Assembly (NCBI GenBank): GCA_031286065.1
Contig: JAITUZ010000017.1
Location: 1-64,000 of the forward strand
Source: Candidatus Methanimicrococcus odontotermitis
Lineage (GTDB): Archaea > Halobacteriota > Methanosarcinia > Methanosarcinales > Methanosarcinaceae
Reading direction: 5' to 3'
Length of the DNA stretch: 64,000 nucleotides
Part shown: piece by piece, positions 1 through 64,000 of the stretch
Layout of the letters: every line of letters begins with the position of its first letter
Numbering within the stretch: the stretch's first letter is position 1
Program-made: the position numbers and the translations under genes
The notes under the pieces: model-generated
The model's input: only the letters and a program-made list of their open reading frames with translations
Databases searched by the model: none
Told to the model about the DNA's origin: nothing

Positions 1-100
1 TGTATCTGTCTCACCGCATGTGTATCTGTCTCACCGCATGTGTATCTGTCTCACCGCATGTGTATCTGTCTCACCGCATGTGTATCTGTCTCACCGCATG
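1..100. repeat. 20-bp tandem repeat array, five exact copies
   Basis: The unit tgtatctgtctcaccgcatg is repeated five times without a mismatch, and the window begins inside the array, so its true length is unknown. The unit length is not a multiple of three and no gene is visible in it. There are no spacers, so it is not a CRISPR array. Confidence 0.95.
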
Positions 101-398
101 CATCTGCTCTTTTTTATGACAGCCGTTCGCTGACGCGAACGTGACCGCTGCTGCCTTGCCGATTCCGTTTTGGTTGCCACCTTGCCAACTTCCGTTTTCG
201 CCGCCTTGCCGACTTCCGACCGCATGCCGCGCACAAGCCGCCGCGCGCGAGTCACCGCAATTCAAAAAATAATGAAAACCGCCCTGTGTTTTTACAAAAA
301 TTGAAGAAAGCAATGAAAAAAAGAGAAGGAAAAAAAGAGAAGGAAAAAAGAGAAGGAAAAAAAGAAGGAAAAAAGAGAATGAAAAAGAGAGGACGGAA
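101..398. other. Intergenic stretch with degenerate repeats, no gene seen
   Basis: After the tandem array there is a GC-rich stretch (about 140-235) with three imperfect copies of a 22-25 bp motif built on gccttgccgacttccg. An AT-rich part follows. I see no gene, tRNA or promoter that I can support. Its right end is the purine-rich repeat listed separately. Confidence 0.5.
312..391. repeat. Purine-rich short tandem repeat behind the thioredoxin gene
   Basis: About five imperfect copies of aagagaaggaaaaa lie just downstream of the stop codon of the minus-strand thioredoxin gene. Read along that transcript the tract is U/C-rich, like reiterated archaeal U-tract terminators. Similar tracts follow several other minus-strand genes in this window. 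Confidence 0.75.
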
Positions 399-665
399 TT
401 AAAGATACTTTTCAATCTCCGCTTCTAATTTCTCTTTGGAGGTTAAGCCGACAAAACTGCTGACCGTATCGCCGTTTAATACAACCGCGATTGTCGGAAT
501 CGCATGAACTGAATACTGACGCGCCAATTCTTGATTGACGTCAACGTCAACGACACTGAACTTGACTTTGTCTTTGTATTTTGTTTCTAATTCTTCAATA
601 ATCGGTTTCTGCATTCTGCAAGGACCGCACCAAGCTGCTGTAAAATCAATAATTTCCAAACTCAT
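399..665 (-). CDS. trxA: Thioredoxin
   Basis: This 88-residue protein is a compact thioredoxin fold. It has the active-site motif AAWCGPCRM near residues 10-18 and the conserved cis-proline segment HAIPTI further on. It should act as a cytoplasmic dithiol carrier that reduces protein disulfides. It is shorter than bacterial thioredoxins (about 105 residues) but typical of the small methanogen type, which lacks the first beta-alpha unit. It is the last gene of the minus-strand block and stops just before a U-rich (on the transcript) repeat. It could equally be a glutaredoxin-like reductant of a specific enzyme; the electron donor is not identifiable here. Confidence 0.93.
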   Translation of the reverse strand: MSLEIIDFTAAWCGPCRMQKPIIEELETKYKDKVKFSVVDVDVNQELARQYSVHAIPTIAVVLNGDTVSSFVGLTSKEKLEAEIEKYL

Positions 666-746
666 TTTATCACCTGTTTTTATTTTTGAATAATAACATA
701 TTGCGCTTCTAAATTAATCTTTGCGTTTTTCAATTCGTTCAAAATT

Positions 747-1535
747 TCAGAGACCGTTCTTATTTTTCAATACGCCCCAATACATACATTCGTTTGGAGG
801 AATCGTCGTGATTCCAAACGCCTCTTTATCGAAAACGGCGTCCGCGTTTCGGATCAATGCGAACGGCGTGCTTTCATTCGTTTCGCCCATGACGGCTTCG
901 GCAGCGGATGCCAAATTATCGGCGACGGCGACACGTGTAACAGTCAGCGGACGCCCAAACAGATCCGTTTCACCGCGCTTGTCAACGGTTGCCAAAAAAC
1001 CGGCGGCGCCGATTGCGACGCCCGTGCAGCCGAGACGCAGCGGCTGTGTCCGGCTGTCGGCGATAATCACCCCGATATGAACGCCGAATTCATTGAAGAA
1101 AAATTCCGCGATGTTTCGGGCGCTCTCCGTCGGATTTTCCGGATATAAAATAACGCAGCCGTCGGGAGCGTTGGAATTGTCAATGCCGGCGTTCGGGCAG
1201 AGCAAACCGTCTTTGAGTGTCAGCAAAACCCCGAAAACCCCGCCGAAAACAACATCGGACTCCTGAATAACAAGTTCGGCTTCACGGGCATCGATTTGAT
1301 ATAACCTTTCATATGCCAAAGCTTCCGCTCCCGGACGAATATCCTCCAGCCGAACAACACGATTCTCCGCGGTTCCCAAAGCGGATTCAGCAATCACAAG
1401 AATATCACGCGCCATAGGCCGGAGATTTGCTTGATCAAACGCCGCTTTGATTTTTAAAAAAATGTCATCGCCGGGACGAATCAAATCACTTTTTAAGCCG
1501 AAAACTTCAAGCGGCTTTGAATTCTGAGAAGACAT
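747..1535 (-). CDS. cofE: Coenzyme F420-0:L-glutamate ligase family protein
   Basis: The 262-residue protein matches the CofE/FbiB-N family, which adds gamma-linked glutamates to F420-0 using GTP. Visible family segments are the N-terminal GLKSDLIRPGDD, a central GGVFGVLLTLKDGLLCPNAG followed by IDNSNAPDG, and IADSRTQPLR with a Gly-rich GCTGVAIGAAGF. Length fits the family (about 250). Methanogens often carry a second CofE paralogue of uncertain role, and the segment around DSRTQPLR differs from the best-known CofE enzymes, so the exact reaction is less certain than the family. It lies between thioredoxin and metF on the same strand, separated from metF by about 150 bases that contain a tandem repeat. 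Confidence 0.8.
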   Translation of the reverse strand: MSSQNSKPLEVFGLKSDLIRPGDDIFLKIKAAFDQANLRPMARDILVIAESALGTAENRVVRLEDIRPGAEALAYERLYQIDAREAELVIQESDVVFGGVFGVLLTLKDGLLCPNAGIDNSNAPDGCVILYPENPTESARNIAEFFFNEFGVHIGVIIADSRTQPLRLGCTGVAIGAAGFLATVDKRGETDLFGRPLTVTRVAVADNLASAAEAVMGETNESTPFALIRNADAVFDKEAFGITTIPPNECMYWGVLKNKNGL

Positions 1536-1600
1536 AAAACCCCTTTAAAAAAATTGAATCCATATCAAACAATGACAAAATTGTCTTTCATTAAAAGAAT

Positions 1601-1672
1601 TTCGGAAATGAAAAGAATCGGAAAATGAAAGAAATCGGAAAATGAAAGGAATCGGAAAATGAAAGGAATCGG
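1601..1672. repeat. 17-bp tandem repeat behind metF
   Basis: Four copies of a unit like atcggaaaatgaaagga, plus a partial fifth, sit immediately downstream of the metF stop codon. On the metF transcript the tract reads as U/C-rich with repeated UUUC. It is probably a repeat-expanded termination region. Confidence 0.85.
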
Positions 1673-1684
1673 TAAAAGCGGCCG

Positions 1685-2566
1685 TTACTCAAAAACATTC
1701 GCTTTTTTTAGAATTTTTTCGGTATACGTGTGCAGCCCGACCGGCATCATATGAACGCCGCGGCAAATCGGTTTGAGCTGTTTGATTAAATCAGCGGCGA
1801 TCTTCATTCCTTCGGAAATCGGATCATCGGATGCCTGAATACGTTCATGGATTTCATTCGGGATCGTTATGCCCGGAATATTCGCATCCATATAGCAAGC
1901 CATCTGAGCCGATCGAATCGGAATAATTCCGGCAATAATCGGAATGTCCGATTGGATTTTCTCCAAAAATGCCTTGAACATTTCAATATCAAAAACAGCC
2001 TGCGTTTGAATAAAATCAACATCAAATGATATTTTTTTTTCAAGTTTCATAAGCTGCAGACGTTCGTTCGGGTCCGTGTTGGAAACAACGCCGACACAAA
2101 AATCAGGTGAAGCGGAAAGACGCGCGCCTGAGAAATCATACCCGTTTTTAAGATTCTGAATTGTTTTTAAAAGCTGAACGGAATCGAAATCATAGACGGG
2201 CTTTGCTGTCGGATGGTCGCCGCATTTGGGGTGGTCGCCGCTCATGACAAGAATATTGGGAATGCCGAGCGCCGCTGCGCCGAGCAAATCCGACTGAAGG
2301 CCGATTCGATTGCGGTCGCGGCAAGTCATTTGCATGACCGGATCAGAATAACCGTTTTCAATCATCAGACGCGCAAACGCCATGGACGACATATGAAGCG
2401 TTGCGCATTGGTTATCGGTCACATTGATCGCGTCGGCGAATCCTTGAATGGATTTCATGTTTTGGATCGCCGGCGAAAAATCAATGCCTTTAGGCGGGGA
2501 AACTTCACCTGTCACAAGAAACCGGGAAGAATTTAACTTATCCTTAAATGTGCCTTTTAAACTCAT
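1685..2566 (-). CDS. metF: 5,10-methylenetetrahydrofolate reductase, catalytic subunit
   Basis: The 293-residue TIM-barrel protein belongs to the MTHFR family and reduces methylene-THF to methyl-THF. Diagnostic segments are VTGEVSPPKG near the start with the catalytic Glu, AINVTDNQCATLHMSS, MQMTCRDRNR for folate and flavin binding, LVMSGDHP, and the C-terminal IIAGIIPI. Methanosarcina-type methanogens use THF enzymes for biosynthetic C1 transfer, separate from methanopterin in methanogenesis. The MetV partner gene is immediately upstream with a gap of about 106 bases, and glyA, folD and folP precede on the same strand. This points to a serine-derived C1 pathway feeding methionine, thymidylate or purine synthesis. 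The gene has an ATG start preceded by a purine-rich ribosome site (gagggc). Confidence 0.95.
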   Translation of the reverse strand: MSLKGTFKDKLNSSRFLVTGEVSPPKGIDFSPAIQNMKSIQGFADAINVTDNQCATLHMSSMAFARLMIENGYSDPVMQMTCRDRNRIGLQSDLLGAAALGIPNILVMSGDHPKCGDHPTAKPVYDFDSVQLLKTIQNLKNGYDFSGARLSASPDFCVGVVSNTDPNERLQLMKLEKKISFDVDFIQTQAVFDIEMFKAFLEKIQSDIPIIAGIIPIRSAQMACYMDANIPGITIPNEIHERIQASDDPISEGMKIAADLIKQLKPICRGVHMMPVGLHTYTEKILKKANVFE

Positions 2567-2672
2567 AATTGCCCTCCGGGCACGGAAACATTTTCAGAAA
2601 TCGTCCTTGGAATGATTTTTACCGCCATTTAAACCGCAATCCTGAGAAACCATTTGACTTTTAACACGCTTT

Positions 2673-3284
2673 TCAAACTTTATGGTTTTTCGGCATTTGA
2701 ATATCATGAAGCTTGGGAATTGAATGGATTGAATCCATTTTCTTTTCAATCAGATACCACACGCATTCACTGTCTCGGGAAACTTCGCATTTGCCGTTTT
2801 TGGAGCCGCCGCACGGCCCGTTCATCTGCGCTTTCGGACAGCGCGCATTCGGGCAAATCCCGCTGAAGTCACCGATATTGCACTCACCGCAGAAAACACA
2901 AAGACGTTCGGAAAGGTCAAAGCCCGAACAACCGCCGAGTGAAACTGTTTCATTTGTCCCTGTCACGAAAATATCCGTTAGGGAAGAGACGATAGAAGTC
3001 CCGCTGCCGCAAGCCATAACTAAAATGCAGTCAGCGTCCTTAATTTTTTCATTTTTAGAGATCAAATGATCAAAGGAGCGGATGCTGCACGCGGCTGTCG
3101 GCAGCACCCAGCCGGTGATCGGGTGGCCGGCCTCCTCTAACTGCCCGACGAGCTTCAAAATCTCAGGCTCGCCGCCGGTCTTCATTTTCGCGGCGCAGAC
3201 ATTGCAGCCGAGAATGAAAATATTTTTCCGGCCTTCCGCAAAAGGCAGAATTGAATCAAACGGCTTCGCTTTTGTAACGATCAT
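2673..3284 (-). CDS. metV: MetV-like zinc/Fe-S partner subunit of methylene-THF reductase
   Basis: The protein has 203 residues and two cysteine clusters. An N-terminal segment LGCNVCAAKMKTGGEPE is followed by a C-terminal FCGECNIGDFSGICPN, CPKAQMNGPCGG and KCEV. This is the MTHFR_C (MetV) signature. In acetogens MetV forms a complex with MetF and supplies an iron-sulfur or zinc module for electron transfer to the flavin subunit. Its position directly upstream of metF on the same strand supports a MetVF complex here. The physiological electron donor (ferredoxin or F420-linked) cannot be read from the sequence. Length agrees with stand-alone MetV proteins (about 200-210). Confidence 0.9.
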   Translation of the reverse strand: MIVTKAKPFDSILPFAEGRKNIFILGCNVCAAKMKTGGEPEILKLVGQLEEAGHPITGWVLPTAACSIRSFDHLISKNEKIKDADCILVMACGSGTSIVSSLTDIFVTGTNETVSLGGCSGFDLSERLCVFCGECNIGDFSGICPNARCPKAQMNGPCGGSKNGKCEVSRDSECVWYLIEKKMDSIHSIPKLHDIQMPKNHKV

Positions 3285-3553
3285 AACAAATCATGAATAA
3301 TGGTGATTGAAAATATTATATTTGAAATTCCAAAACCGCCGTCTTCAGAAGAGCAGCGTCAGTTAATAAAGCTGAAAATTCAGAATGCAATGATATATGC
3401 TTTATTTGTATATAAAGTTAAGAGAAAAAAAAGAACAGAGAAAATACAAAAAAAATGGAAATAAACTTACAAAAAATTGAAATAGGCTTACAACAAAAAA
3501 AAGGAAATGAGTCGGCAAAAAAACGGAAATAATTCGTTGAAATGAGTTTTGAT

Positions 3554-3653
3554 TTACAGAAACGGAGTTTGATTCAAAATGGAATTTGATTACGGAAATG
3601 GAGTTTGATTCAAAATGGAGTTTGATTACGGAAACGGAGTTTGATTCAAAATG
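3554..3653. repeat. 36-bp tandem repeat that contains the end of folP
   Basis: Two full 36-bp units begin at 3554 and 3590, and a third partial one begins at 3626. The third copy is the last eight or so codons of folP including its TAA stop. The two outer copies are downstream duplicates of that coding end, with 1-3 mismatches. On the folP transcript they would form a repeated 3' untranslated region. Confidence 0.9.
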
Positions 3654-4462
3654 GCGCAAACCGTCCGAACAGCGTCAACCGTTTCCGAAACATCGTGTGT
3701 CCGAACAATATGCCCGCCTTTGTACACGGCAATGCTCGCCGCGGCCAAACTCGAAATTAAGCGGTCTTCGGAAGGCTTGCCGGCAACCGAACTTAAAAAA
3801 GATTTACGGGATACGGCAACCAAAACAGGCATTTCGAAAACATTAAAACTTTCGAACCGATTAATGACATCAAAATCATATTCCGCCGTTTTCTCGGGAA
3901 TCCAATGACCGATTGCCGGGTCCAGAATGATTTTTTGCGGATCGATTCCGGCATGTTCCGCGTTAGAGATCGCCGCCGACAAAGAAGACAGGACCGCGTT
4001 CATGCCGAGCGGGTCGCCCGAAATTTTCTGCGTTGCCATCAAAACCGCGCAGGCATCGTGGTCGGCGATCATTTTTCCCATTCGAGTATCCGCTTTCAAA
4101 CCGGAGATGTCATTAATGATTTCCGCGCCGCGGTTCAGCGCGCCTTGAGCGATATCGGCATACATCGTATCCACCGAAATCGGAACGGAAATATTGCCGG
4201 AAAGTTCTTCCAGCGCGGAGAACAGGCGGATTTTTTCTTCTTCAACGCTGATATCTGCCGCCCACGGCGATGTCGAGCGCGCGCCGACATCCAAAAGCGT
4301 TGCGCCGTCATCGATCATTTTCAAAGCGGCATCCAATACGGAAGACGAATCGCGGACAGATTTTTTGTAAAACGATTCCGGACTGAGATTCAAAATACCC
4401 ATCACATGAGGCGGACGACTTCCGCCAAACGTCAGACCGCACATTTTTGCCGTAAAATTCAT
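3626..4462 (-). CDS. folP: Dihydropteroate synthase
   Basis: The 278-residue protein carries the full DHPS motif series: VMGILNLSPESF, DVGARSTSP, SVDT, INDISG, ILDPAIGHW, VSRKSF and the C-terminal RTHDV. It condenses a pterin pyrophosphate with an aromatic amine such as p-aminobenzoate, giving dihydropteroate for folate synthesis. In archaea the homologue may instead act in methanopterin assembly, but the flanking folD, glyA, metV and metF genes favour folate. It starts 43 bases after folD ends. Its last codons lie inside a 36-bp repeat that is copied twice downstream, which suggests the tail arose or was duplicated by slippage. Start ATG at 4462 is the only one that keeps the N-terminal strand. 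Confidence 0.93.
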   Translation of the reverse strand: MNFTAKMCGLTFGGSRPPHVMGILNLSPESFYKKSVRDSSSVLDAALKMIDDGATLLDVGARSTSPWAADISVEEEKIRLFSALEELSGNISVPISVDTMYADIAQGALNRGAEIINDISGLKADTRMGKMIADHDACAVLMATQKISGDPLGMNAVLSSLSAAISNAEHAGIDPQKIILDPAIGHWIPEKTAEYDFDVINRFESFNVFEMPVLVAVSRKSFLSSVAGKPSEDRLISSLAAASIAVYKGGHIVRTHDVSETVDAVRTVCAILNQTPFP

Positions 4463-4505
4463 GATATCGCCGTATTCTTAAAAAATGAACTTAAAACCGT
4501 TTTTT

Positions 4506-5372
4506 TCAATTTTTACCGTGAATCATCTCGGCGCATTTGACGACATGAGTCATCAAAACCGCAATCGTCATCGGACCGACCCCGCCCGGAACAGGCGTGA
4601 TTAAAGAGACTTTGTGAATCGCGTTTTCAAAATCAACGTCTCCGTAAGTTCCGGTTGAATCCGTCGTGATTCCCGCGTCAAAAACGACGGCGCCGGCTTT
4701 CACCATGTCTTCTTTGATCAAATGCTTCACGCCTGTGCCGACAACCAAAATGTCGGCCTCTTTTGTGTATAATTTCAAATCTTTTGTGAAAACGTGGCAG
4801 ACAGAAACGGTCGCGTCGCGGTTGAGAAGCATGGCCGCCATCGGCTTTCCGACAATATTGCTGTGGCCGACAACAACAGCGTTTTTGCCTTTGATCTCCA
4901 CATGATACTCTTCCATCAGACGAATAATGCCTTTAGGCGTACACGGAACGAGACCTTCTTCATTGATCATCAGATTGCCCATGTTGAACGGATGGAAACC
5001 GTCAGGGTCTTTCATCGGCGAAATGGCGTTCATGATCGTCTGCGCGTTGATATGCGGCGGAAGCGGCAGCTGAACCAGAATGGAAGAAACAGAATCATCT
5101 TCATTTAAACCGCGGATGAGTTCTAAAAGTTCGGCTTCAGTGATGTCGGCCGGCGGCAAACAGTCTTCTGCTGAAATGCCGACGCGCTCACAGGCTTTGT
5201 GCTTCATGCGGACATACATTTGAGACGCGGGATTGTCGCCGACTAAAACAGTGACGAGTTTGGGGAAAATTCCTCTTTCTTTCAGTTTTAAAGCGGCGGC
5301 TGAAGCTTCTGCTTCGACTTTAGCGGCAACGGCTTTGCCGTTGATTATTTTAGAAGTGTCGATTTCGGACAA
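4506..5372 (-). CDS. folD: Methylene-THF dehydrogenase / methenyl-THF cyclohydrolase
   Basis: The 288-residue protein is a standard FolD. It has the substrate motif SQMYVRMKHKACERVGI, the SILVQLPLPPH segment, a Rossmann-type VVVGHSNIVGKPMAAMLL for NADP binding, and the terminal TPVPGGVGPMTIAVL. It interconverts methylene-THF and formyl-THF in the cytoplasm. It is placed between glyA and folP in the minus-strand cluster, with gaps of about 72 and 43 bases, so co-transcription is likely. The presence of FolD is a marker for THF-using methanogens of the Methanosarcina type, since most other methanogens have only methanopterin enzymes. Confidence 0.97.
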   Translation of the reverse strand: MSEIDTSKIINGKAVAAKVEAEASAAALKLKERGIFPKLVTVLVGDNPASQMYVRMKHKACERVGISAEDCLPPADITEAELLELIRGLNEDDSVSSILVQLPLPPHINAQTIMNAISPMKDPDGFHPFNMGNLMINEEGLVPCTPKGIIRLMEEYHVEIKGKNAVVVGHSNIVGKPMAAMLLNRDATVSVCHVFTKDLKLYTKEADILVVGTGVKHLIKEDMVKAGAVVFDAGITTDSTGTYGDVDFENAIHKVSLITPVPGGVGPMTIAVLMTHVVKCAEMIHGKN

Positions 5373-5444
5373 AAAATCACCTTAAGAAAACCGGAACTGA
5401 CATCCGGCTTTTTGAAAATAAAATTGAAAAAAGAAATCAAAAAA

Positions 5445-6680
5445 TTATTTGTAAACGGGGAAGCGTTCACACAGTTCTTTGATTTCCAGCCGGATCTTTT
5501 CGAGTTCAGCGTTGTTTCCCGCGTTTTTAATGGTGCCGGAAATCGCATCGCCGATAAATTCCATTTCTTTTTCTTTCATGCCGCGGGTGGTGGCCGCCGG
5601 CGTTCCGACACGGACACCGCTTGCGATGAAAGCTTTCTGCTTGTCGAACGGAATGGTGTTCATGTTCAAAACGATGCCGGCTTTAGCGCAAGCGGCTTCG
5701 GCATCCTTTCCGGTAATGTCAAAAGATGTTAAATCAATAAGCATCAAGTGATTGTCCGTGCCGCCGGAAACGATTCGAAAACCGTTTTCGGTCAACGTGT
5801 CGGAAACGACTTTCGCGTTTTTGACAGTTTGGAACTGGTCTTTTTTGAAGTCCCCAGAAAGCGCTTCTTTGAAAGCGACCGCTTTGGCCGCGATCGTATT
5901 CATCAGCGGACCGCCCTGGATTCCCGGAAAAACGGATTTGTTAATGGCTTTGGCGAATTCTTCTTTGCACATGACCATGCCGCCGCGGGGTCCGCGAAGC
6001 GTTTTATGAGTCGTCGTGGTCACGAAGTCGGCGTACGGAACCGGACTCGGATGCGCGTCGGCGACGATGAGGCCTGCGATATGCGCGACATCAGCCAATA
6101 AATAAGCACCGACAGCGTCAGCGATTTCTTTGAATCTCTTAAAGTCGATGGTTCGGGAATAAGCGGAAGCGCCGCAGACAATCATTTGCGGTTTGCGTTC
6201 CTTGGCAAGTTTCTCGAGTTCATCGTAGTCAATCCTTTCGGTTTCGCGGTTGACGCCGTACGGAACGATATTGTACAGCTGACCGGAGAAACTGACGGGG
6301 CTGCCATGGGATAAATGGCCGCCTTCGGACAGATTCATGGAGAGAATGGTGTCTCCCGGTTTCAAAACGGAGAAGTAGACAGCCATATTGGCGCCGGATC
6401 CGGAGTGGGGCTGAACGTTGACATGGTCTGCGCCGAAGAGTTTTTTCGCGCGCTCTATTGCCAGGATTTCAGCTTCATCGACAAACTCGCAGCCGCCGTA
6501 GTATCTGTTTCCGGGATAGCCTTCGGCATATTTGTTGGTCAAAACGCTGCCCATTGCTTCCATGACGGCTTTACTGGCGTAATTTTCGGAAGCGATTAAA
6601 TCCAAACGCGTTTCCTGGCGGTTGAGCTCTCTTTCGAAAACGGCCGCCATTTCGGGGTCTTCTTTCTGAATGTAAGACAT
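5445..6680 (-). CDS. glyA: Serine hydroxymethyltransferase
   Basis: The protein of about 411 residues is a PLP fold type I enzyme that converts serine and THF to glycine and methylene-THF. The PLP lysine lies in [14 protein letters not shown] near residue 226, and [22 protein letters not shown] and [11 protein letters not shown] are family motifs. I chose the ATG at 6680 because a GAGG ribosome site sits 6 bases upstream; another ATG two codons earlier overlaps that site. As first gene of the glyA-folD-folP-metV-metF group it supplies C1 units to the downstream enzymes. A TATA-like element lies about 95 bases upstream. Confidence 0.96.
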
Positions 6681-6775
6681 AAACATCCTCTAAACTTTAA
6701 GTGTCGGTATTGAAATTCCAGCCGCCGTCAATTTCGGCCGCAAAGAAAAAATGAAAACTAATTGGTAAAAATGGA

Positions 6776-6790
6776 TTAAAATATAAATAC
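6776..6790 (-). promoter_or_regulatory. Probable TATA promoter of the glyA C1 cluster
   Basis: On the minus strand the sequence atttatatttt forms an archaeal TATA box about 95 bases upstream of glyA. It is inside a 309-base gap (6687-6995) in which I see no gene. A leader of around 70 nucleotides would follow. Confidence 0.5.
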
Positions 6791-6916
6791 ATGACCGCAA
6801 AAAGTCGATGTCAAATTTCAAACGATTACGCTTCAATCATCGGCATCGCCCGCTGCGCGAAGCGTTCCGCAAACACCGCCGTCATCCGTTTCTGTTCAGA
6901 TTTAAAAAGCCGCCAT

Positions 6917-6942
6917 CGGTTTATATTATATTTTAAAACCGG
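6917..6942 (-). terminator. AT-rich hairpin behind the AP-endonuclease-like gene
   Basis: The arms cggttt and aaaccg flank an AT-only loop about 55 bases past the stop codon of the minus-strand gene at 6996-7850. The short stem and AT loop could end that transcript, but the evidence is weak. Confidence 0.3.
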
Positions 6943-6995
6943 CGCTGTTACGCGCGGCGCAAGCTGCAAAAAATCATGAAAGGAAGATTTCAAAT

Positions 6996-7850
6996 TCAAT
7001 CCGCCTCATATGTTTTTTTCATTAAAAGAGCGTCCGCTTCCAAATTCGGGCTTTCGCAGATGATCGTGCCGCAAGCTTTGAATTCTTTAAAGACTTTCAT
7101 CAGGTCTTTATAATTCATATCGGAGTCTTCCAAAATCAAATGGCTGCGCTCGCCTTTTGCCGTGTATTCAATGCCCGATATGTGGCAGTGCATTGTTTTA
7201 AGTCCTTCTTTGCCGAGCTTTTTTTCAATTTTTTCAAAGATGACCGCGAATTCTTCATAAGTATTATGTTTGCCGTCACGGGCGTGAACGTGAGAGAAAT
7301 CGAAACAGGGCAAAACGCCGTCGATTTCCGCTGAAAGGGAAAGCAGTTCATCGACGTCGCCGAATTGTGTCGCCTTTCCCGTCGTTTCGGGGCGGAGCGT
7401 GACGGGAATGTTTTCATCCTCCAATCGTCCGGCCAACGCCTTCAGCAGATTAAAAACACGCCCGTAAACGATTTTTGGATCGTCTTTGAGATAGAAAGCC
7501 GGATGGAAAACAATATTGACTGCCGAACAGATATTGCCGATGCGCGCCGAGTCGTAAATGCGCTGAACGCTTGCGTCCAGCTTCTCTTTTTCAGCCGCGT
7601 TGAGATTAATGTAATACGGGCCGTGAACGCTGAGCGCGATATTCCCTTTGGCGGCGGCAGCGCTGACTTCTTCGGCGGTTTTTTCTCCCATGCGGACGCC
7701 TTGCACAAATTCCAATTCCATGCAGTCAAGACCGAGTTCACGGACGCGGGCGATGCCGTCAACGGTGCCGCGTCCTTTGGAACTGACCGGAACGCCGGCC
7801 GTCCCGAACAGCAATTTGCCGTGACGTTTCAGCTTGTTCGTGTTGACCAT
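6996..7850 (-). CDS. Endonuclease IV-like (AP endonuclease family 2) TIM barrel
   Basis: The 284-residue protein resembles the xylose isomerase-like TIM barrels of the endonuclease IV family. Visible segments are the opening LLFGTAGVP, LELEFVQG-type strand ends, SVHGPYYINL, VFHPAFYL, RPETTGKATQFG, CFDFSHVHAR, MHCHISGIEY, and CESP near the end. The repeated His, Glu and Asp residues at strand ends are those that bind three zinc ions in endonuclease IV. It probably cleaves DNA at abasic sites during base excision repair, though some family members are sugar isomerases. It starts 2 bases after the upstream gene ends, so the two are translationally linked. Confidence 0.8.
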   Translation of the reverse strand: MVNTNKLKRHGKLLFGTAGVPVSSKGRGTVDGIARVRELGLDCMELEFVQGVRMGEKTAEEVSAAAAKGNIALSVHGPYYINLNAAEKEKLDASVQRIYDSARIGNICSAVNIVFHPAFYLKDDPKIVYGRVFNLLKALAGRLEDENIPVTLRPETTGKATQFGDVDELLSLSAEIDGVLPCFDFSHVHARDGKHNTYEEFAVIFEKIEKKLGKEGLKTMHCHISGIEYTAKGERSHLILEDSDMNYKDLMKVFKEFKACGTIICESPNLEADALLMKKTYEAD

Positions 7851-7852
7851 TT

Positions 7853-8188
7853 TTATCCCACGATCCCGAGATGACGCGTGATTTCTTGCCGCTTGTTGAA
7901 AGAAATTCTTTCTTCAACCAACTCCAGGAAGCTTTCCATGTCCTCTTCATTTAAACTTGTGATTTCTTCCTGATTGGACAGAACCAAACCGGCCAAATAG
8001 TCGATTTCTTCGGTGCTCAGCCGTGAAAGCCGTTCTCTGAAATCTTCGCCGCTGTCCGCGAATCGATGAGAAACAGGTCTTAAAATAAACGGAAAAGAAT
8101 GACCTGCGCCGGAATTCGTGCTGCCGCCTGCCTCAGGCGCCAATTTATTGAAAATTTGAATATCGGTTTCTGAAAAAACGCGACCCAT
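7853..8188 (-). CDS. Uncharacterised 111-residue protein linked to the AP endonuclease
   Basis: I do not recognise this protein. It is acidic, lacks a signal peptide or membrane segment, and appears helical in its second half, where RLSRLSTEEIDYLAGL is followed by a Glu-rich stretch. It has no cysteines. The start ATG at 8188 is preceded by a good ribosome site (aggagg about 6 bases upstream). Its stop is 2 bases from the start of the endonuclease IV-like gene, which suggests a shared role or expression control, possibly in DNA repair. Confidence 0.75.
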   Translation of the reverse strand: MGRVFSETDIQIFNKLAPEAGGSTNSGAGHSFPFILRPVSHRFADSGEDFRERLSRLSTEEIDYLAGLVLSNQEEITSLNEEDMESFLELVEERISFNKRQEITRHLGIVG

Positions 8189-8274
8189 AGAACAATCCTC
8201 CTGTTTTAAAACAATGTGAGTGAAATATGTAAATCTGAATAAAAATGAGGCGCGCTGCTATATTAATTTTTCAC

Positions 8275-8757
8275 TTATTTTTTTCGGAGATGCCCGTGTT
8301 TATCAATTTCGCCGTTATAAATCCGCGTTGTTGAAATCGGAACCGTGTCTTCCGCCAAAACAAATTCAACAACGTGAACGGAAATTTCCGGCAGCCCGCT
8401 CCCACGGCGGATTTCATTTATTTTTTCGGCGCCGGCGCGGGTTTCGGGAGAAACGACAATATAATCATAATCGCCGGAAACGGAAGGGCCGAACGGATCA
8501 TCTAAGCGCGTTATTAAATAAGAATCGGCGGGCAAACCCAGTTCCTCCAAAAGGCTGAAAATGAAATCATTCAGCGTTTTTTCACGGGAAACATAATCGG
8601 AAACAGCATGATTTTTAGCCGCCGCCATTTCATCAGAAGTGAGACCGATGTGAACAACGCCACCGCCTTTTTTTAACATTCCGAACGCTTCTTTGAGCAA
8701 CTCGGAATGACCGGCATGCAGAGATTCGAATGTTCCGCCTAAAACGATTTTGGGCAT
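8275..8757 (-). CDS. coaD: Phosphopantetheine adenylyltransferase (archaeal type)
   Basis: The 160-residue nucleotidyltransferase begins MPKIVLGGTFESLHAGH, the archaeal form of the HxGH nucleotide-binding motif. It adds AMP to 4'-phosphopantetheine in coenzyme A synthesis. The STTRIYNGEID segment near the end matches the ISSTRI motif of the family. An open frame runs 58 codons further upstream, but that extension is hydrophobic, AT-rich and not conserved in the family, so I start at the ATG at 8757. The gene stands alone on the minus strand, divergent from radA, with a repeat-rich gap between them. Confidence 0.9.
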   Translation of the reverse strand: MPKIVLGGTFESLHAGHSELLKEAFGMLKKGGGVVHIGLTSDEMAAAKNHAVSDYVSREKTLNDFIFSLLEELGLPADSYLITRLDDPFGPSVSGDYDYIVVSPETRAGAEKINEIRRGSGLPEISVHVVEFVLAEDTVPISTTRIYNGEIDKHGHLRKK

Positions 8758-8956
8758 GAGCGAAAAACGGCAAGAGAGATTATTAAACTTGCGGCAAAAA
8801 TCAAGCGTGATCAAACCGCCCTCCGCTGAAGAGGGAAACTGCAAGAGCGGCTCATAAAATGATTTTAAAAATCGCGTGAAATATAAACCGAAAATATTTA
8901 AAAATAATGAAATAGGACACGTCTCATTCAATAACGGTGAGCCCGAATAAAAATCG

Positions 8957-9036
8957 AAAAAATAAAAAACAGAAAGAAAGGTTGAAAAAATAAAAAACAG
9001 AAAGAAAGTTGGAAAAACAGAAAAAAGGTTTGAAAA
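8957..9036. repeat. 28-bp imperfect tandem repeat between coaD and radA
   Basis: A unit like aaaaaataaaaaacagaaag followed by aaaggttg is present twice, with a third shortened copy. It lies in the 468-base gap between the divergent coaD and radA genes and contains no reading frame that I can support. Confidence 0.8.
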
Positions 9037-9119
9037 ATCAAGAATTAAAAGCCGTTTAACGGCATTGAGACTGAAAAAACAGATACTTTCACATCGCTTA
9101 CTGCGGCTATTTATAAAAA

Positions 9120-9150
9120 ACAGGCGTTTTAGGGATTGTAATACGCCTGT
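9120..9150. promoter_or_regulatory. Inverted repeat in the radA upstream region
   Basis: The arms acaggcgt and acgcctgt pair perfectly over 8 bp around a 15-base loop. A TATA-like tatttataaa precedes it at 9109. It may be an operator or a structured leader; its role is unknown. Confidence 0.4.
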
Positions 9151-9167
9151 ATCGTAAATCAGAATCG

Positions 9168-9182
9168 TACTTATAAAAATAA
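9168..9182 (+). promoter_or_regulatory. Probable TATA promoter of radA
   Basis: The sequence acttataaaaataaa lies about 50 bases before the radA ATG. It is followed by a short leader with the ribosome site gagaggag 7 bases before the start codon. Confidence 0.6.
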
Positions 9183-9225
9183 AACAATTACATGAATCAA
9201 CTGTTCATTTGAGAGGAGAAATAAC

Positions 9226-10203
9226 ATGACTGAAATGCTTTTAGAAGACCTGCCGGGTGTCGGGCCGGCAACAGCTGAAAAATTAAGAGAAGCGGGCTTC
9301 AGCTCTATTGAAGCCGTCGCCGTCGCGTCGCCGGCAGAACTCGGCGCAACCGCCGAAATCGGAGAAGCGACCGCCGCCAAAATTATCAACGCTGCCAGAC
9401 AGGCGGCCGATATCGGCGGTTTTGAAACCGGCGATATGGTCTTTGAAAGACGCCAGCACATCGGAAAAATCAAAACAAACTGCGCCGAATTCGATGAAAT
9501 GATGGGCGGCGGCATTGAAAGTCAATCGATCACGGAAATTTACGGAGAATTCGGCTCCGGAAAAACACAAGTGGCGCACCAATTGGCCGTTAACGTTCAA
9601 TTGGACCAAGAACGCGGCGGCCTCGGCGGCTCCGTCATCATCATTGACACGGAAAACACATTCCGCCCCGACAGAATCCAGCAGATGGTCGAAGGCAAAG
9701 CGAATGAACTCGGAATCGAGTTAAATTACGAGGATTTTTTGAAAAATATTCATGTCGCCCGCGCTTTCAACTCAAATCATCAGATCTTACTCATCGACTC
9801 GGCAATGGATCTCGCCAACGAATTAAAAGATTCCGACAAGCCGGTCCGCCTTTTAATCGTCGACTCTTTAACCGCGCATTTCAGAGCGGAATACATCGGC
9901 CGCGGAACATTGGCCGACCGCCAGCAGAAACTGAACAAACACCTTCACGGCATTCAGCGTTTCGCCAATTTAAACAACGCCGCCGTTTTGGTGACGAACC
10001 AAGTGATGTCAAAGCCCGACGCGTTCTTCGGCGACCCGACAAAACCCATCGGCGGACATATCCTCGGACATACGGCAACATTCAGATTGTATATCCGCAA
10101 ATCCAAAGGAGACAAAAGGATCGTCAAGCTTGTTGACTCTCCGAACCTGCCGGAAGGCGAAGCTGTATTGGCCGTGACAAAAGACGGTATCACTGACGCT
10201 TAA
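9226..10203 (+). CDS. radA: DNA repair and recombination protein RadA
   Basis: The 325-residue archaeal RecA/Rad51 homologue polymerises on single-stranded DNA and carries out strand exchange. Residues 5-60 form the helix-hairpin-helix DNA-binding domain ([12 protein letters not shown]). Walker A is GEFGSGKT at 107-114, Walker B is LLIVDSL near 213, and VLVTNQVMS is the L2-adjacent strand end. Length matches family members (318-326). The ATG is preceded by a strong ribosome site. A perfect 11-bp hairpin 50 bases past the stop probably ends the transcript. It is transcribed alone, divergently from coaD. Confidence 0.98.
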
Positions 10204-10251
10204 ATAGAAAAGCGGCCGAAACATCCTGCCATGAAATGATCTCCGGCCGAA

Positions 10252-10280
10252 AAACAGAGACGGTTTTTTCGTCTCTGTTT
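10252..10280 (+). terminator. Hairpin terminator behind radA
   Basis: The arms aaacagagacg and cgtctctgttt form a perfect 11-bp stem around a 7-base loop containing a T6 run. It sits about 50 bases past the radA stop, and a T-rich tail (tttctttttttg) follows. Confidence 0.7.
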
Positions 10281-10336
10281 GAATCACCTTTTCTTTTTTT
10301 GAATTTTAAATTAAATATTTCAAATCCGGCATACTC

Positions 10337-10348
10337 TTTTATATAATT
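10337..10348 (+). promoter_or_regulatory. TATA box of priL, likely leaderless transcript
   Basis: The element tttatataattc is centred about 27 bases upstream of the priL ATG, and no ribosome site precedes that ATG. This spacing places the transcription start at or next to the start codon. Confidence 0.6.
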
Positions 10349-10369
10349 CAAGCGACAAGTGAAACAGAC

Positions 10370-11443
10370 ATGTCCCCGGAAGAGCTTGCATTGTTCCCTT
10401 TTTTAACGGAAACGTCGGAATATGTCGAAAACCTGGATTTTTCCCTCGACGCGCTGATGACTTCCATGGTTTTTGAGTCCGTCAGAAGACGCGGTTTTGA
10501 GCGCATCATGCAGGCTTTTGACGGAGAAGTCTCCAAGCCGTCTTTCGGAAACGATAAAGAGGTTTTGTCAGAACTTTTGTCTTATCCGTACGCGCGTATT
10601 TTGGTTTCCTGCGTCAATGAACCTGCGTTTACGCGCCGCTATGCGCTTTCCGAAGCGACCGCCGCGTATTCCGTCATGAAAAAAGCAATCGAGAAAGATC
10701 CGGATTTCGTTTTAGACATCGGAAAAGATTTCGGCGTTTCCGCCGTATTGTCCGATGAACGCATCCGCATTTATTTTTCAGACTACGTCCGCTACGCGCT
10801 GTCTATGAAAGATTTGTCATGGAAATTGATCAACCGCCGCATCGAACACGGTTATGTAACGATCCGGCGCGAAGAGTTCGCGCGTCTGCTTCAGGAAGCG
10901 GTTCGAAAAAGAATAGAGGGATCGCTTCCGATCCGAGAAATTCCGGAGGAGATTCAAAACGCCTGCGGCGCGCAAACCGCGGAATTGAAAGCGAAATATG
11001 AAGAACAGCGCCAAAATCTCGGCGACGCGGATTTGGGCGAAGTGGATTTTTCCATGTTTCCGCCGTGCGTCAACAAAGCGCTTTCCAATGTCAGAGAAGG
11101 CGTCAACTTAGCCCACTCCATGCGTTTTGCGCTTGTGTCGTTTTTGCTCAATGCCGGCATGTCAACAGAAGACGTTGTCAAAGTTTTCAACGTGTCCCCC
11201 GATTTCAATGAAGAGAAAACGAGCTATCAAGTGACTCATATCGCGGGCAACCAATACAAAACGCCGTCCTGCGCGACAATGCAGACATACGGCAACTGCG
11301 CCGGCAAAGACAATATGTGCTCAAAAATCCGCCATCCTCTCGGCTATTACAGCGCGCTGAAGTTTTTAGCGGCAAAACGGAAAGCGGAAGAGGACAAATA
11401 CGGCAAGGACGAAGAAGCAAAAGAAGAAAAAATAAAAGAGTGA
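10370..11443 (+). CDS. priL: DNA primase large subunit
   Basis: The 357-residue protein is the archaeal/eukaryotic primase regulatory subunit. The all-helical N-terminal half leads to a C-terminal 4Fe-4S domain. The cysteine cluster is visible as SCATMQTYGNCAGKDNMCSK near residues 302-321, with the preceding iron-sulfur cysteine in FPPCVNKAL. With PriS it makes RNA primers for chromosome replication. The end of the protein is a highly charged Lys/Glu tail. Start at 10370 follows a TATA box at leaderless distance. PriS is not in this window. Confidence 0.95.
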   Translation: MSPEELALFPFLTETSEYVENLDFSLDALMTSMVFESVRRRGFERIMQAFDGEVSKPSFGNDKEVLSELLSYPYARILVSCVNEPAFTRRYALSEATAAYSVMKKAIEKDPDFVLDIGKDFGVSAVLSDERIRIYFSDYVRYALSMKDLSWKLINRRIEHGYVTIRREEFARLLQEAVRKRIEGSLPIREIPEEIQNACGAQTAELKAKYEEQRQNLGDADLGEVDFSMFPPCVNKALSNVREGVNLAHSMRFALVSFLLNAGMSTEDVVKVFNVSPDFNEEKTSYQVTHIAGNQYKTPSCATMQTYGNCAGKDNMCSKIRHPLGYYSALKFLAAKRKAEEDKYGKDEEAKEEKIKE

Positions 11444-11470
11444 ACGATCAGAAGAACTTCTGAAATTGAC

Positions 11471-12799
11471 TTATTTTCTTTTATTCACGCGGCATTTCTC
11501 AACAAAATCCGCAATCGGAAAAGAACCCGGATGCATCTGCATGTAACCGGCCAAAACATTGTATTCATGCAGGCCGTCTTTTTTATCCGCGATGCCTTTG
11601 CCGCGAATCATTTCATAAGCGAATCCCGCGTCTTTGGACGGCTCCGTAACGGAATAATGGAATTCGTGCGCACGGATATTTTTTGAACCGAATTCAGAAG
11701 AGAGCGGCTTGGCTTCAGCGTAACCGAGACCTTGAAGTTTTTTCGTGATTCGGGATTCGGCCGGAAGAATGCCGGCCATTTTGAATGTCCCGTCTGCTGT
11801 TTCATAGGATTCGCATAAATAAGAAAGACCGGCGCCTTCGCCGAACATCGGGATACCGTCGGCGGCCAAATTTTTCAGTCTTTTCGTTGCTGAGGACTCA
11901 GAGAGTTCTTTAATATGGAATTCAGGATAGCCGCTTGCGAAATAATAGCCGTCGGCATCAGGCAGTTCGCCGGCCGTCGGGCTGAAAAATTCCAATTCGG
12001 CGCCGGCTTGTCTGAAAGCGTCAAACATGGCCGGATAATGGAAACAAAATGACGGTTCGCGGGCAACACCGATTTTAACATCCGGCGCATTTCGTTTGAC
12101 TTCTTTTGGCGCGGGGCGTTCTTTTTCATAATCGGCGGCAATTTGAAGCATCAAGTCGATATCCATGTTCTCTTCAATAAAATCAGCCAGCTGAGAATAA
12201 TCCAAATCTTTTTCTTCCGGCAGGTGAAGCCCCATGTATCTTTCGGGAACGGCGATATCGGGGTTTCGCGGAAGCGCGCCGACAATCGGGATTTTATTAT
12301 CCATTGCGCCTTTGATAAGTTCCAAATGCCGAGGACTGCCGATCTTGTTGAGAATGACGCCTGCGATGTGAACATCGGGGTCAAACTCGGCATATCCTTT
12401 CAGCATAGCGGCCGCGCTGCGCGACATGCCGTGCGTGTTGATGACTAAAAAAACGGGAATGTCAAGCGTCTTAGCAACGTGCGCCGCACCTGAAATTTCT
12501 GTAGAATCCATACCGTCGAACAGACCCATGACACCCTCGACAATAGAAATATCAGAGCCGGCGGAGGCGGACAGGAATTGATCAACGGCGCCGTCGGTTC
12601 CCATCATGTAAGTGTCCAGATTATAAGACGGGCGGCCGGAAATGACGGCGTGGTAAGCGGGATCGATATAATCGGGCCCCGTTTTAAATCCTTGAACGAT
12701 TTGGCCGCGCTTTTTAAGCGCCGCCATCAGCCCCATTGAAGAAGTCGTTTTGCCGACACCGCTGTTTGTCGCCGCGATTAAGAATCCTTTTGTCATCAT
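11471..12799 (-). CDS. CbiA/CfbB-type a,c-diamide synthase, glutaminase Cys replaced
   Basis: The 442-residue protein matches cobyrinate or Ni-sirohydrochlorin a,c-diamide synthase. The N-terminal ATPase domain has the P-loop ATNSGVGKTTSSMGL and FKTGPDYIDPAYH. The C-terminal class I glutamine amidotransferase-like domain ends GYMQMHPGS after AHEFHYS. In this family the glutaminase nucleophile lies in an ECGGLMYL-type motif; here the segment reads MFGEGAGLSYL, so the Cys position is Gly. If the reading is right, the enzyme may need free ammonia. Methanogens have two such enzymes, for B12 (CbiA) and coenzyme F430 (CfbB), and I cannot tell which one this is. It follows asd on the same strand after 124 bases. 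Confidence 0.85.
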   Translation of the reverse strand: MMTKGFLIAATNSGVGKTTSSMGLMAALKKRGQIVQGFKTGPDYIDPAYHAVISGRPSYNLDTYMMGTDGAVDQFLSASAGSDISIVEGVMGLFDGMDSTEISGAAHVAKTLDIPVFLVINTHGMSRSAAAMLKGYAEFDPDVHIAGVILNKIGSPRHLELIKGAMDNKIPIVGALPRNPDIAVPERYMGLHLPEEKDLDYSQLADFIEENMDIDLMLQIAADYEKERPAPKEVKRNAPDVKIGVAREPSFCFHYPAMFDAFRQAGAELEFFSPTAGELPDADGYYFASGYPEFHIKELSESSATKRLKNLAADGIPMFGEGAGLSYLCESYETADGTFKMAGILPAESRITKKLQGLGYAEAKPLSSEFGSKNIRAHEFHYSVTEPSKDAGFAYEMIRGKGIADKKDGLHEYNVLAGYMQMHPGSFPIADFVEKCRVNKRK

Positions 12800-12923
12800 T
12801 TCACCTGAGCTTAAAAGATTCTTTTTTTGAATAAAATATTATTGGAAAAAACAGGCGGTTTTTTGGTTAAAAAAGCATTTTCCGCGGAAAAACCAAAAAA
12901 AGAGAAATAAAAAGGAAAAAAGA

Positions 12924-13952
12924 TTAAAGATATCCTTTTTCTTTGAGAAGCTCCGCGTTTAAAACGCTGGCGCCGGAAGCGCCGCGGATGGTGTTATGAC
13001 CGAGAGCGACATATCGAATGCCTTCTCGGATTCGCCCGACGGAGACGCTCATGCCTTTGCCCATATCGCGGTCTAATCGCGGCTGCGGCCTGTCAGGTTC
13101 GTCGCGGACGATGATTGGGTGTTTCGGCTCAGTCGGAAGATGAGAAAGCCCGGGGTCGAATTTCAAAAACGCGTCACGGACTTCTTCGGGCTTTGGGTTC
13201 TTTGAAAGCGTTGCCCAAATCGCTTCGGTGTGACCGTCAATAACGGGCACGCGGTTGCAGGAAGCGCTCACCTTGAAAGGCGCGTTTGTGACTTTGCCGC
13301 CGTCAAAGCTGCCGAAAATTTTCAGCGTCTCGGTTTGAATTTTTTCTTCTTCGCCGCCGATATACGGAACAACGTTGTCGTAAATGGACATGGCGTAAAT
13401 GCCGTTGTATCCGGCACCGGAAATCGCCTGCATCGTCGCGACATTGATGGATTCGATACCGAATTGGAGAAGCGGCTTTAAAGTGACCGCCATCATAATG
13501 GTCGAACAGTTCGGATTGGTAATAATGCAGCCGTCCCACTTTCTGTTCTTCTTCTGAACATCGATGAGTCCTAAATGGTCGGGGTTGACTTCCGGAATAG
13601 TGAGCGGTATATCTTCGTCCATTCGGAAAGAAGCGGCGTTGCTGGCGACAACGAAGCCTTCTTGCGCGAACGCCGGCTCAATCGTCTTTGCGAGATCAGC
13701 CGGAAGAGCGGAAAACACGATGTCGGCATCAATATTTTTCGGGTCGATTGCGGCAACTTCGATGTCTTCGACGGTTTTGGGGATTTCTGTACCGATTTTC
13801 CAATCGGCGACTTCGCCGTACTTTTTGCCCGCGCTTCTTTCGGAAGCGGCAAGCGCCGAGATTTCAAACCACGGATGATTATCCAGAGCCTGGATAAACC
13901 GCTGACCGACATTACCGGTCGCGCCGAGAACACCAACTTTAATCTTTGCCAT
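12924..13952 (-). CDS. asd: Aspartate-semialdehyde dehydrogenase
   Basis: The 342-residue protein converts aspartyl phosphate to aspartate semialdehyde, the branch point to threonine, methionine and lysine. It begins with the NADP-binding [13 protein letters not shown], and the catalytic cysteine is C149 in ITNPNCST. The segment [10 protein letters not shown] and the AISGAGYNG loop are typical of the archaeal/fungal class. The ribosome site gaggtc is just upstream of the ATG. A TATA-like cttatatag lies about 30 bases upstream on the minus strand. It is followed by the diamide synthase gene in the same direction. Confidence 0.96.
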
Positions 13953-14167
13953 TTAAACGACCTCTTTTTTTAAATCCACTATATAAGTGTAAATACGGCT
14001 AATAAAATTAATGAGATTATTAAGGTTTCGCTGCAAAAAAAAGACAAAAAGCAAATCAGTATAATTTACAGGCGGAACAAAAAAACAGCCGCCGAACAAA
14101 ACGCTTTAGCAATAACAAAAAAGAAAAACAGACAAATTGCCTGGTTTAAATGAAATATGCCGCAAAA

Positions 14168-14341
14168 TTATAATGTGATGGCTGCGACAGGGCAAACATC
14201 AACGCAAGCGCCGCAATCAACGCAAGCGTCCGCATCGACGGTTGAGATTCCTTCCGCATTCAAGCTGAGCGCTTCAGACGGACATTCGTCAACGCAAAGA
14301 CCGCATCCTGTGCATTCGTCTTTGTCAATAATTACTGCCAT
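14168..14341 (-). CDS. Two-cluster 2[4Fe-4S] ferredoxin
   Basis: This 57-residue protein is short but unmistakable. Two cysteine motifs follow each other: CTGCGLCVDECP at residues 10-21 and CVDCGACVDVCP at 40-51. Each cluster has three cysteines of one motif plus the distal one of the other. It begins MAVIIDKDEC and stops at a TAA at 14168. The ribosome site aggagg lies about 9 bases upstream of the ATG at 14341. In methanogens such ferredoxins carry low-potential electrons between oxidoreductases such as CO dehydrogenase, 2-oxoacid oxidoreductases and membrane complexes; the partner is not shown by the neighbours. Confidence 0.95.
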   Translation of the reverse strand: MAVIIDKDECTGCGLCVDECPSEALSLNAEGISTVDADACVDCGACVDVCPVAAITL

Positions 14342-14562
14342 AGTTTTTTTCCTCCTGAAATGATGTGAGAAATAAATTCAATCTTTACAAAATTAATCTG
14401 CCGTTTTTCGTTTTGAATGCCTCGTTGTACAGCTCTCGCCCCGGCCCGCAGTACGCGTATTTCTGCAAACGGATTGAGACGGCATTCAACAAAACATGGA
14501 ATAAGAACTGTATGTATATAACTTTTAAGAAGAATAACTTTTAAAAGAAGAGAAAGAAGATT

Positions 14563-15003
14563 TTACTTTTTTTCATTAACGATGAAATCAAAACGTTTTC
14601 CTGTGTCTAAATTAAAGCCGGCGGAGAAGAAACAAACGCCGCCGCCTTCAACGTAAATGCGGCGCGTTTTCCAATCGCCGACAGGACGGCAGAACAAATT
14701 TATCCAAAGGCAGCGGTCGCCTTTTTCATTAAAATAAGAGAAATATTGGCGGTAATAGCGTTCAAGTTCGATGAAAAGGTCTGTCTGCGCCCAAGCCGAC
14801 GCCGGATTTTCCGTCATAAACGTGACAAAATCCTCCGTCCGTTTTTCATTAAAAACGGCGACCGCTTTTTCCAAAAGCTTTTCGGCGGCTTCAAAGTCCG
14901 TTTTGTCAAACTGTCTTGGCGCCGCTTCCGCCCGATAAGAAACCGGCAATTCGGAAAACGGAAGCAAAGCGTATTTTGAATCAATAAACATAAAAACCGC
15001 CAA
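14563..15003 (-). CDS. Uncharacterised 146-residue protein
   Basis: I do not recognise this protein. It is soluble by composition, with a helical middle (EAAEKLLEKAVAVFNEK), aromatic-rich IELERYYRQYFSYF, and a C-terminal beta-rich part with IYVEGGGVCFFSAGFNL. The overall form resembles small NTF2-like or SnoaL-like domains, but that is only an impression. The start ATG is 2 bases from the stop of the upstream membrane-protein gene, so it is probably co-transcribed and translationally coupled. Confidence 0.75.
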   Translation of the reverse strand: MAVFMFIDSKYALLPFSELPVSYRAEAAPRQFDKTDFEAAEKLLEKAVAVFNEKRTEDFVTFMTENPASAWAQTDLFIELERYYRQYFSYFNEKGDRCLWINLFCRPVGDWKTRRIYVEGGGVCFFSAGFNLDTGKRFDFIVNEKK

Positions 15004-15005
15004 AA

Positions 15006-16307
15006 TTATTCGACAGCCGGAGTGAGAAGCCCTTTGTCCGTTACAAGCACTTTGTCAATACGAGCCGAATCCATATCTACCACTTCGATCTCAAAATGAA
15101 GCCAATCCAATTTATCGCCGACGACCGGAATTTTGCCGAATGTGTCTAAAATCATCCCGCTGAGCGTATTGTAAGAATATTCGCTGCGGCAGTCCAGCAA
15201 ATCAAAATATTCCAAAAAATCATAAAACGGATACTGACCGTCAATGAGCCATGAATCGGGAGACCGTTTGAATATTTCATATTCCTCGTGAGACGGGCGG
15301 GAGGAAGTGTCGCCAGCAAGTGCTTCAAAGATGTCGCTGAGAGTGACCAAACCTGTGATGCTGCCGAATTCATCTGTGATGATCGCGTACGGATGCTGCG
15401 CTTCGCGGAAATTTTCCAAAACGGATAAAATCGTCATGTTTTCCGGCAGGAAACTGACAGGCTGCATCACGTTTTCCAAACGGAAATCAGGAGTGTTAAT
15501 TTCACCGATAAGTTCTTTGACGAGCAAAATGCCGACAATATTATCAATACCGCCGTCGGCGACAGGATATACAGAAAAAGGCGTTCTTTTAATCACCTTC
15601 AGAACTTCGGTCTGCGTCGCTGAAACATCAATGAAAACAAGGTCATTTTTATGTGTGATGAGGGAACTGACTTTGCGGTCATCCAAGCTGAAGACGCGTT
15701 CTACCAAATCCTGTTCAGTCTCATCAATCGAACCGCCGTCGATGCCTTCCTGAACCGCGGCGATGACATCTTCTTCAGTCGTTTCCGGCTCATAAGATTT
15801 TAAGCCGAAAATTTTGCCGGCGAAATCGGCCGAACCGTTAACAAACCATGTGAACGGCGACAGCAGAATGGAAAGCCAATGTATCGGACCGGCGACAAAA
15901 CTCGCGATCTGTTCCGGACAGGAATAACCGATTTTTTCCGGAATCAGAATGCCAAAAACGATCAATAAATAAGTGATAAACGAAACGGCAGCAATAAATG
16001 AAAGTGATTGTGCGTATGGTTCTAAAATTGAAACGCGTGAGAATATTTCAGCCAAACTGCCGGAAACGGCGGCGGCCGTGTAAATCGAAATAAAAACACT
16101 GATTACCGTGACGCTGAGGCGCACAGCCGACAACGCCCGGAACGGGTCATCAGCGAGCATAAAAGCTTTCTGATATCCGGATTGCCCGTTTTTGGCGGCG
16201 CTTTTCAGCCGGGATTTGCGCGAAGATGTAATGGAAACTTCCGACAAAGACAGAAAACCGCTGACCAGTATTAAAATGAGAATGATAATAAGTTCCGTAT
16301 AAGCCAT
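15006..16307 (-). CDS. CNNM/HlyC-CorC family membrane protein with CBS pair
   Basis: The 433-residue protein has an N-terminal DUF21 (CNNM) domain with about four membrane segments between residues 5 and 155, then a pair of CBS domains (about 205-325). It ends with the CorC/HlyC C-terminal domain, seen in DSWLIDGQYPFYDFLEYF. Bacterial members are magnesium or cobalt efflux proteins, and the name hemolysin for this group is historical. The CBS pair normally binds adenine nucleotides. A function in divalent cation export is likely but not proven by the sequence. The small gene downstream is 2 bases away. Confidence 0.9.
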   Translation of the reverse strand: MAYTELIIILILILVSGFLSLSEVSITSSRKSRLKSAAKNGQSGYQKAFMLADDPFRALSAVRLSVTVISVFISIYTAAAVSGSLAEIFSRVSILEPYAQSLSFIAAVSFITYLLIVFGILIPEKIGYSCPEQIASFVAGPIHWLSILLSPFTWFVNGSADFAGKIFGLKSYEPETTEEDVIAAVQEGIDGGSIDETEQDLVERVFSLDDRKVSSLITHKNDLVFIDVSATQTEVLKVIKRTPFSVYPVADGGIDNIVGILLVKELIGEINTPDFRLENVMQPVSFLPENMTILSVLENFREAQHPYAIITDEFGSITGLVTLSDIFEALAGDTSSRPSHEEYEIFKRSPDSWLIDGQYPFYDFLEYFDLLDCRSEYSYNTLSGMILDTFGKIPVVGDKLDWLHFEIEVVDMDSARIDKVLVTDKGLLTPAVE

Positions 16308-16492
16308 GGTGTATCAAACCGATGCTCACCATTTTGTTCGGCTTTGGTCTTAAATCTTTCTTAAAATAAATAATCAGCGGAAAAACATCGAAAAAGGCGA
16401 AGGATGAAAGAATAAAAAAAGAGAAATAAATGAAAAGGCAGATGAAAAAAGATATATTAAAAGGAGACGAGTATAAAAAAAGGAGGATAAAT

Positions 16493-16816
16493 ATGAGCTA
16501 TAAAAGAGAATCTCCCGAAAAAATCCAAGTTTTGATTTCTGAAAAAGAACTCAATTTCATTGACGTTCGATCGCCGCCGGAAAGAAACACTGACGGATAT
16601 ATCGCCGGATCCGCTGAAATGGATATACGCGGTGCCGATTTTGACCAAAAATTAAACACGCTGGACAAAAACAAAACAACCGTTTTTTACTGCCGCGCCG
16701 GAAATCGCTCGGCTGCCGCTTGCCAAAAAGCGGAAAATTTTGGATTTAAAGATATTTACATGATCGAAGGCGGCATCATCGCTTGGGAATCGCGCGGTCT
16801 GCCGACCCGAAAATAA
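16493..16816 (+). CDS. Single-domain rhodanese-like sulfurtransferase
   Basis: The 107-residue protein is a single rhodanese domain. The strand IDVRSPPER, the active-site loop FYCRAGNRSAAA with its cysteine, and IEGGIIAWESRGLP are all present. It should carry persulfide sulfur on the loop cysteine. An open frame extends 21 codons upstream, but the strong aggagg ribosome site at 16481-16486 fixes the start at 16493. It is transcribed alone between two convergent or divergent units. Confidence 0.93.
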   Translation: MSYKRESPEKIQVLISEKELNFIDVRSPPERNTDGYIAGSAEMDIRGADFDQKLNTLDKNKTTVFYCRAGNRSAAACQKAENFGFKDIYMIEGGIIAWESRGLPTRK

Positions 16817-16846
16817 AACGGATCAAAAAAAGGGTTTTGAAAAAAA

Positions 16847-17695
16847 TTATTCAAAATCTTCCTTCACATTTTTTCTTTGAATCCTCTTTTGAAATTCGCT
16901 GACGCCGACGATGAACAAATAAACGACGCTCATCACGAGAATAATGGTGGCCCCCGACGGCAAATCGAAAGAGTAAGACAAAGTGAGGCCCGCCAAACTC
17001 AGAACCGCGCCGATAACGCTTGAATAAACCATCATCGTTTTCATATTATGCGAAAACTTGCGGCTGATAGATGCCGGAATCGAAAGCATCGCGATAATTA
17101 AGATGATGCCGACGACTTTGATCATCGCGACTGTGGAGAGCGCGAGCAGGCAAAGAAGGAGGAAATAGATTTTATCAGAAGATACGCCGACGACTTGCGT
17201 GTACTCTTCGTCAAAGCACATGGAAAGAAACTCTTTGAAGAAAAGGATGACTGTAATCAGAATGATGCCGTCGATTCCGACCATGAGCCAAATATCAGAG
17301 GCGGGAACCGTCAAAATGTTGCCGAAAAGATAAGTCATCAAATCCGGAGCGTAGCCCGGTGTCAGAGAAATGAAAATGACGCCGAGCGCGACGCCGAGCG
17401 ACCATAAAATACCAATCGCCGAATCTTCGGAAACGTTTGTTTTTTTGCTCAAGAAACCAAGCGCGCCCGCCGACAAAATACTGAAAGGCAATAAGCCGAT
17501 GAGCGGATTGAGACCGAGATAAAAACTGAGACCCAGACCGCCGAAACAGGCGTGAGAAATGCCGCCTGCAATAAAAACGATTTTCTTGGTAACAACATAA
17601 ACGCCGATAACGCCGCAGGCGACCGACGTTAAAATCGTCGCCAAGATCGCGCGCTGGATGAAAGTGTACTGAAGCGCGTCCAAAATTTCAAGCAT
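16847..17695 (-). CDS. znuB: Zinc/manganese ABC transporter permease
   Basis: The 282-residue ABC-3 family permease has about eight hydrophobic segments and the conserved GGISHACFGGLGL loop near residues 43-55. It forms the membrane channel that imports zinc or manganese. Its start overlaps the stop of the ATPase gene by one base, and it closes the three-gene znuA-znuC-znuB order on the minus strand. The metal cannot be fixed from the sequence. The DtxR-type regulator further upstream would fit manganese, iron or zinc control. Confidence 0.93.
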   Translation of the reverse strand: MLEILDALQYTFIQRAILATILTSVACGVIGVYVVTKKIVFIAGGISHACFGGLGLSFYLGLNPLIGLLPFSILSAGALGFLSKKTNVSEDSAIGILWSLGVALGVIFISLTPGYAPDLMTYLFGNILTVPASDIWLMVGIDGIILITVILFFKEFLSMCFDEEYTQVVGVSSDKIYFLLLCLLALSTVAMIKVVGIILIIAMLSIPASISRKFSHNMKTMMVYSSVIGAVLSLAGLTLSYSFDLPSGATIILVMSVVYLFIVGVSEFQKRIQRKNVKEDFE

Positions 17696-18594
17696 TATTC
17701 CGCCTCTCCTTTTTTATCGTTTTGATCGTCGGCCGCCGGAATATTCGGCGCGGCGAGGTTTGAAATAAGAACAGGTGCGCCGCAGCCGCATGCGCTGCCA
17801 TCGGCGCCGTGCGCGTACGCGTGCGCGCCAAAGACACGATGCGGAACGCCGTGAGCGACCAAATCAATGGAACAGCCATAAGCGGAAACGAAATCTTCGC
17901 GGGACATTTCTTTGCTGTCGTGGAAAAAAAGACGGCGGTTCATGCACGCGATTTTATCCATGTGCGCGGAAACCGCGCCGACATCGTGGCTGATGACAAT
18001 AATAGACATTTTCTGTTTGAGTTCGGATAAAATGCGGTAAAGTTCATCCTGCATGAATGTGTCCAATCCGGTATTCGGCTCATCCATAAGCAAAAGTTTC
18101 GGGTCGCGGGAAAGCGCGCGGGCAATAAAAACACGCTGGCGCTGACCGCCGGATAATTGACCGATTTGCTTGTTTATGAACTCGGCCATGCCGACCGTCT
18201 CCAGAGCCCGCATCGCGGAGTTCTTATCTTCTTTGGAATAGCGGCGGAACAAGCCGGCCTGTTTCAGCCGGCCCGTCAGAACAACTTCCAGCACGCTGAT
18301 CGGAAAATCATAATCGTATTTACCGTACTGCGGAACGTAACCGATGAACGGCCGGGCCTTCTCAGGCGGCAATCCGAAAATGGAAATCCCGCCTTTAGAA
18401 ATCGGAACGAGCCCCAAGATCGACTTGAGAAAAGTCGTTTTGCCGCCGCCGTTGGGACCGATGATTCCGAGAATTTCACCGGGCGCGTCAATTCGAAGAG
18501 AGACTTCTTCAAGAACCGTATGCATATCGTACCGGACCCAAAGCTGCTTGACATCTAAGACGGGCGCGTTTGGGTCAAATTCTTTTTGGAGCAT
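17695..18594 (-). CDS. znuC: Zinc/manganese ABC transporter ATP-binding protein
   Basis: The 299-residue ABC ATPase has Walker A GPNGGGKTT, the Q-loop YVPQYG, signature QLSGGQRQR, and Walker B LLLMDEPNTG followed by the H-loop ISHDVGAV. It energises import through the permease encoded next. The last 45 or so residues go beyond the usual domain. They are rich in His, Ala and Gly with a CGCG motif (HGADGSACGCG), a possible metal-sensing tail. It starts 21 bases after the substrate-binding protein gene ends. Confidence 0.94.
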   Translation of the reverse strand: MLQKEFDPNAPVLDVKQLWVRYDMHTVLEEVSLRIDAPGEILGIIGPNGGGKTTFLKSILGLVPISKGGISIFGLPPEKARPFIGYVPQYGKYDYDFPISVLEVVLTGRLKQAGLFRRYSKEDKNSAMRALETVGMAEFINKQIGQLSGGQRQRVFIARALSRDPKLLLMDEPNTGLDTFMQDELYRILSELKQKMSIIVISHDVGAVSAHMDKIACMNRRLFFHDSKEMSREDFVSAYGCSIDLVAHGVPHRVFGAHAYAHGADGSACGCGAPVLISNLAAPNIPAADDQNDKKGEAE

Positions 18595-18615
18595 CCTGAT
18601 TTTCCTTAAATTTAA

Positions 18616-19557
18616 TTAAGACATTTTATCAGCCAAAGCATGACCGACTTCTCTCATATTTTCAATATAATTTTTCGCGAGCGGGTCAAGGACATAAACG
18701 CTGCCGCCGACGCCTTCGGCAATCGCGGAAGCGCCCGAGACACTGACTTGCTCCTGAACAAAAATGACGGAAACATTGTTATCTTTGGCAATCCCGATAA
18801 AGTTGACGACATCTTGAGGCGCAGGCTCCTTGCCATCAACTTCAATAGCGATTTGAGTCAAATTATAATCGCGGGCGAAATACCCCCAAGCCGGATGATA
18901 AACCATGAAATGGCGGGATTTCAAGCCGGAGAGATCAGTTGTCAATTCGGCGTCCAGCGCTTCTAATTCTTGAATGCAGGCGTCAGCGTTTGCGCGGTAA
19001 TAAGATTCGTTGGAAGCGTCAACGGAAACGAGCCCCTTATACGTATTTTCGGCCATCGTCATCGCGGCTTTCGGAGACGTCCAAATGTGAGAATCGCCTT
19101 GAATCAGCGCAATGCCTTTGGAAGAGTTGATAACGGTCATGTTCGGATTCAATTCTTTGAATGTCGGCATATTGTCCGTTTCAAACGGTTCGCCTGACCC
19201 GAGCTGCATGTAAAGGTCGGCTTTGGACAAATCTTCCAGCTGACGAGGAGACGGGTCATAAGTATGTCCGGCGCCCGAAGGGATCATGGAAATAGCAATG
19301 ACGTTGTCGCCGCCGATTTTTTCAATAAATTCCGTCTGCGGCACAACGCTGGCCGCAACCAGGATTTTACTGCCGTTTACAATCTGATGAACAGAAGCGT
19401 TGTCAAGCGGATCGTAAGCTGCGTTTTGGTCGCCGTGGCCGTGATCATGTTCATCAGCAGGGTCATCAGTGTTCAGGCATCCCGACAAAGAAACGGATGC
19501 AATTAAAAGGATGGCGATAACCGCCGAAAATAACGGGTATGATTTTTTGGAAGTCAT
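18616..19557 (-). CDS. znuA: Zinc/manganese-binding lipoprotein of the ABC importer
   Basis: The 313-residue cluster A-I (TroA/ZnuA) solute-binding protein has a lipoprotein-type leader with LSGC at residues 24-27, so it is probably anchored outside the membrane by C27. A short acidic/histidine stretch (DEHDHGHGDQ) follows. Metal-ligand histidines are visible in GAGHTYDPSPRQ, DSHIWTSPKA and MVYHPAWGYFARDY. Downstream genes encode the ATPase and permease. A TATA box at about 19600 with a 17-bp inverted repeat just upstream of it suggests control by the neighbouring DtxR-type protein. Confidence 0.94.
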   Translation of the reverse strand: MTSKKSYPLFSAVIAILLIASVSLSGCLNTDDPADEHDHGHGDQNAAYDPLDNASVHQIVNGSKILVAASVVPQTEFIEKIGGDNVIAISMIPSGAGHTYDPSPRQLEDLSKADLYMQLGSGEPFETDNMPTFKELNPNMTVINSSKGIALIQGDSHIWTSPKAAMTMAENTYKGLVSVDASNESYYRANADACIQELEALDAELTTDLSGLKSRHFMVYHPAWGYFARDYNLTQIAIEVDGKEPAPQDVVNFIGIAKDNNVSVIFVQEQVSVSGASAIAEGVGGSVYVLDPLAKNYIENMREVGHALADKMS

Positions 19558-19620
19558 AATTTCACTTTATTCAAAATGATTCGGGATTAATAAATTCGGA
19601 ATATATAATTTTCACAAATG

Positions 19621-19637
19621 TTTGGCATGAAACCAAA
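19621..19637 (-). promoter_or_regulatory. Putative DtxR-type operator upstream of znuA
   Basis: TTTGGCATGAAACCAAA is an inverted repeat TTTGG-N7-CCAAA placed directly upstream of the minus-strand TATA box (near 19600-19610) of the znu operon. A nearly identical copy precedes the regulator gene. Confidence 0.65.
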
Positions 19638-19706
19638 AATTTAAATCGGCATGAACGCTCCGTCAAAACAAACAGCGGAGAAGAACACACCTGATTTGAA
19701 GAGGGG

Positions 19707-20192
19707 TTAAAGTTTTTTAATCAGATTCGGGCGCGTTTCATGAAAGCAAGAGTCGTGCCGGATTTGCCGGATTTCGCCGGATTTCACACAGCACGAAACG
19801 GACGGATGCCCCATTGAAGAACACATGCGGTCAATCGCGTTTTTTGAAACGAAAGTTTCAATCCGCGAAGTTTCGTCACACGCTTCAGCCGGCGTTAAGC
19901 CGTAATGCGAAAGCATTAAGCCGAGTATTTGATGGCGTTTTAAACAAAACGCGGCGTACGTTTTTCCGTATGCCGTCAGTTTGACGCCGCGGTAAGGGAT
20001 ATGGTCGATGTAGCCTTCTTCCGCCAATTCCGCAATCAGTTTCGTGACGGTGGACGGATCGACTTCAAAGACCTCGGAAATCTGAGTCGTTCTGACTGTT
20101 TCCCCTTTTTCGAGAAGGAATTTCAAATAAGAAACTTTGCGCGGGCTCAGCTCAAGACCGGTTATTTCTCCTTTTTTTGTATTTTCAGCCAT
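19707..20192 (-). CDS. DtxR/MntR-family metal-dependent transcription regulator
   Basis: The 161-residue protein has an N-terminal winged helix (residues about 13-75). Its recognition helix segment VDPSTVTKLIAELAEEGYI is followed by HIPYRGVKLTAYG. A metal-binding dimerisation region follows, with RHQILGLML, ACDETSRIE and the terminal Cys/His-rich MGHPSVSCC. Such proteins bind operators when loaded with iron, manganese or zinc. It lies next to the znuACB operon on the same strand, and copies of one 17-bp inverted repeat occur upstream of both units, which suggests autoregulation and control of uptake. There is no SH3-like third domain, so it resembles MntR more than DtxR. Confidence 0.92.
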   Translation of the reverse strand: MAENTKKGEITGLELSPRKVSYLKFLLEKGETVRTTQISEVFEVDPSTVTKLIAELAEEGYIDHIPYRGVKLTAYGKTYAAFCLKRHQILGLMLSHYGLTPAEACDETSRIETFVSKNAIDRMCSSMGHPSVSCCVKSGEIRQIRHDSCFHETRPNLIKKL

Positions 20193-20235
20193 TAAAAGAA
20201 GAATGGCGATTCAGATTTATAAAGATATTGCAAAT

Positions 20236-20252
20236 TTTGGCATCACCCCAAA
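20236..20252 (-). promoter_or_regulatory. Putative DtxR-type operator upstream of the regulator gene
   Basis: TTTGGCATCACCCCAAA shares the TTTGGCAT half, the 7-base spacing and the CCAAA half with the site upstream of znuA. It lies about 10 bases upstream of a TATA-like sequence (tttataaagat, 20217-20227) that serves the minus-strand regulator gene. Confidence 0.65.
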
Positions 20253-20309
20253 CTTTAAAAGCGGCCGGTCAGAAAACTTTAAATTTAAAAAAGAGAGCAA
20301 GAAAAGAAA

Positions 20310-20322
20310 TATATAAAAGGGA
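20310..20322 (+). promoter_or_regulatory. TATA box of the DMT exporter gene
   Basis: The sequence aaatatataaaag lies about 55 bases before the ATG at 20375. A moderate ribosome site (aaaaaggat) sits about 9 bases before the start. Confidence 0.55.
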
Positions 20323-20374
20323 AAAGGGCGGTTTCTTAAATTTAATTTGATTTTATAAAAAAAGGATAGACGGT

Positions 20375-21271
20375 ATGGCGCTGACTCCGATGAGAAAAGC
20401 AAGTTTTCTGCTTTTGTTGGTTGTTTTTGTTTGGGGGATGTCATATCTGTTCACAAAAAGAGGATTAGAAACACTGCCGCCGTTTACATTCCTGACATTC
20501 AGATTCTGCCTTGGATTCACTGCAGCCGGCCTCCTCTTTATGAAACATTTCTCAAAAATCAATAAAAAGACACTCATCGGCGGCGCCGTTCTCGGCTTCT
20601 TCCTATTTCTGACGCTGGGCTGCGTCTATTTCGGCCTCCGATACACGACGATTTCAAACGCCGGTTTTCTCGGCAGCTTGTCCGTTGTTTTTGTCCCGAT
20701 TCTTTCCGCAATCGTTTATCGGAAACTCCCGGAAAAAAAGATACTTATCGGAAGCACGGCCGCAGCCATTGGAATTGCGCTTCTGACATTGGAAAGCAAA
20801 GCCGGATTCAGTATCGGCGATTTTATATGCATAGGGGCGGCGGTTGCTTATGCCGGCCATATTTTAATGACAAAGCACTTGACAAGCATCAAGGAAATCG
20901 ACGCGCTTAACCTCGGCATTGTCCAGCTCGGATTCACCGGCATTTATGGAGCGGTCTGCGCGCTTCTCTTTGAAGAGCCGTATTTGCCGACAGCCGCAGA
21001 AGAGTGGACAGCCATTCTCTTTTTAGCTTTCTTCTGCACCGCGTTTGGTTTTACCGGACAGGTGGTCGCTCAAAAACACATAACTCCGGCGCATGTCGGC
21101 TTACTCTTCTCGCTGGAGCCTGTTTTTGCGGCTCTCTTCGCTTACTTATTCGCGTCAGAACAGCTCCTTCCGATACAAATTATCGGCGCAGCGATTGTTT
21201 TTTGCAGTGTTTTGTATGTAGAGGCGGATTTGAAAGGGTTCAAAAGAAAAAGCGGCCGAGAAACGGGATAA
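20375..21271 (+). CDS. EamA/DMT superfamily transporter
   Basis: The 298-residue protein has ten hydrophobic segments arranged as two EamA repeats (about 5-140 and 150-290). It starts with a short basic N terminus and LLLVVFVWGMSYLFTKRGLE, typical of the family. HVGLLFSLEPVFAALFAYL in the second repeat is the classic EamA signature. Members export amino acids or other small metabolites, but the substrate cannot be predicted. It is transcribed alone and converges with the methyltransferase gene. Confidence 0.93.
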   Translation: MALTPMRKASFLLLLVVFVWGMSYLFTKRGLETLPPFTFLTFRFCLGFTAAGLLFMKHFSKINKKTLIGGAVLGFFLFLTLGCVYFGLRYTTISNAGFLGSLSVVFVPILSAIVYRKLPEKKILIGSTAAAIGIALLTLESKAGFSIGDFICIGAAVAYAGHILMTKHLTSIKEIDALNLGIVQLGFTGIYGAVCALLFEEPYLPTAAEEWTAILFLAFFCTAFGFTGQVVAQKHITPAHVGLLFSLEPVFAALFAYLFASEQLLPIQIIGAAIVFCSVLYVEADLKGFKRKSGRETG

Positions 21272-21354
21272 CGGGCAAGGGCAGATCTGAAAAAAAGAAA
21301 AGCGATATTGAGATCCATTCAAAAGAATCACTTTGAAAGAAACGCTTTTTAAGA

Positions 21355-22422
21355 TCATTTTTCCGCGTCTGCCGCTAACTGTTTGCCGTAAGCCGCAGCA
21401 TCATTTTCGGACGGAACAGGCGTTTCTTCGCACGCTTTGACAAAAGCGCGGATATTTTCAAGCGGCGTGGTTTCGGGAACGTCGCAGGCGGATCCGGCGA
21501 TGTTAATTCCTTGGCGGATGACTTCGGCGGTTGCGCTGTACACGTCTTCAGGCGTTCCGTTCGGGAACAGTTCGATGACATCCAAATTGCCGTAAGCGGA
21601 CACGTTTCCGAGTTTTTGTTTGGCGTACCAAACCGGAACGGCTTTGTCAAAGGAGAAGCCTTCGACGCCGGAGACGGCAATATGCTCAAGCATCGGCTTT
21701 GTGTTGCCGCAGATGTGCAGAATCGTCGGTGCGCCGGTTCCTTTTCTCATCTTTTTGATTGCCGGCAGAACGAATTCGGCGTACATGTCTCCGGACAGTA
21801 AATCTCCGGACGATGTCGGATCAATCGCAAAAAGAATGTCAGCCCCGTTTGCGGCCAGCAGTTTTTGATAATCAATGACGAAATCAGTGATTTTGTCAAC
21901 CAGCGTATGCACTTTGTCCGGATCGCTCAAAATCCACATGAACAATTCATCCACGCTTGCCATGTGGCCGGCAATCGTAAACGGGCAGACCGTTGTCGGA
22001 AGAAGTGCTAAGTCGCTGCCGTATTTTGATTTCAGAAGGTCAAGCGCTTTCAAAACGACCGGAATGCGCCCGCGCTCTTCAATTTTTTCGGGAACCGTAA
22101 AATCATCCGGATTCATCACGGAATGTTTTTGAATCGGCGGGCGGTCGATTTTGCGCCAATCAAGAACGGCCCCAAGCACTTCGGCTTCAAGAGAAATATC
22201 AAACGGCAGCGTGGTTCCGTCAACGCCGCACATGTCATGAGGCGCGGCCGCCATATCCGCCATCATCTGCGGATCATAATGCACTTTCGGATACGCCGCA
22301 CCGACAGCGTTCATCATTTCAGCCGTCGTCATCACAAGACCGTTCGCGGACGACGTACGGTCTACTTGTTGACCGCAGACGGCGGCAAGTGCTCTCTCTG
22401 CGGCTGTCATTTGTTTAACCAT
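21355..22422 (-). CDS. MtaA/MtbA-type methylcobamide:coenzyme M methyltransferase
   Basis: The protein of about 355 residues belongs to the uroporphyrinogen decarboxylase/MtaA family. The zinc site is visible as LHICGNTKP (HxC) and the later GSACDVP cysteine. These enzymes move the methyl group from a methylated corrinoid protein to coenzyme M, the entry step for methanol or methylamine methanogenesis. Whether it is the methanol (MtaA) or methylamine (MtbA) form cannot be decided. I start at the second ATG (22422) because the ribosome site ggag directly abuts the first ATG four codons earlier. No corrinoid protein gene is adjacent. Confidence 0.9.
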   Translation of the reverse strand: MVKQMTAAERALAAVCGQQVDRTSSANGLVMTTAEMMNAVGAAYPKVHYDPQMMADMAAAPHDMCGVDGTTLPFDISLEAEVLGAVLDWRKIDRPPIQKHSVMNPDDFTVPEKIEERGRIPVVLKALDLLKSKYGSDLALLPTTVCPFTIAGHMASVDELFMWILSDPDKVHTLVDKITDFVIDYQKLLAANGADILFAIDPTSSGDLLSGDMYAEFVLPAIKKMRKGTGAPTILHICGNTKPMLEHIAVSGVEGFSFDKAVPVWYAKQKLGNVSAYGNLDVIELFPNGTPEDVYSATAEVIRQGINIAGSACDVPETTPLENIRAFVKACEETPVPSENDAAAYGKQLAADAEK

Positions 22423-22434
22423 ATTGAAACACAT

Positions 22435-22764
22435 CTCCTTTTTTGAACAAAGTTTGAATGTATTTTTTTGGATTATTTAATAGAAGGCACAAAAATCGCT
22501 CTTGGTTCTCTCAAAACGTCCGAAGAAAGATCAAAATAATTTTTTTTGAAGAGAGCTTTTTGTTGTTGGCGATTTTATTAATTTATAAATGGGGGTTTGG
22601 GGTATTTATATTTTGGGAAGGGGACGGTGTTGGAAAAAATGCGAAGAGATGGTGGAGAGGATTTATTTGGATTTGAGAAGAGAGAATTGAAAAAAGTTCT
22701 ATTTCACCCATAATTAAAATATTTGATTTAACTATTTGAATTAAATAAAATCGAAGAAATTCAA
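22435..22764. other. Intergenic gap at the edge of the defence island, no gene seen
   Basis: This 330-base gap contains AT-rich sequence, a G-rich patch (22588-22665) and TATA-like stretches near 22720. I see no conserved gene in it. It marks the left edge of an AT-rich region that probably arrived by transfer. Confidence 0.4.
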
Positions 22765-23240
22765 ATGAATTACACATTTACTTTTGACGCCTTAAAAGAT
22801 GCACCTTTGATAATTGACGCCATTTATGAAGGAGGAAATGAAAACAATCTTTCGGGGGAACCGATATCAAAACTACTACAAAATGTTGGCAACATGGGAG
22901 GATTTAGAAAAACAAATAGAAAAGATAAATCAAATCTACCTGCATATGTTATCATTTATACACCCATGGAAGAACTGGAATGGCCAGATCTTTTAGATGT
23001 TGAAATCGGGGTTTTTAGATATTAGGGGGATAATAGAAAAGCTGGAAAAGAGTTACATGAAACACAAAAAGGTGGAAACTTTCTATTAAAAGAGGTATTT
23101 CGTTGGCTTCATGAAAATGGCGATTCACTTAAAAAGATTCCCCCATTTTTGATTTTTAAAAGGACAGGAAAAGGAAAAATGTGCAATTTGGGGGTTTAGC
23201 CGCGCCGGAAAAATACAAATATTCCATCGAATGGACATAA
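22765..23240 (+). pseudogene. Remnant of an AspBHI-like restriction endonuclease N-terminal domain
   Basis: The reading frame begins MNYTFTFDALKDAPLIIDAIYEGG and follows the pattern of the AspBHI-type N-terminal DNA-recognition domain: PISKLLQNVGNMGGFR, YVIIYTPMEELEWPD, GDNRKAGKELHET, GGNFLL and IPPFLIFKR. A TAG at 23023 interrupts it directly before GDNRKAG, where homologues usually have Tyr. About 150 bases later one base is missing in an A-run, after which another frame continues VQFGGLAAPEKY and soon stops at 23238. The nuclease domain is absent. The TAG could be read as pyrrolysine, but the later frameshift and truncation argue for a dead gene. It converges with the receiver-protein gene. 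Confidence 0.7.
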
Positions 23241-23273
23241 TTCAATGAATATTATTGAATGGTTAAATTCTAT

Positions 23274-24188
23274 TTAACTAATTTCTCTAACTTTAGATTC
23301 AAGCTTTTCAAGATTTTCTTTATGTTTTCGAATATTCTGTCGAATTTCTTTGCATTTTTCAGAATTGAAAACAATATTTTCTTTTTTATTTTCGAAAAAG
23401 TCATTTTTATCATCATTACATAAAACAGCATGAGCAAAAAGATTGCGAGTTTTCGTAATTTCATCATTATAATCCGTAGAGAAATCGTCTAATTCTAATT
23501 GTTTTAAAACTTCACCAATGGCTTGGGCTTGTTGATATGATGAAAAAAGCACATTGTCCCCCATTAACTTATCAATTGACTTATTTTGTTTGTATTTTTC
23601 AAATTTATTAAATTTCTCATTGATATGAGTGCTTACAGCATCAAAAATTTTATCAGATATGCATTCTGTATCCAATTTAATACAGGACATACATAAATTA
23701 ATGATGTTCATTTTAGTGGCATCCAATAAACTTGTTTCATGCATAATCATTCCACGCATGACAATAATATGTTGAAATTTTCGAATTGTTAAATCTATGA
23801 GTTTTATTATTTCATTATAAACAGATTTATGATGGCCGTCTTGCAAAGAATGTGTCTCTAAAAAGGTAATTCGATTAATTTGACCAATATCTCCTAACTT
23901 ATGTGCTGTATAAAATAAAATTTCTGTAGAGACATTTGAGTTACGAATTTCTTTAATTATTTGATCTCCATTTTTTTCAATGGTTGGATATGATGCAAGA
24001 TTATAATCAGTTAGAATGAGATCAAAATCTCCAGTGAAATGTGAAAAATCATTGAATTTAGGAATAGGACATATTTTTGGTTCAAATCCATTAATATTTA
24101 GATGGTCTGAAACTTTTTGAAGCCAGCCATCGCTAATAAATTCATCGATATGATCGTCAATCCACAAAATATTGTAATCTAACTTCAT
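23274..24188 (-). CDS. Receiver-domain protein with HEPN-like C-terminal part
   Basis: The 304-residue protein starts with a response-regulator receiver domain: ILWIDDHID (acidic pair D11/D12), LILTDYNL (phospho-acceptor D61) and LFYTAHK. The rest (about 125-304) is helical and has two Rx4H motifs, RGMIMH at 145-150 and RNLFAH at 248-253. The second resembles the active motif of HEPN ribonucleases. It overlaps the end of the GHKL kinase gene by 4 bases, so a phosphorelay pair is likely. I infer an effector that is switched by phosphorylation, perhaps cutting RNA on infection. The HEPN assignment rests on motif form only. Confidence 0.75.
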   Translation of the reverse strand: MKLDYNILWIDDHIDEFISDGWLQKVSDHLNINGFEPKICPIPKFNDFSHFTGDFDLILTDYNLASYPTIEKNGDQIIKEIRNSNVSTEILFYTAHKLGDIGQINRITFLETHSLQDGHHKSVYNEIIKLIDLTIRKFQHIIVMRGMIMHETSLLDATKMNIINLCMSCIKLDTECISDKIFDAVSTHINEKFNKFEKYKQNKSIDKLMGDNVLFSSYQQAQAIGEVLKQLELDDFSTDYNDEITKTRNLFAHAVLCNDDKNDFFENKKENIVFNSEKCKEIRQNIRKHKENLEKLESKVREIS

Positions 24189-26662
24189 TTTTTCAACTCT
24201 ATTCTAAATTTAGTTCCAACGTTTTCCGTAGATGATACCGAGATGAATCCACCCATATCTCTCTCAATAACGGATTTGATAGTAAATAATCCGATACCAG
24301 ACCCATCTGTTGTTGTAAAACCTAAATCAAAAATGTTATCTAAATTTTGATTAGATATTCCTTTCCCATCATCTTTAATTGTAAAAATTAAGTCATCATT
24401 AGAAATATTAAAATCAAATAATATCTCGTTAGCATTTGCCTTTTCTGCATTAGTTATAAAATTATCAATAATAATTGTAACTTCTAGCGGACTAAAATCC
24501 ATGACAAATACTTCATTGCTATTATCCAACCGGATGTTCAGATTTGTTTTAAGTGCCGGATCAGTAGAAAGATAAATTTCTTCAATGTATTCTTTAATAA
24601 ATTGAACCACATCTCCACTCAATGATTTTGCTTCCACACCGAAATTAGCACGAGTTATGAAATTCGAAACAGATCTAATTTTTGTAGCCTCTTTTATTAT
24701 TGTATAAATTTTGTTCAATTCTTTTTCAGAAACATTCTTACTCCTCAATAAATCATTAGCATTGGTAATTATTCTACTAGAGGAATGACCAATATTATGT
24801 TGTAAACCAACGATTTGTTCTTTTTCTCTTCCAATGATTGAACTTTGGAATAACCTTATTTTCTTCTCTTCTTCGAGTTTTACGACTGCGACTTCTTTTT
24901 CTTTTTCTGCATTTGCCCGCTTTTCTGCCTCTTCCTTGGCTTTTTGTTCTGCATCTTTGCGAGCGATTTCTTCTTTTAGCTTTTTAATTTCAGCCTCTTT
25001 TTGAGCGAATTCTGCTTTTTTACGAGCTTCTTCCTCAATTTTTGCCCGTTCTTCTGCCACTTTTCGTTTTTGTTCCTCTTCAACTAATTTCCGCTCAGTG
25101 TCTATTTTTTGTTTCAATATAGTATTGTACTCTGCCTCAGCATCTTCAACATTTTGAAAAAGTTGAGGATCATTAATATTAGTTGCAAATTTAGATAAAT
25201 CTCTAAAAACATCGGGGTTTATCTTTTCCAGATTATTATCAATAATAGAAATTAAATCATGATTGTAATCCAAGATCTCAATATTTTTATTATCAGATAA
25301 TTTCCGGATAATTTCAATGTAATGAGCACGGCTTCCTAAACTTCCTTTTATTACAGAAATATCTTCAGATTGTTTATCCCTTTCCCGAAATGGTTCTTTT
25401 TCATCTCCATACCCTTTTTTATCCCATCCAAGCCCCCATTGAACAAAACCCAAATACCTTTCTAAGGGCTTGATTGCAACATTCATAAATAATTTTATAA
25501 GAAGGTGGACGCCTTCGGTTTCAACTAATCCCCCATCTCGACTAGAAACTTCCTTAAACATTAGATTATCGTCTGTAAATAATTCAATTCGTCCTAGTAA
25601 ATCGCGTGTTCCAAGAAAACGTCGATTTCCTTGCTGGTGCCTGTAATCAATGCCTAAACTATCATCACCAATATTTCCAAAAGGATAAACTCTGAACCCA
25701 TTTTTAAAGAAAAAAATCGAACCAAAGTTTACATTATCAACTCCCATTTGCTTAGTAAAATTGGATTTTGCAACAGTATTTAAATAAAAAATGTGAAAAG
25801 AAACATCGGTTAAAATATTGCTATAAGAGTTAGCTTCTCGAGTCTTGTAAATTAATGCATCCCTATCCATCAACTCAGAAATAATCCAATGTTTTGAAAC
25901 AGTAATTTTTATTTGAGTTGTTTTTAATCCAAGATTTTCAAAAATAAAATTACCTACGAATCCGTTCACTTTATTTCGTGTTAACCCCTCAACATCATCA
26001 TTACCTATTTCATCAATACATTCAATTTCAATTTCAAATTCATTAGAACTAAAAGGATTAATGAGCTTTTCAAGAGAATGTTTTAGCTTTTGCATCTTTT
26101 TCCGGTCCCATGTAGAATGCAGCTTTGAAATTTCAAGTTTAGTTCCAAATTCAAATTCATTTGAAATTGTTTCATGCTGAACCATTATTTGAATAAATTC
26201 CGATATAGAACTTTTTTCAAACTCATTCCAATCAACATCAATCTTTTCCGTAAAATTTGTATTCTTCTTTCGAGAGATTAGAATCAAATGACTTCCTAAA
26301 CGATCACATGAAAAACGTCCAATACCTTTTGCTCCTGCATAATGTTTCCTCCGAATATTATCACGATAATTTTGATTTTGTGATAAGCCAATATCATCCG
26401 AGTCCTCAATACCATCTCTTTTTGCAGAATATGCAACAAAAAGCCATTTATTTTTGATGTCGTCTAATGACATACCTTTACCATTGTCAAAAACAGTGAT
26501 TTTATCTTTTTCAAAAATTATTTTGACCTGAGTCGCACTAGCATCATAAGAATTCTTCACCAACTCAAAAATTGCAATATTATCATCGGTAATTAAATCC
26601 TTTCCAATAATGTTTTTCAAAGCAGAACTAACTTTAAAAGATAACTCATTCATCCATTTCAC
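24185..26662 (-). CDS. Double-GHKL ATPase / histidine kinase of a modification island
   Basis: The 825-residue protein has two ATPase domains of the GHKL fold. The N-terminal one (about 8-210) is MORC/HSP90-like: AIFELVKNSYDASA, VFDNGKGM and GAKGIGRFSCDR. A charged coiled coil (about 510-620, Lys/Glu/Ala-rich) follows. The C-terminal part is histidine-kinase-like, with a possible phospho-acceptor in GLQHNIGHSSS, then DNFITNAEKAN, KDDGKGIS and DGSGIGLF near 725-790. It has no membrane segment, so it senses something inside the cell. It overlaps the methyltransferase gene upstream by 17 bases and the receiver gene downstream by 4 bases. MORC-like ATPases are known companions of restriction-modification genes. 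Confidence 0.85.
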   Translation of the reverse strand: MKWMNELSFKVSSALKNIIGKDLITDDNIAIFELVKNSYDASATQVKIIFEKDKITVFDNGKGMSLDDIKNKWLFVAYSAKRDGIEDSDDIGLSQNQNYRDNIRRKHYAGAKGIGRFSCDRLGSHLILISRKKNTNFTEKIDVDWNEFEKSSISEFIQIMVQHETISNEFEFGTKLEISKLHSTWDRKKMQKLKHSLEKLINPFSSNEFEIEIECIDEIGNDDVEGLTRNKVNGFVGNFIFENLGLKTTQIKITVSKHWIISELMDRDALIYKTREANSYSNILTDVSFHIFYLNTVAKSNFTKQMGVDNVNFGSIFFFKNGFRVYPFGNIGDDSLGIDYRHQQGNRRFLGTRDLLGRIELFTDDNLMFKEVSSRDGGLVETEGVHLLIKLFMNVAIKPLERYLGFVQWGLGWDKKGYGDEKEPFRERDKQSEDISVIKGSLGSRAHYIEIIRKLSDNKNIEILDYNHDLISIIDNNLEKINPDVFRDLSKFATNINDPQLFQNVEDAEAEYNTILKQKIDTERKLVEEEQKRKVAEERAKIEEEARKKAEFAQKEAEIKKLKEEIARKDAEQKAKEEAEKRANAEKEKEVAVVKLEEEKKIRLFQSSIIGREKEQIVGLQHNIGHSSSRIITNANDLLRSKNVSEKELNKIYTIIKEATKIRSVSNFITRANFGVEAKSLSGDVVQFIKEYIEEIYLSTDPALKTNLNIRLDNSNEVFVMDFSPLEVTIIIDNFITNAEKANANEILFDFNISNDDLIFTIKDDGKGISNQNLDNIFDLGFTTTDGSGIGLFTIKSVIERDMGGFISVSSTENVGTKFRIELKK

Positions 26663-27860
26663 CCATTTCTTTTAATGCCAATCCTGCAAGCTCACCGAAT
26701 AATGGAGGAATTGCGTTTCCAATTTGAGTATATCGAGGAACCTCAAACTTTCGCAACTTTCCCCCCGTTGTATATTTTTCTTTAATTTTATAAGAATCTG
26801 GAAATGTCTGAATTCGTGCATATTCCCTAACAGTTAAAATACGTGGTTCAGAATAATGAATATAATCATCGGGATGAGTTGTTAATGTAGGGCATTTAGA
26901 ATTACCATCCAAAACTGTGATTCCTCTTTTTTTGACACCCCATTCATCTCTTTCTTTACTTGTAAGTCTTTTATTTCGAGCAGGGTATTTTTTCAAAAGG
27001 GTTGAAAATAACATTTTTGTTTCAAGATTATGTTTTGCAAAACTGTGACTATCTGCAACAACTCCTTTCTTTGCAACTTGGTCCCGCATTAATTTTTGAT
27101 AAGAACTTTGAGGAGTACCGTATTTTCCAGCAGCAAAATTTTTACGGTCAGGGCATTGAGTTGTTCCATTTTGTTCAAGTAAATCGGAAATGGCCTCATC
27201 AACCGTCACGTTTTCAGAAATACCTTTCTCTAAAAGAAAATCGTATTTCATCTTTTCAATTAATTCAAAAAACTCTTCAGCTTTTCTGTTTGAAGAATTT
27301 TTTAAAACACCTACTAAAATGAAACGTTCACGCCTTTGAGGAACACCATAATTTGAAAAATCGATAACTTTGGATTTAATATCATATCCAAAATCTTCCA
27401 GTTTTTCTACAACAATTTTGGAGTAAGGAATACCTCGCTTATCCTCTGTAACAAAAGAGTAAGTAAACCCCTTAACATTTTCAAAAAAAATAAGTTTTGG
27501 GCGAACTAAATCAATGAACTTGATATAAGAATAGACAAGTTTATTTCTTTCATCCTCTTCAATGCGTTTACCTGCCATTGAAAATCCTTGGCATGGGGGC
27601 CCGCCAGCCACTAAATCAACCTGTCCACGCAATGACAGTAATTGATCTTTATTTTTTAAAAGTAATTCATTTATGTCATGATTCGTTTCTTCAAGCCAAT
27701 CTGGAAAATAAAAATGCTTCCGCTCCTCGATCAAATTAGATTTCAAAGTAGAAAATGCAAAAGGACTTTTTTCGACTGCAAATAGACCGGTCCAACCTGC
27801 ATTATGCAATCCGAGAGATAACCCTCCGCAACCAGCAAATATGTCAATATAATTTGGCAT
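26646..27860 (-). CDS. DNA (cytosine-5)-methyltransferase
   Basis: The 404-residue enzyme has the ordered C5-methyltransferase motifs. They are FAGCGGLSLGL (I), GGPPCQGFS with the catalytic Cys (IV), IFFENVKGF (VI), QRRERFILVG (VIII) and the terminal YTQIGNAIPP (X). The region between VIII and X (about 190-330) is the target-recognition part and does not show its specificity. It heads a three-gene overlapping operon with the GHKL ATPase and the receiver protein. The restriction enzyme remnant lies at the far end on the opposite strand. Base composition is more AT-rich than the neighbouring vor genes, which supports transfer. Confidence 0.95.
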   Translation of the reverse strand: MPNYIDIFAGCGGLSLGLHNAGWTGLFAVEKSPFAFSTLKSNLIEERKHFYFPDWLEETNHDINELLLKNKDQLLSLRGQVDLVAGGPPCQGFSMAGKRIEEDERNKLVYSYIKFIDLVRPKLIFFENVKGFTYSFVTEDKRGIPYSKIVVEKLEDFGYDIKSKVIDFSNYGVPQRRERFILVGVLKNSSNRKAEEFFELIEKMKYDFLLEKGISENVTVDEAISDLLEQNGTTQCPDRKNFAAGKYGTPQSSYQKLMRDQVAKKGVVADSHSFAKHNLETKMLFSTLLKKYPARNKRLTSKERDEWGVKKRGITVLDGNSKCPTLTTHPDDYIHYSEPRILTVREYARIQTFPDSYKIKEKYTTGGKLRKFEVPRYTQIGNAIPPLFGELAGLALKEMGEMDE

Positions 27861-27962
27861 ATAATCATAAAAAGGAACAAGAGATATAAAAGTATATCAG
27901 TAGAGCAAATGTACGAAATAATATAAATTGGGAGAAATATAATTTGGATTTCAATTCCTTCT

Positions 27963-29425
<1,463 letters not shown>

Positions 29426-29429
<4 letters not shown>

Positions 29430-30490
29430 ACCTTCCTGTTTGCCGCGATTTCGCGAATCTTTTCCATGACTTTACTGATTTCAATGATATTTCCGCCGAG
29501 ACGGCTGACCAAATCAACCGGCCGCTTGCACCGAATCGCGAGCATAATATCATCGCGCATCTGCCCCGCGCTCATTTCAACGGAAATAAACACGCAGTCA
29601 CGTTCCGCGATTTTCTGCAATTCCTTTTCAGGGAAAGGAGAAAGCGTAATCGGACGGAACAGACCGACTTTTAGACCTTCTTTGCGGGCTTCATCGGCGG
29701 AGCTTTTGGAAATGCGGCTGCTGATGCCGTAAGAAACCAAAATGATTTCCGCGTCATCCGTCAGATATTCTTCAAAAAGCGGCTCTTTGTCAGCGATTTC
29801 CTGATACTTCTTCTGAAGCTTCATATTGAAGGCTTCCTGCTGCGCGAAATCCAGGAAAATGGATGTGACGAGATTCTTCTTCGTGTCTTCCGTTCCCGAG
29901 ACCGCCCATGCCGTGTCAATGACAGGTTCGATCGCTTTTTCCGGAAAAACGACGGGCTCCATCATTTGCCCCAAAACGCCGTCCGACAAAATAATAACAG
30001 GATTTCTGTACTTGAACGCTAAATCAAAGCCTTTGTACGTCAAATCACACATTTCCTGAACCGAATTCGGCGCCAGAACAATATTTTTATAGTTTCCGTG
30101 GCCGCCGCCTTTAACAGCCTGATTGTAATCGGCCTGCTCGGGGCCGATATTTCCCAAACCCGGACCGGCGCGCTGGATATCAACGATGACTGCCGGCAAT
30201 TCGGCGCCGGCCAAATAAGAAATGCCTTCCTGTTTCAAACTCATTCCGGGACCCGAAGATGCCGTCAAGACGCGGTGTCCCGCTGCGGCCGCGCCGTAAA
30301 CCATATTGACAGCCGCTTCTTCAGATTCCGCCTGAACAAACTTGCGTCCGGCTTGTGGGAAATAAGAGGACGCCTCGTGCAGAATTTCACTGGCGGGCGT
30401 GATCGGGTATCCGAAATAACAGTCACAGCCGGCATACATCGCGCCGATGATAACGGCCGTATTTCCTTTAATCAATTGAGCAGACATCAT
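29426..30490 (-). CDS. vorB: 2-oxoisovalerate:ferredoxin oxidoreductase, alpha-type subunit
   Basis: The 354-residue protein is the pyrimidine-binding and domain II subunit of the 2-oxoacid:ferredoxin oxidoreductase family. Conserved segments are [50 protein letters not shown], and [19 protein letters not shown]. It pairs with the fused subunit encoded next to make the thiamine site. It abuts vorC directly and overlaps vorA by 4 bases, so all three are one operon. A related 2-oxoglutarate enzyme (Kor) cannot be excluded from sequence alone, but the beta-gamma fusion favours Vor. Confidence 0.9.
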
Positions 30491-30742
30491 TCAGGTCTCC
30501 GCTTTTGCTTTTTTCGGAACGTGAACTTCAATCGCATTCGGCTCGGGGCAGGTATAATAACAGTTTCCGCAGCCGCTGCAGCCTTCACCTTTATAGGCCG
30601 CGTACATGTAACCGCGTTCGTTCAAAACCGTTCCCGGCTCCAAAACATTTCTCGGGCAATCCAAAATGCACCGGCCGCAGGCTTTGCATTCAAGCGCGTG
30701 AATCACCGGATAAGGAGACTGTTTTTCTTGTAATTCAGACAT
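30491..30742 (-). CDS. vorC: Ferredoxin-like subunit of the Vor complex
   Basis: The 83-residue protein carries two 4Fe-4S motifs, [12 protein letters not shown] and [12 protein letters not shown], separated by about 30 residues. It passes electrons from the thiamine site to external ferredoxin. It is the first gene of the vorCBA operon. A ribosome site (aggtgg) is close upstream and a TATA-like element lies around 30812-30825. Confidence 0.92.
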
Positions 30743-30877
30743 TCATCCACCTCTTAAAAAATAACTTGAAAAGAATAAACTCATTCATTTGACATTATTG
30801 GAAGAAATGACTGTATTTATAATTAATGACAATGAGAGACGAACAGTGCCGTCAGAATGACAAATCAAATAAAAGAA

Positions 30878-31399
30878 TTATTTTTTGGAGGCAAGAGATT
30901 TCCAAACAATAAATATGAAAAGAAACACCAAAACAATCAATGAGATGAATTGAATTAAAATTGAATAACTGATACTGGGGAACTGCACCATATCACTGCT
31001 TACAAATACAATATTTGCTTTATCTATCGAAACATGTGACGCGTATTTGTTTATAATATCAGAAACTGCTTTAAAATCATTATCATCTATCTCATCCGCA
31101 ATTTTGTAATAACATTCAATCAAAATGAGACCATCGGACGTGACTCCGGCAGAAATAATAAATCCGCCATTCTCATACAGATAATCGTTTAATTCATTTT
31201 CATTATAAAGAGATTCAAGAATAAAACCTAATTTTTCAATATCTTGGGCTTCTGAAGACGATGGGATGTCACCATATAAAATAGGACTGCCGAAATAAGT
31301 CAGATTATTTTGAGTACAATATATCGGTGTAATCAGAAACAGAATAACGGAAAAAAAGCATAAGAAATGCATCAGAGAGAAAGATTTCAATTGATTCAC
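30878..31399 (-). CDS. Membrane-anchored prodomain-like protein paired with the protease
   Basis: The 173-residue protein has an N-terminal hydrophobic leader (about 9-27, ending ITPIYC, perhaps lipidated), an extracellular part and a C-terminal membrane anchor (about 145-168). The middle (about 57-125) matches the N-terminal region of the neighbouring trypsin-like protease: LNDYLYENGG here against LEKYLYENGG there, followed by a similar spacing of hydrophobic strands and helices. It lacks any protease domain. It could be a membrane-held inhibitor or chaperone of the protease, or a relic of a duplicated protease gene. The start is GTG at 31399 and is uncertain. Confidence 0.65.
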   Translation of the reverse strand: MNQLKSFSLMHFLCFFSVILFLITPIYCTQNNLTYFGSPILYGDIPSSSEAQDIEKLGFILESLYNENELNDYLYENGGFIISAGVTSDGLILIECYYKIADEIDDNDFKAVSDIINKYASHVSIDKANIVFVSSDMVQFPSISYSILIQFISLIVLVFLFIFIVWKSLASKK

Positions 31400-31416
31400 C
31401 TTTATAAAAAATTAAA

Positions 31417-31439
31417 ATGATATCTTTAATAGATATCAT
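31417..31439 (-). terminator. Perfect hairpin between the protease gene and its paralogue
   Basis: The arms atgatatct and agatatcat form a 9-bp stem with a 5-base loop, directly behind the protease stop codon and 18 bases before the next start. It may terminate or stabilise the protease mRNA end. Confidence 0.5.
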
Positions 31440-32671
31440 CACTCCCTAAAGAGTGGAACATACCCCAGTTTTGTAATTTCAGTACAAGGCGTATAATATG
31501 TTCGTCCATTTATACCCAATGTTCCACTTCCGCCTGTGATAGTACCCATTAAATAAGCTTTACCATCCTCACGAATATGGAAAATTGGACCACCGCTATC
31601 ACCACCGGTTCCGATACATGGTTCAACAACACCCAATCGATCAAGTTTGACTCCAACAAATGTATAATTATTGTAATATCCAATTGTTGTACCAGATGTT
31701 AATCCAGTCGCTTTCCCAGATTTTAAAACAGTATAATTGTTTCCAATCGTTCCATAATATCCTCCAACCGAATGATTAATTTCGGTACCATTGGCATATT
31801 GTCTGACACTGCTGTTATTTAATACTTTAGAATAAAATTTAGTACCATTGACATTATTACATGGAACGAATGCTGCGTCAATATTTGTGTAATTAACATT
31901 CATCGATCCGACACTTCCATTCGGATGGAGCAACAGCGGTTGATAAACGGTGGCACGGGAGAAATTGGAAAGATGAGCAGCTGTTACAAAGCCTTTTTGA
32001 TTTGTACCATTTTGTATTGCTGCAAAACCAACGGTTCCTGAAAGAAGTTTAGAAGTCTCCATACCAACGCCCCCAATAACAGGTCTGAAGCTGCTGTTGT
32101 AACCCAACACTGCTAAAGCAGAAGCTTTCTCCATAGTCTCCGTGGCCTCCGAAACAGAGAACGAAGGCGTCTTTTCAATAGAAAATATCACAGGTACATC
32201 TGACATATCTTCTTTAAAAGCATATATTTCAAAAATGTCATAAATCTCTTTCAGATTACTTTGGCTTATATTGCCACATTCCTCATGAATTAGAATATTG
32301 ATGTAACCTTTGTTAAATGGTCCATACCCAACAACAGGACCACCATTCTCATAAAGATATTTTTCTAATGCGGAATCCTCAGCAATCTTGTCTGAGACAT
32401 TACACAAAATAAACCATCAATCAGCTGATTCCCTTCCAGCATTTTTTTGAGGAATAGAACCATAAGTAGCAAGGGTATTATCAGGAGTTCCTTTTAGATT
32501 ATTTAAAGAAACAAAAAAATTAGAATCTAAAGAAAAACCACTTTGAATCATATCCTCGTAAACAATTTCTTGTGTAATGACTCCATCTTCCGGAAGTTGA
32601 CCAACCGCCTGAGAAATCAAGCACATAAGGAACAACAGCGTTATTAAGTAAATACACGCATTTTTTATCAT
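31439..32671 (-). pseudogene. Secreted trypsin-like (S1) protease interrupted by an in-frame TGA
   Basis: The frame begins at 32671 with a signal peptide (MIKNACIYLITLLFLMCLIS) and runs 84 codons to a TGA at 32417-32419. It continues in the same frame without another stop to 31439. The second part has a prodomain-like stretch (LEKYLYENGG) and a chymotrypsin-fold domain with the catalytic His in FVTAAHLS, Asp in NIDAAFV and Ser in GTGGDSGGPIF. A strong ribosome site (ggaggt) precedes the ATG. Without the TGA this would be a secreted protease of about 410 residues with several N-glycosylation sequons. It may be a recent nonsense mutation, a sequencing error or rare readthrough. Confidence 0.75.
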
Positions 32672-32850
32672 ATTTTAACCTCCCAATTAAAACTGCGAAA
32701 TTTAAAAAATCGCAAGTATATTTTGCTGACTTAATACAGCAAATAAAAAAGAGATCTGAACTGTATAAAAAACTTATTAAATAATCGCCAATAAAAAAAT
32801 GTTAAAATTATACATTCATAAGAATGTATAAATATTGAATTAAATTCAGA

Positions 32851-34569
32851 TTATATACCTTTAGTATGCTCATCCTCTTCACGAATCTCAACACGCCGGA
32901 TTTTACCGCTGATGGTTTTCGGAAGCTCGTCAACAAATTCGATGATTCTCGGATATTTGTAAGGTGCCGTGATCTTTTTGGTATGGTTCTGAAGCTCTTT
33001 TTTAAGTTCATCGGACGCTTTGTCTTTATATTCTTTCGTTAAAATGACCGTCGCTTTCACGACCTGACCGCGGACGGGGTCCGGAACGCCCGTAATGGCG
33101 CATTCCAGTACGGCAGGATGCTGAATGAGCGCGCTTTCAACTTCAAACGGACCGATTTTATAGCCGGAACTTTTGATGATGTCATCCGTTCTGCCGACAA
33201 ACCAGAAATAACCGTCTTCATCTTTCCAGGCCGTATCTCCGGTATGATAATAACCGTCATGCCAAGACTCGCGCGTTTTTTCATCGTCAAATTTGTAGCC
33301 CGAGAAAAAGCCCGGCGGCAGCGCCGAAAGATTCGTTGACCCGGGATTTTCGGAAACGGCGACAACGATTTCGCCTTCTTCGCCGACATCGCATTCGCTG
33401 CCTTCGAGATTGATGATTTTAATATCGTAGCAAGGGACGGGTTTTCCCATAGATCCCGGCTTGGGGGTCATCCACGGCAGCGTGGCGATACAGACAATCA
33501 ATTCCGTCTGGCCGTAGCCTTCCATAAGCTGCATGCCCGTAAATTCTTTGAATTTTTCAAACACTTCCGGATTCAGCGGCTCGCCCGCGACGACGCAATA
33601 TCGAAGCGTGCTGAAATTGTACTTGGACAACTCTTCTTTGATGAAAAAACGATAAGTTGTCGGCGGCGCGCAGAATGTCGTCACGCCGTATTGAGCGATT
33701 TTTGTCATCATACTGCCGGCATCAAACCGATCATAATCATAAATGAAAACGGATGTTCCCCAAATCCACTGCCCGTAGATTTTGCCCCAGACACATTTTG
33801 CCCATCCGCTGTCAGCCATCGTATAGTGAAGACCGTCATCAGAAACATTCTGCCAGTAGCCGGCCGTTAAAATATGCCCGAGCGGATAAGCGAAGTTGTG
33901 GCAGACCATTTTCGGAAAACCGGTCGTGCCCGATGAGAAATAATAAAGCATGTCGTCGGTGTTTTTTGTCGCGCCGCTGCCGGCCGGCCGGACAAAATCA
34001 GCGGAAGACGCGGCCAGTTCCGCTTCAAAATCCGTCCATCCTTCGGCACCCTTTGAATTGCCGCCGACATTCCATTTCAAGAAACCGGATTTCCCCATTT
34101 TTTGAAGCGCGGCGTCAAAAATCAGATCCAATCCGCCCTCATTGATTCCGACGACACCGCATGCGCCCGATTTTTCAAGACGGTAAATAATGTCGCGCTC
34201 TTTAAGCATGTGCGTTGCGGGAACGGCGATCGCGCCGATTTTATGAAGCGCGGGAAGACATATCCAGAAAGTATAGTGGCTCTTGAGCGTCAAAATGATT
34301 GCGGACCCTTTTTTAACGCCGTGTTTTTTGAAAAGATTGGCGGCTTTGTCGGTTTGTATTTTAAGCGCGCCGAAAGTCATAATTTTTTCATTGCCGCAAT
34401 CGTCGCACCACACAAAAGCGACTTTTTCCGGATCAATTTCCGCGTAGCGGTCAAGCACATCGTAAGCGAAATTAAAATTTTCGGGAATACTGAGTTTGAA
34501 ATTTTCTTTAAAATCATCATACGATTCAAACTCGGTTTTTGAAACAAAATCATGGATAAGATTACTCAT
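32851..34569 (-). CDS. AMP-forming acyl-CoA synthetase (medium/branched-chain type)
   Basis: The 572-residue ANL-superfamily enzyme shows the P-loop [21 protein letters not shown], the [23 protein letters not shown] hinge-region segment (split in two motifs), [10 protein letters not shown] and the catalytic lysine in [10 protein letters not shown]. It activates a carboxylic acid to its CoA thioester. The closest known group is the medium-chain acyl-CoA synthetases, of which a Methanosarcina acetivorans member prefers 2-methylbutyrate. A branched-chain or aryl acid scavenging role linked to the nearby vor operon is inference. It follows an XRE-cupin regulator gene after 53 bases. Confidence 0.92.
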
Positions 34570-34622
34570 AAATAACTCTCGTCAAGGATAATTGTGAATA
34601 AAGAACATCAGAAACGATGTTT

Positions 34623-35171
34623 TCAAAGGATGACGGCCAAAAACTTCGCCGGCTTGCCGTCAAGCGCTTTCATGGCGTGCGGATAGTTGGAATCAAAATA
34701 AATCGAGTCGCCCGGATTTAAAATGACTTCATTGCTGTGGATGTAGATTTTTAAACAGCCTTCTAATATGTAGTTGAATTCCTGTCCGGGGTGAGAGTGA
34801 AGCGCAGGCTCGCCGTCTTTGGGCTCGGCCGTCACGATAAACGGTTCGATTTTCTTGCCGATGAATTTCTCCGCGAGCGCCTGATATTTATATTGACTGC
34901 GGCGTTCAACGGAAACGCCTTTATCGTCACGCGTCACCGTAAAAACATTCATGCGCGGCGATTCGCCCGTTAAAAGAAGAGACATGTCGACTTTGAAGAA
35001 ATTGGCGATTTCCAAAAGGACACCGGCCGGAATGTCGGCTTCCGCGTTTTCATATGTCAAATAAGTCTCGACCGAGATGTCCAGCTCAGACGCGATCTCA
35101 TCGGGCGCAATATCGGAAACTTCACGAAGCTCCTTAATGCGGTTTGCAATTTCAATAATTTTTTCCTGCAT
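34623..35171 (-). CDS. XRE-type regulator with cupin sensor domain
   Basis: The 182-residue protein joins an N-terminal helix-turn-helix (about 8-62, with [21 protein letters not shown] as the HTH core) with a C-terminal cupin_2 barrel (about 105-180, [14 protein letters not shown] and [17 protein letters not shown]). Proteins of this build usually regulate an adjacent metabolic operon in response to a small ligand bound in the cupin. It is immediately upstream of the acyl-CoA synthetase gene on the same strand. In many archaea this pair occurs together, so regulation of organic-acid activation is likely. Confidence 0.92.
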
Positions 35172-35269
35172 AATTAAACACCAAATATTAAGATAATGGA
35201 AAAGAACAAAGGGACATAAAAAATAATCGGTGAATCAAAATAGAAAAGGAACGAAAATTTTTTGACATT

Positions 35270-35352
35270 TGAATAAAACGGAAATAATTAAAAAAATGAA
35301 AGAAAAATAAAAAGAGAAAATGAAAAGAAAAAAATGAAAAGAGAAAAATGAA
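35270..35352. repeat. Purine-rich repeat behind the HEAT-like gene
   Basis: Several imperfect copies of aatgaaaagagaaa stand just past the stop of the minus-strand gene at 35363. On that transcript the tract is U-rich (repeated CUUUUCAUUUU). Confidence 0.75.
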
Positions 35353-35362
35353 AAGCCTAAAC

Positions 35363-37027
35363 TCAATAGCGCGGCTTTTCTTGTTTTAAATAATTCACCG
35401 GATTATAAGCCGGAAAACCGCGGCGCTCCAGCTCATCCAAAGCCAGCCGCCTGTGCTCTTCAAAAGAAAGCGTAAATGAAGAAATCACATTGCCTGCCGG
35501 GTCCGTCTGCGTAATCTCCAAATCTTTTTTACGAGAAATCAAATGCAAAAGGTTGCTTGTCGTCGGCGTGTTGGCGGAGCGCAGACGGTTGATTGCGGCC
35601 GCGATTTCTTTGTGAGAAAGAATCGGCGTGTTCTCACCGCTTTCGTAACTGTAAGTAAATCCGATGGCTTTAATGAAAGAATTCATAACGGGCGCTTCGA
35701 ATCCGACAAGTTCGGAGATTCCAAGAAGCATGTTTTCAGAATACTTCGCCTTGAAACCGATGCCGTAAGAATCAAAGATGCGCTTAAACGACCACTCGAT
35801 AACATCGGCAAGCTCTTCAGGAGCGAGCAGCGCCATAACTTCCGTCGGCGTGTCTAAATCGTTCTGCGTGCAGTAATCGCGCATTTTTTTGGCGAGCGCG
35901 GAAGCTGAAGCGTCTTCGGCGCAGTTGGCTTTCATCATTGCCGCGATGACGGCAAAAGCGGAATAGCCGGCGCGGTCAAAAAGAAGCGCGGCGTCGGAGA
36001 CATAAACGCTCAAAAGTTCGCGGCAGAGACGCGGTCCTTCTTCTTTCATAAACCCGACGCACTGAAAAGCGCAGACGATTTCCGAAGAGGTGCCTTTTTG
36101 GGCGTAATGAACGATCAGCGGCCGGACAGTCTTTTCAATTCGGCCGAAAAACTTCATGCCGCGCTCTTTCGTGAGCGGCGAATCGGTGCTGACCAAAATC
36201 ATCCAGACCAAGTCCATTTGATCAGGGCGGAGCGTCTCTTTTTTCTCTAAGACTTCAAGGATGCGGGTGCGAGCGGATTCATCGGCGGAAATGGCTTTTT
36301 CAAGAAGCGCATAAACTTCCGAATTGTCTTCCGCCAGCGGGACCGCGATTTGAATCGCTCTTTTCTGAGCCCGGGAACTGAAATCCGCCAGATATCGGCT
36401 CAGCTTTCCAATATTGGGCTCCAGCCGGCCGCGCATTTCCAAAATGGCTTGGGCGGCATTGTCACCGAGCGGATAAAGGTCAAGCATGTCGTAAAGCGCT
36501 TCGGAGACGGGAGACAAATCGCCGTCCGCTTGCGGAATCAAAATCAAAGCTTCCGGCGCGTAATCGGATTCGCGGTTCAAAAAAGACGCGAGGATCGGAA
36601 GAATGGAAGGCGGCAGATGAATTTTATCAAAAAACGGAACGACTTTTCTCTTTGTTTCGATATCCGCGTCCCGAAGCACCGCTTCGAGAAACGGGTAACT
36701 GTTAACGACGACGGCGGCCGGAAGATCATCAAGAACGAATTCGAGATTATCGGGCGCATTCAGAAGCGTTTCGGCGAAAGGCGTACACAGTTCGCCCGGC
36801 AGTTCGGCACCGCATAAAAGAACATACAGATTTTCGGCAGCAGCTTGATGTTTTTTAGAACGCGCCGCCTGTAAAGTGATTTCACCGAAACGCTTGACCA
36901 TAAGCGGCAGCAGTTCCGGCCCGCCGCTGACCAAAAACGCTTTGCCCTGTTCAACCTTTTGCTCTTTATCAGAACTGAGCGCCTCAATCGCTTTTTCAGG
37001 CGTCATTTCGGAATTAAATAATCCCAT
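35363..37027 (-). CDS. HEAT/ARM-like helical repeat protein, function unknown
   Basis: The 554-residue protein is almost entirely alpha-helical and looks like a solenoid of about 35-40 residue helix pairs (for example AAQAILEMRGRLEPNIGKLS), resembling HEAT or armadillo repeats. There is no signal peptide, membrane segment or catalytic motif. Such solenoids usually serve as binding scaffolds. I start at the ATG at 37027, which has a ggagg site 8 bases upstream; a further ATG five codons earlier overlaps that site. It follows the M42 peptidase gene on the same strand after about 70 bases. I do not recognise a specific family. Confidence 0.8.
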   Translation of the reverse strand: MGLFNSEMTPEKAIEALSSDKEQKVEQGKAFLVSGGPELLPLMVKRFGEITLQAARSKKHQAAAENLYVLLCGAELPGELCTPFAETLLNAPDNLEFVLDDLPAAVVVNSYPFLEAVLRDADIETKRKVVPFFDKIHLPPSILPILASFLNRESDYAPEALILIPQADGDLSPVSEALYDMLDLYPLGDNAAQAILEMRGRLEPNIGKLSRYLADFSSRAQKRAIQIAVPLAEDNSEVYALLEKAISADESARTRILEVLEKKETLRPDQMDLVWMILVSTDSPLTKERGMKFFGRIEKTVRPLIVHYAQKGTSSEIVCAFQCVGFMKEEGPRLCRELLSVYVSDAALLFDRAGYSAFAVIAAMMKANCAEDASASALAKKMRDYCTQNDLDTPTEVMALLAPEELADVIEWSFKRIFDSYGIGFKAKYSENMLLGISELVGFEAPVMNSFIKAIGFTYSYESGENTPILSHKEIAAAINRLRSANTPTTSNLLHLISRKKDLEITQTDPAGNVISSFTLSFEEHRRLALDELERRGFPAYNPVNYLKQEKPRY

Positions 37028-37100
37028 TTTTGCATCCTCCAAAATATCATGAATTGTTAAAAAAAGAAAAGCGGTTAAAATTAAAAGATTTTGTTACCGC

Positions 37101-38216
37101 TTACTCCGCTTTTTTTGAAAAGTATTTGTGCGCTCTTTCAATTGCGGCAACTGTTAACTCTACGCCTTCTTCGATATCGTTCAAATCAATGACTTCAACA
37201 GGAGAGTGGATATAGCGCGTCGCGATTTGAATCGTTCCCGTCGGAATGCCGTCTTTTGTCAAATGAATCGCGGAAGCGTCAGTCGTGCCGCCTTCGCCGA
37301 CATTTAATTGGACACGCATATTTTGTTTATCAGCGGCGTCACGGAGCCATTTGACGACCTGCGGATGCGCAATCAAACCGCGGCCGGAGGCGTCCGAAAT
37401 AGAAATGATCGGACCCGCGCCGATTTCAAGCGGAGAATCGAGTTTGGTAATGCCGGGGTGGTCACCCGGAATGGTCGTGTCAAGAGCGACGGCAACGTCG
37501 GCGGCAACGGCGTAAGCCGCGGTTTTGGCGCCTTTTAAGCCGACTTCTTCCTGAACGGTTCCGACAGCGCAGACGGTGGCCTTGATGTCTTTTCCTTTCA
37601 GGCGGCGCATGACTTCGACCATTAAAGCGATGCCGGCGCGGTTGTCAAAACATTTTCCGGTCGCGCGGTCATTGGCAAGCTTTACGAATCGGCGGTCAGG
37701 GGTAATCCAAGTGCCGACTTCAACGCCGAGATTTTTGACCTCTTCGGCATTTTTTGCGCCGATGTCAATAAATAAGTCTTTGTGTTTGACGGGAGACTTC
37801 GCGTCTTCGGGTGTCATGACATGCGGCGGTTTTGAGCCGATAACGCCGTAAAGATCGCCTTTGGTGCCGTGGAGAACGACCCGCTGATTGAGAAGCGTCG
37901 GGTCAAACCAGCCGCCGAACTTGGCGAACCTGAGAAAACCGCTGTCGTCAATGTATTTAACCATCAGACCGATTTCATCCATATGGGCGGCCAGCATAAG
38001 GGTCGGACCGTTTGGAGAGCTGCCTTTGCGAACGGCAATCAAACTGCCGAGAGCGTCGAATTTGATTTCATCCGTACAGTCTTTCAAATCTTCTTTAAGG
38101 AGGCGGCAGATGTCATCTTCATTTCCGGAAATGCCGTGAGCGTTTGAATATTTTTCAAGCAGAGACGCGACAGCGTCCAATGATTTCGAATCGTTTGTCA
38201 AATTAAATCCCTTCAT
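37101..38216 (-). CDS. M42-family dinuclear metallo-aminopeptidase
   Basis: The 371-residue protein matches the M42 (glutamyl aminopeptidase/FrvX-like) family. Metal ligands are visible in LAAHMDEIGLMV, the bridging Asp in CFDNRAGIALMV, the catalytic Glu pair in GTVQEEVGLKGA, VALDTT near the third site and the final His in ATRYIHSPVEVI. Members form large tetrahedral assemblies that trim peptides from the proteasome. The N-terminal 25 residues are longer than usual. It is downstream of the glutamine-synthetase-like gene with only 12 bases between. Confidence 0.93.
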   Translation of the reverse strand: MKGFNLTNDSKSLDAVASLLEKYSNAHGISGNEDDICRLLKEDLKDCTDEIKFDALGSLIAVRKGSSPNGPTLMLAAHMDEIGLMVKYIDDSGFLRFAKFGGWFDPTLLNQRVVLHGTKGDLYGVIGSKPPHVMTPEDAKSPVKHKDLFIDIGAKNAEEVKNLGVEVGTWITPDRRFVKLANDRATGKCFDNRAGIALMVEVMRRLKGKDIKATVCAVGTVQEEVGLKGAKTAAYAVAADVAVALDTTIPGDHPGITKLDSPLEIGAGPIISISDASGRGLIAHPQVVKWLRDAADKQNMRVQLNVGEGGTTDASAIHLTKDGIPTGTIQIATRYIHSPVEVIDLNDIEEGVELTVAAIERAHKYFSKKAE

Positions 38217-38228
38217 TTTCTTTTTAAA

Positions 38229-39533
38229 TCACAAATATTTTTCAACTTCCCACGCGTGAACGCACCCGATGTAATCGCTCCATTCAAGCGTTCCCGTTTG
38301 GTAAATAGACGTTGAGACGGATTCGCCGAGGGCTACTTGGATCAAAGCGTCCCCTTTAAAAGCGAGCAGCGCCTCGCGTAATGTGTTTGGGAGCGCGCCG
38401 GCGGAAAGCGCCTGCTTTTCGGATTCGGAATAATCATGCGTTTCAAAATTAACCGCCGCTATCAGCGTTAAATTTTCATCAATGCCGGAAATGCCGGCGG
38501 CCAATAAAACCAGAAGCGAAAGATACGGATTGCAGGAAGAATCGGCATTTTGGATATCGACTCTTGTCGCGCGCCCGCGGGACGACGGCAGGCGGACGAG
38601 AGAATTGCGGTCAACGGCGGACCAGGAAACATAATAAGGCGCCTTTCCTTTTTGAACAATTCGCTTATAAGAGTTGACGGTCGGATTAGTGACAGCGCAA
38701 ATCGCGCGGATGTGTTTGAAAATTCCCGCGATAAATCCGCGGGCTTTGTCTGAAATCATCATATCCTGCTCAGGATGGTAAAATTCGTTGAATTCGTCCT
38801 TCATCAGCATAAAGCCGAATGTCGTCGTCAGACCTTCCATTGAAGTCGCAGGCTTCGGCATAAAAGAAGCGTGCAGATTATGGCGGCGGGCGACATCGGA
38901 GACGAGATATTTCGCGGTCATGATGTTGTCAGCCGTCCGAAGAACGCTGCCTTCTTTAAAAACAATCGTAATCGGTCCTTTTTGATGTGTCTGCCTTAAG
39001 GATACGATCTCGATTTCAGCCGCGCGAAACGCAGAGAGGAGCTCGCACAGAGCGGTTTCTGTTTTAAGGATCGTCTCGGGGCCGAGAGAAAATGAACCGC
39101 CGCCCGAAGCAGATGAGGCGTCAAAAAGATAAAAGCTGAGGGAAGAAGAAACTGAAAAGGTGTAGCCGGATTGGTAAATTTTGCGGACGAATAATTTCAG
39201 CGCGCTTCTGACGCAGCCTTCAAAAGACTGACCGTCCAAAAAAGTCAATTCACAAATGACACGCCCGTATTTTTGTTTTGCGTTTCCGTAATCTAAAATG
39301 GAAAAAGTTCTCGGGTCAGCCTTGAGCATCAAATCCGCGCCGGTCGGTTTAAAAGTGCCGCCGGCGGAATTATCAAACGGCAATCCTTTCGAAAAAGCGT
39401 TTTCAAGAAGCGCGGAAGGGACATTGATTTCTTTAAAAACGCCGTTGGTGTCTGAAAAATGGAATTTGACAAAATCAAGCTCCTGCTCTTCAACGGCTTC
39501 AAGAATTTCAGAAATAGTTGTAAATTGAGGCAT
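38229..39533 (-). CDS. Glutamine synthetase-like protein lacking metal-site residues
   Basis: The 434-residue protein keeps the glutamine synthetase fold: HFSDTNGVFKEINVP at the start, LMLKADPRTF, ASFMPKPATSMEG, APYYVSWSAVDRNSLVRLP and SSCNPYLSLLVLLAAGISG. Key active-site residues are altered. The ExE metal motif is replaced in SLSFYLFDA, the EVxPxQ-type Glu is absent in SLRQTHQKGP, and the GSGMHxH metal histidine is replaced in GLTTTFGFML. It is therefore probably a pseudoenzyme, or acts on another substrate. A true GlnA is presumably elsewhere. The start at 39533 was chosen over an upstream AT-rich extension. Three copies of an agtata motif lie just upstream. Confidence 0.8.
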   Translation of the reverse strand: MPQFTTISEILEAVEEQELDFVKFHFSDTNGVFKEINVPSALLENAFSKGLPFDNSAGGTFKPTGADLMLKADPRTFSILDYGNAKQKYGRVICELTFLDGQSFEGCVRSALKLFVRKIYQSGYTFSVSSSLSFYLFDASSASGGGSFSLGPETILKTETALCELLSAFRAAEIEIVSLRQTHQKGPITIVFKEGSVLRTADNIMTAKYLVSDVARRHNLHASFMPKPATSMEGLTTTFGFMLMKDEFNEFYHPEQDMMISDKARGFIAGIFKHIRAICAVTNPTVNSYKRIVQKGKAPYYVSWSAVDRNSLVRLPSSRGRATRVDIQNADSSCNPYLSLLVLLAAGISGIDENLTLIAAVNFETHDYSESEKQALSAGALPNTLREALLAFKGDALIQVALGESVSTSIYQTGTLEWSDYIGCVHAWEVEKYL

Positions 39534-39860
39534 AATCAACACTCTGCAGTAATGTATACTTAATAAATTTAGAAGTATAAGCTGATTATAAGTATAAAAT
39601 TTTGCACTCCGAAAAAACAGCAAAACCGCCGCGAACCAAAAAAACGGAGGAATTGAAAATTCCGTTTATAAAATATAAAAAAACGGCGCAGTCCGCGCGC
39701 AGCGGCCGGTTCCCGATGCGCGGCGATTAAAAATAAACACCGCCTTCAGCCCTTTTCGGGCGAAGGAGCGGAAAAATGACGAGCGGAGTGAGGCATTTTC
39801 TGAAAACGCCGTCCACCCTCACCCGTTTGAAATTCTGTGAGCGAAGCGAGCAGAATTTTT
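39534..39860. other. Intergenic region with palindromic elements, no gene seen
   Basis: The left part holds the promoter of the glutamine-synthetase-like gene with agtatac/agtataa motifs at about 39550-39600. The right part has three hairpins: gccc-ttttc-gggc near 39747, aaaatg...cattt near 39775-39800, and the one listed at 39832-39857. The gagcgaagcgag-type loops suggest a small repeated palindromic element. Confidence 0.5.
39832..39857 (-). terminator. Hairpin behind npdG
   Basis: The arms attctg and cagaat (extended by AT pairs) enclose a tgagcgaagcgag loop. It lies only a few bases past the npdG stop on the minus strand and carries a T-run on one side. Confidence 0.5.
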
Positions 39861-40586
39861 TTACGTGAACTTAATGCCGGCGTGGCGCAGTTCTTTGTTC
39901 ATTTTTGCGACATTGAGCAGCAGCGGCGTAATCGGCTCGGTCAGCGCGGCCGCTTCGAGGGGGCCGACATCGACAGGGTTCAAGCCGGGAATGTCGCGGA
40001 CAAGCTGCATGACGACATCTTTGGTCTGCTTGTTGTTGCCGCAGACAGCGATATCCAAGTTCATTTCCTTGTCAAAGTCTTCCAACCGTTTTGCAGAAAC
40101 ATTATGGAAAGAGGCCACCAAGTCAATTCCCGAAGGAAGAAGAGCCTGAATTTCTTTTGCGGCGCTGCCGGTTTTCGGAACAGCGTAGCAGAAGTAATCC
40201 GCATTGTATTCTTCGGGGTCAACGTCGATTCTGACCGGTTCTGAACCCATATTGAGGTAGCAGCGGTCTTTGATCATCGGAACAACGACTGACAAAACGG
40301 TCTGCCCGTTGCGGAGCGACGGTTTAATGTGTTCCATGACAGACGGGATTTGATCGTAGCGGATCGCGATCACGATGATATCGGCGGCTTCCGCGGCGGC
40401 TTTGTTTTCATCTCCCGTAATTTTTGAAGGTAAGGATCTTTCTTTCAAAAAAGCGGCGTATTCATTTGCCGCTTCCTGTGCTCTCTCTTTTTCTCTGGAA
40501 CCCACAATAACGTCATGGATTTGGCCCCAACGAAGCGCAAATCCTTTGCCGATATTACCTGTTCCTCCTAAAATTGCAATCTTCAT
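39861..40586 (-). CDS. npdG: F420H2:NADP oxidoreductase
   Basis: The 241-residue protein is the F420-dependent NADP reductase that moves hydride between coenzyme F420 and NADP. The N-terminal NADP-binding motif is AILGGTGNIGKGFALRW, followed by VIVGSREKERA. IVIAIRYDQIPSVMEH and a C-terminal dimerisation part with PLEAAALTEPITPLLLNVA are family features. It provides NADPH for biosynthesis in methanogens. It is transcribed alone on the minus strand with hairpin structures behind it. Length agrees with known enzymes (about 210-240). Confidence 0.93.
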   Translation of the reverse strand: MKIAILGGTGNIGKGFALRWGQIHDVIVGSREKERAQEAANEYAAFLKERSLPSKITGDENKAAAEAADIIVIAIRYDQIPSVMEHIKPSLRNGQTVLSVVVPMIKDRCYLNMGSEPVRIDVDPEEYNADYFCYAVPKTGSAAKEIQALLPSGIDLVASFHNVSAKRLEDFDKEMNLDIAVCGNNKQTKDVVMQLVRDIPGLNPVDVGPLEAAALTEPITPLLLNVAKMNKELRHAGIKFT

Positions 40587-40734
40587 AATTTATCACCGAA
40601 TTATCACAAATAAATGTGACTAATCACGGACTTTAAAGGCGGACATATATAAATCATTCGGATGGAAGCGCGTTTGCTGAAAAAGATGAGAAACCGTTCG
40701 GAAAAAGAAAAACAGAACAGAAAAGCAAGACCGA

Positions 40735-40806
40735 GAAAAATGAAAGAATGAAAATGAAAGAATGAAAAAATGAAAATGAAAGAATGAAAATGAAAGCATG
40801 AATAAA
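40735..40806. repeat. Short purine-rich repeat behind the MscS gene
   Basis: Alternating units of atgaaagaatgaaa run through this stretch just past the stop of the minus-strand mscS gene. On that transcript it reads as repeated UUUCAUUC, a U-rich trailer. Confidence 0.75.
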
Positions 40807-40842
40807 TAAAAAATAAAAAGTAAAAGTCGTGACAGGACGATT

Positions 40843-41652
40843 TTACTTTTTAAGATCAAATTCGCGAAGCAGCTCTTCCTTAACGGTTGTCGCGATCGTG
40901 ATGATGTCTTCGGTTCCGGTCCAGGCGCGGATCTGCAAATCAACGGTTGCGTCCGTCAAATTCGAGATATAGATTTTCGGTTCAGGCGCCTGAAGAACGG
41001 CAGGATTCCGTTTCAAAACATCTGTCACGGCGCGGATTGTACCGTCAGCGTCGCCGACCAGATTGAATGTCATGGTGACTTCAAAGCGGCGTGTCGGCAA
41101 ATGAGACATGTTGATGATAGCGCTGTTCCAAACCATTTTATTCGGAAGCATGATATAAGTGTTGTCTTGTGAAATCAATTCGGTCGACATGAGACCGACA
41201 TCTTTGACATAGCCGGTTTGACCGGAAACCGTGACATAATCACTTTTCTTAAAGGGTTCCAAAACGGCAATCCAAATGCCTGCGCCCAGATTGGTCAATG
41301 TGTCCTGCATACCAAAGCCTAAAATCAAACCGATGACAGCGGAAAGACCGAGAATGATAGAGCCGACAGTAATGCCGAGCGCCGAAAAAAAAGCCAGCAA
41401 AACGGCGACATATAAAAGCGCTGTGAGAAACTGGATCAAAAAGCCGGCAGCCAATTCCGGAAACTTTGTGTGTTTTAAGAGTCGTTTGAAAATACTGATC
41501 AAAATGCGAGCGATGATGAATGCCGCAATAAGAACAATAAGTGCAAAGACAATATCAGAAACTTGCCATGGTGTGTAAGGAATCGCGGTTTCTAAAACGT
41601 CTGATAGAGTAATCGTATCCCCTCCGGGGGTTATTTGATATGGATTCGACAT
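40843..41652 (-). CDS. MscS-type mechanosensitive channel
   Basis: The 269-residue protein has three N-terminal membrane segments (about 32-52, 70-92, 95-118). The pore-lining helix follows as VIGLILGFGMQDTLTNLGAGIWI with its Gly/Ala pattern. The beta domain includes YVTVSGQTGYVKDVGLMST and LPNKMVWNSAIINMS, both typical of MscS. It opens under membrane tension and lets solutes escape on osmotic downshock. It is a single-gene unit. Confidence 0.95.
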   Translation of the reverse strand: MSNPYQITPGGDTITLSDVLETAIPYTPWQVSDIVFALIVLIAAFIIARILISIFKRLLKHTKFPELAAGFLIQFLTALLYVAVLLAFFSALGITVGSIILGLSAVIGLILGFGMQDTLTNLGAGIWIAVLEPFKKSDYVTVSGQTGYVKDVGLMSTELISQDNTYIMLPNKMVWNSAIINMSHLPTRRFEVTMTFNLVGDADGTIRAVTDVLKRNPAVLQAPEPKIYISNLTDATVDLQIRAWTGTEDIITIATTVKEELLREFDLKK

Positions 41653-41689
41653 TCAAAACTATAAAGTCAATTGAATGAAAGAGGTCGTC

Positions 41690-41720
41690 ATATTGGCGGA
41701 GTCATTTTCGCCAAATGCGG
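41690..41720. promoter_or_regulatory. Inverted repeat upstream of mscS
   Basis: The arms attggcg and cgccaaat flank a 10-base spacer, and a second overlapping pair gagtc/gactc extends it. It lies about 45 bases upstream of the mscS start and may be a regulatory site. Nothing more is visible. Confidence 0.35.
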
Positions 41721-41949
41721 CGACTCAATAAAGACAAATATATTTCAAAAAATATATATGTTTCTGAAAAATGATATTTAAATTCCGGAAAGAAAGAAAA
41801 AACAGGCATACATGAATCGGCGATAACAGGACTGAGAATCAACGAATGAATTACCCGATTCGTATATGACTGAATGTATTTATAATAAAATGTGTTTATC
41901 AGGTATATTTCACATATATTTTTTAATTAAAAGATCAGAGACCAGAAAT

Positions 41950-43182
41950 ATGAAACAGGAATTAATGCGGCTTCTTTTAGAAATGTTCAAATCTTACGGA
42001 TATGAAACAAGCGAAGGCACATTCTGCGATATTGTCGGCAAACGTCAGGATTATGAAATTTGGGTCAAATGCGACATGGAAGGCAATTTAAATACGCTGG
42101 AACGATTTACGCAGCAAGCGAACGGTAAAAACAGTCTTTACATCACGATCAAAAAAATAAAAGGCGGCGAGGAAACTGTCCGAAAATATGCGGAAGACAC
42201 CGGCGTAATGATTTGGGACAGAGACGCACTCGCCCGCTACGTCGGCGCGTTCATGGTCGCCAACTTAAGCCGCGAAACACTGGAAAGCGTTGTCGGGAAC
42301 TACTGTTTGGAATCACTGTTAGATCAAAAAAAAAACTTTGACCCCGTAAGCGCTTTCGCCAATTCGAAAAATCCGAACAGCGGCGTTTTACCGGAATTTT
42401 ATGAAAAAGAGCAGGCAGAAAGGCACACGCCGATTCAGACGCATGATTTCAGTGATATTTTTGAAGCACCTGAAAATGAAACAAGCGCGGGAGCACATTT
42501 ATTCGGCGCGGCGATTGACCCCGCCCGCAGAGGATCGGAATACATTGAAGCGCCGAGACCGCTGCCGCAGTCATATGATATTCCCGAGCCGGAGCCGGAA
42601 AGATTTCATGCCGACAAAAAAGAAACGCTCGGGATTCGGGCGTCTGCAATCAACATGCCTATTGAGCGCGCTGCCGCCGCAGGCAAATCAACATTCGGTG
42701 AAGTCAAAAACGTTATTTTGAAATTTGTTCCTTATTGGAAATACACATACACGCTGAAAGTCGACCGAAAAATCGGCAGCGAACACATAAAAATGGCGGC
42801 ATCCGGCGAAGGACTCTACAACGCTGTAAACGGCAATGAGGACGATATCGAACTGGGCGACATCGGCACACAGACAGTGATTCCGGACATTGAATATATC
42901 ATGAAGCAGCCGAAGATGACAAAGGAAGAAACCCAAAAAGTGATTCTGGAGCAATTGAAACGCCGGCATACGCAAGAAATCAAATCAAATGACACGGACG
43001 CGCAGTCCATTATTTATCAAAACAAAACATTCCGCCCGCAGGACAAAGACTTTGAAATCAAAGTGTTCCAAGTCTTTGCTTCCGTTTGGGAAGTTCAGGG
43101 CAAAAAAGCCGCTTTGGAACTGAACGCTTACAACGGCAGGCCGCTGACAAATCCGGCGGATGACGGCGCCGAATTTGTATAA
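41950..43182 (+). CDS. Uncharacterised protein with a nuclease-like N-terminal domain
   Basis: The 410-residue protein begins MKQELMRLLLEMFKSYGYE. Its first 110 residues look like a restriction-endonuclease-like alpha/beta fold (FCDIVGKRQDYEIWVKCD, then NSLYITIKKI and GVMIWDRDALARYVG), as seen in several archaeal families, though a full PD-(D/E)xK signature is not clear. The middle is a Pro/Glu-rich linker, and the C-terminal part (about 245-410) contains an aromatic FVPYWKYTYTLKV strand. An open frame extends 28 codons upstream, but I prefer the ATG at 41950. I do not know the function; it stands alone before the IscA-like gene. Confidence 0.7.
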   Translation: MKQELMRLLLEMFKSYGYETSEGTFCDIVGKRQDYEIWVKCDMEGNLNTLERFTQQANGKNSLYITIKKIKGGEETVRKYAEDTGVMIWDRDALARYVGAFMVANLSRETLESVVGNYCLESLLDQKKNFDPVSAFANSKNPNSGVLPEFYEKEQAERHTPIQTHDFSDIFEAPENETSAGAHLFGAAIDPARRGSEYIEAPRPLPQSYDIPEPEPERFHADKKETLGIRASAINMPIERAAAAGKSTFGEVKNVILKFVPYWKYTYTLKVDRKIGSEHIKMAASGEGLYNAVNGNEDDIELGDIGTQTVIPDIEYIMKQPKMTKEETQKVILEQLKRRHTQEIKSNDTDAQSIIYQNKTFRPQDKDFEIKVFQVFASVWEVQGKKAALELNAYNGRPLTNPADDGAEFV

Positions 43183-43283
43183 CCGCCAGATAAATTAAAA
43201 AGTGCAAAAGGATTTTATACAGGATTTACCGCTATGTTGTTTATTGAAAAAACTTTCAATAAGAATTAAAAAAGGAGAAAAAC

Positions 43284-43604
43284 ATGTTAACAATTACAGA
43301 CGCGGCGGTTGCTGCTTTAAGAGATGTTTTGGCTGAACAAAACAAAAAGGACCACTATCTTCGTGTCTTTATCGCAGGTATCGGGTGCAGCGGCCCGTCC
43401 TTCGGTTTGGCTTTGGAAGACAAAGTCGGCGAAGCGGACACCGCCGCCGAAATCGGCGCAACCAAAGTCATTTACGACACCGAACTTGAAAAAACCGTTG
43501 AAAATTTAGTCATTGATTATATTGACAATGAAATGGGAACAGGATTTGTCGTCGAAGACCCGACCGCGGAAGGCTGCGGCTGCAGCTGCGCAGGCTGCCA
43601 TTAA
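43284..43604 (+). CDS. HesB/IscA-like iron-sulfur assembly protein
   Basis: The 106-residue protein is an A-type carrier relative. It starts MLTITDAAVAALRDVLAEQ, has the first conserved cysteine in FIAGIGCSGPSFGLALED, and ends in a Cys-rich GCGCSCAGCH tail that corresponds to the CxC motif of IscA. It may hold or transfer Fe-S clusters, important in methanogens. The aggag ribosome site precedes the ATG. It lies between two unrelated genes. Confidence 0.88.
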   Translation: MLTITDAAVAALRDVLAEQNKKDHYLRVFIAGIGCSGPSFGLALEDKVGEADTAAEIGATKVIYDTELEKTVENLVIDYIDNEMGTGFVVEDPTAEGCGCSCAGCH

Positions 43605-43627
43605 ATCGGGCGGAATGAAAAAAAAGA

Positions 43628-43640
43628 AATATATACGAAC
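43628..43640 (+). promoter_or_regulatory. TATA box of the NAC gene
   Basis: The sequence aaatatatacg, about 80 bases before the nac start, forms a TATA box just behind the preceding gene. Confidence 0.45.
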
Positions 43641-43716
43641 ACGGTCTGCCGTGATATCGTATCTTTTTTATTTTACAAATTTCAGAATTAAATAATTGTA
43701 TTTAGAACAGGTGAGA

Positions 43717-44076
43717 ATGATGTTTCCGGGAATGGGCGGCGGACGCGGCGGAATGAATCCGAAAAAAATGCAGGGAATGATGAAGCAGCTCGGCATTGAG
43801 ATGAATGAGATCAGCAATGCGGAACTGGTAATCATTAAAACAACTGACGGTGACATAATCATTGACAATCCGTCAATTTCAATAATGCGCGCGCAGGGCG
43901 TTGACACTTACCAAATCAACGGCGATGTCAGAACGGCGCCTAAAGAATTAATTATTCCCGAGGAAGATGTCCGCTTGGTCTGCGAGCAGACCGGCGTTTC
44001 CGAAGAGGACGCTAAAAAAGCGCTGGAAGAAAACAACGGTGATTTGGCTGAAGCGATTTTATCGCTTTCAAGCTGA
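43717..44076 (+). CDS. nac: Archaeal nascent polypeptide-associated complex protein
   Basis: The 119-residue protein begins with a Met/Gly-rich basic segment (MMFPGMGGGRGGMNPKKMQG), then has the NAC domain (about 25-75) and a C-terminal UBA domain (about 80-119, VCEQTGVSEEDAKKALEEN). Archaeal NAC forms homodimers that bind ribosomes and nascent chains. The start at 43717 follows an aggtg ribosome site; a frame continuing further upstream has no such site. It is the last chromosomal gene before the integrated element. Confidence 0.95.
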   Translation: MMFPGMGGGRGGMNPKKMQGMMKQLGIEMNEISNAELVIIKTTDGDIIIDNPSISIMRAQGVDTYQINGDVRTAPKELIIPEEDVRLVCEQTGVSEEDAKKALEENNGDLAEAILSLSS

Positions 44077-44199
44077 TTTGAAAAACTTAGATTAAACTTT
44101 TCCCGGCAGACAAACACACCGAGATCAGGTCCTCCCGCCATCATTTAATTTTTAAATTTTATAGAGACGGGTTTTCATTTTATTTTCTTTTTTTGAACA

Positions 44200-44266
44200 A
44201 ATGCTTTTAATTTATCTTGGTTTTTTATCTTGGTTTTTTTGGTTTAATCCGGCCTGTAAAAGCATT
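44200..44266 (+). terminator. Long-range inverted repeat and T-rich repeats behind NAC
   Basis: The arms aatgctttta and taaaagcatt can pair over 10 bp. Between them tatcttggtttttt occurs twice. The T-runs would serve as archaeal termination signals. Confidence 0.4.
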
Positions 44267-44337
44267 ACCGCTCAATGAGATAACATTTAAAAAATTGAGA
44301 TTGAAAAAGCGCCAAACAATATAAAAAAAGACAATGT

Positions 44338-44353
44338 AAGCCAACGTCCGGAT
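44338..44353. repeat. Left attachment site (attL), displaced tRNA-Cys end
   Basis: AAGCCAACGTCCGGAT is identical to 63366-63381, which forms the 3' end of tRNA-Cys. It is the tRNA fragment displaced by integration of the 19-kb element. Confidence 0.9.
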
Positions 44354-44563
44354 GTGGACTGATTTGCATCAGCAAAATCGCCACGAGACGGACGACATAA
44401 AACTCATTTTGTAATTCGTCATTAGTCGCCGTTTCCGGACAAGGCTTAATTTAATACCACTTTTGTTTTCATAATCAGCCCTCGATAAAACACTGATTTG
44501 AAAACAATCCGGTTACCAGCCGGGGTATATTATTAAATACTGTTTATTGTAATATATAATTTT
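44354..44563. other. Left-end non-coding region of the element
   Basis: No gene is seen here. There are TATA-like sequences at about 44523-44535 and 44546-44555 that can serve the NUDIX gene, and several short inverted repeats (gtgg...ccac within 44354-44385). Confidence 0.4.
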
Positions 44564-45376
44564 ATGCCATTTCTAATTCCGGTTTATTATTACAGACAAT
44601 GGAGATATGCGCAGCATTTAATTGAAACCGGCTATTGTAAGCGTGTAAAATGCATATATTTAAAAGGAAGAAGATGCGGTCATGGTCACCGACCACTTAT
44701 CATGGAAGAAGAACACGTATTTACATGCTTAAGTGTGAAAAAATCAAATCCTGCAAAAAAAGCCATTCGCCGAGTAAAAAGATTAATAAGGAATCTAAAA
44801 TCAGATATTGTTTATGGAACAAAAATCCGAAATCGCGGAACAGTAATCCTGAAAAACGAGCACGGAATAATTGTAGTACAGGAACCAAACGGAAGCTGGA
44901 GTTTGCCTGGCGGCGGGATAAACATAAATGAATCAGATATGGAATGCGCATTGAGGGAATTAAGAGAAGAAACCACAGTAAAAGGAAAAAATTCAAATTA
45001 TCAATTTGAAATTAAAGGTCGAATTCACAGAGATCGACATGGGAAACGTTATATAAATTTATATAAAATATTTGAAATCACCGAATATGAAAACAAACCG
45101 AGGCCATCAAACGAAATTAGAAAAATCGGATATTGGAGATCGGGAAAATACATGAGATTAACATCTACAACTAAAAAAATCCTGGATATATATCAAAGAC
45201 CATGGAGAACACCGCAATTCAGACAATATTGCAAGTCGGTAAACTGTGCGTATGGAGATGAGAACGGTTGCGGAATAGATAGACCGGAGTTAAATCCGCC
45301 GGATGAACCGTCAACATGTTTTGAAGATGGCGTTCCATGTTGTTATGATATGCGTTCATTGGATGACGGCCATTAA
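44564..45376 (+). CDS. NUDIX hydrolase with cysteine-rich flanks
   Basis: The 270-residue protein has a central NUDIX domain (about 90-205). The Nudix box is seen as GGININESDMECAL followed by RELREETT, which fits G-x5-E-x7-REUxEE. It should hydrolyse a nucleoside diphosphate linked to another group. The N-terminal part has spaced cysteines (YCKRVKCIY, RRCGHGH, FTCL), and the C-terminal part has another set (YCKSVNCAYGDENGCG, STCF, VPCCYD), which may bind metal. This flank arrangement is unusual for a house-cleaning NUDIX enzyme. As the first gene inside attL it is probably cargo of the element. Confidence 0.85.
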   Translation: MPFLIPVYYYRQWRYAQHLIETGYCKRVKCIYLKGRRCGHGHRPLIMEEEHVFTCLSVKKSNPAKKAIRRVKRLIRNLKSDIVYGTKIRNRGTVILKNEHGIIVVQEPNGSWSLPGGGININESDMECALRELREETTVKGKNSNYQFEIKGRIHRDRHGKRYINLYKIFEITEYENKPRPSNEIRKIGYWRSGKYMRLTSTTKKILDIYQRPWRTPQFRQYCKSVNCAYGDENGCGIDRPELNPPDEPSTCFEDGVPCCYDMRSLDDGH

Positions 45377-45399
45377 TTAACAACAATTCGGCAGAAAAT

Positions 45400-45411
45400 A
45401 CTTATATAAAG
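45400..45411 (+). promoter_or_regulatory. TATA box of the replication gene operon
   Basis: The sequence acttatataaag lies about 75 bases upstream of the first gene of the 45481-48753 group. Confidence 0.5.
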
Positions 45412-45480
45412 ATGAAAATAATAACGTATTGAAATGAATTGGCTTTACCAGAGCCAAAACATCTTTAAAACCAAACCTCG

Positions 45481-45852
45481 ATGAATATGACACAAACAAC
45501 AATTAGCGGAGCTCCCGCTGTAGATTTTACAGGTAAAGTCATTGAATACATTGCATATGGCGCAGGCGCCAAAGGCAAAAGAGACGGACGATACGAAATT
45601 CTGAAAATGTCCGGAATTTCAAGCACACATTTTTTAGTACTCGGCCAAAATATCAATACAAAACTGTATGTTGTTTTTGAAGCCGACCTTTACTCATTTA
45701 ATACTGCTCCCACCCTTGTTTATCCGTCGTATTTAATCAAAAGTCCAGAATTTGCGGAACAAAATTATAATAACCGTCTAAACAAAATCAATCGGCTGAA
45801 AACTCCGATGGATGAAGTCCGAAATATTGACAGATTGCCGGCGGTGGTCTGA
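45481..45852 (+). CDS. Uncharacterised 123-residue element protein
   Basis: I do not recognise this protein. It starts MNMTQTTISGAPAVDF, is beta-rich with IEYIAYGAGAKGKRDGRYEI and LYVVFEADLYSF, and ends in a basic helical tail (NRLNKINRLKTPMDE). The pattern could fit a small OB-fold or single-strand DNA-binding type protein, but no signature is clear. The next gene starts immediately after its TGA, and the third gene of the series is the replication ATPase, so a role in replication is plausible. Confidence 0.75.
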   Translation: MNMTQTTISGAPAVDFTGKVIEYIAYGAGAKGKRDGRYEILKMSGISSTHFLVLGQNINTKLYVVFEADLYSFNTAPTLVYPSYLIKSPEFAEQNYNNRLNKINRLKTPMDEVRNIDRLPAVV

Positions 45853-46281
45853 ATGGTTCAGGATTTGGCAACATTGTGCCGGGATCTCGGAACAATTTTG
45901 GAAATGAAGGAATCCGTGTCTCTTTTAGAAATAGTCGCATTGACGGAGGAAAAGCAGCTTCGAATTAAGGCTGTCATAGATTTACTCATGCTGAAGGACA
46001 AAAGCATTGAAGTGAAAGGAACGACATACACCTACAAACCGATAAAACAAGATGCCATCGTTTTGTATCTTGTATTCACAACGAACTCAATCGTTGACTC
46101 ATTTTATTTTGACCCGGAAGAACCATCTCCGACTGCGGCAGAAATTGCTGAAAAGAATTTTGTGGCCGCTTTTCGGGATGAAAATGAAGCCATGGGTTTT
46201 GCGCACAACAATGGTTTTCAAGTGCTTAAAATTGAAGAATTTATTCCTGAAGAAGATGATGAGCGTCTGTTGGTGATATGA
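45853..46281 (+). CDS. Uncharacterised 142-residue element protein
   Basis: I do not recognise this acidic protein. It is helical in the first half (LATLCRDLGTILEMKES and EEKQLRIKAVIDLLML) and mixed afterwards, with an acidic C terminus (IPEEDDERLLVI). The start ATG touches the stop of the previous gene, and the following gene starts right after its TGA. The three are therefore one translation unit leading to the replication ATPase. Confidence 0.75.
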   Translation: MVQDLATLCRDLGTILEMKESVSLLEIVALTEEKQLRIKAVIDLLMLKDKSIEVKGTTYTYKPIKQDAIVLYLVFTTNSIVDSFYFDPEEPSPTAAEIAEKNFVAAFRDENEAMGFAHNNGFQVLKIEEFIPEEDDERLLVI

Positions 46282-48753
46282 ATGACCATCAGACCAAATG
46301 GGAAAAAAGTTTCAACTCCGAATCCGGATGAAATTTTCAAAGACATGAATCCGAGAGTTTACACTAAAGAGGATTTAAAAAAACACGAAGACCGATTGAA
46401 AGAAATTTCAAAAGCCGAAACTGGATGGAAATTAGAAATCGTTGCTGTCCAGGAACAAACCATTGCTACATGTATCGGCTTTGAAACGCCACACAAAGGG
46501 CTTTAGGATATTCTTGTTGAATTTGAATATAATAAGAAAAAGAAAGGAAAAGCAAAATACACATTCAATTTCACAATTAACGAATTTAATGACAAACTGC
46601 AGCATGTTGAGAAAAATCTCAAAATCAATACCATAAACCCGATTGCAAAAGATGAAAAGTTTGAAAATGAACTGAAGACTTTTTTAACCGAAGCAGGCTA
46701 CAGCAAAAAGTATCTTCACATAAAAATGGCAACAGGAAGTATTCTGAGCATCTGGCAAGAATGGGAACCAAAAGAATTTCAAGCCTTATTTCCAGAAATG
46801 GTTTATAAATCTCCAAAATTAGATTACGCACCGGAAGATTGGATTTACCAAGACTGGATTATTGATTATCCGTATGATATCGATACGAGGAATGGCAAGC
46901 TTTACCGTTACATCATCAACAAAACAGAAGATGGCGATGACATCAAAGTACTGATTTCGGATTTGGTACTGGTTACAGCTGAGTACCAAGATATGGCCAA
47001 GGAAAATGAAATTTATTTCCGGTACCTAATCAGAAATGGCAAACGGAAAGTACAGACATTCATGATGTCAGCCGGAAAAATTTCAGACAAGGAATTCATG
47101 GATGACATTCGCCGCTGCATCATTGTGATTTATGGAGAGGAGAAGCATTTCAACCGATTTTTAACACTGTTCGCAATGCGGAACCGTGATGAAAAGAAAT
47201 TAGCCCATTATTACTTCAGTTCCCGGACAGGTTGGATCACACTTGAAGGAAAACAGTATTTCTTACTCGGAAGCCGTTTTTTTGACATAGAAGATAATTA
47301 TATGAGTCCGGCAGTTCCGACCGATGAGCTGGCCGGTCATGAGGAGTTTTTTGCCGGCATTGCAGATTCCGGAAACTATAGCGAATGGATTAAAGAATGG
47401 ATACCGGCTATTCAAGCTGAGGATCCGACCGGCTGTCAAATCTTCCTTGAGAACACAAACCTTTGGTTTACCGTTTATGCTCTTTCCGCTTCATTTTTAA
47501 TGAATATGTTTCCGGGAATGGAAAATACATTAATCATTAATAGCGGCACCACGTCTCGCGGAAAATCTACGATCGCAAAAATTGCGGCCAGCATGTTCGG
47601 AGACCCGAAAAAATTCATCACGCTCGGCAGCGGAACAGAAAACGGAATTTGGAATGCCTGGCTGAAATGGAATTATTTGCCGTCAATCATGGACGAATTC
47701 ACAAATACGAAACAAGAAATCAAAAACAAGATTCCGTATTGGTTCAGTGACGGGAAGGAAAAAGCGCGCTTAAATAAAGACGCGACAGCCAAAAGAACGA
47801 ATGAATTCCGTAAAATCGGCTATATTTCACTTGAGAATGATTTTGTGAATCAAGTCATGCGGTCAGGAGTCGATGCCCGTGTGATTCCCATTTATGACGG
47901 TTTGAATCTTCCGGACACTGAAGATGAAGAAGTCAACACCGCACGCGCAACACTCATTGATGATCTGGCCAGAGTGAAATCTCACAAATATTTCGGTTTT
48001 TACAAATATGAACTGCTCAAAACCATCAGCGAGGTGGGAACAGACAGAATAAATGAGATTTATGAAAGTGTTTCAAAAACATATACGACAACAAATGACA
48101 CTTTAACAGCGCGTCTGGGAGCAAGTTTCGCTCTGTTTCATGTTTCGGGGATCCTCGTTGAAATGACAAATGAACGGCTGCAGATCCGCAACCAAACTTC
48201 ATCTGAAGAACTTCATGAAATGGTTGAAACTCGCTGCAAAGAAATTCTGGATCAAGTCGTTCAAAATATCGGTGATCATGATTGGCAGGTTGTTCTGGCT
48301 GATGTCTTGGCCCGTGCGGACAACTCTGAAACTCGCACGCGCTGGCTGACGGACGAGCAATTGATGTACCCGTACCGCCCCGATGATGAATGTTCAATCC
48401 GATATCCGGACAAAATTGAGGCCTGGTTTTGCAATGATGGCATGATTGAATATGTCGATGTGGCACCGGATATTCTCAAAACGGTCTGCATATCAACAGT
48501 GGGAAAACCGTCAATGAATAATGTTTTAAAAGAATGGACGGACAAAAAAATAATCAAACCATTAAGAGATGACCAAAAAACAGTCATGCAACGCCATTAT
48601 GATGTTCAAGGCGGCAAAAAAGTCAGGACACCGGTTTATCGGATTAACCTTCAGAAAGCCAAAGAATTGACCGGATATGATCTGATGTATCGCCGGCGGG
48701 AATTGCTGGATGAAATTCAAAGTGATTTAGAAGATTTTGATTCTACAAATTGA
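46282..48753 (+). CDS. DUF927-like replication ATPase with in-frame UAG (probable Pyl75)
   Basis: Read through the TAG at 46504-46506, the frame gives an 823-residue protein. Codons 1-74 begin MTIRPNGKKV, the amber is codon 75, and 73 further codons stay open (DILVEFEYNKKKKGKAKYTF and onwards) before the long C-terminal part. Walker A is SGTTSRGKST near residues 423-431. It is followed by SIMDEFTN as the Walker B-like strand and by GKEKARLN, in the order known from DUF927 and D5-like helicases. It probably unwinds or loads at the element's origin. It is the third gene of a tight operon. A start at the ATG at 46726 is possible but has no ribosome site. UAG as pyrrolysine is inferred from context. 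Confidence 0.8.
46504..46506 (+). other. In-frame TAG, candidate pyrrolysine codon in the replication ATPase
   Basis: The TAG lies at codon 75 of the 46282-48753 frame. The frame is open for 74 codons before it and 748 after it. Confidence 0.65.
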
Positions 48754-48836
48754 GGGATTAAAAGTGACAATAACAGTCGAATAAGGAATCTAATGTTATA
48801 AATTAAGGAATTTAAGGAACAGAGATATTTTGTTTT

Positions 48837-49874
48837 TCACTCCTGTTCCGATAAATTATACTTTGATTTAACTCTTTTTTCAATATCCTCAATCGAAGGA
48901 AGAGTATCTTCAAACTCTTTTGGCAAGTATTCTGTTAATTTATATTCACTTACACCAATGGGTTTTGTCATATCTTTCAAGGCATATTCAGCAATTGTTT
49001 TATTTTTGTTCCGGCATAAAATAAGCCCGATAGAAGGATTATCTTTTTCCTTTTTTAAAAGTTCATCTACGGCTGAGAGATAAAAATTCAACTTGCCGGC
49101 ATATTCCGGTTTAAACATCCCTGCTTTTAACTCTATCACAAAATAACAATGCAGATTCGTATTATAAAAAAGTAAATCAATATAAAAGTCTTCACCGCCG
49201 ACTTCTAAATGATACTGATTTCCAAGAAAAGCAAAACCCGTTCCAAGTTCCAAAAGCAATTTGGAAATATTTGAAACCATCTCATTTTCAATGTCACGTT
49301 CAACCATCTGATCTTTTGCCTCAATAAAATCAAACCAATATGGGTCTTTGAGTGTTTGAACAGCAAGTTCGCTTTGTGCCATATCAAGCCGTGCCGGATA
49401 ATTCGTTGTTTTAGATGCTGAAATTTGGCGCTGGTATAAGTGGGATTCGAGTTGATGTTCTAATACTCCGACTGACCAGTTGTTTTCCGCAGTTTTTAAA
49501 ATATACCACTCCATTTGCCCTCGATCTTTCACTTTATCCAAAATGGACTTATTATGCGTCCACGGAATTTGTGCAGTCACTGACTGCACAAATTCAAGGT
49601 CATTATATGTTGACGCAAATTTTTGCATGTATTTTAAATTCCTCACGGAATAACCTGTAACATTTGGAAAGTCAGCTTTAATGTCCCGCGACAGATTTTC
49701 CACAAATTTATTGCCCCACCGCTTATTTTCAAGTATGATATTTCCGATATTCCAATATAGAGTAAGCAATTCCCGATTCGCGCCGACAACAGCCCTATAC
49801 TGTGCGGTTCTAATTTGAGACTTGATCTCCTCTAAAATACTAAAATATTCGGAATTATTTATCAGCATATGCAT
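48837..49874 (-). CDS. DUF1016/YhcG-family PD-(D/E)xK nuclease
   Basis: The 345-residue protein matches the YhcG family. The N-terminal helical DUF1016_N domain (about 10-155) has LLTLYWNIGNIILE and FPNVTGYSVRNLKYMQKFA. The C-terminal nuclease domain shows EDFYIDLLFYNTNLHCYFVIELKAG, which is the D...ExK catalytic core written as two motifs, and LILCRNKNKTIAEYAL. Members often travel with restriction-modification systems and mobile elements. It is transcribed opposite to the replication operon and converges with it. A role in element defence or recombination is inference. Confidence 0.92.
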   Translation of the reverse strand: MHMLINNSEYFSILEEIKSQIRTAQYRAVVGANRELLTLYWNIGNIILENKRWGNKFVENLSRDIKADFPNVTGYSVRNLKYMQKFASTYNDLEFVQSVTAQIPWTHNKSILDKVKDRGQMEWYILKTAENNWSVGVLEHQLESHLYQRQISASKTTNYPARLDMAQSELAVQTLKDPYWFDFIEAKDQMVERDIENEMVSNISKLLLELGTGFAFLGNQYHLEVGGEDFYIDLLFYNTNLHCYFVIELKAGMFKPEYAGKLNFYLSAVDELLKKEKDNPSIGLILCRNKNKTIAEYALKDMTKPIGVSEYKLTEYLPKEFEDTLPSIEDIEKRVKSKYNLSEQE

Positions 49875-49948
49875 TCTCCAGATATTTTCAACGCATCATT
49901 CATATAAAAACCAAATTGGAATAATTGAAGAATTTATAATCTGAAGAG

Positions 49949-50275
49949 TTAAATTATCTCTTCATCACAATACTCTTTTTCTTCTAATTTTGCCCAGCTA
50001 CGGACAGCCTTGTAAAGTTTCCAAACGGAAAGAAAAAGTAAAATAGGTCCAGCAATCGGACTAAGCATCCGAATGGAAAAACTGGAAAGGTCTTCTAATG
50101 CCAGTTCCATGAGGGTGCTAAACTCCCAATCCCAATAAATGATGGCGAGAAGCACTAAGATATACCAAAACAATAAAATTAAAGATAAAAAAAACAAAGA
50201 AACATAAATCAAAATTGTTCTTTTTATTTTCTTTTTTTCATTGATGACTTCCTGATCAGTGTCTGCAATTGTCAT
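49949..50275 (-). CDS. Small two-span membrane protein of the element
   Basis: The 108-residue protein has two strong hydrophobic segments (about 22-47 and 70-90) with a Lys-rich N-terminal part (NEKKKIKRT) and an acidic C-terminal tail (LEEKEYCDEEII). I do not recognise a family. It lies between the nuclease gene and the putative origin. It may be a superinfection-exclusion or envelope protein, but nothing in the sequence fixes this. Confidence 0.65.
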   Translation of the reverse strand: MTIADTDQEVINEKKKIKRTILIYVSLFFLSLILLFWYILVLLAIIYWDWEFSTLMELALEDLSSFSIRMLSPIAGPILLFLSVWKLYKAVRSWAKLEEKEYCDEEII

Positions 50276-50419
50276 AAGTATAAAAATACCGGTACAGATA
50301 TAAAATGGTTATGTGAAAATAAAGGAAACTGCAATCATTTTTCAAAAAGTGTTATTTTATAATAAAATAATACTTTGAATTCACACTTGATAAAAAACTT
50401 ACAAAAATTGAAAAAAATA

Positions 50420-50721
50420 ACCATGACAACCATGACAACTTAAAAAATAGGCATATTGCTATTGATAGTTCACTGATGCTTTTTTGATTTACTGTTATTG
50501 TTTTTTTTGTCATGGTTGCATACCATGACAATACCATGACAACCATGACAGAACCATGACAACACCACGACAAAAACAAAGTTGTCATGGTTGTCATGGT
50601 AAAAAATAATGTTGTCATGGTTCCAAACCATGACAAAAAAACAAGCATTAGAAGGATGAAAAGAGAGCGGCAAAAAACAGAATCTGACGGAATCATTTAA
50701 TGTTGTCATGGTTGTCATGGT
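50420..50721. repeat. Iteron cluster, putative replication origin of the element
   Basis: Thirteen copies of the heptamer CCATGAC (or its complement GTCATGG) occur within about 300 bases. ACCATGACAACCATGACAAC is at 50420-50439, and its exact reverse complement is at 50581-50600 and again at 50702-50721. The region has no credible gene and is followed by about 280 bases of very AT-rich sequence. This is the layout of iteron-type origins. Confidence 0.7.
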
Positions 50722-51025
50722 GAAAAACACATCATTTTTATTTTTTTGAAAAAACTGAAAAAAGCTGAAAAACCGATTTGTGTTACTCCGGAAAAATAAA
50801 AAGACGAACGAATGAGACTTTTAAAAAATAGAGATTCAGAAAAAAGACAAAAAAATTCTGCATTTTATTCAAAAAAAAGACGAAAATTTGATAAAAAATT
50901 GATTTTTTATTATTACAAAAAATAACCGATTGCGTTTTTAAAAATTTTATTCAGGATTTTATTTCGGAAAGAATAAAAAAGAGATGAGGAGACACGAAAG
51001 TATAAAACAGGAACAGGAGAGCATA
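50722..51025. other. AT-rich non-coding region next to the iterons
   Basis: This is A/T-dominated sequence without an open frame of interest. It contains runs such as aaaaaaaagacg and attttttattattac. It could be the DNA-unwinding part of the origin. No gene is seen. Confidence 0.45.
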
Positions 51026-51535
51026 TTATAAAAAATAAACCAAAACTGACAATAAAATATTTCCAAACGTGCAGCTGATCAAAGCGGCCGGTAAAAATCC
51101 GACAAGTCCGGGCGCCGGGCGGTCAGGCTGAAGAAACCGGAACAAAAGCAAGATAGGAACTGACAGAATCATAAAATTGCAAACAATGTCAAGAGCCGGA
51201 AGTGTCCCGATTCCGGGCAAAATCAAACCATCCGGATAAACCGGCAAAAATAGAATTAACCCGGAAAAGATTTTGACATCAGCCGCGCCGATTGAACCGA
51301 ACATGACAGCACCAGCAGAAAAAACATAAGATAGGACAAAAAGAATGATACCGATTATTATTTCGTGAAATGTCACCGATTTTAAAAACAAAAAATCAAT
51401 AAAAATAAAACAAGATACGCAAATCAAAAAAACGCTTAAAAGCAACTTATTTGGAACGCGCCGGGTCTTAATATCCAGCGGCATGAAAATAAAAGCAATC
51501 GACATCATAAATAAAACTGAAGCAATTGTGAACAT
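51026..51535 (-). CDS. A24-family prepilin/preflagellin peptidase-like protein
   Basis: The 169-residue membrane protein has about five hydrophobic segments. The first conserved aspartate lies in PLDIKTRRVPNKLL, the N-terminal signature of A24 peptidases, and the second in GSIGAADVKIFSG, corresponding to the GxGD region. Such enzymes cut class III signal peptides of archaeal pilins and archaellins. Their presence in a mobile element suggests it encodes its own pilin-like structural protein. The GxGD motif appears as GAAD, so activity is likely but not certain. It overlaps or nearly touches the ribbon-helix-helix gene upstream. Confidence 0.8.
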   Translation of the reverse strand: MFTIASVLFMMSIAFIFMPLDIKTRRVPNKLLLSVFLICVSCFIFIDFLFLKSVTFHEIIIGIILFVLSYVFSAGAVMFGSIGAADVKIFSGLILFLPVYPDGLILPGIGTLPALDIVCNFMILSVPILLLFRFLQPDRPAPGLVGFLPAALISCTFGNILLSVLVYFL

Positions 51536-51541
51536 GATTTA

Positions 51542-51907
51542 TTACTCCCGGATTCGGACTTCTTTTAAAAACGCTTCAAGGGTTTCCCTCAAAAGGCAGC
51601 TCATTGAACAGCCGATCTTCTCGGCATCACGCTTCAGATCATCCCGCATCTCGGGCGAAACCTGCACCAAGAGAACTTTCCATTTTTTGGCCGAAATTTG
51701 ATCCTTTTGATTGCCGGTGTCGGTCGAAAAATCATGGTCATAATTTTGAAGTTCTTGATGTACCCGATTCCAAACCAGCCTGCAGACGGCTGCCCGGCTC
51801 ATGTTCATCAACTTTGCTTTTCGGTCCAGCTCCGCGGCAGTTGAGCGGCTGATCATGATTCTTATCTGGACTTTTTTGTTCGTTTCAGGCGCCGGTGTTC
51901 CGGCCAA
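51542..51907 (-). CDS. Tandem ribbon-helix-helix DNA-binding protein
   Basis: The 121-residue protein contains two RHH (CopG/Arc-like) units. The first is VQIRIMISRSTAAELDRKA with LMNMSRAAVCRLV. The second is KVLLVQVSPEMRDDLKRDA with EKIGCSMSCLLRETL. The short beta strand at the start of each unit makes the DNA contact. A two-unit chain can bind as a pseudo-dimer. It is transcribed away from the structural operon, and the gap between them holds ATTGTA/TACAAT palindromes, so autorepression and control of the late genes are likely. The prepilin peptidase gene follows 6 bases later. Confidence 0.85.
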   Translation of the reverse strand: MAGTPAPETNKKVQIRIMISRSTAAELDRKAKLMNMSRAAVCRLVWNRVHQELQNYDHDFSTDTGNQKDQISAKKWKVLLVQVSPEMRDDLKRDAEKIGCSMSCLLRETLEAFLKEVRIRE

Positions 51908-51967
51908 AATGACTGCGGTTTCCGTTTGAAATTCCCCCGGGAAAAGCGATTCAAAAATCTCATTGTC

Positions 51968-52078
51968 TCAAAATTATACAATGCGGTTTAAATAGGAAAT
52001 ATCAGCATTATTGTAATATAATGAATTTTGAAGATTAACATTATACAATATTGTATAAATGCATTCGTTATTGTATTA
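51968..52078. promoter_or_regulatory. Operator-like palindrome cluster between divergent element operons
   Basis: TTATACAATATTGTATAA at 52041-52058 is a perfect 18-bp palindrome. Related half sites ttatacaat (about 51973), ttattgtaa (about 52006) and ttattgtat (about 52068) surround it. It is the likely target of the ribbon-helix-helix protein and overlaps the promoters for both directions. Confidence 0.65.
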
Positions 52079-52112
52079 ATATTGTTTGCCTGAAAGGGCA
52101 GGAGTGATACAA

Positions 52113-52559
52113 ATGACCGTATTAGTCAACAAATCAACAATATTGACGGAAATTTATTGTTCAATTCTCATGATTTGGACAACAGTTCAAAGGAAGGTAA
52201 CAAATAAACTGAAACAGACGATGTCAAACTGGAGAACAGTCATGAGCATCGCTGTTGCGAACGCTTATTCACCGATTAACGGCGCAAAGACCATTTACAA
52301 AACATTTTATGCGGAAGATGCCGTTGAGCGAGGATCTCTAACCGATGCTGTTGTCGGCCTATTCGTTTTTGGTATGGTTTTGGTTGCGGCATACATCGGT
52401 ATCGGCATGGTTGAGCCCTATTTACCAACAAGTGATGGAACGCTTGATGCCGATGCACAGAAGACGCTTGACACCATCCGCGCAGCTCTCGGCATTGCCG
52501 GCGTCTGTATGATTTTCATTTCACTTGGTTTATTGATTGCGACATTGCGCAGCTGGTAA
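52113..52559 (+). CDS. Pilin-like or coat-like small membrane protein
   Basis: The 148-residue protein has a basic N-terminal part with a hydrophobic stretch (ILTEIYCSILMIWTTV), then DAVERGSLTDAVVGLFVFGM. Here an Arg-Gly pair precedes a long hydrophobic helix, loosely like a class III signal sequence of archaeal pilins. A second membrane helix lies at the C terminus (about 120-146). The prepilin-peptidase-like gene nearby makes a processed pilin or coat subunit plausible. The start at 52113 follows an aggag site. It opens the long structural operon behind the RHH-controlled promoter. The family is not recognised. Confidence 0.6.
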   Translation: MTVLVNKSTILTEIYCSILMIWTTVQRKVTNKLKQTMSNWRTVMSIAVANAYSPINGAKTIYKTFYAEDAVERGSLTDAVVGLFVFGMVLVAAYIGIGMVEPYLPTSDGTLDADAQKTLDTIRAALGIAGVCMIFISLGLLIATLRSW

Positions 52560-52575
52560 TATCAAGAAGGAAGAG

Positions 52576-52869
52576 ATGGCGATGGATGGAATTCTTTATT
52601 CTTTATTTTCGGCAGTCGCGATTCTCGGCGTCTGGATCGGCATAATTGAATTCCGGCTTTCCCGGTCAACTGACGCGGTCATTTTTCCCGGGACATCTCT
52701 CCTTTTAACAATTTTATTGATGATTTCATCAAAATTTGTAGAAACCGAACTGTTCAGTCCGGCTGAAAGTAATTTCATATTTGCTTTTTGGCTCTGCATG
52801 TTCATTTTAAGCTTTGGATTAATGTTTGTCATGGCTGCCGGAACATTCCGGTCTGAAGGAGTTAAATAA
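52576..52869 (+). CDS. Small membrane protein, three spans
   Basis: The protein of about 97 residues begins MAMDGILYSLFSAVAILG. It has three hydrophobic segments (about 5-25, 37-55 and 70-92) linked by short loops. An aggaag ribosome site precedes the ATG at 52576; an ATG two codons later is an alternative. Its last stop base overlaps the next start (taatg). No known family is visible. It is one of a series of small membrane proteins in the structural operon. Confidence 0.7.
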   Translation: MAMDGILYSLFSAVAILGVWIGIIEFRLSRSTDAVIFPGTSLLLTILLMISSKFVETELFSPAESNFIFAFWLCMFILSFGLMFVMAAGTFRSEGVK

Positions 52870-53336
52870 TGTCTGAAATGGGAAATCAATCGGATTACGC
52901 CGGACAAATTACACCGGAAGATATTGTGAAATTGAGGCAAGCCGGCCTCGGAGCCGAAATTTCGAAGTTGTTTCTGGAAGATGAATTTGTCGAAGATATG
53001 ATCTCTCCGGAAGTCAAACCTTATTTTGATGCAATCCGAAAAGTCGGCATCGGACAGTATGATAAAAAAGATGTCGAGAAGCTGTTGAAAAAAATTGACT
53101 CGATGAAAACGACATTCATCATGTCATCAATGGAATCAGAATACACATGGCAGCATGAGCGTGAATTTACGATGCTGAGTGTCCTCGCGATTAAAAACAC
53201 AAGCATGGGAATTGACGGCACATTCCTGAAACGTGCATTCGGCAGCATTCAGGAAACGAATTTGGTTCAGACCATGAACAGTCCGCAGCAAGCGCGGCCC
53301 GGATTAATCGCTTCATTTTTCAGTAAAAAACGATAA
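52869..53336 (+). CDS. Uncharacterised soluble 155-residue protein of the structural operon
   Basis: The protein is soluble, helical and mostly acidic, with a basic C terminus (SFFSKKR). Segments such as EDIVKLRQAGLGAEISKLFL and KKDVEKLLKKIDSMK are amphipathic helices. It starts on an ATG that overlaps the stop of the previous gene. I do not recognise it. The order between membrane-protein genes suggests a structural or assembly role. Confidence 0.75.
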   Translation: MSEMGNQSDYAGQITPEDIVKLRQAGLGAEISKLFLEDEFVEDMISPEVKPYFDAIRKVGIGQYDKKDVEKLLKKIDSMKTTFIMSSMESEYTWQHEREFTMLSVLAIKNTSMGIDGTFLKRAFGSIQETNLVQTMNSPQQARPGLIASFFSKKR

Positions 53337-53361
53337 TTGAAAAACCTCCGGACGGATTAAA

Positions 53362-54384
53362 ATGGATTCATTGTGGATTTGGACAACGTTTTTCTTTGGA
53401 ATGGCATGCGGACTGTTGTTTATTTTTTCCATCGTTTATATAAAATGGAGCGGCCCTTACAGCTGGGTTATTTTTAAGGCAAGGCTGAACGGATACCGCG
53501 TCAGTTGGTTTATTGATAATCATGGTGAAGTCCATCCGGAAGCCGTAAAAGGAGAATTCGGCTATCATGCGGCTGATGCAGGAATTTTCCTCCCGGATCC
53601 GGACAATCCGGTTTCAACCGACCGTGGAAGACACAAAGGCGGTGTTTTTGACACAAACATGGCCGCCGGAATCAATTTTATTTTGATGAAAGCCGCAAAA
53701 AAACTTTCAAAAACAAATACTAACGGGCACACAGAAACAGTCAGCGGAATAAATCAAACGATTATTGAGTCGAATGAACTGGCGGAAGTCAAAGCCGGAG
53801 AGTTCGAAGAAGAAATGTTAGAGGAGCTGGCTGATGCCGGCGGACAAGCTGACGCAATGATTGTTTCGGCGAGAGAAAAAGCGTTGGATGAGCTGAAAAG
53901 TATCAGAGAAGAATTTTATAACTCAGAGGAAGTTACCGATGAGGATTTAAAAAAGAGACTTGAAGACGCTTTTGAAATTATTTATGCTTCAGTGACCGAA
54001 GAATTCACTGAGGAGTCATCGAGTGAAAAAATTGCCGAGAAATTAACGCCGGTTATTGAAAAATATACAAACAAAGTCGAAAAGCTTAAAAAAGAGTTTG
54101 GAGACCGGCTTCTTTTGAGCGACACTGAAATTAAAGCGCTCCGTCATTATTATGTATTGAACCAGCCGCAATACGTTGAGAAAAAGCTTCAGGCATCGGT
54201 CAATGAAGCTGTTTCGCGCGAAAAGAACAATATGAAGACATTCATGATGATTGCCGCGTTTGTCATTGTTGCATTTCTTGCCGTCGTTTTGGCAATTTAC
54301 TTACTCGGCAACGACCCGACTGTAATCATTCAAAACGGCTCGGATTTTATAACGGCCAATAATTCAACAACTCTTCCGATGTGA
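53362..54384 (+). CDS. Membrane protein with N- and C-terminal anchors and coiled coil
   Basis: The 340-residue protein begins with a membrane segment (about 5-28, FFFGMACGLLFIFSIVYI) and a beta-rich domain (SGPYSWVIFKARLNGYRVSW, then FIDNHGEVHPEAVKG). A long Glu/Lys-rich helical region (about 140-285) follows, then a second membrane segment (about 295-317) and a short Thr/Asn-rich outer tail. The overall build resembles virion membrane proteins or components of secretion machines. The family is unknown. It lies in the middle of the structural operon, directly before the first of the two neighbouring TAG-containing genes. Confidence 0.75.
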   Translation: MDSLWIWTTFFFGMACGLLFIFSIVYIKWSGPYSWVIFKARLNGYRVSWFIDNHGEVHPEAVKGEFGYHAADAGIFLPDPDNPVSTDRGRHKGGVFDTNMAAGINFILMKAAKKLSKTNTNGHTETVSGINQTIIESNELAEVKAGEFEEEMLEELADAGGQADAMIVSAREKALDELKSIREEFYNSEEVTDEDLKKRLEDAFEIIYASVTEEFTEESSSEKIAEKLTPVIEKYTNKVEKLKKEFGDRLLLSDTEIKALRHYYVLNQPQYVEKKLQASVNEAVSREKNNMKTFMMIAAFVIVAFLAVVLAIYLLGNDPTVIIQNGSDFITANNSTTLPM

Positions 54385-54389
54385 TAGAC

Positions 54390-54869
54390 ATGTCAGATAG
54401 TTTATTCTCTCAAAACCCGCATGGCGGTCTTTATTCCTCAGTCGGTCAGAAAGGGCTGTACCGGCAGGAAATATCAGTTGATGTTTTAATGTTTCTGGAT
54501 GCGAAAAAGAGTTTTTATTCTGATTTAAAAATAAAACATCGTTTTCCGGATTGTATTGAATCATACGAAGACCTGTGCAGTGAGATGTACGGAATTGTTG
54601 AAAAAGTGAAACCGATCCTGCTTGTCAAAAATAACAAAAAGGATGTTGATCCGCTTGGAATTGCCCTCGTTGATGAACTCGAACAATTCTTTGCATAGAA
54701 GGATTCGGGATTTGATCATAAAAAAATTGAATTAGCCGCAACAAATGCGAATTTGATTATTGAAATGGCGGATTCACTACTGAAAATGCTTTACAGTAAA
54801 GAGATTTACGATCCATCGATCATGTTTAAAATGGACAGTCCGGGAACTGCATACAGGAGGTCTATGTGA
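54390..54869 (+). CDS. Uncharacterised 159-residue protein with in-frame UAG (probable Pyl103)
   Basis: From the ATG at 54390 the frame runs 102 codons to a TAG at 54696-54698. It continues 56 codons (KDSGFDHKKIELAATNANLI, then EMADSLLKMLYSKEIYD and onwards) to a TGA that overlaps the next ATG (tgatg). The overlap and the protein-like composition after the TAG support readthrough. A GTG at 54381 that overlaps the preceding stop is an alternative start. The protein is soluble and helical and I do not recognise it. Loss of the tail would remove about one third of the protein. Confidence 0.75.
54696..54698 (+). other. In-frame TAG, candidate pyrrolysine codon
   Basis: The TAG is codon 103 of the 54390-54869 frame. 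The frame continues for 56 codons to the natural stop/start overlap. Confidence 0.65.
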
Positions 54870-55783
54870 TGCCGAGCGTATTCTTGCGTGACGCTCTTGT
54901 GAAATAGAGAAAGGAATGCGAAGTAAAAGAACGGGAAGATGCCGAGGGAACGAAAAAACCTGTTCTTCGTTTGCTTCAAAAAAATTTGGAAGGGATTGTC
55001 CGCGTTTGCAAAGAAAATCGGCTCGATTGGCCGATTAACGTCGTCGGTGCGGAAGGTTCGGGAAAGTCAACGCTTGCCGCACATATTTCTCAAAAGCTGG
55101 CCGAGATGACCGGGCAAGAGTTGGATTTGGCAGAATCGATGATTTATTCGTTTGACGAGCGTGATCGCCATGGAGCTCCGCTTAAAAACTCATTGGTCGG
55201 ATTCGTTGACAAGTATCAATCAACGGAATTTAAAATATTATGGTATGATGAAGCTGTCACTGTTCTTTTTTCGGACGAACACGCAACGAGAGAATCAAAA
55301 GAGGCGAAAAAACTGTTTATCACGAAGCGTGACATGTGCCATTTTGATATTTTAGTATCACCGTCACCGTTTCACATCATCAAGGATATTCGGAGCCGCC
55401 GCGTTAAAACAATGATTTATTGCTTCATCATGGAAGATCCGGAAACAAAACGCTTCAAGCACAAATATGCCTGGTACTCGGCCGATAAAATCGTTTCAAT
55501 GTCATACGGTTCGAATCAGAAAAAAGCTGAAGTTCTGTTCCGCCGGCCGAAACAATTTATAAACGCGTTTCCGCCGGATTTTATTGAAGATTTCCCGAAA
55601 ATGACGCAAGAATTCGAAGAAAAATATCTTTTGACAAAGCGCACATTCATGAAAACGTATATTGACTCACTCGTCGGCGGCGAAAAAACAGCTGCTGATT
55701 TAGTGCTTCCTGAGAATTTCAGCTTTATACCGGTCTTTGACAAGCTGGTCGGCAAAACTGCCGGCGGCGAGGAGGCCGTCTGA
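54869..55783 (+). CDS. Zot/packaging-type P-loop ATPase with in-frame UAG (probable Pyl13)
   Basis: The frame starts at the ATG at 54869, which has an aggagg ribosome site about 9 bases upstream and overlaps the previous stop. It gives MPSVFLRDALVK, a TAG as codon 13, then RKECEVKEREDAEGTKK and the rest of a 304-residue ATPase. Walker A is GAEGSGKST at 60-68 and Walker B is KILWYDEAV at about 122-130, followed by KKLFITKRDMCHFDILVS as in Zot/HerA-like assembly ATPases. It may drive DNA packaging or virion assembly at the membrane. No ATG or ribosome site exists between the TAG and the P-loop; only a TTG at 54971 could start a shorter form. Confidence 0.82.
54905..54907 (+). other. In-frame TAG at codon 13 of the packaging-type ATPase
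   Basis: The TAG lies 12 codons after a well-placed ATG and ribosome site, and the frame behind it is open for 291 codons. It could act as a gate on expression of the ATPase. Confidence 0.7.
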
Positions 55784-58569
55784 TGGCATACGGAAAAGCA
55801 ACTGTTGTGGATTCGGGAAACTCATCGGGATCGCTTACCAATACCGTCCGCGAAGCCGCCGGAAACGCTGTACGAAATGCGCAGAATTCCGGCGCAAGCA
55901 AAGCCGATGTAATTAAAGCACGAGATGCGGCGAAAGAAAGTGTTTATGCCGGTGCTGTTCAAGCCATCAATACCGGTGGCAGTTATAAAGGGATGAGTGC
56001 ACAGCAGCTGCATAATGAGCTTTACGGCGGACTGGAACAAACGGCGACTCAACACGGAACACCGATTGCACTGGTTCAGAGCCGCAACCATTTGCAGAAC
56101 ATGCAAAATGCCGGCTTCTATGACGCTGAATGGAATCCCACAAACAAAGCATTGCAAGGGCAGATACAGAAGAACCAAAGCCAACCGCCAATAACTGTAA
56201 TAGATTTTAAGCCGGCGGCCGTCCAACCAAAAGAACTCAGCATCAGAGAGCGCATTAATTACGAATCGATGAGACTTAAAGAATCAAAGATTCCAATAAT
56301 AAGAGGAGCTGCGGCTTACCTTCCGAATTATTATGATCCGGAAGTTATGGAGAAAGCGAAAGAAAACAACATTGATTTTAATGAGGTTGCTTCGTCAGTT
56401 TCTTCCTTGATGGGCCCGATCGGTATTCTGAATATTTCAGAAAGTGATAAAAATCCGTTTCGAACTGACAAAAACAAATTGGTGGATGCGACTTTAGAGG
56501 GTCTTTTTTATGGATTTACCGGTGAAGATGTTTCCGGAAAAAGTGAAATCGTCCAAGCGGCCGGCAATCGCGGAACAAACTGGATTGATGCGAAGACAGG
56601 TGCTTTGCATGAGTGGTCTATGCGAAATTTGGACGGGCGATTCTATGAGATTGGATCATTTGTTCGCGGCATGGTTCCGGATTCAATTGTCGGTGTCGGC
56701 ACATTGATTAGTGAAGGGACAAAGACAATTACAGCCGGCTTCCGGGAAGCGAAAAAATCAGGAGCAAACCTGACAGGAATCACCCGTGGTCAAGCGATGT
56801 CAACGTCTTTTGCCGGCATGCTCGGGTTCGGTATCGGCACAATTGCCGGCGGAACAGTAAGAGGAGCAATAGACGACCCGATTGCCTTTGCCGGCGGATT
56901 GATTGGAACCGGCGGTGCAGGCGGTATTGGGAAGTTGGGCATGGGAGTTGGGAAATTCAGATTGAAAGCTTTCAAACAAGCCGCAGGTAAAATTGATGTT
57001 TCACTCAAAGATTTGGGCGTTGATCCTAAAGTGATTAAGATGGGAGGAGATGTTTACAGACTTGAGGGGAAAGCAGCGTTTCCGGATGCTTATCCTGTTA
57101 AGACTGGAATTAAAATGCATGAAGGAGTTTCGATGCTGGAAAATGCAAAAAATCTCTACCCGGGGGAGAAATCCGGAAGCACCGCGATTATTCACTCAAG
57201 TCCAAAAAACAGAGGAGATATTTACAGTCCGCATGTCGGAAAGTCTTCGGAACCAGGCATGTTTGGAGCAGAATCACCTTCAATCCGATTTATGAAGATT
57301 CCATATTTTAAAAATGCAAAATTGGTCGGATTTTCAAATCCTTTCAGCCCATCTAAGTTAAATGAACTCAGTCCAAGAATTATGTTTATTGAGGGGAAAG
57401 GAATTAGATCACCAGAAGTCACATCAGGGGTTAAAACAAATAAGTTTTTACTAAATGATGCAGATGCTGGTTATTTCTGGACAACTCATAAGATGAGACA
57501 AAGAATTGAGAGCGGAAAGCTTGTAGAAGTAGAAGCTGTCGTTTCTCCAAAAACCACAATTTCGACCTACGACAATAAACCGTATTCTGATGCAACTCTT
57601 TACAGAATCGAATCAAAATACCGAACAACAGTTAAACAGCCGATTGATTTCCCCGGAATTAAAATGGATGTTGATTTAAAAGTGCCTGTTGAAAAATATA
57701 TTATGGTCACGGCTGATGATATGGCCTTAGTTCCAGTTTCGGCGCCGGCAAAAAAATCCAAGTTTTTTTCTCCAGATTCGCATGGAAAAGACGGTTCTTT
57801 GACTTATCCGGTCGGAACGAATATGAATCTTCACACGGGACCGAAACCGATTAGAACGGTCACCGAAATTTCAAAAAAAAACGGCAGCATCAAAGAAATG
57901 TTTACAGCCCGCCGAACAGCTTCAGCTGATGTTGTCAATAGGCATAAAGCCGGCATGGCTTCAAAAAATTATGATGCGAAAAAATTGTTTGAATCCGCCA
58001 AATCTAAAAAGACCGCGTCTGCCGAATCTAAACCGATTACATCTGCCGCGTCTCCAACCGCTGCGCGGATCAGCGAGCTGACGGACGGGAAAAATGCCGG
58101 CGATCTGATAAAAAAAACATCAAACACACAAAGCATCGAGGACTTGATTCGAAAAAAAGCACCACCGAAAACAAAAAAGTCGGACTCCGGAAGCAGCCGC
58201 AAATCACCAAAACAGCCGGCATATCCTCTTGTCGATTTAACATACAGCCCTTTGGGTGTCTCACGCGGCGCCAAATCCAAATCAAAGCCCTCTAATTCTC
58301 GCGGCGGTTACTACAGCCCGACCTCGGGGTATGGATACGGCAGCAGTAAAAGTTCATCTCCCGGTTATTCCGGATATGGAGGCGGCAAAAGTTCATCATC
58401 AAAAACGGCACCGTCTAAAGCAACAACTCGACCGATTGTACATAAACAGACATCAAAGAAATTAAAGAAAGAAGAACCAATCAGTCCCGCTAAACGGACA
58501 AAGAAAACCACGAAAAAATCAACAAAGAAAGAATTTAGGGTTAACCCGCTCAGGGGGCTGAAAATCTAA
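55783..58569 (+). CDS. Large 928-residue structural/assembly protein of the element
   Basis: The protein starts MAYGKATVVDSGNSSGSL and has an N-terminal helical part. A Gly/Ala-rich hydrophobic stretch (about 345-390, with IGTGGAGGIGKLGMGVG) may insert in membranes. A mixed central domain (about 400-650) follows, then a long basic, Ser/Pro/Gly/Tyr-rich tail (about 730-928) with SSKSSSPGYSGYGGGKSS and many Lys pairs. Its ATG overlaps the stop of the ATPase gene. The disordered basic tail suggests DNA or membrane-surface binding inside a particle. I recognise no family. Confidence 0.75.
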   Translation: MAYGKATVVDSGNSSGSLTNTVREAAGNAVRNAQNSGASKADVIKARDAAKESVYAGAVQAINTGGSYKGMSAQQLHNELYGGLEQTATQHGTPIALVQSRNHLQNMQNAGFYDAEWNPTNKALQGQIQKNQSQPPITVIDFKPAAVQPKELSIRERINYESMRLKESKIPIIRGAAAYLPNYYDPEVMEKAKENNIDFNEVASSVSSLMGPIGILNISESDKNPFRTDKNKLVDATLEGLFYGFTGEDVSGKSEIVQAAGNRGTNWIDAKTGALHEWSMRNLDGRFYEIGSFVRGMVPDSIVGVGTLISEGTKTITAGFREAKKSGANLTGITRGQAMSTSFAGMLGFGIGTIAGGTVRGAIDDPIAFAGGLIGTGGAGGIGKLGMGVGKFRLKAFKQAAGKIDVSLKDLGVDPKVIKMGGDVYRLEGKAAFPDAYPVKTGIKMHEGVSMLENAKNLYPGEKSGSTAIIHSSPKNRGDIYSPHVGKSSEPGMFGAESPSIRFMKIPYFKNAKLVGFSNPFSPSKLNELSPRIMFIEGKGIRSPEVTSGVKTNKFLLNDADAGYFWTTHKMRQRIESGKLVEVEAVVSPKTTISTYDNKPYSDATLYRIESKYRTTVKQPIDFPGIKMDVDLKVPVEKYIMVTADDMALVPVSAPAKKSKFFSPDSHGKDGSLTYPVGTNMNLHTGPKPIRTVTEISKKNGSIKEMFTARRTASADVVNRHKAGMASKNYDAKKLFESAKSKKTASAESKPITSAASPTAARISELTDGKNAGDLIKKTSNTQSIEDLIRKKAPPKTKKSDSGSSRKSPKQPAYPLVDLTYSPLGVSRGAKSKSKPSNSRGGYYSPTSGYGYGSSKSSSPGYSGYGGGKSSSSKTAPSKATTRPIVHKQTSKKLKKEEPISPAKRTKKTTKKSTKKEFRVNPLRGLKI

Positions 58570-58805
58570 TGGTCAGTTATCAGCTCCTCGTCTTCGGAAT
58601 CGGTCTTGTTGTATTCGGAATAGCGTTTACTTTCATTAATGACCAGTTATATGACATGACGGCAGCCGGTCTGATCGGATATACCGGGATTAATGAAACA
58701 TTCCTATTCGGCCAATATTGGCTGGATTTTTTATGGGGACTCTTCCCTTCATTGGTTTTTGTCACAGGTGGTCTGTGGTGTTCAGCAAGGGCAATGAAAG
58801 GGTGA
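58569..58805 (+). CDS. Small two-span membrane protein
   Basis: The 78-residue protein has two hydrophobic segments (about 5-24 and 50-70) and a short basic C terminus. Its ATG overlaps the stop of the large protein gene, and the spike-like gene starts 6 bases after its end. It may be a partner or membrane chaperone of the following surface protein. No family is recognised. Confidence 0.7.
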   Translation: MVSYQLLVFGIGLVVFGIAFTFINDQLYDMTAAGLIGYTGINETFLFGQYWLDFLWGLFPSLVFVTGGLWCSARAMKG

Positions 58806-58811
58806 TTCAAA

Positions 58812-61220
58812 ATGAAATTAATAAAAACACTCCTCACCCTTTTATTTTTATTCATATTGATGCAGACAGCGAACGCCGAAACGGGTTTGTATGAATTCCC
58901 TGTCGGAGTCGGCGACAACACGCTAGACTTAGGAAACGCATACAACGGCTCATATGTCAATTCCATAACCGGAACTGTTTATGAATCTTCTTTGCATTAT
59001 CAGGAAGTAACAATTAATGTTCCGGACACTGATAAGATAGGAACAAAAAGAACGCTGAAGCTGGATGTTCTGTTTACTGACGGAATGAAATTGGATTTTT
59101 CAGATGTTTATTTCACGGATCGGAATTTTAATATTATTCCGATATATCGTGACATGAATTCGACTGTCAATGGGAGCAATGCTACTTTTTATTTGTATTT
59201 CGACAGCATCGCGGCTCAAAACGATTTATACATGTGCTGGGGAGTCGGGTCGAATCCAAAACAAGATTCGTATGTTTTTTTGGCAAATTTTGGAAATGGG
59301 GAGACATATACCACCAGTGTCAATTTCAACGTGTATCGTCCGGAGAGTTTATACAATATTTCGACATCGCCTGCGTCTACTTTTAATTATACGAATGCTG
59401 AAGTTATTTTCTCGATGAGTGGTTCCGGCTCGAATCATAATACAGCGCCATGGCTAAGACTGAAAATAAATTCATCAAATAGTTCTGCTCTCACTAATTC
59501 TGTCGGTACATGGGTTGAGGGCGGCCGATTGTTTTTAATAACGTTTCCAGGTTGGATGCAGACAGAAATTCGTCCAATTTCCACAACTATCATCAAACTT
59601 GAATCTTCTCTGATAAATTCGACTTTAGTTGGAAATGCAAATAATATAACATCAATCTGGGATCTTACAAATAATGACTGGACTAATGTTTTTAGTTTTA
59701 ATCGCGGGTCCGGTTCCATAACCATTTATTCATTTAAAACATATAATTCTACAAATTTTACCGCAAGTTTCGGAGAAATTAATAAACTCGTAGCTTCGGA
59801 ACATCCGATTACAATCTCTTATCCAGCTTCCGATTTTTCGACATTGGATTTTGAATCAGAGTGGGTCGGAAATTTAGAATTTAGAATAAATTATGACCCC
59901 CATGCCGTTTTGTCAACGCCGAACGATGCAACATTCCAAGAAACCGCCATTCTGCAATTTGAAATAAACCCGCAAAATCTGCAGCTGCCATATCAGATCG
60001 CTCTTGACGACACTTTTTTCAGCATCGTCAATTCCGGATCATCGTCCGGAATCATTTCAGTAAAGTTGCCGGCAAACAATTATTACTGGAGAGTGATGCA
60101 GCCGGACGGAAATTATTCGGATATTCGGACGTTTACGGTCACAGAACCGGGACCGATTCAGGGGTCATTAAATTTTACAATAAGAAATGAACTGACAAAC
60201 ACATCTGTGTCGGCAACCGTTACGATTTCAAACAACACAACAACTTTACAAAAAACAGGTTCTACTGTTACATTTAACAGTTCCGAAGTCACGGCCGGCA
60301 ATTACTCGGTTCGTGTCAATTCAACAAACAATTCAACGCGGTTTTATGAAGTCGTTAGTCCGGGAGATTATACTCTTTATATTTTACCGATAACGGTGAA
60401 CACATCCGTTGTTTATTTTTCGTTGATTGACAACACAAATCAGTTTCAATACAATTCGACCAAACTCGAAATCATAAAACAGACAACGAACGGTTCAATT
60501 GTTGTCACAAGCAATTATTTTGATGCGTCCGGCTTTGTTGTCACAACTCTTAATCAATTCGATAATTATATTCTTAAAGTCGTTTCGGATTCAGGAACTG
60601 AAAGAATTTTGGGAAACTACATTCAGGCCGGTCAAACATCAATCCAACTTGTCATTTCAGAAATTATCTTGAAGGATCCTGATGTTAACATACACGGAGG
60701 ATTCACTTACAATCTGAAGAAATCTCTGGAAGGAATTAAACTTGAGTGGCGGAATCCGAACAGTGATGCATTAACTGAGCCATTTACGTTCAAAATCTTA
60801 AAGGATGGGGAGCAGGTGATGAACATTACATCGACCGCACCTTTCGGCCTAATTCATTATATTGATACAGGCGGCGGCGAACTTGATCCGAATGCGACAT
60901 ATGAGATCATCTTTGAGGCCGAAACAACCGGCGGAAAAATTAGGGTTCACGAATTCTACAAAATCAGCGGTGAAATAACCGGAATTAACTTTGACATTAT
61001 CCCGGCACCAGTGAGAATCATTGTGACAATTGGACTGCTCGTTCTTGTGGCCAGCCAATTCAACACAACAAACGCTAAATTTGCAGCGGTTGTCGTATCA
61101 GTTATTGCATTATTCTTATCGTTTGTTTCATTCTTTCCGGTCGGAAATGCAATATTGGTTTTCGTTTGGCTGCTGTTCATTGCAGTCGTTGCACTGAAGA
61201 CGAGCAGGAGGTTCGGATAA
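58812..61220 (+). CDS. Spike-like exported surface protein, 802 residues
   Basis: The protein begins with a signal peptide (MKLIKTLLTLLFLFILMQTA, cleavage after about residue 22) and then a long beta-rich outer part full of Asn-Ser/Thr sequons. Residues about 55-160 resemble a DUF2341-like beta sandwich. About 610-710 looks like a fibronectin type III domain (GIKLEWRNPNSDALTEPFTF, then FKILKDGE). Three hydrophobic segments at the C terminus (about 735-798) anchor it. This is the build of receptor-binding spikes on archaeal vesicle-like viruses, or of an S-layer-penetrating adhesin. The next gene starts right after its stop. Confidence 0.75.
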   Translation: MKLIKTLLTLLFLFILMQTANAETGLYEFPVGVGDNTLDLGNAYNGSYVNSITGTVYESSLHYQEVTINVPDTDKIGTKRTLKLDVLFTDGMKLDFSDVYFTDRNFNIIPIYRDMNSTVNGSNATFYLYFDSIAAQNDLYMCWGVGSNPKQDSYVFLANFGNGETYTTSVNFNVYRPESLYNISTSPASTFNYTNAEVIFSMSGSGSNHNTAPWLRLKINSSNSSALTNSVGTWVEGGRLFLITFPGWMQTEIRPISTTIIKLESSLINSTLVGNANNITSIWDLTNNDWTNVFSFNRGSGSITIYSFKTYNSTNFTASFGEINKLVASEHPITISYPASDFSTLDFESEWVGNLEFRINYDPHAVLSTPNDATFQETAILQFEINPQNLQLPYQIALDDTFFSIVNSGSSSGIISVKLPANNYYWRVMQPDGNYSDIRTFTVTEPGPIQGSLNFTIRNELTNTSVSATVTISNNTTTLQKTGSTVTFNSSEVTAGNYSVRVNSTNNSTRFYEVVSPGDYTLYILPITVNTSVVYFSLIDNTNQFQYNSTKLEIIKQTTNGSIVVTSNYFDASGFVVTTLNQFDNYILKVVSDSGTERILGNYIQAGQTSIQLVISEIILKDPDVNIHGGFTYNLKKSLEGIKLEWRNPNSDALTEPFTFKILKDGEQVMNITSTAPFGLIHYIDTGGGELDPNATYEIIFEAETTGGKIRVHEFYKISGEITGINFDIIPAPVRIIVTIGLLVLVASQFNTTNAKFAAVVVSVIALFLSFVSFFPVGNAILVFVWLLFIAVVALKTSRRFG

Positions 61221-61589
61221 ATGGAAACTTATAAAATTACAGTTTTTTTGATAATTTTGAATTATACAATCTTCGCATTTGCGGCACTTGGTGTTTTCCC
61301 GATAGAGTATCCGTATATCAGCGAATATATCGACCCGTCAACATTTTCCGGAAACGTTCCCGAAAATATCAGTTATGACAGTATCAGCTACGGCAATTAT
61401 ATTTTTGGCGATTTCATTCGAGCGCTTGTCATGATTGCCGCACTGCTGGTCATTGCACCGTTTGCGCTTGCGTTTTTATTAAACTCATTGGGCATTCCGA
61501 CATTGATTTCAACACTTTTGATCATCATGCTGTCAATTATTTATATCAAAGATTTGGCTGAGTTCATTGGAAACCGCATTATAAAATAA
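61221..61589 (+). CDS. Membrane protein of the structural operon (122 residues)
   Basis: It has three hydrophobic segments (about 5-24, 65-86, 90-110) and a polar loop rich in Ser, Tyr and Pro between the first two (EYPYISEYIDPSTFSGNVPE). The ATG is directly behind the stop of the spike-like gene. The family is unknown. It is the first of three similar small membrane proteins in a row. Confidence 0.7.
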   Translation: METYKITVFLIILNYTIFAFAALGVFPIEYPYISEYIDPSTFSGNVPENISYDSISYGNYIFGDFIRALVMIAALLVIAPFALAFLLNSLGIPTLISTLLIIMLSIIYIKDLAEFIGNRIIK

Positions 61590-61604
61590 CAGGCGGCGAT
61601 TAAA

Positions 61605-61916
61605 ATGCTTGAATACTTCGGAGTTTATGATATGATGCAGACAGGCGATTACATGGATATCGCACTCCTTGCTTACATCCATACATACGGCATTGTATTC
61701 TGGCTTGCTATTTGGGCCGTGTTGATGATCATCCTGTACATTAAAAATGAAGATTTGACTTCCGTTATGGTTTTAACAGCGATAATGCTTACGGCAACCG
61801 GCGTTTATTCATCCCAATATGATTTCTTCCCGATTCAGGCGGTAGCCTTCGGCATCATCATTATCTGCCTGATTTCCGCTGGTGTTTTGTACAGATATTA
61901 TAACACAATGGAGTGA
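61605..61916 (+). CDS. Membrane protein of the structural operon (103 residues)
   Basis: The protein has three hydrophobic segments (about 20-45, 52-70, 75-96) and a short acidic N terminus (MLEYFGVYDMMQTGDYMD). A ggcgg ribosome site is close upstream. The next gene's GTG overlaps its stop by 4 bases. No family is recognised. Confidence 0.7.
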   Translation: MLEYFGVYDMMQTGDYMDIALLAYIHTYGIVFWLAIWAVLMIILYIKNEDLTSVMVLTAIMLTATGVYSSQYDFFPIQAVAFGIIIICLISAGVLYRYYNTME

Positions 61917-62194
61917 TTAATTTGGTTGTAGCTTCAAGACGAAAAGTGACATGGATAGAAGCCATTGCCGGCACACTTGTTGGTTGGACAGTCCTCTATA
62001 TCCTTTACAGCGCAATCATCCCGCACTTTGACAATTTAATGACAATGGCTTTGGGTTACGGCGTCCCGGAAGAAATATTGAATCAAATCCGGCTTTATTT
62101 AGTCATCGCGCTGATTATAATCGGCATTGTGCTTTTTTTGTATATGTTTCTGGCTGCATTACTGGTTGAGTTTGATCAATATCAAAGCTACTGA
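61913..62194 (+). CDS. Membrane protein of the structural operon (93 residues)
   Basis: The frame starts with a GTG that overlaps the previous stop, then INLVVASRRKVTW. It has two hydrophobic segments (about 16-36 and 58-82). The positive charges before the first segment suggest an inward N terminus. It is the last gene of the structural operon. No family is recognised. Confidence 0.65.
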   Translation: MINLVVASRRKVTWIEAIAGTLVGWTVLYILYSAIIPHFDNLMTMALGYGVPEEILNQIRLYLVIALIIIGIVLFLYMFLAALLVEFDQYQSY

Positions 62195-62288
62195 CAAGTA
62201 CCGGTTTTGACAATAAACTTTTTTTATTTTTTCCAAATGTATGGGATGTGGCGGGCTACCGCCGCATGAACAATTCGGAGATATAAAA

Positions 62289-63233
62289 ATGGAAAAAATT
62301 CTAAACCAATTCCATGTTTTTTTAATAAAACAAGGCAAAGACAAAAGAGTATGCAATTCATACAGAAATGATGTCCGGACATTCTGCGAAGTTTGCAAAA
62401 TAACAAATGTTGAACAATTGAATTTTAAAAAAGCTTCGGAATATGATCCGATTTTTTTGACTTATATCAATTGGCTGAAGGATGTCCGGAAAAACAAATA
62501 CAAAACAATGTGCAGAAAGCTTTCAGCCCTTGAAAAATTCTTTGCGTTTTTGGTCAGATATGATTTTATCATCATGGATCCTGTTCCAAGCTTCAGGCAA
62601 TTTAACATGCAAGAACACAAAACAGAAGATTCTGAAATGAGAATGCTGCCGGAACCAAAAGAAGTAAAAGTTACCCTAAAAAACAGTAACAACATCAAAC
62701 TTTTTTTCATGATCGCCCTATTGGCAAAATCCGGTGCACGCCGGCAAGAAGTCATTGATGCCGACCACGAAGATTTCAAAATCGAACGCAAAATCTGGGA
62801 AGTGAAAAGCCATCCGAAACGAACAGGCAAAAAAATACCACTTGATGATGAATTGATTGCCATTTTCAAAATATATATGAAAACCAGAACGGACGATTGC
62901 CCTGCACTGTTCATTGGGAAAAGAGGGCGGCGAATAAATAAAGACGCACTGCGTGAAGACCTGACGGATGTATTCAGGAGATGCGGACTGTATAAAGACG
63001 GCGGTAAACTGGACGAACGTCTGACGCCGCATTGCTTCAGACATTTCCAAAATACACAATTGGATTTAAGCGGCCTCCCGAGAGGAATTTTAACAGAGAT
63101 TCGAGGAGATCAGCGGAAAGACATTGACAGCTGCGAAAGATACATCCATTACAATGAAAAGAACCTCGTGAAGATTTATAACCAACATAAAATAAAGCTT
63201 GTTGGAAAAAGCATGCGATTACCGAGAAAATGA
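62289..63233 (+). CDS. Tyrosine recombinase (integrase) of the element
   Basis: The 314-residue protein has an N-terminal SAM-like DNA-binding domain (about 3-95) and a C-terminal catalytic domain. The catalytic residues are R151 or R152 in SGARRQEV, a Lys in EVKSHPKRTG, H248 and R251 in TPHCFRHFQ, and Y285 in ERYIHY. The second His position reads GDQRKD, so it may be replaced. A ggag ribosome site supports the start at 62289. It lies next to the right attachment site in the tRNA-Cys gene and should catalyse integration and excision of the element. Confidence 0.93.
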   Translation: MEKILNQFHVFLIKQGKDKRVCNSYRNDVRTFCEVCKITNVEQLNFKKASEYDPIFLTYINWLKDVRKNKYKTMCRKLSALEKFFAFLVRYDFIIMDPVPSFRQFNMQEHKTEDSEMRMLPEPKEVKVTLKNSNNIKLFFMIALLAKSGARRQEVIDADHEDFKIERKIWEVKSHPKRTGKKIPLDDELIAIFKIYMKTRTDDCPALFIGKRGRRINKDALREDLTDVFRRCGLYKDGGKLDERLTPHCFRHFQNTQLDLSGLPRGILTEIRGDQRKDIDSCERYIHYNEKNLVKIYNQHKIKLVGKSMRLPRK

Positions 63234-63270
63234 CAAAATCATTTTGTTAAAAAACTGCAAAAAAATAAGA

Positions 63271-63316
63271 CAGCAAGAGAACGTTTTTCAAAAAGCTTTC
63301 AAAGAGTCTCTTGCTG
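63271..63316 (+). terminator. Hairpin between the integrase gene and attR
   Basis: The arms cagcaagaga and tctcttgctg form a perfect 10-bp stem with a 26-base loop containing T5 and A5 runs. It may end the integrase transcript or be an accessory site for recombination. Confidence 0.5.
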
Positions 63317-63365
63317 CAATGGTTTTGTGGGAACCGCTGGCAACCGTTTTTATGGTACATGAATC

Positions 63366-63381
63366 AAGCCAACGTCCGGAT
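63366..63381. repeat. Right attachment site (attR) in the 3' end of tRNA-Cys
   Basis: AAGCCAACGTCCGGAT is identical to the left copy at 44338-44353. It covers the acceptor 3' strand and part of the T arm of the tRNA. The element therefore restores an intact tRNA gene. Confidence 0.9.
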
Positions 63382-63438
63382 TTGAACCGGAGTAGATTCG
63401 CTCTGCAGGCGAACGCATAGCCGCTCTGCCACGTTGGC
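63367..63438 (-). tRNA. tRNA-Cys (anticodon GCA)
   Basis: On the minus strand the acceptor stem GCCAACG pairs with CGTTGGC. The anticodon arm TTCGC-CTGCAGA-GCGAA gives anticodon GCA, and the T arm is CCGG-TTCAAAT-CCGG. The encoded length is 72 bases with no intron and no encoded CCA. Its 3' part is supplied by the integrated element. Confidence 0.95.
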
Positions 63439-63547
63439 ATTTGTTATAAAAATCATCTCTCAAAGAGAGTTTCTTAAAGGGTTTTTTAGTATTTAAAAGG
63501 AACGGAGAGATTTTTAAAGTGGAAAACAATATTCATACGGTTAAAGA

Positions 63548-64000
63548 ATGACATCAGAGAAGAAACAAAACGAGGATAAAACATTAATTATCATCATCGG
63601 CGGATTTTTGGGAAGCGGCAAGACGACTTTAATTAAAGAGCTGGGAAAGCATTACGCTGCCGCCGGAGAAATTATCACATATTTCACAAATGAAGCGGGA
63701 GAAGAGTCAATAGACGGAGACTTACTGGGATATGATGTGGAAACGAAAGAAATAACAACCGCGTGTGTCACATGCAATCTGAAAGAAGTGATGTCAGCCG
63801 CCGTCGAACAACTGATTGAGCGTGTCCGGCCGGATATTTTGTTTATCGAACCGAAAGAAACTGTTTCACCGTTGGTTGTCAGAGAAGAACTGAATAAAAT
63901 GTCATTAAAATCAGGGTCGGAAGAACATAAATTCGCGCCGCTTATTACTTTAATTGACAGTTCGCGCTTTTTTAAAAATGTTAAAGAGAAAAAGAAAATA
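63548..64000 (+). CDS. COG0523/CobW-type GTPase, truncated by the window end
   Basis: The first 151 codons are present. Walker A is GGFLGSGKTT at residues 18-27, and a CxxC form of the metal-binding motif appears as ACVTCNL at 72-78, where many relatives have CxCC. The segment DILFIEPKE is the Walker B-like strand. Members are metal chaperones or, in methanogens, companions of corrinoid methyltransferases. It begins 110 bases behind the tRNA-Cys gene on the opposite strand. A TATA-like tatttaaaagg lies about 55 bases upstream. The C-terminal part is outside the window. Confidence 0.88.
   Translation, partial: MTSEKKQNEDKTLIIIIGGFLGSGKTTLIKELGKHYAAAGEIITYFTNEAGEESIDGDLLGYDVETKEITTACVTCNLKEVMSAAVEQLIERVRPDILFIEPKETVSPLVVREELNKMSLKSGSEEHKFAPLITLIDSSRFFKNVKEKKKI

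Follow-up and report, generated by a model that had tools for sequence, protein, structure and literature searches.

Within the window, i.e. the whole 64,000-nucleotide stretch of DNA analysed, the gene at 46282-48753 is very probably translated as a single 823-residue helicase with pyrrolysine at residue 75, where an in-frame UAG interrupts the reading frame. One protein of this length is strongly supported because the host has the complete pyrrolysine cassette pylTSBCD, uses TAG only scarcely as a stop and reads TAG as sense in a CobN-like gene, and because codons 76-148 are coding-like, the only Shine-Dalgarno-like site is at 46282 and no start codon occurs between the TAG and 46726. The parts of the gene are as follows.

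46282-48753, plus strand: complete gene for a predicted 823-residue DUF927/Cch-like helicase with UAG at codon 75 (open except for one TAG; Pfam, PHROG and PDB matches)
46282-46503, plus strand: N-terminal 74 codons, contiguous with the previous operon gene (ATG behind TGA 46279-46281, GGTGAT upstream)
46504-46506, plus strand: TAG, codon 75, predicted pyrrolysine (reading frame; host pylTSBCD)
46507-46725, plus strand: 73 codons from the TAG to the next ATG, coding-like by codon score and without a start codon
46726-48750, plus strand: 675-codon frame with the helicase core, i.e. DUF927, Walker A at about 420-429 and Walker B DE at 471-472 (family, alignment and structure matches)

From ATG 46282 to TGA 48751-48753 the sole interruption of the frame is one TAG (74+1+73+675 = 823). 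The preliminary description had placed a UAG linking a short frame to a 675-codon frame at 46500-46510; this was confirmed, the TAG lying exactly at 46504-46506, which is codon 75 counted from ATG 46282. It had also put the 74-codon frame right behind the stop of the previous gene, and ATG 46282 does abut TGA 46279-46281 with zero gap, in an operon arrangement and with a Shine-Dalgarno-like GGTGAT directly 5' of it. The first ATG of the long frame, at 46726, was correctly said to have no ribosome site: its upstream sequence contains no Shine-Dalgarno-like match, and from the TAG to 46726 there is no ATG, GTG or TTG in frame. Taken alone, the missing ribosome site is a weak argument because 25 of the 156 ATG-start genes in the genome are likewise without a Shine-Dalgarno match of at least 3 bases.

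The 73 codons between the TAG and this ATG do read as protein, as claimed. Codons 76-148 score 0.099 bits per codon, equal to codons 149-823 and inside the range of the genome's real genes, with the other two frames of the same stretch at -0.42 and -0.72. Among 249 genes of at least 150 codons from 363 kb of the genome, the open stretch ahead of the first start codon has a median of 7 codons and reaches 73 or more in three; the probability that 73 random codons would all be open is 0.039. If the gene instead made two proteins, one of 74 residues ending at the UAG and a 675-residue helicase initiated at ATG 46726, then 219 coding-like bases would be left between them without a start codon, the helicase would start at a site without ribosome-site-like sequence, and a codon that almost never terminates genes in this organism would have to act as a stop; we consider two proteins very improbable.

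Judged by its matches, the gene encodes a helicase of the DUF927 / SaPI-Rep / SCCmec-Cch-like (MCM-like) kind, with predicted DNA-unwinding activity. Pfam DUF927 (PF06048) matched at 5e-21 (76 bits versus a gathering cut-off of 22.6) and a PHROG primase/helicase at 1e-26. The closest solved structures, PDB entries 8tch and 5dgk, were matched both by the single sequence (1.5e-12 and 3.4e-4) and by a profile (1.3e-60 and 1.5e-44), and these helicases occupied ranks 1-4 in Foldseek, with global TM-scores kept modest by the low confidence of about half of the helicase model. G427 and K428 of the Walker A stretch GTTSRGKS are invariant across the aligned relatives (11/11), as are D471-E472. The SCCmec Cch1 equivalog NF047345 (SCCmet_Cch1) scored 30.7 bits against a cut-off of 700, so the protein is a relative of Cch1 and not a Cch1. 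We infer that it is the replicative helicase of the integrated element in which it lies, as are SaPI Rep and SCCmec Cch. The SaPIBov1 replication initiator-helicase (8tch) and SCCmec Cch (5dgk) share the same core and are both replication helicases of mobile elements, but they comprise 580-603 residues, whereas the present helicase has extra N-terminal residues and the in-frame UAG.

The helicase part starts near residue 185 to 195 and is preceded in relatives by some 30 to 350 residues (judged by eye); because this N-terminal length varies, the relatives neither require nor exclude residues 1-148. The scattered lengths also mean that homologues do not consistently start at the position of codon 149, as the preliminary description had said they should if its reading were wrong, and family and homologue searches revealed no separate conserved small protein that would end at codon 74. 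Two proteins would be compatible with the whole helicase core lying inside the 675-residue part, the core being complete even without the first 148 residues, and with the similarly short N-termini of several distant homologues (L042, L043, L044, L049); against this, the start positions of the homologues are inconsistent and the 74-codon frame had no relative in the searches. No homologues aligning to residues 1-148 were found, so the join of the two frames is without support from conservation.

A search with residues 1-273 of viral contigs and 392 genomes of the phylum gave no credible homologue. One match, in G095 (residues 81-190), was discarded as it sits in a P-II/ammonium-transporter region, and another, in G330 (residues 142-248), is weak, with five stops inside. 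Close relatives of the helicase were likewise absent from viral contigs, one genome-contig scan, and phage and plasmid collections; the one relative that these scans returned is a relative of a distant homologue. AlphaFold gave a pLDDT of 42 for residues 1-187 alone and, for the whole protein with 11 sequences, values below 50 for residues 38-244, the N-terminal part being mostly below 50. A related helicase copy in the same genome (L008:1320-1680, i.e. G000:C13:37739-37906) is a short decayed remnant with broken frames and is mute on the TAG because it covers only the C-terminus.

UAG is almost certainly read as pyrrolysine in the host organism. A complete cassette, pylT, pylS, pylB, pylC and pylD, is present on host contig C4, and the anticodon of the tRNA-Pyl is CUA. 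PylS (E 8e-111; 630 bits) is over its equivalog cut-off and is 85% identical to the Methanimicrococcus blatticola PylS, its best named match, which makes the host very probably a member of Methanimicrococcus or of a near relative; PylB, PylC and PylD are each over their own curated NCBIfam cut-offs. Stop usage was determined for ORFs of at least 120 codons in a 363 kb sample of the 1.75-Mb draft genome (of which the window is contig C43), where 275 ORFs ended in TAA (148), TGA (118) or TAG (9). Beyond a TAG the frame runs on for a median of 112 codons, versus 13 beyond TAA and 12 beyond TGA; most of the nine TAG-ending ORFs read on far beyond the TAG, and several of the continuations are plainly genes. 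TAG is also the rarest stop trinucleotide in the sample (2,269 versus 12,232 for TAA and 16,235 for TGA). In small samples from other genera of the family, 14 of 96 ORFs ended in TAG in g5, g7 and g8 together, versus none of 30 in g3.

Individual host genes contain TAG as a sense codon. MtmB, the classical case and our positive control, has a TAG at codon 202. In the 2,065-codon CobN-like gene L037:5276-11473, which is no methylamine methyltransferase and has no relation to methylamine use, TAG occurs at positions 246 and 1093, and a further TAG at codon 6 may lie ahead of the true start. Its orthologue in the same genus, 74-76% identical and without TAG, has Phe at 246 and Trp at 1093, and the context of the latter is well conserved (RSIIIQDVFDFG-x-NDAFTD versus RSIIVQYVFEFG-W-NDAFTD). 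The host genome thus combines a full pylTSBCD set with TAG as a rare terminator and TAG opposite sense codons in unrelated genes, which are the features of a Pyl code. A 2025 paper in Science reportedly describes such an archaeal 'Pyl code', with every TAG codon read as pyrrolysine; this always-sense rule fits the host genome. Two other host genes with an in-frame TAG were observed, one for a ClpP-like SDH-type protease (L029:13809-14738; TAG at 224, spanned by the Pfam match) and one for an uncharacterised protein of 812 codons (L028:15590-18028; mid-frame TAG at 458).

Signal-dependent (PYLIS-like) readthrough at the helicase TAG was considered and rejected. The 100 bases from this TAG folded no better than shuffled sequences (z 0.15), there was no Rfam match over threshold after it, and the MtmB site behaved likewise (z 0.34). 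The absence of RNA structure fits decoding that follows from the genetic code itself, with no role for a readthrough element nearby.

According to the mechanism that we propose, PylS would charge tRNA-Pyl(CUA) with pyrrolysine, UAG would be a sense codon for pyrrolysine throughout the host proteome, and ribosomes initiating at ATG 46282 would pass the UAG at 46504-46506 to complete 823 residues. The single 823-residue protein put forward in the preliminary description is supported, and the host pylTSBCD cassette together with the near absence of TAG stops adds a mechanism for it. The residue inserted at codon 75 would be pyrrolysine, and replication of the element would rely on the pyrrolysine supply of the host. 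The helicase resembles MtmB and the other methylamine methyltransferases in having an in-frame TAG read as pyrrolysine, but there the pyrrolysine is catalytic. At residue 75 of the helicase it is probably incidental, because it falls within the variable N-terminal region and because a relative of the host CobN-like gene has Phe and Trp where the latter has its TAGs.

A refinement of this explanation, which we regard as unlikely, would give UAG a dual meaning, with release factor and tRNA-Pyl competing to yield both a 74-residue and a full-length product and the helicase level tracking pyrrolysine (methylamine). Such competition has been proposed for pyrrolysine insertion where TAG stops are kept, and the meaning of UAG is substrate-dependent in Acetohalobium (PMC8211752; PMC4153887). 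In two of the sampled ORFs the TAG is only 4 and 6 codons ahead of the next stop, which is compatible with some termination. However, the near absence of TAG stops and the presence of TAG in the middle of host genes, the CobN-like gene among them, favour efficient, unregulated reading, and the helicase TAG is followed by no special RNA structure, as noted above.

The helicase gene lies inside an integrated element of 19.0 kb (44338-63387), for which the following features were identified.

44338-44359, plus strand: left attachment repeat (91% identical to the 3' end of tRNA-Cys)
54381-54869, plus strand: second TAG-bearing element gene (TAG 54696-54698, codon 106 from GTG 54381)
54869-55783, plus strand: third TAG-bearing element gene, a P-loop ATPase (TAG 54905-54907, codon 13; GGAGGT ahead of ATG 54869)
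62241-63233, plus strand: tyrosine recombinase (integrase) of the element (Pfam Phage_integrase 1.7e-13)
63366-63387, plus strand: right attachment repeat, inside the tRNA-Cys 3' end (tRNA prediction and repeat comparison)
63367-63438, minus strand: tRNA-Cys

Integration at tRNA-Cys is evident from the integrase, the flanking repeats and an empty site in relatives. The tyrosine recombinase adjoins the right repeat and tRNA-Cys, the attachment repeats at the two ends of the element are 22 bases long and 91% identical, and in two genomes of the same genus tRNA-Cys lies about 140 bases (L069) and about 235 bases (L070) behind the NAC gene. None of the element's genes in the window was matched at these same-genus loci. 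The element also encodes prepilin-peptidase-like, YhcG nuclease and small membrane proteins besides the P-loop ATPase, and large uncharacterised proteins of 928 and 802 residues. It looks virus-like; family searches identified no structural protein in it. Short direct repeats of the ACCATGACAACCATGACA / GTTGTCATGGT type occur at 50420-50727 of the window, where all ORFs are weak.

Besides the helicase, two further genes of the element contain an in-frame TAG. The gene at 54381-54869 ends in a TGA that overlaps the start of the P-loop ATPase. Relatives of the P-loop ATPase (42-45% identity, in genus g8 of the family) align only from about residue 21, so conservation does not cover its TAG at codon 13. 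That the element is richer in TAG-bearing genes than the host is only suggested by the counts: such genes make up 3 of 22 element genes versus about 8 of 250 host genes (p 0.05), where the host count of 8 is our own judgement of which calls are credible, and a looser host count gives p 0.11. A second P-loop ATPase copy, 35% identical, is present in the same genome (L108; G000:C34:2781-3551), pointing to another related element there, and a fragment related to the P-loop ATPase, with one TAG inside its frame, was seen in a same-genus genome (L107; G003:C63:18837-19007).

The in-frame stops could in principle reflect nonsense mutation in a decaying element (a pseudogene) or sequencing error, and the broken-framed C-terminal helicase remnant at C13:37739-37906 indicates that related elements do decay in this genome. 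All three recognised in-frame stops in the element genes are TAG, none being TAA or TGA, and this speaks against decay: by codon make-up, random nonsense mutation would produce TAG in all three cases with a probability of 0.027. This value is qualified by the way in which the frames were sought, i.e. with TAG as sense, since a gene interrupted by TAA or TGA would then appear only as a shortened frame. The conserved ATPase positions of the helicase are retained, and TAG as a sense codon is established elsewhere in the genome. We consider decay or error very improbable, and the single pyrrolysine-containing protein remains our explanation.

Pyrrolysine biosynthesis is found in almost all genomes of the intestinal clade to which the host belongs (PMC11362671), and proteome-wide pyrrolysine use has been proposed in Methanomethylophilus alvi ('Ca. 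M. alvus'; Borrel et al. 2014, PMC4153887), where TAG stops amount to 1.6% and 16 pyrrolysine proteins are predicted besides the methyltransferases (PMC4153887). The present case resembles M. alvi in having pylTSBCD, very rare TAG stops and TAG inside non-methyltransferase genes (including Cas1 in M. alvi, PMC4153887), but M. alvi belongs to another methanogen order, whereas here the genes are those of an integrated virus-like element in a Methanosarcinaceae archaeon. The principle of proteome-wide pyrrolysine use is therefore known (Borrel 2014, PMC4153887); the present case is a new member, in which such use appears to reach the core genes of a mobile element.

Standard annotation splits the helicase gene into a small protein and a helicase with an implausible start, and reading TAG as pyrrolysine restores three genes of one element, i.e. 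the helicase, the P-loop ATPase and the third gene. We tentatively suggest, as a possibility somewhat short of even, that this virus-like element has adopted the pyrrolysine code of its host, with the helicase, the P-loop ATPase and the third protein all needing UAG to mean pyrrolysine; its propagation would then be confined to pyrrolysine-decoding archaea and may follow the pyrrolysine supply. Such elements are predicted to be unable to replicate where UAG terminates translation, so that the genetic code would set the limits of the hosts open to them.

What the first reader, a model, noticed from the sequence alone, without database searches (positions are those of the whole stretch)
50420..51025. 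Iteron cluster with 13 copies of CCATGAC in both orientations
A 20-bp double unit at 50420 is present as an exact reverse complement at 50581 and 50702, with further single units between and an AT-rich stretch behind. It lies in the middle of the element, away from genes, as expected of a replication origin that binds a Rep protein.
Basis: partly seen in the sequence, partly recalled or inferred. Interest (0 to 1): 0.6.

Follow-up and report, generated by a model that had tools for sequence, protein, structure and literature searches.

The report
Archaeal replication origin, SaPI type
A cluster of short repeats in an integrated, virus-like element of a methane-producing archaeon is very probably where the element starts copying its DNA, and it has the same layout as the origins of staphylococcal phage satellites (SaPIs), so one kind of self-contained origin appears to serve mobile elements in two domains of life.

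Summary
The repeats are real: 13 exact CCATGAC (14 with one variant) in both orientations within 302 bp. The 10-mer ACCATGACAA occurs 14 times in the 1.75-Mb genome, 12 of them here. The cluster lies in a 19.0-kb element integrated in a tRNA-Cys gene (att repeats 44339-44353, 63367-63381), 1.67 kb 3' of its DUF927-type initiator helicase gene. Remote relatives of that helicase across the archaeal class carry clusters of quite different sequence but the same anatomy beside rep: units at 9- or 11-bp pitch (92 of 117 close spacings; pitch 10 only 5), in converging arrays around an AT-rich gap, mostly starting within about 110 bp of the rep stop. None of 19 control loci reaches the score. The same geometry directly follows rep in the staphylococcal SaPI PT1028 and in a Vibrio element. 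A profile of the archaeal Reps matches a solved staphylococcal pathogenicity-island protein over almost its whole length (E 1.4e-60). This is therefore a SaPI/PICI-type rep-ori module in an archaeal element. Operator and partition readings are disfavoured: relatives of the element's RHH gene occur in elements without such a cluster. Rep binding and origin firing are inferred, not shown.

The parts
44339..63381 (.). Integrated mobile element, 19.03 kb between att repeats
   Evidence: 15-bp direct repeat AGCCAACGTCCGGAT at both ends (0.01 expected), the right copy being the 3' end of tRNA-Cys, with an integrase beside it
44339..44353 (+). attL
63367..63381 (+). attR, 3' end of tRNA-Cys (63367-63438, minus strand)
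46726..48753 (+). Rep initiator helicase (DUF927). Open frame runs back to 46507, and through one in-frame TAG to 46282
   Evidence: Pfam DUF927 5e-21; PHROG primase/helicase 2.6e-27; PDB 8tch and 5dgk
50420..50721 (.). Iteron cluster, proposed origin core: 14 units, >>[70]<>>>>><<<>[68]<<, near mirror symmetry about 50571
50420..50438 (+). Double iteron, 9-bp pitch
50439..50506 (.). AT-rich gap between converging iterons (75% AT)
50507..50531 (.). Diverging iteron pair, TTGTCATGGTTGCATACCATGACAA
50533..50573 (+). Direct iterons at 9-, 11- and 11-bp pitch, the last one a variant
50582..50600 (-). Double iteron, 9-bp pitch
50612..50636 (.). Diverging iteron pair, same spacing as 50507-50531
50637..50702 (.). 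Second gap between converging iterons (65% AT)
50703..50721 (-). Double iteron, 9-bp pitch
50722..51025 (.). AT-rich flank (75% AT)
48837..49874 (-). YhcG/DUF1016 PDDEXK nuclease, cargo between rep and iterons
   Evidence: Pfam 1.2e-64 and 5e-40
51542..51907 (-). Protein with two ribbon-helix-helix-like motifs (rival binder of the repeats)
   Evidence: PHROG Arc/CopG-like repressors; NikA-like below cut-off
62241..63233 (+). Tyrosine integrase
   Evidence: Pfam Phage_integrase 1.7e-13

Best explanation
The cluster is the replication origin of the integrated 19-kb element, of the SaPI/PICI type. The element's own DUF927 AAA+ helicase (Rep, 46726-48753) recognises the iterons through its C-terminal winged-helix-like domain. 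Converging arrays of iterons at 9- or 11-bp pitch place two oppositely oriented Rep oligomers on either side of an AT-rich segment, which melts; the helicases load themselves and move apart, and host enzymes prime and extend. Shown here: the repeats, their exclusivity to the element, the homology of Rep, and the recurrence of the same geometry next to homologous reps. Established in SaPIs by others: origin directly 3' of rep and iteron recognition by the Rep C-terminal domain. Inferred: binding, melting and firing in this element.
For: Cluster and genome exclusivity. First set of 20 loci around remote Rep homologues: mixed-orientation 8-mer cluster of at least 6 in 8, against 0 of 19 control loci from the same genomes; converging pitch-9 arrays scoring at least 8 in 8 of 20 against 0 of 19, and no such contrast at pitch 10, 1 against 1. 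Second set of 10 further loci, found after the rule was set, including 3 from another family of the class: clusters near rep in 9. Over 24 replicons, neighbour spacings up to 13 bp are 8:13, 9:65, 10:5, 11:27, 12:6, 13:1 although the units differ. 20 of 23 relatives have the cluster 3' of rep, most within 0-111 bp of the stop. SaPI PT1028 and a Vibrio DUF927 element show the same geometry 3 bp and 1 bp behind rep. Rep profile against PDB 8tch E 1.4e-60 (residues 20-554 of 580) and 5dgk 8e-45, both reaching into the C-terminal domain. Literature: SaPI ori directly downstream of rep, iterons, C-terminal recognition (PMC7581432); two iteron sets flanking an AT-rich region in PICIs (PMC6092414).
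Against: No binding or replication data. 7 of the first 20 Rep loci gave no cluster with these detectors, and two clusters lie 5' of the matched rep and one inside a long frame. In the window the cluster is 1.67 kb from rep with two opposite-strand genes between. No strand-independent GC-skew switch. No close relative of this element exists in the data, so the unit sequence cannot be footprinted.
Confidence: 0.86

Rival explanations
1. Operator array: the two-motif ribbon-helix-helix protein (51542-51907) binds the repeats to repress the minus-strand genes 49949-50275 and 48837-49874, or a lytic operon.
For: RHH-like gene 0.8 kb away; the cluster lies just upstream of the start of ORF 49949-50275; RHH proteins often bind short repeats (general knowledge).
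Against: RHH plus A24-peptidase gene pairs recur with the structural module in L076, L077 and L078, where no such cluster was found, whereas clusters recur with rep in elements without a neighbouring RHH gene. In L027 the cluster lies between two converging gene ends, where no promoter is expected.
Confidence: 0.07
2. Partition (centromere) site bound by an RHH ParR-like protein.
For: RHH protein and short repeats at about 10-bp pitch, as in parC sites (general knowledge).
Against: No ParA or ParM-like ATPase hit among the 20 element proteins scanned; association is with rep, not RHH; converging arrays round AT-rich gaps are not a parC layout (general knowledge).
Confidence: 0.03
3. The cluster is a site for Rep but used for copy control or for autoregulation rather than initiation.
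For: Iterons in plasmids also serve copy control; the cluster is 1.67 kb from rep and has more units than most relatives.
Against: It lies behind rep, not at its promoter, in 20 of 23 relatives, and the AT-rich gaps between converging arrays fit melting.
Confidence: 0.04

Closest known systems
SaPI / PICI rep-ori module (SaPI PT1028 = SaPINY940; SaPIbov1-type Rep)
   Same: Homologous DUF927-type helicase with a C-terminal DNA-binding domain; short iterons in both orientations at 9- and 11-bp pitch around an AT-rich gap; origin 3' of rep
   Different: Archaeal host; different unit sequence; 1.67 kb and two cargo genes between rep and iterons; 14 units with two AT-rich gaps in near mirror symmetry; no adjacent primase gene recognised; the element carries virus-like membrane genes instead of SaPI satellite genes
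SCCmec Cch (PDB 5dgk) and Cch2 replication modules
   Same: Cch is a DUF927 self-loading helicase homologue; a putative origin with repeats lies downstream of the Cch2 operon (PMC7581432)
   Different: Cch2 belongs to another helicase family and its origin has only three 5-nt iterons
Iteron theta plasmids (RepA/RepE/TrfA type)
   Same: Initiator binds iterons next to an AT-rich unwinding region (PMC4980987 as general reference)
   Different: Those initiators are not helicases and their iterons are longer direct repeats; the protein family differs
Archaeal Orc1/Cdc6 origins (ORB repeats)
   Same: Inverted repeats flanking an AT-rich unwinding region (general knowledge)
   Different: No Orc1/Cdc6 hit among the scanned element proteins; unit and initiator differ

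Membership tests
SaPI/PICI-type rep-ori module | Initiator homologous to SaPI Rep / Cch self-loading helicase | tested here: met
   phmmer 8tch 7.4e-13 for the window Rep alone; profile of archaeal Reps 1.4e-60; best phage-record hit is PT1028
SaPI/PICI-type rep-ori module | Origin lies 3' of rep | tested here: met
   3' of rep but at 1667 bp with two genes between; immediate neighbourhood in most relatives
[quoted passage not shown]
   >>[70 bp, 76% AT]< and >[68 bp, 66% AT]<<; compare PMC6092414 Fig. 2 legend
SaPI/PICI-type rep-ori module | Iteron pitch as in a known SaPI | tested here: met
   9 and 11 bp in the window and in PT1028
SaPI/PICI-type rep-ori module | Rep C-terminal domain binds the iterons | not testable with these tools
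   C-terminal region is conserved across the Reps (D578, W604 invariant); binding needs an assay
SaPI/PICI-type rep-ori module | Autonomous replication from the site | not testable with these tools
   needs an experiment
PICI as a whole element | Satellite gene set (terS, stl-type repressor, primase, phage interference) | tested here: not met
   20 element proteins scanned against Pfam show none of these; the element has an ATPase and many membrane proteins instead. Filed as a SaPI-type origin, not as a PICI
Orc1/Cdc6 (ORB) origin | orc1/cdc6 gene in the element beside ORB repeats | tested here: not met
   no such Pfam hit
ParR/parC partition site | RHH gene co-occurs with the repeat cluster | tested here: not met
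   RHH homologues without cluster, clusters without RHH neighbour

The most novel reading that the evidence does not exclude
DUF927-type self-loading helicases and their iteron origins form one origin class spanning archaea and bacteria, with a sequence-independent geometric code (9- or 11-bp pitch, hardly ever 10, converging across an AT-rich gap) that lets origins be found in elements whose iterons share no sequence.
Probability: 0.65. Interest if true: 0.68.

Novelty: new member of a known kind. Interest (0 to 1): 0.6.

Why it matters
PMC6092414 states that the iteron organisation of PICI origins is found in no other known bacterial replicon. Here it turns up in integrated elements of methanogenic archaea, including elements with tailed-virus genes, together with homologous initiators. 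If right, replication of many archaeal proviruses and islands becomes testable: their origins can be located from rep and the 9/11-bp rule, and compact rep-ori vectors for Methanosarcinales become possible. The pitch rule also constrains how a self-loading helicase ring is built on DNA.

Tried and rejected
GC-skew switch: skew follows gene orientation, third-position skew shows no strand-independent change; the detrended minimum lies at 51984, suggestive only. Same iteron elsewhere: no other genome of the order has the double unit; ten viral contigs have it, but as single-strand 9-bp tandem repeats with no Rep relative, so unrelated. Close relatives of Rep or the ATPase in viral contigs: none. 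Scanning collections with the Rep alignment: no stretch conserved enough. A structure prediction of Rep was not run: the alignment rows came from genome stretches outside the tool's stated list, and sequence homology to solved structures was already strong. Coding repeat: frames of 114 and 86 aa cross the cluster but hold only repeat-derived low-complexity peptide and no family support.

Full report
Observation. CCATGAC occurs 24 times in the window (5.0 expected, at most 11 in 100 shuffles), 13 of them within 50421-50720, with a 14th variant copy. The 20-bp double unit at 50420 is repeated exactly in reverse complement at 50581 and 50702. In the whole 1.75-Mb genome the double unit is found only here, and ACCATGACAA has 12 of its 14 copies here. 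No other genome among 186 of the order has the double unit.

Setting. The cluster lies in an integrated element. The 3' end of tRNA-Cys (63367-63438) is repeated as AGCCAACGTCCGGAT at 44339-44353 (0.01 expected), with a tyrosine integrase next to the tRNA. The element is 19.03 kb. It encodes a DUF927 helicase (46726-48753), cargo (NUDIX, YhcG nuclease), an RHH-like protein and an A24 peptidase on the minus strand, and a long run of membrane proteins with an ATPase. The host is a member of a family that also holds a genome of 5,751,492 bases (which I recall as Methanosarcina acetivorans C2A), and the only named relative of the ATPase is Methanosarcina sp. UBA8098; the small genome suggests Methanimicrococcus. 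That last assignment is inference.

Rep. The window Rep matches PDB 8tch (staphylococcal pathogenicity-island protein, E 7.4e-13) and 5dgk (SCCmec helicase). A profile of 13 archaeal Reps matches them over residues 20-554 of 580 (E 1.4e-60) and 153-545 of 603 (8e-45), C-terminal region included. The only relative in 50,697 phage records is PT1028, which is the SaPI SaPINY940 and carries no identified toxin (PMC8989297).

Comparative test, first set. Twenty 20-kb loci round remote Rep homologues and 19 control loci from the same genomes were scanned. Mixed-orientation 8-mer clusters of at least six copies were found in 8 of 20 Rep loci and 0 of 19 controls. When unit positions were listed, every cluster showed tandem units at 9 or 11 bp, converging on an AT-rich gap, although the unit sequences were unrelated. 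A detector for converging arrays at a fixed pitch gave scores of at least 8 in 8 of 20 Rep loci and 0 of 19 controls at pitch 9, and 1 against 1 at pitch 10. It was designed after seeing the pitch, so the first set is not an independent test of it.

Comparative test, second set. Ten further Rep loci, three of them from another family of the class, were then examined with the detectors fixed. Nine have such a cluster near rep; the tenth is a fragmentary rep at a contig end. Over 24 replicons the neighbour spacings up to 13 bp are 8:13, 9:65, 10:5, 11:27, 12:6, 13:1. The cluster lies 3' of rep in 20 of 23 relatives, often starting 1-111 bp behind the stop.

Bacterial yardsticks. In PT1028 the unit AGTTCCC starts 3 bp behind the rep stop, at 9- and 11-bp pitch, in both orientations, around an AT-rich gap of 90 bp (80% AT). 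In a DUF927 gene on a Vibrio harveyi phage-like plasmid, GTAACAGA units start 1 bp behind the stop, as 9-bp triplets in opposite orientation. SaPI origins lie directly downstream of rep and are recognised by the Rep C-terminal domain (PMC7581432), and PICI origins have two iteron sets flanking an AT-rich region (PMC6092414).

Layout in the window. Written with > for ACCATGACA: >> [70 bp, 76% AT] < > > > > > < < < > [68 bp, 66% AT] < <. The arrangement is close to mirror-symmetric about 50571, with two AT-rich gaps between converging units, and a further AT-rich flank to 51025. Between rep and cluster lie YhcG and a small membrane-protein gene on the other strand; in L042, L043 and L113 the cluster is likewise about 1.7-1.9 kb behind rep.

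Rivals. The RHH protein is the main alternative binder. Its relatives travel with the A24 peptidase and the structural module in L076-L078, where no such cluster exists, while clusters travel with rep in elements without a neighbouring RHH gene. In L027 the cluster lies between two converging gene ends. This speaks against operator or partition site as the general function, though a second binder in this one element cannot be excluded.

Verdict. A SaPI/PICI-type origin in an archaeal integrated element: a new member of a known kind, in a new domain of life as far as the searches here show (paper searches found no report of it, but only open-licence papers were searched). Binding, melting and firing are inferred.

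Caveats. The detectors are home-made; unit calls allow one mismatch and depend on a seed word. Seven of the first twenty Rep loci gave nothing, which may mean other unit types, decayed elements or origins elsewhere. Loci are not fully independent by descent, but the differing unit sequences argue against simple inheritance of one array.

Noticed in passing
window 46282-48753: An in-frame TAG (46504-46506) joins ORF 46282-46506 to the Rep frame, with no start codon between TAG and 46726; only 1 of 42 listed window genes ends in TAG and the genome has PylS. Rep may be an 824-aa protein with pyrrolysine at position 75.
   Followed up: partly
window 52086-62194; L073-L078, L112: A conserved virus-like module (small two-TM protein, ATPase, large signal-peptide protein with C-terminal TM, three small membrane proteins, 600-900 aa protein) recurs in Methanosarcina and in the window's genus with different replication genes: possibly a family of membrane-containing or spindle-shaped proviruses.
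   Followed up: partly
L077 (own genome, contig C34, 9.5 kb): A second, related element in the same genome, with ATPase 36% identical.
   Followed up: no
L078/L070 (same-genus genome G003, contig C63): The related ATPase there has an in-frame TAG near its start, another candidate for pyrrolysine read-through in such an element.
   Followed up: no
L034 (own genome, contig C13), 9739-9906 and 13777-14318: A 97-aa frame 45% identical to the Rep C-terminus (a remnant or stand-alone DNA-binding domain), and regular same-strand repeats that look like a CRISPR array.
   Followed up: no
window 48837-49874: YhcG/DUF1016 PDDEXK nuclease as cargo between rep and origin, possibly a defence gene.
   Followed up: no
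L115 (M. acetivorans-sized genome G085), 7647-7954: An origin-like cluster with all nine close spacings at 11 bp, so pitch 11 alone seems to suffice in some replicons.
   Followed up: no
L130, L131, L127, L135 (viral contigs): Long single-strand tandem arrays of the 9-mer ACCATGACA, unrelated to Rep; probably coding repeats.
   Followed up: partly
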